Below the pieces are notes generated by a model. It had not been told where the DNA came from, ran no database searches, and saw only the letters and a program-made list of their open reading frames with translations. The position numbers and the translations under genes were made by a program. Positions 1 to 37,866 of a stretch of 37,866 bases of DNA are shown one piece after another. The first letter of the stretch is position 1. The number at the start of each line of letters is the position of its first letter. Location of the stretch: the IMG/VR virus record IMGVR_UViG_3300009104_000051, positions 1-37,866 of that record; one strand, 5' to 3'. This stretch comes from a virus.

Positions 1-1
1 A

Positions 2-58
2 CGATGGGTCAAGAAGAATGAGATTGTTCCCAAAGAAGAATCTTCTAAGGAATCATAA
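2..58 (+). CDS. 3' end of an unidentified upstream gene (partial)
   Basis: An open frame enters from the left edge and ends at TAA 56-58. Its last 18 residues are charged and Lys/Glu/Ser-rich, a soluble tail. The TAA shares its final A with the ATG of the next gene, the tight junction seen throughout this region, which supports a real coding end. Nothing visible identifies the protein. Confidence 0.55.
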   Translation, partial: RWVKKNEIVPKEESSKES

Positions 59-276
59 TGTTAGACGGAACTAATCATTCAGTATTTCGTAAGTTACCCA
101 CAAAGTATTGGAGTACGGATCATGGAAGTGGAGACTACTACGACCGAGATTATCCAGAATGGAAGTATTCATGTGAGGCTGGAGAATATACTACTGACAG
201 CCTAATCAAATTAGTCTATGCAATTTTTATGCATAGGTTTTGTCATTTATTACAAGGCGAGGGGTTTAGAGATTGA
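58..276 (+). CDS. small hypothetical protein (72 aa)
   Basis: I do not recognise this protein. The N-terminal two thirds is polar and rich in Tyr, Asp and Gly. Residues about 50-64 form a short hydrophobic helix (LIKLVYAIF and onward) that is amphipathic rather than a clear membrane span. A good Shine-Dalgarno (AAGGA, 47-51) sits seven bases before the ATG. The start overlaps the preceding stop by one base, and its own TGA overlaps a TTG start for the next tiny gene. Function unknown; the call as a gene rests on the ribosome binding site and the packing of neighbours. Confidence 0.6.
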   Translation: MLDGTNHSVFRKLPTKYWSTDHGSGDYYDRDYPEWKYSCEAGEYTTDSLIKLVYAIFMHRFCHLLQGEGFRD

Positions 277-371
277 GTACAGCAGATTACATCGCAGCAG
301 TCGTTCTGGGTATCGTATACATCGGTGTCTGGTGGCTATCCGTATCGGTGATTATAGGGAAATGGTTTTAG
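273..371 (+). CDS. tiny predicted single-pass membrane protein (32 aa, TTG start)
   Basis: Reading from TTG 273 gives 32 residues with a short polar N-terminus (STADY) and then one long hydrophobic segment at residues about 7-29 containing VVLGIVYIGVWWL. It ends in a basic IIGKWF tail. The TTG overlaps the previous stop as TTGA, parallel to the ATGA junctions used downstream, and a purine-rich GAGGGG lies about ten bases upstream. The last base of its TAG stop is also the first base of the tRNA-Asp gene. A small phage membrane peptide is the best reading. The TTG start and short length keep confidence moderate. Confidence 0.5.
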   Translation: MSTADYIAAVVLGIVYIGVWWLSVSVIIGKWF

Positions 372-447
372 GAGTGTTAGTTCAGTTGGTTAGAATACTT
401 GCCTGTCACGCAAGGGGTCGTGGGTTCGAGTCCCATACACTCCGCCA
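371..447 (+). tRNA. tRNA-Asp (anticodon GTC), CCA encoded
   Basis: A full cloverleaf can be drawn. The acceptor stem is GGAGTGT (371-377) with ACACTCC (437-443). The anticodon stem is CTTGC (398-402) with GCAAG (410-414), around a seven-base loop with GTC at 405-407. The T-stem is GTGGG with CCCAT (one G-U pair) around TTCGAGT. The discriminator is G444, the usual identity base for tRNA-Asp, and CCA is encoded at 445-447. Phage tRNAs of this kind supplement host decoding. No intron or broken pair is visible. Confidence 0.96.
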
Positions 448-486
448 CCCTACCCCCCAAAACTGGGCACAACGAGATTAACATTC

Positions 487-642
487 ATGGGTATACAGGA
501 AGACAAGTTACGTTTTCAGAACAAACGTCTGAAGGATCAGGAAAAGAGCTTGACAGAACAACAGCAACAAATTCGGAAACAGGAGAAGGAAATTGAAGAA
601 TGGATTCGACAACAACAAGACCCTTCTCATAATCAGGAGTAA
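487..642 (+). CDS. small Gln/Glu/Lys-rich coiled-coil protein (51 aa)
   Basis: From ATG 487 the frame gives 51 residues, almost all predicted helix, with heptad-like spacing of Leu, Phe and Ile through a very Gln-, Lys- and Glu-rich stretch (LTEQQQQIRKQEKEIEEWI). It ends in a polar tail. There is no hydrophobic segment, so it is probably cytoplasmic or virion-internal and may self-associate. The ribosome binding site is weak (GAG near 474). The AGGAG serving the next gene lies inside its last codons, suggesting coupled translation. Function unknown. Confidence 0.6.
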   Translation: MGIQEDKLRFQNKRLKDQEKSLTEQQQQIRKQEKEIEEWIRQQQDPSHNQE

Positions 643-648
643 TACAAT

Positions 649-861
649 ATGCAAGTACTAAAATTTTTAAAATGGCTATTCAATGTGAGTCAATGGGATA
701 ACTTTACGAAACGTGTCAGCGTATACATGATCATTGGTATAGGTGGATTGTTCTTTATGGAGAACAGTGTACTCTTTATGCTGATTGCGACATTGATTGA
801 TTTAGTATGCCAGTTGATAAAAAACAAGTGGGAAGAATTTGAAAAGGAGTTTAACCTATGA
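649..861 (+). CDS. small predicted membrane protein (70 aa)
   Basis: A basic, aromatic N-terminal helix (residues 1-22) is followed by hydrophobic residues about 24-58 (VYMIIGIGGLFF, then SVLFMLIATLIDLVC), enough for one long or two short membrane spans. A charged Lys/Glu tail follows. AGGAG at 635-639 is well placed for ATG 649. Its TGA overlaps the next start as ATGA. Size and topology are compatible with a holin-like or membrane accessory role, but no sequence motif supports a specific function. Confidence 0.65.
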   Translation: MQVLKFLKWLFNVSQWDNFTKRVSVYMIIGIGGLFFMENSVLFMLIATLIDLVCQLIKNKWEEFEKEFNL

Positions 862-1025
862 ACATACGTCCGAAGACTGAACAGGAAAGGATTGTAGAGA
901 TTCTCATGAAACTATCAGAGGAAGATCGAAAAGAACTCTTGGGATACATGGGTGAGGAAAAGGATTTTCTTTTTCTTATGAAAGAATATGATCCCTATTG
1001 GCCCACACAGGGTTGTGAAGCATGA
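858..1025 (+). CDS. small hypothetical protein (55 aa)
   Basis: A 55-residue acidic, helical protein without membrane segments. Charged residues alternate with Ile, Leu and Met (residues about 8-41), and it ends in a Pro/Tyr/Trp-containing tail. Its ATG overlaps the previous TGA, and its own TGA overlaps the next ATG; both junctions are four-base ATGA overlaps, typical of translational coupling. GGAG at 845-850 can serve as ribosome binding site. No family recognised. Confidence 0.6.
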   Translation: MNIRPKTEQERIVEILMKLSEEDRKELLGYMGEEKDFLFLMKEYDPYWPTQGCEA

Positions 1026-1351
1026 TACCAAAGTTTACTACTTTGAATGATTTCTTTTCGGGTTCTTTTACGCTCAGCAACGTGCAGAGTGTAAACACCA
1101 AAAACCTGATGGAGAAGAAACCTAAGTACTTACTGATAATGGATCTGGATGATAAAGATGCTGAAGCGAGGGCGGCTAGAGAAAAATGCGTTTACCTTCA
1201 GAGTGAAATTGACGTTCTACGAAAGTGGGGTTTCAGCCGCGAAATACCCTCTGAGTTGGAAAAGAAATTATCTGAGGCTAGATCCGAATGGTTAATTATA
1301 AAGGAAGAAGTAAAACAACTGGAACTGGAGGTCGAGAATTATGAAGACTGA
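1022..1351 (+). CDS. hypothetical coiled-coil protein (109 aa)
   Basis: The first 40 residues are Ser/Thr/Phe-rich. From about residue 43 the chain is an acidic/basic amphipathic helix (DLDDKDAEARAAREK, then SELEKKLSEARSEW, then EEVKQLELEVE), broken by a GFSREIP turn, so a two-helix coiled-coil hairpin is likely. It starts in an ATGA overlap with the preceding gene. The next gene's strong GGAGGT ribosome binding site and ATG lie inside its 3' end (11-base overlap). No catalytic motif is visible and the function is unknown. Confidence 0.65.
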   Translation: MIPKFTTLNDFFSGSFTLSNVQSVNTKNLMEKKPKYLLIMDLDDKDAEARAAREKCVYLQSEIDVLRKWGFSREIPSELEKKLSEARSEWLIIKEEVKQLELEVENYED

Positions 1352-1589
1352 TGAACTACCCGAAGAACTGGAAGAACTGAAACTGCGATTACAATTGGAA
1401 CTGGACGGAGTGTTGAACGGTGGAACAAACTACTCTTTTCAACCCAGTCTGATCGGAACCATTATAAAAGAATGGTATGCAGAATACGCAGACGATTACG
1501 AAAAGGCAATCATGAGTGTGGACTCTCATGCACCGTCCATCAATGTCAAGACTGACCCGACATTCTGGGCACTACAAAACATTTCATGA
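1341..1589 (+). CDS. small hypothetical acidic protein (82 aa)
   Basis: The N-terminal helix (residues 4-25, LPEELEELKLRLQLELDGV) is amphipathic and acidic. A second helical part contains WYAEYADDYEKAI, and the C-terminus is a polar tail with DPTFWAL. GGAGGT at 1327-1332 is one of the strongest ribosome binding sites in the window, eight bases before the ATG. The TGA overlaps the next ATG as ATGA. No family is recognised and there is no membrane segment. Confidence 0.65.
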   Translation: MKTDELPEELEELKLRLQLELDGVLNGGTNYSFQPSLIGTIIKEWYAEYADDYEKAIMSVDSHAPSINVKTDPTFWALQNIS

Positions 1590-1693
1590 GAAGGTATCTT
1601 CGCAAGTATCTGGATCTAATTCATTTCGTATTGATCGTATACTTGTTAAGCTCTCTCTTTTTTATATTACTATATTGGTTATCAAAATTATGA
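1586..1693 (+). CDS. tiny predicted membrane protein (35 aa)
   Basis: The frame opens with a strongly basic N-terminus (MRRYLRKY) and continues with an almost uninterrupted hydrophobic span, residues about 11-33 (LIHFVLIVYLLSSLFFILLYW). By the positive-inside rule the N-terminus should face the cytoplasm. Start and stop are both four-base ATGA overlaps with its neighbours. A longer frame starting at 1516 overlaps it in another register but is an artefact of extending the next gene upstream. Function unknown; small lysis-associated or membrane-remodelling peptides are a possible analogy only. Confidence 0.6.
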   Translation: MRRYLRKYLDLIHFVLIVYLLSSLFFILLYWLSKL

Positions 1694-1899
1694 AAGTATA
1701 TCCATCAGAAGCGACACCCCCTAAAAACTGGGCGACATTCAAAAAGAAACCCCTGTCTTTTATTAAATCAATTATTTTGGGATTGTGGTTCATCGTTGGG
1801 TTTTCGATCATTACCATCGCGTTGCTGATTGCGATTGCTTTGGTAGGTATATCATTATTTGAATTGACTACGGTATTGTTTTATGAGTGGACACACTAG
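1690..1899 (+). CDS. small predicted membrane protein (69 aa) with PPKNWA motif
   Basis: The polar N-terminus carries TPPKNWATFKKKP (residues 9-21). It is followed by a very long hydrophobic stretch, residues about 24-60, containing IIALLIAIALVGI-like runs, probably two membrane passes. I chose ATG 1690 because it forms an ATGA overlap with the preceding membrane peptide. The in-frame ATG at 1516 would bury two other genes. A short NWA-containing fragment with similar DNA occurs just after the tRNA at 452-469. Function unknown. Confidence 0.6.
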   Translation: MKVYPSEATPPKNWATFKKKPLSFIKSIILGLWFIVGFSIITIALLIAIALVGISLFELTTVLFYEWTH

Positions 1900-2458
1900 A
1901 GAGTGGGATCGATTTAACGAAAAATCTCCGATACGAAAAGAAACACTGACATCAAATATGGAAGTGTTGAACGCACATCTGATCAACGACATTGAGGATG
2001 CTGGTCAGGGTGCGTTGTCGGCTGCAAAGTGTTTTCGTACTCACTGGAAGATGCACGAACAGTATGAGTCGTTTCGATTACTGAACAATGCGGTATTGGA
2101 CATGGCAAAACAGTTACCCCTTGCAAGTCGTACTGACGAGAAAGGTAATCCCGAAGAAGTACCTTTAAAGGTATTGGAGTCTTGGGGATTGGTTTATCGT
2201 AAGGGAGAATCCACCGATGCACATACTCACTGGCCCGCGTTGTGGTCTTACTGTTATTGTGTGAGTGCGTGTGAGGATTGTGTACCTATAACCTTTCCTC
2301 ACATGGATACCTATTGGGGAGGACTCAATGACAATGAGGTATCGCATAAGACAGGGCAAATACTTTTATGGCCTGCATGGATTACCCATCAGGTTTATGA
2401 ACATGAATGTGACCATGATCGTATTGTGGTTGCTGGAAATATCTATACGGACTTTTAA
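1883..2458 (+). CDS. 2-oxoglutarate/Fe(II)-dependent oxygenase (copy 1)
   Basis: This 191-residue protein matches the small phage 2OG-Fe(II) oxygenase pattern (2OG-FeII_Oxy_5-like). It has an HTHW motif (His114 and His116), the core strand WSYCYCV, a late GQILLWPAWITH (His169) and Arg180 in DRIVVAGN, which should bind 2-oxoglutarate. Such enzymes couple decarboxylation of 2-oxoglutarate to hydroxylation of a target; the substrate here is unknown. Where classic enzymes have HxD, both copies here have HxH, as I recall for this subfamily. It overlaps the preceding membrane gene by 17 bases, and a second homologue lies 77 bases downstream. Related genes are common in marine T4-like phages. Confidence 0.8.
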   Translation: MSGHTREWDRFNEKSPIRKETLTSNMEVLNAHLINDIEDAGQGALSAAKCFRTHWKMHEQYESFRLLNNAVLDMAKQLPLASRTDEKGNPEEVPLKVLESWGLVYRKGESTDAHTHWPALWSYCYCVSACEDCVPITFPHMDTYWGGLNDNEVSHKTGQILLWPAWITHQVYEHECDHDRIVVAGNIYTDF

Positions 2459-2459
2459 T

Positions 2460-2543
2460 ATGTTTACTGGAGATCCCATACTATATAATATGTTAGGTTT
2501 CATTGTCGGAGCCATTATTGTGATATACTATATTCATGAGTAA
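2460..2543 (+). CDS. tiny predicted membrane peptide (27 aa) between the two oxygenases
   Basis: From ATG 2460 the frame gives 27 residues. A short N-terminus (FTGDPILYN) is followed by one hydrophobic segment, residues about 11-25 (MLGFIVGAIIVIYYI), and an HE tail. It starts one base after the first oxygenase's stop. It ends inside the start of the second oxygenase in an eight-base ATGAGTAA overlap, so it exactly fills the gap. GGA near 2448 is a weak ribosome binding site. It is too short to be certain; the fit to the gap and the hydrophobicity are the support. Confidence 0.45.
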   Translation: MFTGDPILYNMLGFIVGAIIVIYYIHE

Positions 2544-3177
2544 AAGAAAATGTACAGTCGAATCGATTGACTATGATGTTGACTTTCCTATGACGGTATC
2601 TGCAACGGTACGATGTCCGATTGAATTGAGGAAATTGAATCTCAATGCACAAACTCGTTCCTCTTTGATTGAACTTATACTCGAACATGGTGATGAACAG
2701 AATCACTCTTCTAACGTCAAAGCAGACATGACTGATTGGTTTATGCACACTAGGTATAAAGAGTTTAAAGAACTTTCAATCTTTACAGAAGCACTTTCAA
2801 AAAAAATATCCAAAGATAATATTGACGTAATGACTTTTGATTGCTGGGGTGCAGTCTATCGTAAGGGTGAGGAAACAATCAAACATACTCATTGGGGAAA
2901 CCTATGGAGTTGGTGTTACTACCTAAAAGTTCCATCTGATTCACCGCCATTTCGATTTGAAGATATTGGTGAAGGTAAGACAGCCTCTTTTGATATCTAT
3001 CCACAAGAAGATGACCTTTTAATGTTTCCCTCTTGGATATCACACTCTGTTCCTGTGTCACAATCTGACGAGGAACGAATCATGGTTGCTGGTAATATCC
3101 AACTTAATAATAAACCCAAATCACAAGACATAGATTACGATTCAATCATGCAGACTATGGTGGAGAAATATATCTGA
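2536..3177 (+). CDS. 2-oxoglutarate/Fe(II)-dependent oxygenase (copy 2)
   Basis: A 213-residue paralogue of the oxygenase just upstream, with the same motif series: CWGAVYRKGEE, HTHW (His117, His119), WSWCYYL, DDLLMFPSWISH (His170) and ERIMVAGNI (Arg181). The N-terminal about 95 residues differ from copy 1 and may set substrate choice. A charged tail of about 20 residues follows the core. The start overlaps the preceding peptide and has no good ribosome binding site, so translation is probably coupled. It is the last gene before the late promoter of the structural region. Substrate unknown. Confidence 0.8.
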   Translation: MSKRKCTVESIDYDVDFPMTVSATVRCPIELRKLNLNAQTRSSLIELILEHGDEQNHSSNVKADMTDWFMHTRYKEFKELSIFTEALSKKISKDNIDVMTFDCWGAVYRKGEETIKHTHWGNLWSWCYYLKVPSDSPPFRFEDIGEGKTASFDIYPQEDDLLMFPSWISHSVPVSQSDEERIMVAGNIQLNNKPKSQDIDYDSIMQTMVEKYI

Positions 3178-3180
3178 CCT

Positions 3181-3208
3181 TTCCTTATAAATATAGTATT
3201 ATAAGGAG
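3181..3208 (+). promoter_or_regulatory. RBS-sequestering hairpin overlapping the late promoter
   Basis: TTCCTTATAA (3181-3190) can pair with TTATAAGGAG (3199-3208): nine Watson-Crick pairs plus one U-G, around an eight-base loop. The 3' arm contains the whole Shine-Dalgarno AAGGAG (3203-3208) of the gp5-like gene, and the 5' arm and loop contain the late promoter. Read-through RNA from upstream would fold and hide the ribosome binding site, while RNA started at the late promoter would lack the 5' arm. This matches the logic known for T4 genes e and soc; here it is inferred from sequence. Confidence 0.65.
3186..3193 (+). promoter_or_regulatory. T4-type late promoter (TATAAATA) upstream of the gp5-like gene
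   Basis: An exact copy of the T4 late promoter -10 box lies in the 36-base gap before the hub gene, 20 bases from its ATG. By T4 rules (gp55 sigma, gp33, gp45 clamp) transcription should start about 6-7 bases downstream, near 3199-3200. Exact copies also precede gp25, gp8 and the first gene of the fibre array. Confidence 0.85.
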
Positions 3209-3213
3209 CCCGC

Positions 3214-4746
3214 ATGGCAGAAGAACAATATTTTATGGGACTAGATGGTTTCATCTGGTTCGTTGGTGTCGTAGAGAATCGTAATGACCCTGCTGAACTT
3301 GGTCGAGTCCAAGTTCGTTGTCTAGGATATCATACCGAAGATTTAACTTCCATACCTACCGCAGACTTGCCGTGGGCCCATGTCATGCATCCTGTTACCG
3401 ATCCTGCTGTACAGGGTTTGGGTAACACCCCCTCTTTTCTGGTTGAAGGTACTTGGGTAATCGGTTTCTTTCGTGACGCAAGAGAGAAACAACAGCCCGT
3501 AGTCATGGGTACATTACCTGGCTACCCACAAACAGAACCCAACACCGCAAAGGGATTTAATGATCCCACAGGAACTTACCCCAATAAGAATCGTGAATTT
3601 TCTGGACACTCACTGGACGAGAGTGATGTGAGTCGATTAGCAAGAGGAAAAGAATCCGAGAATCATGATGCACTTAAACTACGAAGGGCGATGCGACAAA
3701 CGGATGTTCCAATTGCAGTCGCACCTTACAATTCACTTACAGACAACACACAAGAAGAACCCCCAGAGGATTCCAGAGGTTTCTTTAGTGAACCCCATCC
3801 GAAAGGTATAGAGTCTGATGCAAATCCCTATACGTCCTCTGCGTATCCTTACAATCATGTACATGAAAGTGAATCAGGTCATATCCATGAAATAGATGAC
3901 TCGCCTGGCAGTGAGCGATTACTGCGTCAACATTCTGCTGGTACGTTTGAGGAAATTCATCCAGACGGAAGTAGAGTTGTCAAGGTTGTCTTTGATGATT
4001 ATAAATTTGTAGCTGGAGAATCTAACGCATACATTGAGGGCGGTGTGAATCTGACTGTCAATGGAGATGTCAATCATCTTGTAAAGGGTAATTATAACCT
4101 AGAGGTTGAAAAAGATTTTTCAGTAAAGGTTGGTCGCAATCAAAGAGTCAAGGTTGGTGGTCTTGGTGCTGGAAACTTATATGAAGAAGTTGTCGGAAAC
4201 AGATCAGTCAATATCCATAGAACACTCAAACAAGTGATTGGGGTAGACTCTGATACAATTATCGGTGGAGATGAATCAAGACAACATGGGGGCAAGTTCA
4301 AAGTGTCTGCGTTGCGAGGAGTCAATATAGACTCTGGACTTAAATCAATAATCTTGACTGCTGAAAGAGAGATTGCACTTGAAACTGGTTCATTTGGTTC
4401 AATAGATATTAAAGCAGGAACAACCGCAAGTATGGCTGGTGTTGCAGCAACTCAATTAGGTGGACTTGCGATTGCTGTAGGAGATATTACTACTACCACT
4501 ATTAGTCTATCATCTAATTTATCTGTTGGTCTTACCTCGCCTACCTTTAATATCGGTGTCTCTGCAATTACTGCTGCACAAGCAGTTCTTGCTTCCGATA
4601 TTAGAGCTGCAATTCCCTGTGTAATAAATCATACTGGAGTCAACAATACTGTTGGTGCAGTTAATGTGGTGGGCCCACTATCGTCATCTATTTCTGTAGC
4701 AGCACCAGCTGGTTTATTTATTTTTCACACAGGAGCACCACATTGA
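3214..4746 (+). CDS. 5: baseplate hub protein, gp5-like, without a lysozyme domain
   Basis: The N-terminal part (residues about 8-110) is an OB fold of the gp5/VgrG type: VGVVENRNDPAELGRVQVR, DLPWAHVMHP, EGTWVIGFF and QQPVVMGTLPGYP. After a hydrophilic linker comes SGHIHEIDD, the GTFEEIHPDGS segment and a series of short repeats (VNLTVNGDVNHLVKGNYNLEV) expected to form the trimeric beta-helix needle. T4 gp5 is 575 residues with a lysozyme domain between these parts; I see no such domain in these 510 residues. AAGGAG sits six bases before the ATG. It should form the central tail needle that pierces the outer membrane. Confidence 0.88.
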   Translation: MAEEQYFMGLDGFIWFVGVVENRNDPAELGRVQVRCLGYHTEDLTSIPTADLPWAHVMHPVTDPAVQGLGNTPSFLVEGTWVIGFFRDAREKQQPVVMGTLPGYPQTEPNTAKGFNDPTGTYPNKNREFSGHSLDESDVSRLARGKESENHDALKLRRAMRQTDVPIAVAPYNSLTDNTQEEPPEDSRGFFSEPHPKGIESDANPYTSSAYPYNHVHESESGHIHEIDDSPGSERLLRQHSAGTFEEIHPDGSRVVKVVFDDYKFVAGESNAYIEGGVNLTVNGDVNHLVKGNYNLEVEKDFSVKVGRNQRVKVGGLGAGNLYEEVVGNRSVNIHRTLKQVIGVDSDTIIGGDESRQHGGKFKVSALRGVNIDSGLKSIILTAEREIALETGSFGSIDIKAGTTASMAGVAATQLGGLAIAVGDITTTTISLSSNLSVGLTSPTFNIGVSAITAAQAVLASDIRAAIPCVINHTGVNNTVGAVNVVGPLSSSISVAAPAGLFIFHTGAPH

Positions 4747-4765
4747 TTATAGAGGAATATAAATT

Positions 4766-6247
4766 ATGGCATTAAAAAACGAACCGAGAGCATTATTTGG
4801 TGAAGACATTCTCATATTAAATGGGACAGATAGTTCATCCACTGATGCTGGAGAAGCAATAGTATTTGATGATAGTGCGAATACCTCTACTTTGGTATTA
4901 GATGGAACTGATTCTATTTCTTCAAATGTTAGTGAGGATATTATTCTAGACGGAACAGACAGTTCATCTACAGACGCAGGCGATAGGATTGTATTGGAGG
5001 ACGCAACAGTTGCTGCAGACTTAGATGTTGCAATTCTTGAGTTTCCTTTTGAACAATCTGCACAGGGCGGTTTCATAGTTTTAGAACAAAGTGATGCGAG
5101 TGAGGATGATCTTTCTCTTAACAAACTCAAAGGAAATACTGTTGGTGAAGGTGTTGTCATAGAAGAAGGATTGGTAAGTGGAATTGATAATAAGATTATT
5201 AATGGTAACTTTGCGGCTAATCAGAGAGCTGCATTGTTTACCGCTTCATATACAGACGGCACTCCAATAACAAATTCTGATGACACATATCTTTTTGATC
5301 GATGGAAACTTCTAAGTGATGGTAATAATATTGTAGACGTTCATTCATACGGTAGGACTATGGGTAGTAGAGACTTTGGTGGAAACTCGGGCCCAGCTTG
5401 GATGCCAACAGAAACAAGTTTTGCGATGGCGATGGACGTTGAAACTGCAAACACAAAATTTGGACAAGCACAGTTTATAGAGTCCATGAATTGCAATGAT
5501 TTACGAGGACGAGTTTGCACACTGTCTTGGAAAGCAAGAGTAAGAAATTCACAAACATCTACCTCAATCAAAGCAGCTGTCATCGGTTGGTTCGGAACTT
5601 CTGATACAATAACGAGTGATATAATTTCTGCTTGGAATGACGAGGGAACCGATCCAACATTAGTCACAAATGCAGAGTATTTGAATGAACCGTTTAACAT
5701 ACTACTTAATGGTACAATGCAAACTTATACAATTAATGTGTCCATTCCTACTGGTATTAAAAATGTAATTGTTTTTATCTGGAATGATATGTCCAATGGT
5801 GATGTTGGAACAACTGTTGGAGATTATATTTTTTTAAGTGATGTGCAACTGGAACGAGGTGAATTTAATAATCCAAGATTTCAAAATGAAACTTATGATA
5901 AGACACTCAGAAAATGTCAAAGATACTATTGGCAATCAGGAAGGAGTGTTGCTAATTATACGGTTGTTGCTTCTGGAGTAATTAATAGTGCAACGCTCGC
6001 ATGGTTTCAAATACCTTATTTGCAGACTATGAGAGCTGGTGGAACGGTATCAAAAAATGGAACTGTTTATGTATTTGATGGTGGTGTGTCAAAAGCAATT
6101 TCTGATATAGATGGAGCACTTTATGCTAATCCAGATTCACATTGGTTTAGGACAACACACGCCACTGGCACTACGCAAGGTAGGGGCGCACAAATATATA
6201 CTAATACCTCTACCGCAGATTGGGTTGCGGTAGATTGTGAACTGTGA
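4766..6247 (+). CDS. tail fibre protein: GTDSSSTDAG repeats plus C-terminal jelly-roll domain
   Basis: The 493-residue chain starts with three copies of the LDGTDSSSTDAGD repeat (residues about 18-35, 45-61 and 61-78). A VLE-rich linker follows, then a fibre-tip domain from about residue 140 (NGNFAANQR, then YLFDRWKL) to about 375 (SDVQLERGEF, then CQRYYW). This pattern is common at the ends of marine phage fibres and is probably a carbohydrate-binding-like jelly roll. The C-terminal 110 residues are a further beta-rich tip. GAGG at 4752-4755 is the likely ribosome binding site. The small gene that follows has a paralogue after the other jelly-roll fibre in this window. Confidence 0.78.
   Translation: MALKNEPRALFGEDILILNGTDSSSTDAGEAIVFDDSANTSTLVLDGTDSISSNVSEDIILDGTDSSSTDAGDRIVLEDATVAADLDVAILEFPFEQSAQGGFIVLEQSDASEDDLSLNKLKGNTVGEGVVIEEGLVSGIDNKIINGNFAANQRAALFTASYTDGTPITNSDDTYLFDRWKLLSDGNNIVDVHSYGRTMGSRDFGGNSGPAWMPTETSFAMAMDVETANTKFGQAQFIESMNCNDLRGRVCTLSWKARVRNSQTSTSIKAAVIGWFGTSDTITSDIISAWNDEGTDPTLVTNAEYLNEPFNILLNGTMQTYTINVSIPTGIKNVIVFIWNDMSNGDVGTTVGDYIFLSDVQLERGEFNNPRFQNETYDKTLRKCQRYYWQSGRSVANYTVVASGVINSATLAWFQIPYLQTMRAGGTVSKNGTVYVFDGGVSKAISDIDGALYANPDSHWFRTTHATGTTQGRGAQIYTNTSTADWVAVDCEL
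4817..4999 (+). repeat. GTDSSSTDAG repeats, cluster 1 (three copies)
   Basis: Three in-frame copies of an approximately 54-base unit start at 4817, 4898 and 4946. The first and third read LNGTDSSSTDAG and LDGTDSSSTDAGDRIVLE; the middle one is degenerate (LDGTDSISSNVSEDIIL). They are the same family as copies in the gp7-position protein, gp14 and the adhesins. Confidence 0.9.
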
Positions 6248-6257
6248 GGATATAATT

Positions 6258-6440
6258 ATGACAACGTATGCAAATGCAAAATATCGTAAAGGAATGTTTG
6301 GAGATGACATTGTTTCTATTAGTGTAACGATTAATGGAATCCAATCAGGTGTTCCAATTGATATTAACAACAGAGACTATAGAAAAATGAAACCACTCAT
6401 TGACTCTGGAGAATTAGTGGTGGCAGATGCAGATGAGTAG
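6258..6440 (+). CDS. small tail-fibre partner protein, VPIDxxNxDY family (60 aa)
   Basis: This short beta-rich protein contains ISVTINGIQSGVPIDINNRD and ends LVVADADE. It is clearly related to the 63-residue protein at 29829-30020 (VPIDEANTDY, then IADAD). The VPxDxxNxDY pattern followed by a C-terminal ADAD-type end resembles small proteins next to phage fibres, some of which are fibre assembly chaperones or accessory subunits; the role here is inferred. I start at ATG 6258 because GAGGA (6246-6250) lies seven bases before it. The upstream in-frame ATG at 6237 is inside the fibre gene. Confidence 0.7.
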   Translation: MTTYANAKYRKGMFGDDIVSISVTINGIQSGVPIDINNRDYRKMKPLIDSGELVVADADE

Positions 6441-6708
6441 AGATAAATATATCATTGTCTTTCACGACATCACTCAAGCAAATCCAGATTGGGGAAGTTT
6501 ATACAAAGCGTACCTACCAGCAGAGAGTTTGTTAAGTGCAGAATTATTGGCAAAGTCTGTCAAGGGAACTGTCGTTGGTATGATAGATGATGAAGGTGAT
6601 GAGTGTTACTTTGAGAATGGTATGGAGACTGCGGTAAGAGAAGCTGCAGATTCTAAGTTTGTAATTAATGCTGGAGTACAATTAAGAAAGAGGAAGTATA
6701 ATGGCTAA
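6433..6708 (+). CDS. hypothetical protein (about 91 aa)
   Basis: A mixed alpha/beta protein: a strand KYIIVFHDI, a helix AELLAKSVKG, a strand TVVGMID, an acidic DDEGDECYF, a helix and a basic end (RKRKYNG). No family is recognised. Starting at 6433 gives an ATGAGTAG overlap with the preceding stop, like the ATGAGTAA junction at 2536; ATG 6427, two codons earlier, is possible. It lies between a fibre partner and a hydrophobic protein ahead of gp25, so a virion or assembly role is plausible but unproven. Confidence 0.6.
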   Translation: MSRDKYIIVFHDITQANPDWGSLYKAYLPAESLLSAELLAKSVKGTVVGMIDDEGDECYFENGMETAVREAADSKFVINAGVQLRKRKYNG

Positions 6709-7330
6709 TTTTGTAACTGCAAATATTGTTGCTGCAAACGAGGGATTAAATTCTGCGTTGGATGGGTTGGATGCTTTAACCAGTGGAATAATTGGTGGTA
6801 TACTCTCTATACCAGCAATCCCTACCGCACTTGTTACCGCACAACACGCAATCATGGTAGCACAAATAATAAAGGCACTACCTAAACTACCAAGTTTATT
6901 AATTCAAGATGTTAATCTTCAAGCAGAACTTATAACACTTGCTACATTAAAAGTTGGATCTGTCGCATATGAAACTGCTTTTAATAAACTCGATGATAAA
7001 TTTGGTTCTGCTTTAAAAGAGAAAGGTTATGAATTAGCTAGTTTAGCAACAGAAACAAGTGCAGCAATTAGTGCAACAACGGACACCGTTGCAAGAGGAA
7101 AAAGGATTGCGAATAATGTTCCTAACTATGTTGTATCCCAATTTGGACAAGGTAAGTTGGGTGTACCGACAGAGATTGCACAAAATGCTTTACTTAGTTC
7201 TGCATCTCCACACATTGAGAAAACAGTGGAGTTTGTAACTAACCCAACAACACTAGAGTTAAAAGAAAATATTAAAGGTATAAATCAGTTTCGACAAGAT
7301 GTTTTTGATAATTATACCTCTGTTGTATAA
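6701..7330 (+). CDS. hypothetical virion-region protein, Ala/Leu-rich helical (209 aa)
   Basis: Residues about 27-70 form a hydrophobic Ala/Ile/Leu/Pro stretch (SGIIGGILSIPAIPTALV, then MVAQIIKALPKLPSLL). The rest is amphipathic helix rich in Ala and Thr, and it ends in a polar segment with INQFRQDVFDNY. It could be a hub-associated or tape-like internal tail component given its place between the gp5-like hub and gp25, but I recognise no family. AGAGGAAG precedes the ATG. Its stop codon overlaps the late promoter for gp25. Confidence 0.6.
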   Translation: MANFVTANIVAANEGLNSALDGLDALTSGIIGGILSIPAIPTALVTAQHAIMVAQIIKALPKLPSLLIQDVNLQAELITLATLKVGSVAYETAFNKLDDKFGSALKEKGYELASLATETSAAISATTDTVARGKRIANNVPNYVVSQFGQGKLGVPTEIAQNALLSSASPHIEKTVEFVTNPTTLELKENIKGINQFRQDVFDNYTSVV

Positions 7331-7333
7331 ATA
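7326..7333 (+). promoter_or_regulatory. T4-type late promoter (TATAAATA) upstream of gp25
   Basis: An exact TATAAATA sits 26 bases before the gp25 ATG and overlaps the TAA stop of the preceding gene. A six-pair inverted repeat (TTATAC 7312-7317 with GTATAA 7325-7330) abuts it but does not involve the ribosome binding site. Confidence 0.82.
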
Positions 7334-7359
7334 ATAAAAATAATAAGTGGGAGTTTTAA

Positions 7360-7788
7360 ATGGCTTTGTATGATGCCCAACTAAACAATACATCTGATCG
7401 TAATGTAAGACAATACAAGGATCTGGATTTATTTTTTGGGAGAAAATCGTCTAACAATGACGTTGGTACTGTGACAGACATACAAGCGGTCAAGAGGTCA
7501 ATTCGTAATCTTGTTTTATTAAATGCATTTGAAAAACCTTTTCATCCAGAAATAAGTTCTGGTATAAGGGGAATGTTATTTGAGTTAATGTCACCTGTAA
7601 CTGCAGCCACACTTACAAAACAAATTGAAAATGTGATTGCAAACTATGAGCCTAGAGCTCTGGTAAGAACTATTCGTTCCATACCCAACGTAGACAATAA
7701 TGCGTATGATGTGCAAATAGAATTTTATGTTATTAATGCTCCTACAGAACTTGTTGAATTAACAGTTATGTTGGAGAGATTACGATAA
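7360..7788 (+). CDS. 25: baseplate wedge protein gp25
   Basis: The 142-residue protein matches the gpW/gp25 family (T4 gp25, 132 residues): DLDLFFGRK near the N-terminus, DIQAVKRSIRNLVLLNAFEKPFHP, the GIRGMLFELMSP segment and the closing RTIRSIPNVD plus a beta strand. gp25 sits in the wedge core next to gp6 and helps join wedges to the hub before sheath contraction. GGGAG lies about eight bases before the ATG, downstream of a late promoter. Its TAA overlaps the gp6 ATG by one base. Confidence 0.93.
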   Translation: MALYDAQLNNTSDRNVRQYKDLDLFFGRKSSNNDVGTVTDIQAVKRSIRNLVLLNAFEKPFHPEISSGIRGMLFELMSPVTAATLTKQIENVIANYEPRALVRTIRSIPNVDNNAYDVQIEFYVINAPTELVELTVMLERLR

Positions 7789-9719
7789 TGGCTACAAACC
7801 CCTCAAGACTTAGAGTTACAGAATTAGATTTTGATGATATAAAAGACAACTTAAAAACTTTTCTTAGAGCACAAAACACTTTTAAAGATTATGATTTTGA
7901 GGGTTCTGGTATGAATATACTATTAGACACCCTTGCATATAACACACATTATCTTGCGTACAATGCAAATATGGTTGCGAATGAAATGTTTCTTGATAGT
8001 GCGTCCTTAAGGTCAAGTACCGTTTCACACGCAAAAATGTTGGGGTATGAAATTCGTTCACCACGAGCTCCTAAAGCAACTATCAGTGTTACATTAGACA
8101 CAACCTCTGCATCAAAAACAATGTCTGCTGGAACCACATTCACAACAAGGATAGATGGAATTGATTATCAATTCGTTACGATTGCAGATACTACCGCAAG
8201 TAATATTGGACAGCACGTTGTTTTTGATGAATTAGAAATATATGAGGGAACTTATGTCACCACAAAATATACCGTCAATAGTTCGGACATTGATCAAAGA
8301 TTTTTATTAATTGATCCTAGAGCAGATACAACGACTCTAACTGTTAGTGTGCAAACTTCCTCAACCAACACAAACACAGACACATACACAAAAGCAACGG
8401 ACATCACTCAACTCTCTACAGAATCAAATGTTTATTATTTGCAAGAGGTAGAGAATGGAAGATTTGAAGTTTATTTCGGAGATGGTGTTGTAAGTAAAGC
8501 ATTGTCTGACAACAACATTGTTATTCTACGATATGTTGTAACAAATAAAACTGCAGCAAATGGTGCTTCCAGTTTTACTGCACCATCAACTATAGATGGT
8601 GTAAGTGATATCAGTATCATAGTTAATACAATTGCGACAGGTGGTGCAGAAGCAGAATCAATATCTTCTATCAAACTAAACGCACCGTTAGATTATGCAA
8701 CTCAAGGTAGAGCGGTTACTGCCAATGACTACAAAACCATAGTTGGTAATTTGTTTGCAGAGGCAAAAGCAGTTTCGGTTTTTGGTGGAGAGGATGGTAG
8801 TTTTGATACAACCACTGGACTTACATCTTCTACCCCAGAGTACGGTAAGGTTTTTATATCGGTTAGAACTAACAGTGGCCAAAATTTAACAACGAATCAA
8901 AAGACCCAACTTGAAAAAGATTTATCAACTTATAAAGTTGCATCCATAACTCCAGTAGTAATTGATCCAGTTGCTATCTATTTAATATTGAACACAACCT
9001 TTCAGTATGATTCTAATGCAACAACAAAATCAGAAGAGACATTAGAGACTAATGTCTCTACCACAATATCTAACTATAATAATTCGGATTTAAAAAATTT
9101 CAATTCTGTTTTCCGTTATTCAAAAGTAACTGGACTTATAGATGATACTGACAATTCAATATTGAGTAACATTACGACTGTGACATTAGCTCAATATTTA
9201 ACACCCGATACTACTGTTGCAAAAGGATACACCTTAGATTTTAGTAATGCGTTTTTTCATCCTCACGATGGACACTCAAATATTTTATCATCAACTGGTT
9301 TTAGCATTAGTGGAGAGGTGGAGGAATATTTTTTTGAAGAAGATGGGAATGGTGTTTTAAGAATATATTTTCTTAGTGCTGGTAAACGAACAATTTACAA
9401 TGGTACAGCTGGAACAGTAGATTATGAAAATGGAATTGTTACCATTGACCCACTTTTTATATCTGCGGTGTCAAACGTGGACGAGGCGTCATCAACAAGG
9501 ATTCGTGTTACCGTTATTCCAGACTCTAATGATGTTGTTCCAGTTCGTAATCAGGTGTTAGAGATAGACGAAGTTAATAGTACTGTATCAGGAAGAGTTG
9601 ATAGTGCTGCTACAAGTGGTACAGGATATACCACTACCACTACGACAAGTGGTGGTGTCACAACAACGACAACAACAGTATCAACTACATCATCAACACC
9701 ATCAACATCGGCGTATTGA
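7788..9719 (+). CDS. 6: baseplate wedge protein gp6
   Basis: At 643 residues this is close to T4 gp6 (660). The N-terminus carries the family pattern: LDFDDIKDNLKTFLRAQ, DYDFEGSGMNILLDTLAYNT, MVANEMFLDSA and SSTVSHAKMLGYEIRSPRAP. Downstream are VENGRFEVYFGDGVVSKAL and LDYATQGRAVTANDYKTIV, typical of gp6/J-type wedge proteins. gp6 forms the ring that holds wedges together and rearranges on infection. The last about 38 residues are a Thr/Ser-rich low-complexity tail not expected in gp6. It starts in a one-base overlap with gp25. Confidence 0.93.
   Translation: MATNPSRLRVTELDFDDIKDNLKTFLRAQNTFKDYDFEGSGMNILLDTLAYNTHYLAYNANMVANEMFLDSASLRSSTVSHAKMLGYEIRSPRAPKATISVTLDTTSASKTMSAGTTFTTRIDGIDYQFVTIADTTASNIGQHVVFDELEIYEGTYVTTKYTVNSSDIDQRFLLIDPRADTTTLTVSVQTSSTNTNTDTYTKATDITQLSTESNVYYLQEVENGRFEVYFGDGVVSKALSDNNIVILRYVVTNKTAANGASSFTAPSTIDGVSDISIIVNTIATGGAEAESISSIKLNAPLDYATQGRAVTANDYKTIVGNLFAEAKAVSVFGGEDGSFDTTTGLTSSTPEYGKVFISVRTNSGQNLTTNQKTQLEKDLSTYKVASITPVVIDPVAIYLILNTTFQYDSNATTKSEETLETNVSTTISNYNNSDLKNFNSVFRYSKVTGLIDDTDNSILSNITTVTLAQYLTPDTTVAKGYTLDFSNAFFHPHDGHSNILSSTGFSISGEVEEYFFEEDGNGVLRIYFLSAGKRTIYNGTAGTVDYENGIVTIDPLFISAVSNVDEASSTRIRVTVIPDSNDVVPVRNQVLEIDEVNSTVSGRVDSAATSGTGYTTTTTTSGGVTTTTTTVSTTSSTPSTSAY
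9612..9716 (+). repeat. Thr/Ser low-complexity tract at the gp6 C-terminus
   Basis: ACA/ACC/ACT codons run almost without break, giving TTTTTTSGGVTTTTTTVSTT and more Ser/Thr/Pro. The composition is unlike the rest of gp6 and resembles a flexible linker. Such codon runs can change length by slippage. Confidence 0.8.
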
Positions 9720-9722
9720 TGA

Positions 9723-12700
9723 ATGTCTAACGAGGAAAAGTCAAAACTTCAGACGAAGTTATCACCTTTAATAGAAGGTCAGGTTCCTGATTTTGTTCGG
9801 GACGATCATCCTTTATTTGTCGAGTTTTTAAAACAATACTATAAGTTTTTAGAAGCTGGTAAATTAACCATCACACCATTTACTGATTATTCTAGGACAG
9901 TAAATTATATTCGTCAAGAGACAAACACAGAACAATTTATTTTATTAGAGGATTCAATACTCGCTGATGCAAATAAAATTGTAACGGAGTCTGGTCTTGG
10001 ATTCGATGATGGTTCTGTAGGTAAATTTACAAATGGTGAAACAATCACTGGAGATACATCAGGAGCAACTGCGACCATTCTTGTTGAGGATTCTGAGAAC
10101 TCAATTCTTTATATATCCTCTCAACAAAAATTTATTACGGAAGAAACTATAACTGGTGGAACTTCTGGTGCTAGAGCAACCATAGGTGAGTATCGTGCGA
10201 ATCCAGTTCAAAACATTCAACAGTTATTGGACTATGCAGATGTTGATAATACCATTTATGATTTTCTTGATCAGATGCGAGATTCTTTTATGGAATCAAT
10301 ACCATCTACTCTTGCAACCAATACTTCAAAAAGAAATCTTCTAAAAAATATTAAAGACCTTTATTCTGCAAAGGGAACATCAGAGGGTCATAAACTTTTC
10401 ATGCGATTACTCTTGGGAGAAGATGCAGAAATAATTTATCCCAACGAATATATGATGAGGCCATCTGGTGGTGATTGGAAGTCTAGTCAGATTCTTAGAG
10501 CAACTGCACTTTCTGGTGCGAATGGTAATGAGGTTACTAATAATAAAATTACAGGTCAAACCTCTGGTGCGACTGCTGTTGTTATCAGTGCATTGACTAT
10601 CACTCAAGGAACATCTTCCTTGACTGAGTTTGAGATATCAGATGTGGTCGGAACATTTACTGATGGTGAAACTATAAAAGGTCTTTCAAACGATTCTGAT
10701 GTAGAGGTTTCTTTTACAGTCTCATCCATACTTGCTTCTGCAACCATAACAAATGATGGTGTTCTATACCATGTGAATGAATCAACGGTTGTAGAATCTT
10801 TAGGAAATGGTTTTGCAGCTGCTCAAATAACTGCGGTTAAAAGAGGTGGTGTATCAGATATAATTGTTGATGATGCTGGAACAGGATATGAAGTTGGTGA
10901 TCCATTAGTTTTTACCAATCCATCAGCTGATACTGATGTAGAATCTCCAGAGGGTTATGTTAGTGTTGTTGGTGGTGGTGTCTTACAAGAAACAGGAACA
11001 CTTGATGATTCGGATGTAACAACAGACACGATTATTTTAGAGGAAACTTCAACTGAGTCTATTGTCTTCCCTCAAATTATATTAGAGGGTGGAGCAGAAA
11101 GAGATGTATTTAGTGGTAATGGACTGACAAGAACTTTTAATATTAACAATACATCTACTCTAACTGATACTCTTACCTTGTTTATTGACGGTGTGAAAAT
11201 CGAACAGACAGACAAGGCTGGTGACGCATACTGGAGTGTAGAGGACACTCCCTATCTGGTGTTAAATGGAACAGACAGTTCATCAACCGATGCAGGCGAC
11301 AATATTTTATTAGAGGTTGACGATGCACCGCAAACTGGTTCGGTTATTACATTAGAACAACAAACAATAACATTCTCAGAACTTCCAATAGATCGAACTC
11401 CAAAGATAGGAGTAAACATAGAAGTTCGTGGAGACAACGTAAATCATCTTTTACTTGATGGCACTACCAGACGTTCTTTTATTATATTAGACGGAACAGA
11501 TAATAGCGGAGGTGCGTTTGGTAATACGAGAAGTAACTTTGAAGAGAATCTTATTTTAAACCAAACTGATTCTAGTGGGTCAGATGAAGGCGACAATATT
11601 TTATTAGAAGATAGTGGTGATACTGATTTTGATAATGCTGGTGATTTTATTTTGTCTAATGGAGGTGAGGTATTACCCGATAAGTTTACTACATCATCCG
11701 ATTTAATTGTTCTAGAGCATGGTTCTTTCAGTTCATCTGAAGCAAACTCAATAAGGAAGGCTTATGTAAGTAATAGTGGAACAGGATATACGGATCTCCC
11801 AACTGTTACCGTAACTTCAACATCTGGTAGTAGTGCTAAACTACTTGCATCCACAAGTGATATTGGTGCGATTGATGAGGTATCTATAACCGATGCTGGA
11901 TTAAGTCTTTCATCATCTAATCCTCCAGACATTGTTCCAAGAGCCCACTTTATAGTTAAGGATGTTACAGGAACATTTGTTGCTGGTAATACTTTAACCA
12001 CACATGAGGGAACAGTCAAGGGTTGGGATTCATCAACCAATGTATTGGATTTAGAGTTTGAAAATGTTGTACGAATAGATGGAGAACAACAGAGTGGTTC
12101 TGTCAATCAAGGTATTGCGTTTGAAGAAGGGACAAGAGATCTTAATACACATCAAAGTGGTATTGTCCATATAATTTTAGAGGACGCAATAGATGTAGCG
12201 GATACTTCAACGGACTCTATTATTCTTGATGCTACTGCGATAACTGAGTCTACACTGTTTGATGTAAATTCATATAAAACACGATTAAAAGTTAAGGTGG
12301 TTGAAAATACCTTACAAACAATTTCAGTTTCAACTGAGGATGCTGCTTTAGGGACAAAAATATTTTCTATTGATGGATCTTATAATGAAAAGGATTTCAC
12401 TGCCGAACTACTACAATTAGAGAGGGGTAGAGTTTATTATTTTGATTTATCAGATACTTCATTATATAATGTAGACAGCACCAAAAATCATGAACTAGTG
12501 TTTGCAGAGTTGTCTAATAGATTGAAAGGTGATGGTTCTACAACAACATTTACACTTAAAAATTCTGTTATAGAAAAACCAGTTGCATTTGTAACTCAAA
12601 ACAGCACATCATTTCCAGCAAATGTAAGAAGTCATTTTGATAATGTGACAGCATCTACTGGATACACAACAAGTGGTAACACAATTACATTTACGACAGC

Positions 12701-15700
12701 TCCAAGTTCGGGAAATCATGTTTTAATCTTTACAAAATATACAACTGGTGTAACGACCTCAGAGGATTATATTGAAATTGGTGGAGGAATTTATGATGAC
12801 ACAACTGAAGCTGGTCGTGCGTTCATTCAATTAGAGTTAGACTCTGAAGCACCAGACCTATACTATTACTGTGTTAATCATGGCCCAAGAATGGGTGGTA
12901 GAATAAGTTCATTAACAAAGGCTGATCTTATTGTTGGCGAGGGTTCTAAAGTTACACTCGATGGTGAAAGTATTGGCCCAAGTCCTCAAGGTATTTTATT
13001 AGAGAACGGTTCTCAAGACGTTGCTATTACTTACTCGTTACTTTTAGAGGCTGAGAGTGGAAGTATACTTCTTAATGGAACTGATTCTAATGGTTTGAAT
13101 AATGGGGATAATATTATTCTTAATGAACCAACTAATCGTTCTGATCCCTTTAGTATTGTATTTGAAGATTCCTTTATACGAAGTGCAGAGGAATTATCAA
13201 ATAAAATTTTAATAGATTTAAATGCAGAAGATAGAAGTAATCATGGAACTGCAATAGCACTTGAATCTGGAGAGGGTGATTCATTAATTCTTGAAGATCA
13301 ATTTCTTAATGATTCTATCAGTAAAATTATAATGAATACCTCTTTATCGGACTATGATAGTACTTTAGATAATCTCGTAAAATTAGGAAAAGCAACCAAG
13401 AAGTCTGATGGTACTTTAGATTTTAGTGTTAAACTAGTTTTAGAAAATGGTAAAGAACCAATAGTATTAAACGGAACGGACGCATCTGGAGCTAATGCTG
13501 ATGATTCAATATTATTTGAGGATGCAATCAATCAAGAGGACAGAGATTTTCATACTGATAACGCTATCGCACACCTTTTGGTTAATGAAGAATTTAGTTT
13601 TATCAATGATACAGAAGATGCTGGAGGAACCAGTGTTCTAATGACGGAAGAGACAGACAAAACAAATAATATTTTTAATATTATTTTGAATGGAACAGAT
13701 GATTCTTCGTCAAATGCTGGAGATAATATATTAACAGAAATAGAAGGAGATGAGCTACGACAAGAAGAATTTTATTCTCTTGGTATGAGAGTTCCCACTT
13801 CTAAATTTGAACTTGAAGCTTTTGAATTAGAACCTATCCAACATGAAAATGAAAATATATTACTGGAATCAAATAGAACAAGTGATACGGAAATATTTTA
13901 TGTTCTTTTGGATGGAACGGACAGTTCATCAACCAATGCAGGCAGTAAACTAATATCTGAAGCTTCTTCATTCTCACATGATTTTGCAACCATTGAACCC
14001 AGAATTATTTTAGATGGAACTGACTCCGATGGAAGTGATAGTAGAGGTGGATTATTATTTGAGAATGAAGACGTTAGTTTTGAAGAAATTGTTTTAAATG
14101 GTTCTGATAGTTCTTCAACGGATGCTGGAGATAATTTAGTATTAGAAACTGGAATAGATTTTAGTAATGGTAATGTTACTATTACGGACTCAGGGGGTGC
14201 ATCTGCAACCATTGTTAAAGCAGACATCGCAACAGTTACCAGCGCAGTCAACACATCTTCTACCTCTGTAACTGGATACTCTGGCATAAGAAGTTTGATG
14301 GGTGAAGATTTAAACCGTATTCAAGATTCGTATTATTATCAGGATTATTCTTATGAGGTTCAAGTCGGTCAATCGTTATCAACTTATATTAATGAATTAA
14401 AGAAAGCGGTTCATCCCACAGGGTTCTTACCTTTTGGTAAGGTATCAATTGCATCTTCAATATCTGCAGCAATATCTACAACAGCTGCTGGTATTTCTGA
14501 TTATACAGGTGACACTGATACATTCTCACCAGAACTCGCATCCGTTCTTCAAACACTGTTTAGTCAAACTGTACAAAGTAGATTACAAGTTACACCTACA
14601 ACGTATGGTATAGGACAAAGTGATGATCAAATTGTATTAGAGAATGGTATAGCAGCTGGTGATAATCTTGTTCTTGATGCGAGTGCAGCATCAACTGATG
14701 AGGGTTCAAATATTTTATTAGAATTTAGAACCTCTGATCTTGATACCATAATGTTAGAAACAGACGAACAAGTTCTTTTAGAAACAGGTAGTTTCATTAT
14801 ACTAGAGGAATTTAGTGATGTTGGAATAGACCTTGAGGACGGAGCACTTGAAGCAATTCTTTATGAATCAGGTAGAGTAAGTTCAGAGACAACTAATTAT
14901 GCCTATGATGGTGGTGGACGAGTTATGGCAGAATCGTCAAATGCTCCAAGTGCAGACGCAGACCGATTTCTAGTCAGAGAAATTACTACTAAGATTTCTA
15001 CTGCACCAACTTCAAGAGCCTCCAGAAACCTTTTATTGCATCTTGCAAAATATCCTTTTGGTACTGTCGATTCGATTCAGTTGGAAACTTCAACCGCAAA
15101 CCAGACATCGTTCCTTGCTCTTGACGGTGAGATACCACTCGCACAGGAAACAACCTTTATTATTCTGGAGTCTGGTGAGAATGTATTTTTAGAACAGCCT
15201 AGTGATGAGGGTCAACGTATAGTTGCAGAGATGGACACATGGGCATTTCCAATTGGATTTAAGGTAAGTGAAAATGAAAGGATTGTATTGGAATATGAAA
15301 ATGAATTTGTAGAAACCATACCGTTATCAGAGATAGGTGATTTCAGATTTGAAGATATTCTTGCGATAGATAAAATTATAATGGATGAAAATCCTGTTGA
15401 CCAAGATAATGCAAACGCAGTTGAGAACACTGGTATTCTCATGGAGAACTTTGGACAGATTCTTCTCAATGGAACAGATAGTTCATCAACCAATGCTGAA
15501 AGTTTTCTTGCACAGGAGACAACCAAGAACAATAGGTTTACATTAGAGGAATCTGGTTTACTTATTGTTGAAGAAAACTCTACTCACTCCATTATAGATA
15601 ATCTTATATCAGAAAGTGCTCTTGAAGAAACTATAGTGCTAGAAGATTTTTTCAATTCAAGAAATACTTTTGGTATCAGGTTGGAACAAGATTCATATAA

Positions 15701-16178
15701 TGAAGATGTGATTATATTAGATGGTACTGACTCTAGTTCTTTTGATGCGGGCGTTAAGTTAGAACTGGAAGAGTATTTTCAATCGGGACAAGAGACTAGA
15801 CCGGCTAGAATACTCCTAGAAGATTTTGAGCACCTGATGATGGAAACTGGTGATTTTGTAGGAATGGAAAATGAAACTGTAACTGTTTTTACAGGAGACT
15901 TTAAGACATCTGCAATTCAACTAGAAACCACAAATATAATATCAAGTAAAGGTCAAATACCTCTGGGTAATTGGACACTAAATAGTTCAACGAGTCCAGT
16001 TGGATATCAACCAGTGGTTCACGCATCAGAGATTAAAGTTCGATCTACTGGTGAAATTGCGTTGGAGGACTCAACGGATACAACTCATGGGTTTTTGGTA
16101 TTGAATGGAACAGATAGCTCATCAACAAATGCGGGCGATAACATAGATTGCGAAGGTGCAACAGGAATTACTGCATAA
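9723..16178 (+). CDS. giant baseplate protein in gp7 position, repeat-rich (2151 aa)
   Basis: It lies between gp6 and gp8, where T4 has gp7 (1032 residues), so it is probably the wedge-scaffold counterpart, about twice as long. Residues 1-260 look conserved and globular (VPDFVRDDHPLFVEFLKQYY, then SKRNLLKNIKDLYSAKGTSE, FMRLLLGEDAEIIYP). GETITGDTSGA-type repeats follow at about 100-300. Residues 510-2140 hold at least 13 GTDSSSTDAG units and many shorter ILLE-type units. Embedded are a cupredoxin-like domain (His923, Cys1050, His1053, Met1057) and a conserved segment near 1540-1600 (YINELKKAVHPTGFLPFGKV). It starts three bases after the gp6 stop. Confidence 0.8.
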   Translation: MSNEEKSKLQTKLSPLIEGQVPDFVRDDHPLFVEFLKQYYKFLEAGKLTITPFTDYSRTVNYIRQETNTEQFILLEDSILADANKIVTESGLGFDDGSVGKFTNGETITGDTSGATATILVEDSENSILYISSQQKFITEETITGGTSGARATIGEYRANPVQNIQQLLDYADVDNTIYDFLDQMRDSFMESIPSTLATNTSKRNLLKNIKDLYSAKGTSEGHKLFMRLLLGEDAEIIYPNEYMMRPSGGDWKSSQILRATALSGANGNEVTNNKITGQTSGATAVVISALTITQGTSSLTEFEISDVVGTFTDGETIKGLSNDSDVEVSFTVSSILASATITNDGVLYHVNESTVVESLGNGFAAAQITAVKRGGVSDIIVDDAGTGYEVGDPLVFTNPSADTDVESPEGYVSVVGGGVLQETGTLDDSDVTTDTIILEETSTESIVFPQIILEGGAERDVFSGNGLTRTFNINNTSTLTDTLTLFIDGVKIEQTDKAGDAYWSVEDTPYLVLNGTDSSSTDAGDNILLEVDDAPQTGSVITLEQQTITFSELPIDRTPKIGVNIEVRGDNVNHLLLDGTTRRSFIILDGTDNSGGAFGNTRSNFEENLILNQTDSSGSDEGDNILLEDSGDTDFDNAGDFILSNGGEVLPDKFTTSSDLIVLEHGSFSSSEANSIRKAYVSNSGTGYTDLPTVTVTSTSGSSAKLLASTSDIGAIDEVSITDAGLSLSSSNPPDIVPRAHFIVKDVTGTFVAGNTLTTHEGTVKGWDSSTNVLDLEFENVVRIDGEQQSGSVNQGIAFEEGTRDLNTHQSGIVHIILEDAIDVADTSTDSIILDATAITESTLFDVNSYKTRLKVKVVENTLQTISVSTEDAALGTKIFSIDGSYNEKDFTAELLQLERGRVYYFDLSDTSLYNVDSTKNHELVFAELSNRLKGDGSTTTFTLKNSVIEKPVAFVTQNSTSFPANVRSHFDNVTASTGYTTSGNTITFTTAPSSGNHVLIFTKYTTGVTTSEDYIEIGGGIYDDTTEAGRAFIQLELDSEAPDLYYYCVNHGPRMGGRISSLTKADLIVGEGSKVTLDGESIGPSPQGILLENGSQDVAITYSLLLEAESGSILLNGTDSNGLNNGDNIILNEPTNRSDPFSIVFEDSFIRSAEELSNKILIDLNAEDRSNHGTAIALESGEGDSLILEDQFLNDSISKIIMNTSLSDYDSTLDNLVKLGKATKKSDGTLDFSVKLVLENGKEPIVLNGTDASGANADDSILFEDAINQEDRDFHTDNAIAHLLVNEEFSFINDTEDAGGTSVLMTEETDKTNNIFNIILNGTDDSSSNAGDNILTEIEGDELRQEEFYSLGMRVPTSKFELEAFELEPIQHENENILLESNRTSDTEIFYVLLDGTDSSSTNAGSKLISEASSFSHDFATIEPRIILDGTDSDGSDSRGGLLFENEDVSFEEIVLNGSDSSSTDAGDNLVLETGIDFSNGNVTITDSGGASATIVKADIATVTSAVNTSSTSVTGYSGIRSLMGEDLNRIQDSYYYQDYSYEVQVGQSLSTYINELKKAVHPTGFLPFGKVSIASSISAAISTTAAGISDYTGDTDTFSPELASVLQTLFSQTVQSRLQVTPTTYGIGQSDDQIVLENGIAAGDNLVLDASAASTDEGSNILLEFRTSDLDTIMLETDEQVLLETGSFIILEEFSDVGIDLEDGALEAILYESGRVSSETTNYAYDGGGRVMAESSNAPSADADRFLVREITTKISTAPTSRASRNLLLHLAKYPFGTVDSIQLETSTANQTSFLALDGEIPLAQETTFIILESGENVFLEQPSDEGQRIVAEMDTWAFPIGFKVSENERIVLEYENEFVETIPLSEIGDFRFEDILAIDKIIMDENPVDQDNANAVENTGILMENFGQILLNGTDSSSTNAESFLAQETTKNNRFTLEESGLLIVEENSTHSIIDNLISESALEETIVLEDFFNSRNTFGIRLEQDSYNEDVIILDGTDSSSFDAGVKLELEEYFQSGQETRPARILLEDFEHLMMETGDFVGMENETVTVFTGDFKTSAIQLETTNIISSKGQIPLGNWTLNSSTSPVGYQPVVHASEIKVRSTGEIALEDSTDTTHGFLVLNGTDSSSTNAGDNIDCEGATGITA
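10024..10187 (+). repeat. GETIxGxTSGAxAxI repeats in the gp7-position protein
   Basis: Two copies of a 16-20 residue unit are visible: NGETITGDTSGATATI and EETITGGTSGARATI, with a shorter copy (NKITGQTSGATAVV) near 10542-10586. The unit recurs in the gp8-like (near 17332) and DUF4815-type genes (near 18004, 19270, 20299 and 20410). Confidence 0.8.
11262..11610 (+). repeat. GTDSSSTDAG repeats, cluster 2 (gp7-position protein)
   Basis: Units start at 11262 (LNGTDSSSTDAGDNILLE, the best consensus copy), 11487 (LDGTDNSGGAFGN) and 11556 (LNQTDSSGSDEGDNILLE). The DNA for GDNILLE is almost identical in the first and third copies although the two lie about 250 bases apart. Confidence 0.88.
13071..14147 (+). 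repeat. GTDSSSTDAG repeats, cluster 3 (gp7-position protein)
   Basis: Units start at 13071 (LNGTDSNGLNNGDNIILNE), 13467 (LNGTDASGANADDSILFE), 13686 (LNGTDDSSSNAGDNILTE), 13908 (LDGTDSSSTNAGSKLISE), 14010 (LDGTDSDGSDSRGGLLFE) and 14094 (LNGSDSSSTDAGDNLVLE). Spacing is irregular, so they are not a simple tandem array. Confidence 0.88.
14673..16154 (+). repeat. GTDSSSTDAG repeats, cluster 4 (gp7-position protein)
   Basis: Units start at 14673 (LDASAASTDEGSNILLE, the variant also found at the N-termini of the adhesins), 15465 (LNGTDSSSTNAESFLAQE), 15717 (LDGTDSSSFDAGVKLELE) and 16101 (LNGTDSSSTNAGDNIDCE). The last lies at the extreme C-terminus of the protein. Confidence 0.85.
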
Positions 16179-16182
16179 CTTG

Positions 16183-16190
16183 TATAAATA
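16183..16190 (+). promoter_or_regulatory. T4-type late promoter (TATAAATA) upstream of gp8
   Basis: An exact TATAAATA lies in the 27-base gap between the gp7-position gene and gp8, 15 bases before the gp8 ATG, with GAAGGT as ribosome binding site between them. Confidence 0.82.
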
Positions 16191-16205
16191 AAAGAAGGTA
16201 AAAAA

Positions 16206-17705
16206 ATGTCGGCAATTATCACAGAAAAATTCAGGCAACATAACGCAACGCAGTTTTTTGAGTCGTTTACAGAAGCCTCAAAAAGTACCTATTATCTTTT
16301 TATAGGTAAGGCAACTGCGTACACAACTGCAACTACGACAGGGAGTGATAGTTCACCCCCGACACCAGCAGACGCGGTTGGTGAGACAGAGTACTACGCA
16401 TGGGATTCCATGTTAGCTGCAAAGAATATTGCATCATCTGACATAACCTATGCACTACCTCGTAGAAACTGGACTAACGGAACGACTTATGATATGTATA
16501 AACATGACATTAGTTCTTCCAGTACTTCTACATCAGGTGCATCAAACATATATGATTCCACATTTTACTTTCTAACTTCCGATAATAGAGTGTATAAAGT
16601 TCTAGACAATAACGCTGGAACTGCATATTCTGGTTCAGAACCGACATCTGAATCTACTTCTCCCTTTGCATTGGGTGGATATGTTTTGAAATATATGTAC
16701 TCGATCACATCTTCGGAAGCTGCAAAATATCTTACATCAGATTTTATGCCAGTATCAACAGACAGTACGGTGAGTGCAGCTGCAACTGACGGAAAGATTG
16801 AATCTCTTTCAATAACCGCTGGTTCTGGTTATACAAACGGAACTTACTACGCAGCAGTTTATGGTGATGGTACAAGTGCTGGAACCTCTTCTGGTGCGAT
16901 TGTAAGAATCACTGTAAGTGGTGGTTCGATTGCATCTTTTGGTTTGACTGCTGGAACGGATACAACTATTCATTCGGGTGGTGCTGCCTATACATACGGA
17001 TCTGTAAATCTTGGTTCTAGTTATACTTTTTCTGATTCTGGTTTAAGTAGTTCAGCGTCAATGGGAAGTGGTACAGGTGGTGCAGTAGACGTAATTATCA
17101 GTCCCAAGAATGGACATGGTAATGATGCAGTCATAGAGTTAGGCGGACATTATGTAATGACTGCAACAACTCTGACACAAGCAGAGAACGATGATGTCAC
17201 AACCGCAAATGATTTCAGACAGGTTGGTATTGTCGTTGACCCGACAACTTACGGAACGACAACAGTTGCAACAAGTTCAACCGCAAGACAAACTTTTATA
17301 GTTAAGATGTCATCCTCAAGTGGAACTTTTGAAGTGGATGAAAAAATATCACAGGCATCAACTGGTGCAATAGGAAAGGTTGTTGAGTGGGACAGTACGA
17401 GAAGCTTACTTTATTTTCAACAAGAACGGTTCGGAGACTTTGGAACAAACTCAACCACAGGAGACAACACCGCATTTAGTGGAGCAAACCTGATTACAGG
17501 TGCATCCTCTAGTGCAACAGGAACACCATCAACAACGACAGAAACGGTGACACTTCCAAATTCAAACACAGTATCTTTGACAACTGGATACGCTAATCCA
17601 GAGTTACAACCCGATAGTGGAAATATAATATATCTAGAAAATCGTAAACCGATATCTAGATCGTCAGACCAAACAGAAGATATTAAAGTTATAATCGAGT
17701 TCTAA
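16206..17705 (+). CDS. 8: baseplate wedge protein gp8
   Basis: The C-terminus (YLENRKPI, then DQTEDIKVIIEF) closely follows T4 gp8 (YMENRPPI, then DQTEEINILFTF). The N-terminus has the matching ITEKFR start and a PRRNW block like T4 PRRDW. A conserved middle part reads GGYVLKYMYSI. The protein is 499 residues against 334 in T4. The extra length is a Gly/Ser/Thr-rich region around residues 195-300 and 360-450 that includes a diverged TSGA-type repeat (DEKISQASTGAIGKVV). gp8 is a dimeric wedge component. A late promoter and GAAGGT precede the start. Confidence 0.9.
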   Translation: MSAIITEKFRQHNATQFFESFTEASKSTYYLFIGKATAYTTATTTGSDSSPPTPADAVGETEYYAWDSMLAAKNIASSDITYALPRRNWTNGTTYDMYKHDISSSSTSTSGASNIYDSTFYFLTSDNRVYKVLDNNAGTAYSGSEPTSESTSPFALGGYVLKYMYSITSSEAAKYLTSDFMPVSTDSTVSAAATDGKIESLSITAGSGYTNGTYYAAVYGDGTSAGTSSGAIVRITVSGGSIASFGLTAGTDTTIHSGGAAYTYGSVNLGSSYTFSDSGLSSSASMGSGTGGAVDVIISPKNGHGNDAVIELGGHYVMTATTLTQAENDDVTTANDFRQVGIVVDPTTYGTTTVATSSTARQTFIVKMSSSSGTFEVDEKISQASTGAIGKVVEWDSTRSLLYFQQERFGDFGTNSTTGDNTAFSGANLITGASSSATGTPSTTTETVTLPNSNTVSLTTGYANPELQPDSGNIIYLENRKPISRSSDQTEDIKVIIEF

Positions 17706-17706
17706 T

Positions 17707-20700
17707 ATGACACTTAAAACAAATTTAGATACAGCACCATACTATGATGATTTTGACCCTGATGATAATTTTCATCGTATTCTTTTTAGGCCAGGTTACG
17801 CAATACAGTCTAGAGAGTTAACACAACTTCAATCTATTCTTCAAAGACAAATCGAACTTCATGGAAAACACATTTTTAAAAATGGTGCGATAGTTGTGCC
17901 TGGTGAGGTAACAGTTGACAACAGATATTATGGGATAAGACTTAAGACAACTTTTAATGGGGAAACAATCGATCCCTCACAATATTATAATGATGATACA
18001 CCTGTTGTTATCACTGGTGATACTTCTGGGGTTGAGGCAGAGGTTGTCGGATACTCTGCAACTGGAGATCAAGCAGATGAACCAGTTCTTTATGTTACCA
18101 TTACCAAAACTGGAAAGACCGCTGATGGTGACAGAAAATCTCCTAATTCATCAGTTGATTTTATAGACGGTGAAAAAATTACTGCTAACGCAGAAATTAC
18201 ACACACCACAGAATACAAAAAATTTGAATTTAGTGCTGAGGTTTTTCAACCAACTGGATTTGGAAGTGCAACCTCAGTAGGTACTGCGGTTAGTGTTAGT
18301 GCTGGAGTTTTTTACGCAAAAGGAACTTTTGTAGAAACAAAAAGACAGGATCTTATTGTATCATACAATGATCCATTTCCATCAAAATCTGTTGGGTTCA
18401 ACATTATTGAAGAAATAGTAACTCCAGAAGAGGATACTAGTTTATTAGACAATTCAACTGGAACAACTAATTTTGCAGCTAAAGGTGCCCATAGATTAAA
18501 AATAAGACTTGAACTAGCAGCAAAAGATTTTGATGATACAGATGTTGATAATTTTATTGAATTGGTGAAAATAGACAATGGAATAATTTTAGAACAGATA
18601 CAAGAAGACAAATACTCAATTATTGGCGATGCGATGGCGCAAAGAACATTTGAGGAATCTGGAAACTATCTTGTTAATCCTTTTAGAGTTGAGGTTGCAG
18701 AGGCAGTTGACAACGATGTACAAGGAGATATATTTTTAGGGGAATATGAGGGAAGAGAATTTACAGACGAATTTGTTAAAGCACAAGATGATTTTTTAAC
18801 TTTAAAAATACAGCCAGGTATAGGTTATATTCAAGGATATCGGGTAGAGAGTCTTGGTCTTGTAAGAAAGGATCTTTTAAAAGCAAGAAACACCAAAGAA
18901 CTTAATGGTGTTGGTACGAACCATGAAATAGGAAACTATCTTAGACTTACCAATGTGTATGGTTCACCTGATATTAGTGATGTCTCTGGTGAGACAACAG
19001 CATACAGACCGATATTATTGTGGGATAACAACCAATCATCCAGAGGAACAATTAGTGATGCTAATGCAGTTGGTGTTTTAAGACCTAGATCATTTGAACA
19101 TGAAGCTGACGGTTCTGCAACTGGTACTGCGACTGCTGGTTCATCCTCTACTAACGATGATGGTGTTTATCGATTATATGCATTTGATGTTCGTAATTTT
19201 GTACGACTTACAATGACTGATACTCCAAATAGAAGTCTAAGTTCTGCATATTTCGCAACTGGTGGTGTCCGAGTTACAGGAGTTACCTCTGGTGCAACAG
19301 GATTTGTTTTTAATGATACTACTAGTTTTCCAGGCACCACTTTTACATCAGGAGCAACCATTTACTTAACAAATGTAATTGGTGAATTTGATGAGGGTGA
19401 AAAAATTAAAGCATCTGAGGATACAAATGCAGATTTAATTATGCAAAACTCTAGTGGTACAGATTTAACAATAGTTTCTATTATAAACAGTAGACTTAGT
19501 GATGCAAGAGCTGTGCAGATGCAAGAGTCTGACTCAGGACAACAATTTACCGCAGACATTGTACTGGAAAATCTTGAGGGTAATAGTACTTCAGTATTTT
19601 TGGAAGAAAGTGATGATTCTGAAAATGCAACTGGTGGAACACAAGAAAAGAAACAGATTGGTAAGGATGATGAAGCAACTGGAATCGAGTTAGAAGTACT
19701 TAAAGGTGCGAAGTTAAGAGATCCACAACTTCAACAATCTCTCTTCAAATTACCTAAAGATGCTATTAAAACATTACTGACACCAAAAAATAATGGTGCA
19801 TCTGATACCGATTTAATTTTTAGAAGACAGTTTGTAGGAACAACCAGTGCTTCGGGTGCAGTATCTTTTTCAGCTGCTTCTGGAGAAATATTTGAAGCAC
19901 ACACAGAAAAAGATTATACCCTATCAGTCTTAACTGCTGGTAATGGTAGTGCATCTCAAGGAGATATTGTTAGTGTTGCGAGTACCATATCAGGAACAGG
20001 AACAAGCACAATAACAATAACAGACTCAACTAATCTTGGTGATTCTGCAAAGGTTAAAGTCATCGCAACGGTTAAAAAGACAGATGTTATTCAAGCAGTC
20101 AAGACTACAAACTTATCTAAACAATTAAAAGTTATCGCAAGTGATGCCGATGGAGCATTTGGAACTAGAGCAACGGATGATATTATATCATTAGGTAGAA
20201 CTGATGTTTACAGAATACAAGCTATATATGATTCAGAAGATACTTCAACGGATGCTGTTGCACCAACACTTACTGTAAGTGACATATCAGGGACTTTTGA
20301 ACGTGGAGAACAAATAAAAGGTGCGACCTCTGGTGCAAGAGGACGATTAATTACAACTTCAAGTCCACTGTCTTATACATTAACACTTGGAGATGGTGCT
20401 GACGATTTCGTGGTGGGAGAGACTATAAAGGGCACAGCATCAGGTGCGACTGCAACAATTGATACTGATGGTGTTACTGCTGGTAGTAAAATAGTAACAA
20501 ATGATTTTGTATTTGATGACGGACAACGAAATAACTATTATGATATTTCAAGATTGGAGAGGAAAAAAGATCGTAACGCACCAAAGGGAAGAATGTTAGT
20601 AATTTATGATTACCTATCTCATGGTGCTGGTAGTTTCTTTTCAGTGGATTCTTACAGTGCTGTTTCTGAACAAATGACTTACGATGATATTCCTATATTT

Positions 20701-23700
20701 GTTCCAACTGTTACTGACCCCGATGATCCAGCTCCAGCATCAGAGTTTCCTTTATCGGATTGTTTAGATTTTCGTCCAACAGTGGAAAATATTGCTGGAA
20801 CATCTGAAACAATAACAGATGTTGATCAGGTAACAGCAAATTCATTTGATTTTCGTTCTAGACAGTTTGACGGTACTGGTGCGGTTATTGTGGATACACC
20901 AAAACCAGATAGTCTTGTAACGACAGATATTGAATTTTATTTACCAAAGATAGCTTGTTTGTATTTAGATAAGAACGCAGATTTTATTCTAAGAGAGGGT
21001 GAACCTAATGAGAACTTAATACCACCTGCTCCAATATATGAAGCTATAAAAATTGCAGAATTTACATTGCCTGCATATACTTTTAGACCAACGGACGTTG
21101 GAATTTACTACGAGCCATATAAGCGATATCGAATGGAAGATATTGCTGCCTTAGAGGGTCGCATTGATTCTTTAGAATATTATACGTCCTTGACACTCTT
21201 AGAACAAGATGTGCGTTCATTAGAAGTACTTGACACAAATGGTCTTCCTAGATTTAAGTCTGGATTTGTAACGGACTCCTTTAACGGTCATGCAGTTGGA
21301 GATGTTAATCACATTGATTATGACTGTGCGATTGATAATATAGAAAGGGAACTTAGACCAAAAACAGTTGATAAAAGAGCTGGTCTAGAGGAATTTTTAA
21401 CTACCGATGCAGCAAGAGAAGCTGCAGGATATAACAGAAAAGCAAGTATAATTACTTTACCTTATGATGAAACTGTTGCCATTAATAATTCATCTCAGGG
21501 GCCTGTTCTTTGCACCTCTGCTGGTCTTGTTGCAACTGATTTTGAGGGGGAATTAACTTTAACTCCAGACACAGATAACTGGTTTGAAACAGAGATTTTA
21601 AGTGAAACTCCTGTTTATGATACTGCTAGTTTTGATAAAACTAAAAAACAGGTTGATAAACATAACGCAAATTCAAAGTATGGTGGATGGAATGATGTTG
21701 GATCAGCAGTGCCAACAAATATAGGGTATGGATATAGTGCTCCAGGCGCTGGTGGTGTTCAGAATTATACTGGACGAGGTGGTTCTAACGGACATATTAA
21801 TAGACACGATAGTAAAGGTAATCCAACTTCGGGTGATGTGTGGATATATGAGTTTAGATATACTCAAAAACAAAAAAGAACCAAAACACTTAAATCAATT
21901 AGTCATGATTGGACTTCCCCTGTAACAACAGATGTTCTTAGAAGCACATCGCAAATTAGATACATCCGTCCAATTAAAATTCAATTTGTTGCTGAAGGAT
22001 TAGCACCTTTCACAAAACATTATATTTATTTTGGTGGGAGAGATGTTGGTAAATTTACTACCCCAGATTCTCTTGAATTTACAAGTGCGAGCAGTGTTAA
22101 AAAAGGTGCTCCACTAGTAGCTAATGGTGATCAGGAATTGAAAGGATTTTTTCTTGTACCTGATACCAGAGGACAAAAAAATAAAGACAAACCAAAATTT
22201 GAAACTGGAGAAATTAATTTTAAAATAACGTCTAGTCCAGACAATGATGATAAATTAACTTTTTCTTTTGCAGAGCATAGTTTCTATTCAATGGGTCAAA
22301 GACACTCATACGACAGAACAATAACATCAACGAAAACTCCCATAGTAAAAACGTATCAAGGAGCTCCACTGTATAGAAACGTATACAATCACAAGTATAT
22401 GTGGGGTAATAGTCAAGTCCAGAAAAGATTTCCAGGCAGTGCGTGGGTTGATTGGGAAAGTGGTACATACACTGATGCAAGTGCTAAAGCTTGGGTTCAA
22501 CAACTAATAAATGACGGTGTTTTAAAATATAGAGATGGAATGGATAAATTAGAGATTCAGCCAGGATATCGTACCGCATCGCCGGGCGATTACGAAAGAA
22601 CTGCTGATGATACTCATAGTATTCCTAAAACTTATACATCTCCATTGATGCAATCTTTTGTCGTACAAGAAGAGGGTGGTATGTACATGACAGGGGTTAA
22701 TTTAGCAGTTTGTAAAGTGAAAGGTAAAAATGTTTTTACTGTAGTGGATCTTGTAAGTTGTGAAAACGGAGTTCCGACTAACACTCGTATCCCTTATGCT
22801 AGAGCAATCAAAAGATTGAATCCGTCTGATGCTCATGAGGGAGGATTAACGGATGTTAGTCAGTATACAAAATTTGACTTTCAAGCACCTGTATATTTAC
22901 AAGAAGGTGAAAAGTACGCTATAAGAATTACATCAAGGGCCCGTAGGGTAGAGTTTCAATATGGAGACACAACAAACGGTACTAACAAACATACATCTTT
23001 GGGAGCAATGTTTCCTGCTACCTCTATAACATCAGAAAGAAAAGAGGGGGTTGTCAATCATCATTTGATAATGCAAACACTTAAAGCAAGATTTAAAGCG
23101 GTAAGTGGAACGGTTACTTTACAAAACGAATCTGTAGGAGAAGAATATACTCAAGAGAATGGTGACACTGGATATGGTAAATTATTGATTAGTCCAAATC
23201 CAATAGAGATGACAAATAGTATTAAAAAAATAAAAGTTTATCATAGAGATCATGGTATGTATAATACATTAAATAATGTATTAATATCTGGTGTTACCTC
23301 TAGAGTTAGTACAACATTGGAAGGTAGTATATCGGATACCACAACAACTTTGGTTTTAGCATCGGATACAGGATTTACTTCTTCTTCAACCCATGTGGCT
23401 AGTGCTTCAACAGTTCGTTTAAAAATTGATAATGAACTATTTTCTGGAACTTTAAGTGGAAGAACATTTAGTGTATCTGGTAGAGGAAAGGTGGGGTACG
23501 GTGATATAAGTGGTGCGAGTGTTGCACATGGAGATGGTGCAACTGTTGAGCTGTATATGCTGTTTGGTGTTCCATTAAATGAAATTAATAAAGAACATAA
23601 TCGTATTGCAGATATAGAGATGAACTCTTATACAGTATCTTTAACAACTGCTCCAACAATTACAGGTAGCGTTCCAACAGTTCGCACAGGTGGAACTGAT

Positions 23701-24522
23701 GTTTATGCAAGTGAAAACTATAGGTTTGAAACTTTCAAAACTCATATACCTGTTATAGAGATGCCTGGAACTGCGGTAAGTCTTAAAGCTCGCACAACCA
23801 CTGGTACAAGTCCAGGCGGTTCAGAAACACCTTTTGAAACACTTTCAACATCGGAATCGCTTCCTATTGCATTAAATAACAATTATGATTTAACTGATAC
23901 TATGATTGTTGCGTCACCAGTAAATGAAAAAAATGAAATGGACAGTGCAAAATCATTGTTCATTGATCTTAAATTGTCTACCACAAATTTTAATTTGACT
24001 CCAATTGTGGATTTAACAACCGCATCAATATTTGCAATCGGAAATCGTTTAGGTAATGTCCAAAGTTCTGCTGATGTATATACTCCAACAGGACAAGCAT
24101 CAAACTATAGAGATCACACAACACCAGCTGGAGATAGTTGCACTACATCTTATATAACTAAACCAGTGCAGTTAGAGACAGATGCAACCGCATTAAAAAT
24201 GTTTCTAGATGTACATAAACCACCATCAGCAACAGTAAAAGTTTTATTTAGAACTTTACCAGTTGAAGGTGAGGACGATATAACTCAACTACCTTTTAAA
24301 TTTTTTAACGGTACTGGACTACCCGATACTGGTGTCGCAACTAATGCTACAGATAGATATGATTTTATAGAGTATGGCTATACTGCTGGTAAAAACGATT
24401 TTGGGATTGGTAGTGAATTACAACCGTTCCAACAGTTTCAATTTAAGGTTGTGTTACAGGGAACGGACTCAGCAGAATGTCCTAGAATAATGAATCTAAG
24501 AGGAATAGCACTGGCAACATAA
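17707..24522 (+). CDS. giant virion structural protein, DUF4815-type N-terminus (2271 aa)
   Basis: The N-terminus (FHRILFRPGYAIQSREL, then LQSILQRQIELHGKHIFKNG) is the pattern I associate with DUF4815 phage tail proteins. By position it replaces T4 gp9/gp10-type wedge and pin proteins. The region at about 100-950 carries TSGA-type repeats (GEQIKGATSGARGRL, GETIKGTASGATATI). Around 1130-1250 is a conserved block with AALEGRIDSLEYYTSLTLLE. The C-terminal end (KPVQLETDATALKMFLD, then FKVVLQGTDSAECPRIMNLR) matches conserved tail proteins of marine T4-like phages. There is no ribosome binding site; it starts one base after the gp8 stop and is probably translationally coupled. Confidence 0.82.
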   Translation: MTLKTNLDTAPYYDDFDPDDNFHRILFRPGYAIQSRELTQLQSILQRQIELHGKHIFKNGAIVVPGEVTVDNRYYGIRLKTTFNGETIDPSQYYNDDTPVVITGDTSGVEAEVVGYSATGDQADEPVLYVTITKTGKTADGDRKSPNSSVDFIDGEKITANAEITHTTEYKKFEFSAEVFQPTGFGSATSVGTAVSVSAGVFYAKGTFVETKRQDLIVSYNDPFPSKSVGFNIIEEIVTPEEDTSLLDNSTGTTNFAAKGAHRLKIRLELAAKDFDDTDVDNFIELVKIDNGIILEQIQEDKYSIIGDAMAQRTFEESGNYLVNPFRVEVAEAVDNDVQGDIFLGEYEGREFTDEFVKAQDDFLTLKIQPGIGYIQGYRVESLGLVRKDLLKARNTKELNGVGTNHEIGNYLRLTNVYGSPDISDVSGETTAYRPILLWDNNQSSRGTISDANAVGVLRPRSFEHEADGSATGTATAGSSSTNDDGVYRLYAFDVRNFVRLTMTDTPNRSLSSAYFATGGVRVTGVTSGATGFVFNDTTSFPGTTFTSGATIYLTNVIGEFDEGEKIKASEDTNADLIMQNSSGTDLTIVSIINSRLSDARAVQMQESDSGQQFTADIVLENLEGNSTSVFLEESDDSENATGGTQEKKQIGKDDEATGIELEVLKGAKLRDPQLQQSLFKLPKDAIKTLLTPKNNGASDTDLIFRRQFVGTTSASGAVSFSAASGEIFEAHTEKDYTLSVLTAGNGSASQGDIVSVASTISGTGTSTITITDSTNLGDSAKVKVIATVKKTDVIQAVKTTNLSKQLKVIASDADGAFGTRATDDIISLGRTDVYRIQAIYDSEDTSTDAVAPTLTVSDISGTFERGEQIKGATSGARGRLITTSSPLSYTLTLGDGADDFVVGETIKGTASGATATIDTDGVTAGSKIVTNDFVFDDGQRNNYYDISRLERKKDRNAPKGRMLVIYDYLSHGAGSFFSVDSYSAVSEQMTYDDIPIFVPTVTDPDDPAPASEFPLSDCLDFRPTVENIAGTSETITDVDQVTANSFDFRSRQFDGTGAVIVDTPKPDSLVTTDIEFYLPKIACLYLDKNADFILREGEPNENLIPPAPIYEAIKIAEFTLPAYTFRPTDVGIYYEPYKRYRMEDIAALEGRIDSLEYYTSLTLLEQDVRSLEVLDTNGLPRFKSGFVTDSFNGHAVGDVNHIDYDCAIDNIERELRPKTVDKRAGLEEFLTTDAAREAAGYNRKASIITLPYDETVAINNSSQGPVLCTSAGLVATDFEGELTLTPDTDNWFETEILSETPVYDTASFDKTKKQVDKHNANSKYGGWNDVGSAVPTNIGYGYSAPGAGGVQNYTGRGGSNGHINRHDSKGNPTSGDVWIYEFRYTQKQKRTKTLKSISHDWTSPVTTDVLRSTSQIRYIRPIKIQFVAEGLAPFTKHYIYFGGRDVGKFTTPDSLEFTSASSVKKGAPLVANGDQELKGFFLVPDTRGQKNKDKPKFETGEINFKITSSPDNDDKLTFSFAEHSFYSMGQRHSYDRTITSTKTPIVKTYQGAPLYRNVYNHKYMWGNSQVQKRFPGSAWVDWESGTYTDASAKAWVQQLINDGVLKYRDGMDKLEIQPGYRTASPGDYERTADDTHSIPKTYTSPLMQSFVVQEEGGMYMTGVNLAVCKVKGKNVFTVVDLVSCENGVPTNTRIPYARAIKRLNPSDAHEGGLTDVSQYTKFDFQAPVYLQEGEKYAIRITSRARRVEFQYGDTTNGTNKHTSLGAMFPATSITSERKEGVVNHHLIMQTLKARFKAVSGTVTLQNESVGEEYTQENGDTGYGKLLISPNPIEMTNSIKKIKVYHRDHGMYNTLNNVLISGVTSRVSTTLEGSISDTTTTLVLASDTGFTSSSTHVASASTVRLKIDNELFSGTLSGRTFSVSGRGKVGYGDISGASVAHGDGATVELYMLFGVPLNEINKEHNRIADIEMNSYTVSLTTAPTITGSVPTVRTGGTDVYASENYRFETFKTHIPVIEMPGTAVSLKARTTTGTSPGGSETPFETLSTSESLPIALNNNYDLTDTMIVASPVNEKNEMDSAKSLFIDLKLSTTNFNLTPIVDLTTASIFAIGNRLGNVQSSADVYTPTGQASNYRDHTTPAGDSCTTSYITKPVQLETDATALKMFLDVHKPPSATVKVLFRTLPVEGEDDITQLPFKFFNGTGLPDTGVATNATDRYDFIEYGYTAGKNDFGIGSELQPFQQFQFKVVLQGTDSAECPRIMNLRGIALAT

Positions 24523-24523
24523 A

Positions 24524-24754
24524 ATGGATAGAGAAAGATATTTAAAGGTAGAGGGTGATAGTAGTTTCGTAAGAGACAAAGAATCTAGTGCGATTGTTAA
24601 TGTTGATAAGGGTGCATGGAGAGCTGCAAGAGAACGTGCAAATGCAGCACAAAGATCAAGAGATGAAATAAGAACTCAAGCAAGAGAAATAAATAACTTA
24701 AAATGTGAGATGCACGAAATAAAAGATATGTTACAAACTTTACTGGATAGATAA
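24524..24754 (+). CDS. small coiled-coil virion-associated protein (76 aa)
   Basis: The N-terminal 30 residues (RYLKVEGDSSFVRDKESSA, then IVNVDK) resemble the start of a small protein found beside structural genes in many marine T4-like phages. The rest is one long amphipathic helix (EINNLKCEMHEIKDMLQTLL), so an oligomeric coiled coil is expected. It begins one base after the DUF4815-type gene's stop and ends two bases before the next fibre gene. The tight spacing suggests a connector or assembly partner of those proteins; this is inference. Confidence 0.7.
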   Translation: MDRERYLKVEGDSSFVRDKESSAIVNVDKGAWRAARERANAAQRSRDEIRTQAREINNLKCEMHEIKDMLQTLLDR

Positions 24755-24756
24755 AA

Positions 24757-26148
24757 ATGGCAATAACAGCATCATCAATAACAACGTCAAATACTCTAGA
24801 ACAACTTAGGACGCAGTTCAATAATCTGGTTACAGATGTTGGTGGTCTTGAGTCTGGAACTCTTTCGTATGGTGCGTTAAGTGCAACAACTACAAACACA
24901 ACTACATTAAACGTCCAAGAAGATGGTACGATTGTTTTTGAGGGTGCAACCGCTGACGCATTTGAAACCACTCTAACCGTAACAGACCCAACCGCAGATC
25001 GAACCATTACACTTCCAAATAGTACTGGTACAGTTATAACTGATGCGTCCGATCAAGCCACAACAACTCTTATGACTAATAAGACCAATCTTGCATCTGG
25101 TGATGTAGATGGAGATAATGATGTTCTGTTAATCGTAGATGCAAGTGCTGGAGTTTTCAAAAAACTCACACCAAATAATCTTGTGAGTTCTGCTGGTGGA
25201 TTGACATCGGTAGCTGCAGATTCTACTCCACAGTTAGGTGGAGACTTGGATGTTGACGGAAGTAAAATTGTTTCAACATCAAATGCAAATGTAGAGATAG
25301 AACCCAATGGAACTGGTAATGTTCTTTTGGATACAGACTTAGTGGTTCTTGGAAGTGGAACAGAGGTTGGACACATTACAAGTAGTGGTGCTCAAGATTT
25401 TAAAATATCCACAAACTCAGATTCAAGTTCAGGCAATATTACCATTACTGATGGTTCTAATGGTAATATTACTTTAACACCCAACGGTACAGGAGATGTT
25501 GTACTATCTGCTGACAGTGTAACGGTTGGTGACAGTGGTGCAGCTGCAACTCTAACATCAAATGGTGCTGGAGCATTAACCATAACTACAGGTGGTGCAT
25601 CCGATTTAGTATTAAATACCAACGCTGGAACAAATGCTGGAACGATGACTTTTACGGACGGTGCTAATGGTAACATCGCAATCGTCCCAAATGGTTCTGG
25701 TAAAATTCTTCTTGATGGTGACGGTTCTTCTGGTGGGGTATTGGTTAGTGATGGTCTTATAGATATGCTAACTGCAACTGGTTCTGTCTCTAAAATTAAA
25801 TTTTACTGCGAATCAAGTAACGCACACGCACAGACACTACAGGCACAACCTCACTCAGCTTCGAGTAGTGCGGTGTTGACATTACCAGTTGAAACAGGAA
25901 CATTGATTGGAACAGGAGACTCAGGAACAGTAACAGGCACAATGTTAGCAACGATTACCACCGCAAACAAGATAGGTCTTGCATCAATAGACATTGACGG
26001 TGGAACAGACATCGGTGCAGCTTTAACAACATCAGATTTAATAATTGTCGATGATGGAGCAGGGGGAACAAACCGAAAGGCAACTCTCGCAAGACTACTT
26101 ACATTGACGGATGGTAATGCAACGGCACTTGCAATTGCATTAGGATAG
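24757..26148 (+). CDS. tail fibre-like structural protein (463 aa)
   Basis: The N-terminus (LEQLRTQFNNLVTDVGGLE) is a helix seen at the start of marine phage fibres. It is followed by Thr/Gly-rich beta repeats ending in PNGTG or PNGSG (NVEIEPNGTGNVLLD, NITLTPNGTGDVVLS, NIAIVPNGSGKILLD), which suit an elongated fibrous shaft. Residues about 355-400 (YCESSNAHAQTLQAQPH, then LTLPVETGTLIG) form a second conserved block of such fibres. The C-terminal part mentions DLIIVDDGAGGTNRKATL, another recurring fibre motif. It is the last gene of the unit starting at the gp8 promoter. Confidence 0.75.
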   Translation: MAITASSITTSNTLEQLRTQFNNLVTDVGGLESGTLSYGALSATTTNTTTLNVQEDGTIVFEGATADAFETTLTVTDPTADRTITLPNSTGTVITDASDQATTTLMTNKTNLASGDVDGDNDVLLIVDASAGVFKKLTPNNLVSSAGGLTSVAADSTPQLGGDLDVDGSKIVSTSNANVEIEPNGTGNVLLDTDLVVLGSGTEVGHITSSGAQDFKISTNSDSSSGNITITDGSNGNITLTPNGTGDVVLSADSVTVGDSGAAATLTSNGAGALTITTGGASDLVLNTNAGTNAGTMTFTDGANGNIAIVPNGSGKILLDGDGSSGGVLVSDGLIDMLTATGSVSKIKFYCESSNAHAQTLQAQPHSASSSAVLTLPVETGTLIGTGDSGTVTGTMLATITTANKIGLASIDIDGGTDIGAALTTSDLIIVDDGAGGTNRKATLARLLTLTDGNATALAIALG

Positions 26149-26151
26149 GAT

Positions 26152-26159
26152 TATAAATA
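26152..26159 (+). promoter_or_regulatory. T4-type late promoter (TATAAATA) upstream of the fibre array
   Basis: An exact TATAAATA lies in the 33-base gap after the long fibre gene, 22 bases before the next ATG, followed by a strong AAGGAG. It should drive the fibre/adhesin array. Confidence 0.82.
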
Positions 26160-26181
26160 GAGTAAACTAAGGAGAAAGAAA

Positions 26182-26649
26182 ATGGCAGACGCAGCCTCAG
26201 TTTCAATTCAGGCAACCCTTTTACCAGATGAGATAGCATCAACCCTGTCTGGTTCAATATCGGTTTCACCTGATGACGCAAACGACAAATGGTACTATAA
26301 ATTAACAAGTGTGACTACAACAAGTGCAGACTTAATTGCTGGGTATTTTTTAGATTACACCGCAGTAGATCAGGACACCGCACCAACAGCAGTTCACACA
26401 GCAGATAAAATAAAATTTTTGTTTATTCAGAATACAAGTTCTGCTGACGGTATTGTTATATGTTTGGATGGTGGAACTGCTGCTAACGATTTAGCAGACG
26501 GTATCTTTATTGGCCCATCAGAAACATTTTGTGCAAGACTACCAAACGTCACTGTTGCAAATCTTCATGCGATTTCCTCTGACATCGCTGATGCTGGTGA
26601 TGCAAGTGCAAACGTAATTGTAGCTGCACTTATTGATGACGTTGCATAA
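26182..26649 (+). CDS. putative virion structural protein (155 aa)
   Basis: A compact, probably all-beta protein with no membrane segment. It has an N-terminal strand repeat (VSIQATLLPDEIASTLSGSI), a central WYYKLTSVTTTSADLIAGY, and FLFIQNTSSADGIVICLDGG followed by FIGPSETFCARLP. Small proteins of this type occur beside fibre genes in marine T4-like phages and are virion components; whether it sits in fibre, baseplate or capsid cannot be told. AAGGAG lies about ten bases before the ATG, directly downstream of a late promoter. Confidence 0.65.
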   Translation: MADAASVSIQATLLPDEIASTLSGSISVSPDDANDKWYYKLTSVTTTSADLIAGYFLDYTAVDQDTAPTAVHTADKIKFLFIQNTSSADGIVICLDGGTAANDLADGIFIGPSETFCARLPNVTVANLHAISSDIADAGDASANVIVAALIDDVA

Positions 26650-26660
26650 GGAGTAGTCTA

Positions 26661-26990
26661 ATGGCCAATACATTTAAGAACGAGGTATTTAACGGTTCTA
26701 ATACAGCGGCAAGTACCGACATGAACGTATACACTGTTGCGGCAAGTACGACAACAGTTGTTATTGGTCTGGTATTGGCAAATACTTCTTCAAGTCAAAT
26801 AACAGCATCGATTAAATTAAATGCTGGTTCGGTAGTATTTCTTGCGAAAGACATACCGATACCATCAGGTTCTTCATTTGAATACATGGGTGGAAATAAA
26901 ATTGTAATGGAAGCTGGTAATAGTCTGATAGTCCAAGCGTCTGCGGCTAACAGTCTAGACACAGTTGCGAGTATCATGGAGATAACCTAA
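26661..26990 (+). CDS. putative virion structural protein (109 aa)
   Basis: A short beta-rich protein: FKNEVFNGSNTAASTDMNVY, then TVVIGLVLANTSSSQITASI, a KDIPIPSGSSFEY turn and KIVMEAGNSLIVQASA. The arrangement looks like a small beta-sandwich, as seen in structural proteins encoded next to marine phage fibres. AAGGAG is seven bases before the ATG. Its last base is the first base of the following adhesin's ATG. Exact role unknown. Confidence 0.65.
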   Translation: MANTFKNEVFNGSNTAASTDMNVYTVAASTTTVVIGLVLANTSSSQITASIKLNAGSVVFLAKDIPIPSGSSFEYMGGNKIVMEAGNSLIVQASAANSLDTVASIMEIT

Positions 26991-28033
26991 TGGCATACTT
27001 GGGTAAACCAGCAGGAAATAGAGCAACAGGAACTTCTAAAGATTCTTTTAATGGAGATGGTTCTACGACTGCGTTTACGATGTCTAAATCAGTTCTACTT
27101 GTAACTGATATTGAGGTATTTGTAGATAACGTCCAACAAGAACCAACGACTGCATACACAGTCAGTGCAACAACTCTGACTTTTGATGAAGCTCCTCCAA
27201 ATGGAACTGCAAACGTCTATGTTATACATCGTAGTGGTAACAACGACTCGATGACGGTTCAAAGTGGAATCACACCAACATTTCAAAATGTTATTATTGC
27301 AAATGACGGTACGATAGGTTCTGCATCTGATAATGATGCGATATCAATCAACTCAAGTGGTCGTGTTACACTAACCAATAATCTAACAATACCGAATGAC
27401 GGCAACATAGGTTCAGTGGGTGACGCTGATGCGATTGCGATATCCTCTGCTGGTATTGCTACGTTTAGTGGTGGAATCAAAGTTGCAAATGATGGTAACA
27501 TTGGTTCAGTGGGTGATGCAGATTCTATGGCAATCAGTTCTGGTGGTGTTGTCACGTTTAGTCAGATACCAACAAATGCAAACAATCCTGCTTTTAGCGT
27601 AAGATTAGGTTCAAATCAAGGTAGTATTTCTGATGTTACAGCCACAAAAATCGAACTTGATACAGTAGAGTTTGATGTTGGTAATTATTTTGATGAATCA
27701 ACAAACTATAGATATACGCCTCAAATAGCAGGTTATTATTTTTTTACTGGAAAGGTTGACTTAGGTAGTTCGGTTGTAACCTCAGCAATTTATGCACAAG
27801 TAAATAAAAATGGTGACACCACACTTGTTGCTGGAGTGAGTAATAGTGTGTCTAGTAGTGAATTTCGAGATACCATTGCAGAGGTATCAGGCATTATTTA
27901 CATGAATGGAAGTAGTGACTATGTTGAACTATTTGGTTATCTAAACACAGGTGGTAGTGCTGGTACTTTTCAAGGTGGCACAGGATATGCTAGTACCACG
28001 TTGCAGGGTTTTCTAGTGAATAGAACAGGATAG
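26990..28033 (+). CDS. tail fibre / adhesin with C1q-like tip (347 aa)
   Basis: The N-terminus (MAYLGKPAGNRATG, then FNGDGSTTAFTMSK) is a fibre attachment-type domain with a VFVDNVQQEP strand. Residues about 104-195 hold three tandem units of roughly 30 residues (NDGNIGSVGDADAIAISS type), suited to a trimeric shaft. Residues about 198-347 are a C1q/TNF-like fold: NPAFSVRLG, YRYTPQIAGYYFFTGKV, AIYAQVNKNGDT and VELFGYLN. C1q-like tips usually form trimers that bind receptors. Its partner is probably the small gene 10 bases downstream. Confidence 0.78.
   Translation: MAYLGKPAGNRATGTSKDSFNGDGSTTAFTMSKSVLLVTDIEVFVDNVQQEPTTAYTVSATTLTFDEAPPNGTANVYVIHRSGNNDSMTVQSGITPTFQNVIIANDGTIGSASDNDAISINSSGRVTLTNNLTIPNDGNIGSVGDADAIAISSAGIATFSGGIKVANDGNIGSVGDADSMAISSGGVVTFSQIPTNANNPAFSVRLGSNQGSISDVTATKIELDTVEFDVGNYFDESTNYRYTPQIAGYYFFTGKVDLGSSVVTSAIYAQVNKNGDTTLVAGVSNSVSSSEFRDTIAEVSGIIYMNGSSDYVELFGYLNTGGSAGTFQGGTGYASTTLQGFLVNRTG
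27298..27570 (+). repeat. three tandem approximately 90-base repeats in the adhesin shaft
   Basis: Three consecutive units each encode a version of NDGxIGSxxDxDAIxISSxG. The second and third share the DNA for GNIGSVGDAD almost exactly, suggesting recent tandem duplication. They encode the shaft before the C1q-like tip. Confidence 0.8.
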
Positions 28034-28043
28034 GAGTAAAATT

Positions 28044-28247
28044 ATGGTAGGATATTACACAACACCCAATCAATTAAAAACGAAAATTAAAAAAGTACAT
28101 TCGGATTTAACTGATGATGATATGAATCCCTTTAAAGGTGGAACTATCGTCTTACAAAATAATTCAGATGGTAAAGGTGACTTCATTGCAGAGTGGAATC
28201 ATCCTTCACTATCAAAACCAACGCAATCACAGTTAGATTCAGCTTAA
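28044..28247 (+). CDS. small fibre partner protein, MVGYYTTPNQL family, copy 1 (67 aa)
   Basis: The sequence opens MVGYYTTPNQLKTKIKKVHS, continues with an acidic LTDDDMNPF and a GGTIVLQNNSDGKGD turn, and ends WNHPSLSKPTQSQLDS. A near copy is at 30705-30908 and a diverged relative at 31631-31828; each follows a C1q-like adhesin. The KPTxxxL ending resembles small tail proteins of the XkdW type, by memory only. A role as adhesin chaperone or accessory subunit is inferred from this pairing. AGGAG precedes the ATG. Confidence 0.7.
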   Translation: MVGYYTTPNQLKTKIKKVHSDLTDDDMNPFKGGTIVLQNNSDGKGDFIAEWNHPSLSKPTQSQLDSA

Positions 28248-28257
28248 GGAATAGAAT

Positions 28258-29826
28258 ATGCCATATTTAGGAAGAGAAGGACAATTCGGAGTTAGAAACA
28301 GATTTCAGTATCTTGCGAGTGCTGGTGATACTTCTTTTAGCGGTGCTGATGCAAACGGAATAACAATGACATTTGATGATGGACTTTATGTTGATGTCTT
28401 TCTGAACGGTGTTAAGTTAAAGGCTGGTGAGGATTACAACACCAATACTGCAAACACAATTGCAGGCATTACTGCGTTGGACGCAAATGACGAAATAGAA
28501 GTTATTGCTTACGATGCGTTCTCTGCTGCAGATACAGTCAGTGCAGCTGATGGTGGTACGTTCTCTGGTAATGTTGCAATGAGTGGAACACTCAGCGTTA
28601 CAGGTGCAACTACCGTTGGAGGAATACTTAAAACAGACGATACTACTGAAGCAACTAGTACGACTGATGGTTCATTACAAACTGATGGGGGGTTGTCTGT
28701 TGCAAAAGACGCAGTAATAGGTGACGATCTCAAATTATTATCGGATTCTTCAGTCGTTAGTCTTGGTGCAGATAGTGATGTAACCATTACGCATAATGCT
28801 GACGAAGGTATCACTTTAAATAGCAAAGACATTTCTGGCGTTAGTTCAATTAATGCTGGTCAAATTGGGGGAAGTCGCAATTACGTTTATAATGGTGATA
28901 CTAGTTTGTGCCAAAGGTCTACTAGCGTTTCAGGAGTTGGAAGTGGTGATACAGGTTATCATGTACAGGACAGGTGGGGTTTTGTAGAAGCAGGTTCGCC
29001 TGCAACGGTTGTTACTATGTCCAGAGCTACTGAAGTGCCTAATGGTTTTCAATATTCTTTGAAATTAGATTGTACTACTGCTACTGGAACGGTAGGTTCA
29101 GACGATTTAGTGTTGTTGCAACAAATTTTTGAAGGGCAAGATTTATATGCGTGGAAAAAAGGCACAAGTGATGCTCTTCCAGTAACTTTATCATTTTCGG
29201 TAAATGCTACCAAAACAGGAACTTATATCGTTAATTTGTTTGATAATGATAATACTAGAGTTTGCAGTAAATCCTATACAGTCAGTTCTTCTGACACATG
29301 GGAGTATAAGACGATCACCTTTCCAGCCGATACTACAGGGGCTTTTGATAGAGATAATGCTGCAAGTCTTTATCTTTATTTTGGATTAGTGGCAGGGTCA
29401 AACTATACCTCTGGCACTTTACAAGAAACATGGGCAGCTAACGATAATACTAATAGATTTGTCGGTCAGGTTGATGCGTTTGATAACACAAGCAACAACT
29501 TTCATATCACTGGAATACAATTGGAATTGGGCGAAACAGCAAGTGCTTTCCAACAAGAAACCTATGGTGAAAATTTTTTACGGTGTGCAAGATATTATTT
29601 GCAAAGAGCAGCTAGTAGCGCAGCATTGTATGGGTCAAGTGTAGCAGGAGCAAGTGGTTTCAATTATTCAAATTGGCAATTTATTGTACCTATGAGAACT
29701 GCTCCTACAATGACAGGCCATACAGGTACGCAACAACAAATTAGTGTGCTTTCTGGCGGAGTATATAATTCAGCAGGAAGTTATGCGGTTTGGGGTGATG
29801 GTTCTACAGCAAGTGCGGAGTTATAA
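28258..29826 (+). CDS. tail fibre with jelly-roll tip domain (522 aa)
   Basis: The N-terminus (MPYLGREGQFGVRNRFQYLA, then DGLYVDVFLNGVKLKAGEDY) is a recurring marine phage fibre head domain. A shaft with GNVAMSGTLSVTGATTVGG and LKLLSDSSVVSLGADSDVTI follows. From about residue 210 (YNGDTSLCQRST, then VQDRWGF) to about 440 (GIQLELGETASAF, then LRCARYYLQRA) is the same type of jelly-roll tip as in the fibre at 4766-6247. It lacks the GTDSSSTDAG repeat. The next gene is a paralogue of the small partner following that other fibre. AAGGAA precedes the ATG. Confidence 0.78.
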   Translation: MPYLGREGQFGVRNRFQYLASAGDTSFSGADANGITMTFDDGLYVDVFLNGVKLKAGEDYNTNTANTIAGITALDANDEIEVIAYDAFSAADTVSAADGGTFSGNVAMSGTLSVTGATTVGGILKTDDTTEATSTTDGSLQTDGGLSVAKDAVIGDDLKLLSDSSVVSLGADSDVTITHNADEGITLNSKDISGVSSINAGQIGGSRNYVYNGDTSLCQRSTSVSGVGSGDTGYHVQDRWGFVEAGSPATVVTMSRATEVPNGFQYSLKLDCTTATGTVGSDDLVLLQQIFEGQDLYAWKKGTSDALPVTLSFSVNATKTGTYIVNLFDNDNTRVCSKSYTVSSSDTWEYKTITFPADTTGAFDRDNAASLYLYFGLVAGSNYTSGTLQETWAANDNTNRFVGQVDAFDNTSNNFHITGIQLELGETASAFQQETYGENFLRCARYYLQRAASSAALYGSSVAGASGFNYSNWQFIVPMRTAPTMTGHTGTQQQISVLSGGVYNSAGSYAVWGDGSTASAEL

Positions 29827-29828
29827 CT

Positions 29829-30020
29829 ATGAATGAAACAAAAATAAAAACAGGCACGTTTAAATATGTTAACGTGTATGGAACAAACGACAAAGACAGC
29901 ATTACAATGACAATTGATGGTGTCAAATATGCAGTCCCTATTGATGAAGCGAATACTGATTATGCGATTATTAAACGATTAACAGAGGCAGGAACTATCA
30001 CTATAGCGGATGCCGATTAA
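29829..30020 (+). CDS. small tail-fibre partner protein, VPIDxxNxDY family (63 aa)
   Basis: The protein reads FKYVNVYGTNDKDSITMTID, then VPIDEANTDYAIIKRLTEAG and ends TIADAD. It aligns by eye over its whole length with the 60-residue protein at 6258-6440. Both follow fibres with the jelly-roll tip, and both end in an Asp-rich ADAD motif. A chaperone or accessory role for that fibre type is inferred. GGAG lies within the last codons of the fibre, nine bases before the ATG. Confidence 0.7.
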   Translation: MNETKIKTGTFKYVNVYGTNDKDSITMTIDGVKYAVPIDEANTDYAIIKRLTEAGTITIADAD

Positions 30021-30046
30021 TGGAAAACCAGATTAGGGAATAAGAA

Positions 30047-30694
30047 ATGCCACTAAGTAGAATAAAATCACAAATGGAATCTAGTCAACTTAGGTTGGAC
30101 TCTAGTGCTGCGTCTACTGATGTTAACGATAGAGTTCTTTTAAACGGTACAGACTCTTCTAGCACTGGTGATGGATATGCAGTTATATTAGAGGACGCAA
30201 CCGCAAACGCATTTGATGGTGGTGTTTTCACATTTAGTCAAGCACCAATAAGTATTGCTAATCCAGCGTTTAGAGCAAGAATGTCTGCAGACCAGACTGG
30301 TATTTCTACTGGTACATACACAAAACTTGAGTTTGATAATGTACAGTTTGATACAACTGGTGATTATGATGGTTCAACAAATTATAGATTTACGCCTAGT
30401 GTATCAGGTTACTATCAGATTAATTTAATGGCAGGAGACAGGGTAAAAGGTTACACCCAGATTTATACTGCTATATACAAAAATGGTTCTATATATTCCT
30501 TCTCAGGTAATTATGTAAGTTCGGGTCATATAAGATATACCAGAATACAGACCTCAGCACTTGTACATTTGAATGGTACTGATTATGTAGAAGGGTTCTT
30601 TTACTTTACTCTTGCCAGTGGTACAGGAACAATAGATGGTGATCTAGGTGACGGAGCATATTTTGACGGTGTTTTAGTAAGTAGAACAGCATAG
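30047..30694 (+). CDS. C1q-like adhesin with N-terminal GTDSSSTDAG module (215 aa)
   Basis: Residues 1-50 are a short basic start (MPLSRIKSQ) plus two adjacent repeat units, LDSSAASTDVNDRVLL and LNGTDSSSTGDGYAVILED. From about residue 70 a C1q/TNF-like fold follows: NPAFRARMSADQTG, YRFTPSVSGYYQINLM, AIYKNGSIYS and VEGFFYFTL, ending FDGVLVSRTA. It shares the tip type with the protein at 26990 and is likewise followed by an MVGYYTTPNQL protein. With no shaft, the repeat module may be what attaches it to the virion. AGGGAA precedes the ATG. Confidence 0.75.
   Translation: MPLSRIKSQMESSQLRLDSSAASTDVNDRVLLNGTDSSSTGDGYAVILEDATANAFDGGVFTFSQAPISIANPAFRARMSADQTGISTGTYTKLEFDNVQFDTTGDYDGSTNYRFTPSVSGYYQINLMAGDRVKGYTQIYTAIYKNGSIYSFSGNYVSSGHIRYTRIQTSALVHLNGTDYVEGFFYFTLASGTGTIDGDLGDGAYFDGVLVSRTA
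30095..30193 (+). repeat. GTDSSSTDAG module at adhesin N-terminus
   Basis: Two consecutive units: the LDSSAASTDVNDRVLL variant and LNGTDSSSTGDGYAVILE starting at 30140. The same two-unit arrangement occurs at about 30970-31070, 31881-31994 and 32602-32703 in the following adhesins. Confidence 0.85.
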
Positions 30695-30704
30695 GAGTAA
30701 AATT

Positions 30705-30908
30705 ATGGTAGGATATTATACAACACCCAATCAGCTAGGAGAAAAAATTAAAAAAATATATTCGGATTTAACTGACGATGATATGAATCCGATGCAAGGT
30801 GGAACGATCACGTTACAAAATAATTCGGATGGTAGAGGTGATTTCATTGCGAAATGGGAACACCCTACGTTGGCTAAACCAACACAGTCGCAGTTAGACG
30901 CAGTTTAA
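30705..30908 (+). CDS. small fibre partner protein, MVGYYTTPNQL family, copy 2 (67 aa)
   Basis: Same length as the protein at 28044-28247 and nearly the same sequence (MVGYYTTPNQLGEKIKKIYS, then PTQSQLDAV), with long identical runs of DNA that include the upstream TAGGAGTAAAATT. This indicates a fairly recent duplication of the gene with its ribosome binding site. It follows a C1q-like adhesin, as copy 1 does, ten bases after its stop. Role inferred as adhesin chaperone or accessory subunit. Confidence 0.7.
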   Translation: MVGYYTTPNQLGEKIKKIYSDLTDDDMNPMQGGTITLQNNSDGRGDFIAKWEHPTLAKPTQSQLDAV

Positions 30909-30914
30909 AATGCA

Positions 30915-31616
30915 ATGGGTAGAGCAAGAGATTTTGCAGCAAGGGGAGAACAAGGACGGTCTGCACTAGTACTGGATGCAAGTGCTGCTGATACGGACGT
31001 TCATGAAAATATTCTTTTAGATGGAACAGATGCAGCCTCAAAAAATGCTGGTTTCAATATCATGCAAGAGGATTTTTCTACAGACGTTCCTTTAGACTCA
31101 TTACCGCCTGGCAGTAGACCAATATTAAATGATGATTTGATTTGGTTTCATACTTGGTATGGTTCAGCTGGATCGCAAACTATAAGTGAAGCTACCACAA
31201 CTAAATGCACTTTTGATGCCGTTAAATGGGATTGGCAGGGAAATGCAAATATGACTGCTGATCCTTCCCAATTTACCGTACCTGTATCTGGTTTTTATTA
31301 TATTCGTTGTTCTGTATATCATAGTATTTCTGCCCATAACAGTATACTTATATACAGTTACATATACCCCAGATTAAATGGTTTTTCCTGTAGCATAGCA
31401 GACTATCGTAGTCATGGATATGGCGGTGGTTCGGGTTTTGCGTACCACAGCACTGGTACTAGAGAAGCTTCTGGGATTATTCAACTAAATAAAGGTGATA
31501 CAATAGATACGGCTGTATATTTTTATAAAAATGCTGCTATGACTCATACAGCTTACACTTATAATGGTAGTTTTGATGGAATGACAGGGTGCTTATTACA
31601 AAGACTTGACGATTAA
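30915..31616 (+). CDS. C1q-like adhesin with N-terminal GTDSSSTDAG module (233 aa)
   Basis: The basic start (MGRARDFAARGEQGR) leads into LVLDASAADTDVHENILLDG and then GTDAASKNAGFNIMQEDF. A DSLPPGSRP linker follows, and from about residue 90 a beta-sandwich of C1q type: CTFDAVKWDWQGNANM, FTVPVSGFYYIRCSVYHS, a Gly-rich SHGYGGGSGFAYHS loop and IIQLNKGDTIDTAVYFY. The next two adhesins share this layout, including the GYGGGSG or GYSGGSG loop, so the three are paralogues. The start has no strong ribosome binding site and is probably coupled to the upstream small gene. Confidence 0.73.
   Translation: MGRARDFAARGEQGRSALVLDASAADTDVHENILLDGTDAASKNAGFNIMQEDFSTDVPLDSLPPGSRPILNDDLIWFHTWYGSAGSQTISEATTTKCTFDAVKWDWQGNANMTADPSQFTVPVSGFYYIRCSVYHSISAHNSILIYSYIYPRLNGFSCSIADYRSHGYGGGSGFAYHSTGTREASGIIQLNKGDTIDTAVYFYKNAAMTHTAYTYNGSFDGMTGCLLQRLDD
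31017..31070 (+). repeat. GTDSSSTDAG-type unit in adhesin
   Basis: One diverged unit, LDGTDAASKNAGFNIMQE, directly preceded by the LDASAADTDVHENILL variant. The stem DNA TTAGATGGAACAGATG is shared with better copies elsewhere. Confidence 0.8.
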
Positions 31617-31630
31617 TAAAGGAGAAAATA

Positions 31631-31828
31631 ATGGCAATAAAATCAGGTGATGATATTTGTGGTGCAATTATTAAAATTCACAATAGTTTAAAACATGAGG
31701 ATTTTGTTCCTCCACCAGCAGGGCCAGGTAAAGTTCTTTTACAGGACGATGGTGACGGCCCATATATTAAAGAATGGAATGTTGATTTATCAAAACCAAC
31801 CCCAGAAGAAATAGAAGCAAAGTTGTAA
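31631..31828 (+). CDS. small fibre partner protein, diverged KPTPEEIE type (65 aa)
   Basis: It resembles the two MVGYYTTPNQL proteins in plan rather than in exact sequence: an N-terminal amphipathic helix (DDICGAIIKIHNSL), an acidic/proline link (EDFVPPPAGPG), a KVLLQDDGDG turn corresponding to IVLQNNSDG, and a closing WNVDLSKPTPEEIEAK. It follows a C1q-like adhesin and precedes two more. AAAGGAG is eight bases before the ATG. The chaperone or accessory role is inferred from its relatives' positions. Confidence 0.68.
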   Translation: MAIKSGDDICGAIIKIHNSLKHEDFVPPPAGPGKVLLQDDGDGPYIKEWNVDLSKPTPEEIEAKL

Positions 31829-31832
31829 TACT

Positions 31833-32543
31833 ATGGGTCGAGCATATCGATTAGCCACTAAAGGAAATAATGATGCACTAGTCTTGGATTCAAGTGCAGC
31901 AGATACCGATGTGGGCACAAACTTATTGCTCGATAGTACAGGTGGAACAAATGCCCACCCTACTGATGAGGGTGCTCATATTCTCATGGAGGATTTTGGA
32001 ACGGAGACAGCACAAAGTAATTTACCATTTGCTGATCAAACTACTCCTGCCGAAGATCATGTTTCGTGGAATGTTTGGAGAACAACCCGACAAACTATTA
32101 GTACAAACACAGTGACAAAAATGACATTTGATTATGTTTACCATGATTGGATGGGTAACGCAAATGCAGCTGCCGATCCATCTAAAATAACAATCACTGT
32201 GCCAGGCATTTATTATTTAAGACACAATGCTTATTATTCAATTAGCGGTGGGGATGCAATTTCAATTTATGAGTATGCATATGTTCATGTAAATGGTTCG
32301 GCCCGTTTTTTAAACTATGCAACTTTAGGTTATGGTGGTGGTTCTGGTTATAACTATTCTAAACAGGGAACTAAAGTGACTGAAGGATTTACTCATCTTC
32401 ATGAGGGAGATGAGGTAGAGTATAAGGTATTCTTTTATAGAACCGCTGGAACTTTGTATGCTGGTTTTACTGGAACCAACATATATGATGGCTGGAAAGC
32501 AGGTGGTGGAATGGGTCATCTGATAAAACGATTACCATATTAA
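31833..32543 (+). CDS. C1q-like adhesin with N-terminal repeat module (236 aa)
   Basis: A paralogue of its neighbours: basic start (MGRAYRLATKGN), repeat variant LVLDSSAADTDVGTNLLL, then a degenerate second unit (LDSTGGTNAHPTDEGAHILM). The NLPFADQTTP linker leads to a C1q-type sandwich (MTFDYVYHDWMGNANA, ITVPGIYYLRHNAYYS, GYGGGSGYNYSKQGTK, FTHLHEGDEVEYKVFFY). The SDS-like core strands line up with those of the genes at 30915 and 32554. No separate small partner follows. It starts four bases after the preceding stop with a weak ribosome binding site. Confidence 0.73.
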   Translation: MGRAYRLATKGNNDALVLDSSAADTDVGTNLLLDSTGGTNAHPTDEGAHILMEDFGTETAQSNLPFADQTTPAEDHVSWNVWRTTRQTISTNTVTKMTFDYVYHDWMGNANAAADPSKITITVPGIYYLRHNAYYSISGGDAISIYEYAYVHVNGSARFLNYATLGYGGGSGYNYSKQGTKVTEGFTHLHEGDEVEYKVFFYRTAGTLYAGFTGTNIYDGWKAGGGMGHLIKRLPY

Positions 32544-32553
32544 GGAAACAATA

Positions 32554-33264
32554 ATGTCAAGAGCCCGTCAATTAGTTGATAGAAGAAATTTTGATTCGTT
32601 AGTTATGGATGCAAGTGCAGCTAGCACCGATGTGAATGATACTCTTCTTTTAGACGGAACAGATAGTTCATCTACTGATGCTGGTTCTCGTATTCTCACA
32701 GAAGACTTTGGAACACACGTTCCATACGATTCTTTACCCGATGGTAATAGACAATTGACAGATGACGCAATTTATTTTGAAGTTGCTGGAGTTCCTACGG
32801 GCAGTGTTACAATTTCTCATAATACCGCAACTACACCTGACTATAATCGTATAATGAAAGATCATAATGGTAATGCAAACATAGCATCAGACTTGAATAA
32901 ATTTACTTGTACTGTTGCTGGATTGTATTATTTAGAACATACAACTTACATTTATTTAACAGCTGGTCATGCTAGTATACTGACATACAATTATACTGGA
33001 TTATACCTAAATGGGTCTACTATGGGTGTAAATTATAGGACTCAAGGATATTCTGGTGGTTCTGGTTATCAATGGCATATGGATGTTGGTACTAATCGTT
33101 TTCAAATAATTTGTCCATTAAGTGTAGGTGATTATATAGAACCATATATTTACATTTACAAAACTGGTGGAACAGTGACCAATTATTATCAAGCAAGAGG
33201 CAAATACCCAAACTTTAGGGGTTATCTAATCAAAAGATTTCCAAGTGCTTCTGCACCAACATAA
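32554..33264 (+). CDS. C1q-like adhesin with N-terminal GTDSSSTDAG module (236 aa)
   Basis: The last adhesin of the array. MSRARQLVDRRN is followed by LVMDASAASTDVNDTLLLDG and GTDSSSTDAGSRILTEDFG, the best-preserved repeat module in the array. The tip has FTCTVAGLYYLEHTTYIY, a TQGYSGGSGYQWH loop and PLSVGDYIEPYIYIYKTGG, the C1q-type layout of its paralogues. It ends RGYLIKRFPSAS. AAGGAA lies nine bases before the ATG. After it comes a 49-base gap with an inverted repeat before gp13. Confidence 0.73.
   Translation: MSRARQLVDRRNFDSLVMDASAASTDVNDTLLLDGTDSSSTDAGSRILTEDFGTHVPYDSLPDGNRQLTDDAIYFEVAGVPTGSVTISHNTATTPDYNRIMKDHNGNANIASDLNKFTCTVAGLYYLEHTTYIYLTAGHASILTYNYTGLYLNGSTMGVNYRTQGYSGGSGYQWHMDVGTNRFQIICPLSVGDYIEPYIYIYKTGGTVTNYYQARGKYPNFRGYLIKRFPSASAPT
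32602..32703 (+). repeat. GTDSSSTDAG module at adhesin N-terminus
   Basis: Two adjacent units: LVMDASAASTDVNDTLL and LDGTDSSSTDAGSRILTE (from 32650). The second is close in DNA to the copies at 4946 and 11262, more than 20 kb away. Confidence 0.87.
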
Positions 33265-33279
33265 GAAACGCATAATTAT

Positions 33280-33302
33280 TTTTTTACCTAAATAGTAAAA
33301 AA
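33280..33302 (+). promoter_or_regulatory. inverted repeat with CTAAATA loop upstream of gp13
   Basis: TTTTTTAC (33280-33287) pairs perfectly with GTAAAAAA (33295-33302) around a seven-base loop CTAAATA. CCTAAATA matches the late promoter box at six of eight positions, and the weak ribosome binding site AAGGG starts inside the 3' arm. It could be a diverged late promoter within a hairpin, or an AT-rich terminator for the fibre array. Sequence alone does not decide. Confidence 0.5.
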
Positions 33303-33313
33303 GGGTACTAATT

Positions 33314-34129
33314 ATGGCCATACCAACCACAAAAGCAACATTAAAAGATTACTGTCTTAGAAACTTGGGTTTCGGTGTTATCGACATTAATGTATCTGAT
33401 GACCAAGTGGATGACCGCGTAGATGAAGCACTTCAGTATTTCATACAGTATCATTATGATGGTGTTGAGAGAATGTATCTTAAACATAAGATTACACAGG
33501 CAGAGATTGATAGAGCTGCAACCAACGATACTGCAACCGCAACTGACAAAGTAGATAATACAGTCAAAGCAGATTGGTTAGAAGGAAAAGGATTTATACC
33601 AGTTCCCGATGCTGTGGTATCAGTAACACAAGTATTTCCTTTTGATGATTCTTCAACAAACAATATGTTTGACATTCGGTATCAACTAAGATTGAATGAC
33701 CTATATGATTTTTCTTCTACGTCAATCATTCATTATCAGATGACAATGCAACACATTGATTATCTTTCGCACATATTGACAGGGGAAGTACCTATACGAT
33801 TTAATCAGCATCAAAACCGTTTGTACTTAGATATGGATTGGACAAATGATGTGAACGCAGATGACTTCATTATCATAGAGTGCTATCGTAAATTAGACCC
33901 AGACTCATACACAGACATTTATGATGACATATATCTGAAACGATATGCAACCGCACTGATAAAAAAACAGTGGGGTGCAAACCTTTCCAAGTTCAACGGT
34001 GTGCAAATGCTGGGTGGAGTAACCATGAACGGTGCAGATATTTTTTCACAAGCACAGGAAGAAATACAACGACTAGAGGAACAGATACAACTTGCATTTG
34101 AAACCCCAATAGATTATATGGTAGGATAA
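33314..34129 (+). CDS. 13: neck protein gp13
   Basis: At 271 residues (T4 gp13: 309) the protein has the family pattern: LKDYCLRNLGFGVIDINVSD, VDDRVDEALQYFIQYHYDG, then WLEGKGFIPVPDAVVSVTQV and LTGEVPIRFNQHQNRLYLDM, with a closing KRYATALIKKQWGANLSKF and a helical tail EEIQRLEEQIQLAFETP. gp13 and gp14 form the neck that seals the filled head and joins it to the tail. A weak AAGGG is ten bases before the ATG. It is directly followed by gp14, one base after its stop. Confidence 0.92.
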   Translation: MAIPTTKATLKDYCLRNLGFGVIDINVSDDQVDDRVDEALQYFIQYHYDGVERMYLKHKITQAEIDRAATNDTATATDKVDNTVKADWLEGKGFIPVPDAVVSVTQVFPFDDSSTNNMFDIRYQLRLNDLYDFSSTSIIHYQMTMQHIDYLSHILTGEVPIRFNQHQNRLYLDMDWTNDVNADDFIIIECYRKLDPDSYTDIYDDIYLKRYATALIKKQWGANLSKFNGVQMLGGVTMNGADIFSQAQEEIQRLEEQIQLAFETPIDYMVG

Positions 34130-34130
34130 C

Positions 34131-35282
34131 ATGGCAGTCAATAGAGCCTTCCATACCAATAATGTATCTGCACTTACAGTAGAACAAAATCTGTATCGTG
34201 ATTTAATTAAAGAGGCCATACAGATTTATGGTCACGATGTTTACTATGTGGATAGAACAACCGTTGCAATAGATAGTATTTTGGGTGAGGACTCACTTTC
34301 CAAATTCACTACGCAACACCCGATTGAAATGTACATTGAAGATGCAGAGGGTGGGTTTCAAGGTGAGAAAGAAATTATGTCGCAGTTTGGTTTGGAGAAT
34401 AGAAACGAAATTACTTTTGTTGTATCCAAACAAAGATTTCAGCAGATGGATAGTCAGATTACCCTTGAAGATGGAACAGGTACAACTGGTGGTTCTGTTT
34501 TACTTGAGGCTGGTTCGATACCAAGATCTTCTTTGTCTGCGGTATTAGATACACCGACAAAAAGTTTTATAGAATTAAATGGAACGGACAGTTCAAGCAC
34601 AAATGCTGGAGATCAAATTATACAAGAGAATGATGATACATCCTTTATTCTCTCAGAGGAAAGTGGTACAGAGTTTTATCTATTGACTGATACTGCAACA
34701 ACAGACGCAGACAGACCACAGGAAGGCGATTTAGTTTATCACCCGACACTTTCCAGAATGTTTGAGGTTAGTTTTGTTGACCATGATGATCCATTTTATC
34801 AGCTCGACAACAATCCTGTATACAAATTACGATGCAAACAATACGAATACAGTCACGAAGAAATTGATACAGGTATTACTGAGATTGATGAAATTGAAGG
34901 TGACTTACAACAAGACGCACTTGAGCATCAATTTACTTTGGAACAATCAAGTGCAGTCAATGAGGACATTAGAATATTCCATTCTGCAAATGAACAAGGC
35001 CTGTTATTGTTAGATGGAACAGATAGTTCGTCTACCAACGCGAATGACAATGTAGTTATGGAAGATGATTCTACTTCTGTTGGTGAGAGTATACTACTTG
35101 AAGGTGGTGGTTCGGATACTGAGGACGCATCGTACTTGATACAAGAAGATATCATCACTGGTGATTATACCAGTGCTGGTTCACAAGATAAAACTGCACA
35201 AAATGAATTATTCGATTCTCTGGACGATAATGTTCTGGATTTTTCGGAGACTAATCCGTTTGGAGATGCTGGAGGCACATAA
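34131..35282 (+). CDS. 14: neck protein gp14 with repeat-bearing insertions
   Basis: Conserved gp14 parts are clear: N-terminal HTNNVSALTVEQNLYRDLIK, IYGHDVYYVDR, EITFVVSKQRFQ, then RPQEGDLVYHPTLSRMFEVS and FVDHDDPFYQLDNNPVYKLR, and the C-terminal NELFDSLDDNVLDFSETNPF. T4 gp14 is 256 residues; this one is 383. The surplus lies in two blocks, about residues 110-200 and 265-350, each with a GTDSSSTNAG unit (34575 and 35010) and ILLE-type segments. It starts one base after gp13, and its stop overlaps the gp15 ATG. It completes the head-closing neck with gp13. Confidence 0.9.
   Translation: MAVNRAFHTNNVSALTVEQNLYRDLIKEAIQIYGHDVYYVDRTTVAIDSILGEDSLSKFTTQHPIEMYIEDAEGGFQGEKEIMSQFGLENRNEITFVVSKQRFQQMDSQITLEDGTGTTGGSVLLEAGSIPRSSLSAVLDTPTKSFIELNGTDSSSTNAGDQIIQENDDTSFILSEESGTEFYLLTDTATTDADRPQEGDLVYHPTLSRMFEVSFVDHDDPFYQLDNNPVYKLRCKQYEYSHEEIDTGITEIDEIEGDLQQDALEHQFTLEQSSAVNEDIRIFHSANEQGLLLLDGTDSSSTNANDNVVMEDDSTSVGESILLEGGGSDTEDASYLIQEDIITGDYTSAGSQDKTAQNELFDSLDDNVLDFSETNPFGDAGGT
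34575..34628 (+). repeat. GTDSSSTDAG repeat inserted in gp14 (first)
   Basis: The unit LNGTDSSSTNAGDQIIQE lies between the conserved gp14 segments FVVSKQRFQ and RPQEGDLVY. These should be close together in an uninterrupted gp14. Confidence 0.88.
35010..35063 (+). repeat. GTDSSSTDAG repeat inserted in gp14 (second)
   Basis: The unit LDGTDSSSTNANDNVVME lies in the C-terminal extension of gp14, followed by ILLEGGGSDTEDA. Its DNA start (TTAGATGGAACAGATAGTTC) is nearly identical to copies in other genes. Confidence 0.88.
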
Positions 35283-36109
35283 TGTTAGGACAACAATTTT
35301 ACCATGAAACAATGCGAAATGTAATTGTTGCATTTGGTACACTATTTAACAATATACACTTGGTTCGCAAAAACAATAGTGGAACTATCGTACAGACGAT
35401 GAAAGTTCCCCTTGCGTATGGGCCAAGACAAAAGTGGTTACAACGAATAGATCAAGACCCAAGTCTTGATAATAAGGTTGCGATTACTTTACCAAGACTA
35501 GGATTTGAAATTCAAAACCTTTCTTATGATACGACACGAAAATTAAATCGCGTACAGAAGTTTAGAAAGGTTAAAGGTAGTGAAGGAGCAACTGGTAAAT
35601 TAGACACACAGTATATGCCTGTTCCTTACAACTTGGATATCGAGTTGTACGCAATGGCCAAACAGTCTGATGATGCACTTCAGATTGTTGAGCAAATACT
35701 TCCATACTTCCAACCTGATTACACTTTGACAATTAAAGATATGACGGATATGGGAATCAAGAGGGATGTTCCGATTGTATTGAACAGTGTTAGTTACGAA
35801 GATAACTATCGTGGAGAGATGGCAGAAAGACGAGCAATCATATACACACTTAGTTTTACATCTAAGTTTTATTTGTATGGGCCTGTTACATCGCAAAGTG
35901 TTATCAAATCTGTTCAAGTTGATCAATATTCTGATTTACCATCAGCTGCACCTAAGAGGGAACAAAGATATACTGCAACCCCCAATCCAACAACATCAGA
36001 CGCAGATGATGATTTTGGATTTAACGAAACAACATCTTTTTTTCAAGATGCAAAAGATTTCAATCCTGTTACTGGAGAGGATGAAACGGATAACAGTAGT
36101 GGTGTATAA
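35282..36109 (+). CDS. 15: tail terminator protein gp15 (proximal sheath stabiliser)
   Basis: A 275-residue protein, T4 gp15 being 272. Family landmarks are GQQFYHETMRNVIVAFGTLF, VPLAYGPRQKWLQRIDQDP, a LPRLGFEIQNLSYDTTRKLN block, and YMPVPYNLDIELYAMAKQSD followed by EQILPYFQPDYTLTI. It ends in an acidic, disordered tail. gp15 caps the tail tube and sheath as a hexamer and is the surface that binds the neck. The ATG overlaps the gp14 stop by one base and gp16 follows two bases after its stop. No repeat units are inserted here, unlike gp14. Confidence 0.93.
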   Translation: MLGQQFYHETMRNVIVAFGTLFNNIHLVRKNNSGTIVQTMKVPLAYGPRQKWLQRIDQDPSLDNKVAITLPRLGFEIQNLSYDTTRKLNRVQKFRKVKGSEGATGKLDTQYMPVPYNLDIELYAMAKQSDDALQIVEQILPYFQPDYTLTIKDMTDMGIKRDVPIVLNSVSYEDNYRGEMAERRAIIYTLSFTSKFYLYGPVTSQSVIKSVQVDQYSDLPSAAPKREQRYTATPNPTTSDADDDFGFNETTSFFQDAKDFNPVTGEDETDNSSGV

Positions 36110-36111
36110 TA

Positions 36112-36525
36112 ATGAAAGAAGTTGCAAACATTATTGATGAAGCTCTTGGTGTCATCGATCCTGTTGAAAAAGAGTTGTCGATTGCAAGTCACAAGACAGT
36201 TGTTCCAAGACCGTCTGACAATCTAGAAGATCTCGATGCAGACTACAAGTATCAACGAGAAAACTTTTACAATCTGATTGAAAGGGGGTCAGATGCAATC
36301 GAGGGTATTCTGGAGATTGCAAGAGAGTCAGACCACCCCAGAACCTACGAGGTAGCTGGTAATCTTATCAAACAGGTTGCAGAGGTCACAGAGAAACTTG
36401 GAGACTTGCAAGAAAAGATGAAACGACTCAAGGAGGTTCCCAACACCGCACCGAAAAATGTAACCAACGCACTGTTTGTTGGTTCAACCGCAGAGTTACA
36501 AAAAGTATTGAAGGATAAAAAATAG
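36112..36525 (+). CDS. 16: terminase small subunit gp16
   Basis: The 137-residue, mostly helical protein (T4 gp16: 164) contains LEDLDADYKYQRENFYNLIE, GSDAIEGILEIARESDHPRT and YEVAGNLIKQVAEVTEKLGD, the conserved core of T4-like small terminases, plus a short basic end. It forms a ring that recognises DNA ends and regulates the gp17 motor during packaging. Its position between gp15 and gp17 agrees. The start is two bases after the gp15 stop. Confidence 0.9.
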   Translation: MKEVANIIDEALGVIDPVEKELSIASHKTVVPRPSDNLEDLDADYKYQRENFYNLIERGSDAIEGILEIARESDHPRTYEVAGNLIKQVAEVTEKLGDLQEKMKRLKEVPNTAPKNVTNALFVGSTAELQKVLKDKK

Positions 36526-36536
36526 AGAGTTTAAAA

Positions 36537-37866
36537 ATGCTCCAGAATGGAAATAACTATCTAGGTAATCCTAACCTAAAGAAAGCCAATGTATCTGTCG
36601 AGTGGACAGAGGAACAAGTTACAGAATATACAAAGTGCATGGATAACCCTCTGTACTTTATCGAAAACTACATACGAATTGTTTCTCTTGATGAGGGACT
36701 AGTGCCTTTTAAACTATATAATTTTCAAAAAGAAATGGTGGGTACGTTTCACAAAAACCGTTTTACAATCTGCAAACTTCCAAGACAGTCGGGTAAATCC
36801 ACAACAATTATTGCGTATCTTTTGCACTATGTCTTATTCAATGGCAATGTTAATGTTGCGATACTTGCAAACAAAGCAGCGACCGCTAGGGACTTGTTAG
36901 GACGGTTACAACTCGCATATGAACACCTTCCTAAGTGGTTGCAACAGGGAGTGATGTCGTGGAACAAGGGGAGTTTAGAACTGGAGAACGGTTCAAAGAT
37001 ACTTGCATCGTCTACATCTGCAAGTGCAGTTCGTGGTGGCTCATACAATATTATATTCCTAGATGAGTTTGCATACGTTCCATCAAATGTTGCAGAGCAG
37101 TTTTTCAGTTCAGTATATCCTACAATATCATCTGGTAAAACAACAAAGGTTATGATTGTATCTACACCGCATGGTATGAATATGTTTTATAAACTCTGGA
37201 CAGACGCAGAGAACGAAAGAAACACATACGTTCCGATTGAGGTGCATTGGAGTGAAGTGCCAGGCCGTGATGAGGAATGGAAAAAAGAAACGATCAAGAA
37301 TACATCACAGTCACAGTTTAACACAGAGTTCGAGTGTGAGTTTCTTGGTTCGATTGATACACTGATTGCACCCTACAAACTAAAAACACTTGCATACCTT
37401 GACCCAGAAACTTCACACAAAGGATTAGATGTGTATGAGTCACCGCAGAAGGGACGGACATATTTGTTGACAGCTGACGTATCGAGGGGTACATCTAATG
37501 ACTACTCTGCGTTTGTGGTATTTGATGTATCGGAAGTTCCGTATCGAATTGTTGCGAAGTACAGGGATAATGAGATAAAACCTCTTATCTTCCCTAGTAA
37601 GATATACGATGTCGCAAAAGCATACAACCAAGCGTTCGTTCTGGTTGAGGTTAACGATATCGGAGAACAGGTTGCAAACGCATTGCAATACGATATGGAG
37701 TATGACAATCTAATTATGGCCTCCATGCGTGGGCGCGCTGGTCAAGTTCTAGGTGGTGGATTCTCAGGGGGTAAGGCTCAGATGGGTGTACGAACCACAA
37801 AGGCGGTCAAGAAGATAGGGTGTTCTAATCTAAAACAATTAGTCGAGGATAATAAACTAATCGTAC
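36537..37866 (+). CDS. 17: terminase large subunit gp17 (5' part, truncated by the window)
   Basis: The frame is open from ATG 36537 to the window end, 443 codons; T4 gp17 has 610. The ATPase domain shows Walker A LPRQSGKST (residues 81-89), Walker B IIFLDEFAY (172-180) and the coupling motif VSTPHG (208-213). The nuclease domain begins with LTADVSRGTSNDYSAF, whose Asp314 should be the first metal ligand (T4 Asp401), and continues with VLVEVNDIGEQV carrying the next acidic residue. It is the packaging motor and headful nuclease. GAGAG lies upstream of the ATG, which comes 12 bases after the gp16 stop. Confidence 0.95.
   Translation, partial: MLQNGNNYLGNPNLKKANVSVEWTEEQVTEYTKCMDNPLYFIENYIRIVSLDEGLVPFKLYNFQKEMVGTFHKNRFTICKLPRQSGKSTTIIAYLLHYVLFNGNVNVAILANKAATARDLLGRLQLAYEHLPKWLQQGVMSWNKGSLELENGSKILASSTSASAVRGGSYNIIFLDEFAYVPSNVAEQFFSSVYPTISSGKTTKVMIVSTPHGMNMFYKLWTDAENERNTYVPIEVHWSEVPGRDEEWKKETIKNTSQSQFNTEFECEFLGSIDTLIAPYKLKTLAYLDPETSHKGLDVYESPQKGRTYLLTADVSRGTSNDYSAFVVFDVSEVPYRIVAKYRDNEIKPLIFPSKIYDVAKAYNQAFVLVEVNDIGEQVANALQYDMEYDNLIMASMRGRAGQVLGGGFSGGKAQMGVRTTKAVKKIGCSNLKQLVEDNKLIV

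Follow-up and report, generated by a model that had tools for sequence, protein, structure and literature searches.

A hairpin enclosing a late promoter as a probable late-only translation switch for the baseplate hub gene of marine T4-like phages

An uncultured marine T4 relative carries, just upstream of the gene for its gp5-like baseplate hub, a predicted hairpin that pairs the whole Shine-Dalgarno sequence (SD) of that gene and has a T4-type late promoter embedded in it. Dozens of divergent phages from the ocean have kept such a hairpin on their hub gene. From the sequences we judge it likely, with a probability of roughly 0.8, that this hairpin is a switch that confines translation of the hub to late RNA. 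RNA entering the hub gene from upstream would carry both arms of the hairpin, fold across positions 3181-3208 and hide the SD, and the hub would be poorly translated from such read-through RNA. Late RNA polymerase, recruited to the promoter TATAAATA within the hairpin, would start at 3199, so that the late RNA would open with a 3' arm that has no partner and, as computed, expose AAGGAG on a 15-nt leader. A switch of this kind would work without any protein. The mechanism is already known from T4; its target here, its breadth and its alternative forms are new.

A late promoter lies within a hairpin upstream of the hub gene

The window analyzed here is the whole of a virus record of 37,866 bases. 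The terminase of this T4-like phage shares 75% identity with its counterpart in Methylophilales phage Melnitz and 72% with the one in Pelagibacter phage HTVC008M. The same-strand genes located 5' of the hub are small ORFs, a tRNA-Asp and two 2OG-Fe(II) oxygenases (Table 1). No copy of TATAAATA is present throughout positions 1-3185. The four exact copies in the window (3186, 7326, 16183 and 26152) are all on the + strand and each lies just 5' of a gene start, three of them being 3' of the hub. An Rfam scan of the window returned only tRNA. The tail region also contains two very long ORFs at 9723-16178 (2151 aa) and 17707-24522 (2271 aa), the second of which matches phrog_358, a family of unknown function.

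Table 1. Features of the hub leader and its surroundings in the window
Feature	Position	Strand	Basis
5' arm TTCCTTATAA, predicted only in read-through RNA	3181-3190	+	Sequence, fold, kept in relatives
T4-type late promoter TATAAATA, -13 to -6, in 5' arm and loop	3186-3193	+	Motif search; numbering from PMC2988020
Loop ATATAGTA	3191-3198	+	Fold
Predicted late start (+1), first base of 3' arm	3199	+	T4 numbering
3' arm TTATAAGGAG, holds whole SD; unpaired in late RNA	3199-3208	+	Sequence, fold
SD AAGGAG, 5 nt before ATG at 3214	3203-3208	+	Sequence
gp5-like baseplate hub, 510 aa; Gp5_OB, weak Gp5_trimer_C, no lysozyme domain found	3214-4746	+	Pfam/PHROGs
2OG-Fe(II) oxygenase, directly upstream, possible source of read-through RNA	2536-3177	+	Domain match
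Second upstream 2OG-Fe(II) oxygenase	1883-2458	+	Domain match

The two arms form 10 bp, of which one (3181:3208) is a U-G pair, and the minimum free energy (MFE) fold consists of exactly the 10 pairs expected from reading the sequence. According to a first-pass annotation of this DNA, the stem takes in all of AAGGAG, and the late promoter is shared between the 5' arm and the loop. Both placements were borne out: six of the six SD bases are paired in the MFE fold, with a mean pairing probability of 0.86 in the read-through form, and TATAAATA runs from the last part of the 5' arm into the first part of the loop. In T4 late promoters the first T of the motif is numbered -13 (PMC2988020), which would place +1 of the hub transcript at 3199, matching the start near 3199-3200 that the annotation had proposed. 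Late RNA from this position would lack the entire 5' arm. Folding of both RNA forms, which the annotation had suggested, gave a paired SD in the long form and an unpaired SD, with no partner left, in RNA beginning at 3199.

The window hairpin by itself is weak evidence. Dinucleotide shuffles of 3170-3235 folded equally well in 11 of 200 cases, and shuffles in which the promoter, SD and ATG were fixed gave p of ∼0.05, which is barely beyond chance. The support for the hairpin comes from its relatives.

The hairpin is conserved and its arms covary

Viral and genome contigs supplied the hub-encoding loci. The analysis covered 80 distinct leaders of the hub gene that include a late promoter, 64 of which contain an SD. 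In the read-through form of these 64 leaders, the SD paired with bases upstream of +1 at a mean probability of 0.91, exceeding 0.5 in 61 of them, and the mean SD pairing fell to 0.26 in the late RNA. Shuffles that spared the promoter, SD and ATG gave a null mean of 0.48 (set-mean sd of 0.03). By the same measure, T4 e and I-TevII, used as a check of the method, score 0.83-1.00. The loci share ancestry, which leaves the tests partly dependent on one another; representatives separated on the hub tree were chosen to reduce this effect. In these 16 leaders, which are >0.8 substitutions apart, SD pairing was 0.91 compared with a null of 0.50 (sd of 0.07), and 5' and 3' parts paired more stably with their cognate partners than after permutation (-10.3 versus -7.6 kcal/mol, p = 5e-5). 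Loss of pairing in close relatives with an intact promoter, which the first-pass annotation had named as evidence against its reading, was not seen: a 97%-identical locus (L001) and L003-L007, with hubs 53-57% identical, all retain the pairing. Four of the genome contigs (L158-L161) carry phage hub genes but were binned to Thaumarchaeota, Flavobacteriaceae, Planctomycetota and Chloroflexi MAGs; they are probably misbinned phage contigs.

Compensatory change in related phages had been named beforehand as a test, and the arms were found to covary while the pairing was kept. When pairing was anchored on the SD, position -17 was represented by T-A, C-G and A-T pairs and position -18 by A-T, T-A and C-G pairs. 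In an alignment of 36 sequences (A2), 86.4% of cells were paired compared with 82.3% in shuffles, and the covariation score of 0.205, compared with 0.159 for shuffled data, was reached in 0 of 500 shuffles. Slid registers of this alignment were at most 60% paired, and covariation was below that of the true register in every one. These counts of compensation rest on the SD-anchored or a named structure; RNAalifold returned no consensus structure for the sequence-based MAFFT alignment of A2, probably as a result of MAFFT losing the SD register as loop length changes.

The clade of the cultured phage Melnitz was examined after the pattern was known. The gp5-OB gene of Melnitz follows a tRNA-Leu and is preceded by a stem, AATCCCTTGT/ACAAGGGATT, around its late promoter. 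Relatives have the stems CCCCTTTGC/GCAAAGGGG, with an apical loop of ATAAATA, and AATAATCCTCTT/AAGAGGATTATT, and these hairpins covary. Nine of 10 such leaders gave p = 0.005, and the tenth gave p = 0.055. In a Melnitz-related subclade (L196, L197, L201-L216 and L223), the promoter and SD are kept and pairing is not above chance. The device is not universal.

Pairing is specific to the hub, the usual first late gene

In 79 other late leaders of the same loci, SD pairing was 0.39 compared with a null of 0.32, with some single non-hub leaders scoring high; the three other late promoters of the window scored 0.15, 0.30 and 0.26. A device general to late genes was rejected, given that these other leaders lie near the null. 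The gene 5' of the hub varies among relatives, being an oxygenase, a small ORF ending in GRDPDLH or a tRNA, and the device therefore belongs with the hub rather than with the oxygenases. The GRDPDLH-ending ORF, of unknown family and with no Pfam match, lies directly 5' of the hub promoter at many loci of a large clade (e.g. L034:4745-4924). Control of lysis as the reason for the lock was rejected for the window, whose hub has no lysozyme domain in Pfam or PHROGs.

Late promoters occur at 0.056 per kb upstream and 0.197 per kb downstream of the hub, i.e. they are 3.5-fold rarer upstream, and 45 of the 51 loci with at least 1 kb of upstream sequence have none upstream of the hub. In most cases, then, a same-strand block devoid of late promoters ends at the hub, which is the first late gene. 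The hub would on this account be the late gene most exposed to read-through, which may explain why the lock sits on it, and the simplest account is of a lock that protects the first late gene where it adjoins a putatively earlier block.

Alternative arrangements of the hub leader

In several lineages (e.g. L100, L103, L137 and L139), the upstream arm lies in the 5 bases between the promoter and +1 and still pairs with the SD; folding of the leaders indicates that this arm would likewise be lost through late initiation. At 12 loci (L054:300-518 and 11 similar ones), an ORF of 50-63 aa ends 3 nt ahead of the hub, making the hub the second gene, and it is this small ORF that bears the late promoter, together with a similar but less significant hairpin. 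A run of T follows the hub hairpin in L100, L146 and L166:10319-10360, where a terminator and an SD lock could be combined.

The remaining 16 of the 80 distinct leaders (including L009:4364-4380, L130 and L112) fall in one part of the hub tree and have an SD in neither RNA form. With TATAAATA and the ATG separated by 5 or 6 nt, +1 would fall on the A of the ATG or one base earlier, and the late hub mRNA is predicted to be leaderless, or nearly so. At the 6-nt spacing, the promoter itself provides an in-frame TAA, which would make a gene start further upstream impossible. The leaderless arrangement and the SD type are at least two changes apart on the hub tree, and parsimony requires nine changes between arrangements overall. 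Two non-hub genes, at L010:1772 and in L089, also start 5 nt after TATAAATA.

In KVP40 and Aeh1, where the hub is an internal gene of a late operon, it overlaps the gene before it and lacks a leader, and two cyanophage hub leaders have no SD. In syn9 (L087:35912-35960), the sequence TATAAATAATCCTAGA...TTCTAGGAG is found 5' of gene 18, where an arm between the promoter and +1 could pair with the SD of the tail sheath gene.

Taken together, the arrangements raise the tentative idea, to which we give somewhat less than even odds, that selection in marine T4-like phages confines hub translation to late RNA as a rule, by means of different, interchangeable devices: an arm upstream of the promoter, an arm between the promoter and +1, a lock moved to the small ORF that opens the operon, or a leaderless late mRNA. 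Literature searches returned no report of a hairpin on the hub gene or gp5, or of leaderless late mRNA, in T4-like phages. Replacement of a hairpin by a leaderless late mRNA would, if true, be new for these phages as far as we could find.

Discussion

The simplest alternative to a translation switch is chance pairing. The SD holds most of the G in these AT-rich leaders, and TATAAATA beside an SD easily yields a hairpin, as the null mean of 0.48 and the marginal p value of the window itself attest. Yet the full set and the representatives both reach 0.91, the arms covary and other late genes stay near their null; chance is refuted as an explanation of the whole family by the set-wide SD pairing and the covariation, and we regard it as improbable overall. 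The CCT just 5' of TATAAATA might instead be an upstream element of the promoter, its match to the SD being incidental. CC is indeed found at -16/-15 in 54 of 64 SD-type hub promoters, but it is found in 0 of 16 hub promoters without a gene SD and in only 14 of 117 other late promoters, a distribution from which it follows that CC is not a general promoter element. Given also that several lineages have the arm on the other side of the promoter, this explanation seems very unlikely.

Two further readings assign the inverted repeat a different role. The hairpin could be an intrinsic terminator for upstream transcription, alone or besides an SD lock, and a T run does follow the stem in the Melnitz relatives and L100/L146. 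No T run follows the stem in the window, however, and no terminator-like site was found between the upstream oxygenase and the hub; the run is absent from most relatives too, leaving termination a slim prospect. Alternatively, a protein regulating the late promoter could bind the repeat as its DNA operator. The dyad does span the promoter, and a site of this sort over the late promoter of I-TevI is bound by I-TevI itself (PMC2988022), but the distance between the arms, their sequence and even the side of the promoter on which the arm lies vary among relatives, whereas pairing with the SD is kept. An operator is about as hard to credit as an incidental promoter element. The interpretation of the first-pass annotation, a hairpin that would keep the hub silent until late transcription, is supported.

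The late-only switch has clear precedents. In T4 e, 49 and I-TevI/II/III, read-through RNA folds into a hairpin that masks the ribosome-binding site, and the late promoter is encoded within or next to the 5' strand of this hairpin, a strand missing from late RNA (PMC3014915, PMC2988022). The T4 genes that use the device are late genes carried on long polycistronic transcripts (PMC2988022). The mechanism proposed for the hub is the same as that of e, 49 and I-TevI. Unlike those of e, 49 and I-TevI/II/III, the present target is a baseplate hub without a lysozyme domain, and the arms covary across dozens of divergent marine phages. The first-pass annotation had drawn its parallel with e and soc. 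The comparison with e fits; soc, a late gene in an early transcription unit, shares a hairpin with an embedded late promoter, but as we read its sequence, what the stem covers is the AUG, with the SD in the loop, and e, 49 and I-TevI/II are closer parallels. As cited in PMC3014915 and PMC2988022, a hairpin likewise sequesters the ribosome-binding site of mobE in the T4-related phage Aeh1, in that case on a homing endonuclease gene of a single phage.

These results extend a classic T4 switch, described for lysozyme, endonucleases and a few others, to uncultured ocean phages and, in them, to a conserved structural gene. The combination of hairpin and promoter also provides a sequence signature for the border between earlier and late genes, which is useful because satisfactory prediction of late promoters was not achieved in pelagimyophages (PMC7029224). 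It becomes testable why a phage would forbid early synthesis of its tail hub, i.e. what benefit the lock may bring, and whether a leaderless late mRNA can replace the hairpin; cultured Melnitz and its host make both questions approachable.

A comparable arrangement is predicted in T4 itself. Gene 53, the first gene of the 53-5 hub operon, contains TCTCCTTATAAATA...AGGAGG, and its SD is predicted to pair with the upstream flank of the promoter (score of 0.96). No report of this hairpin was found in the literature examined. It differs from the hub hairpin in that the divergent late promoter and SD of gene 4 overlap it, and the dyad may be a by-product of that overlap. In the region of genes 4 and 53 (L165:32330-32385), the divergent late promoters overlap and the SDs are complementary to each other's upstream flank, with scores of 0.96 and 0.99.
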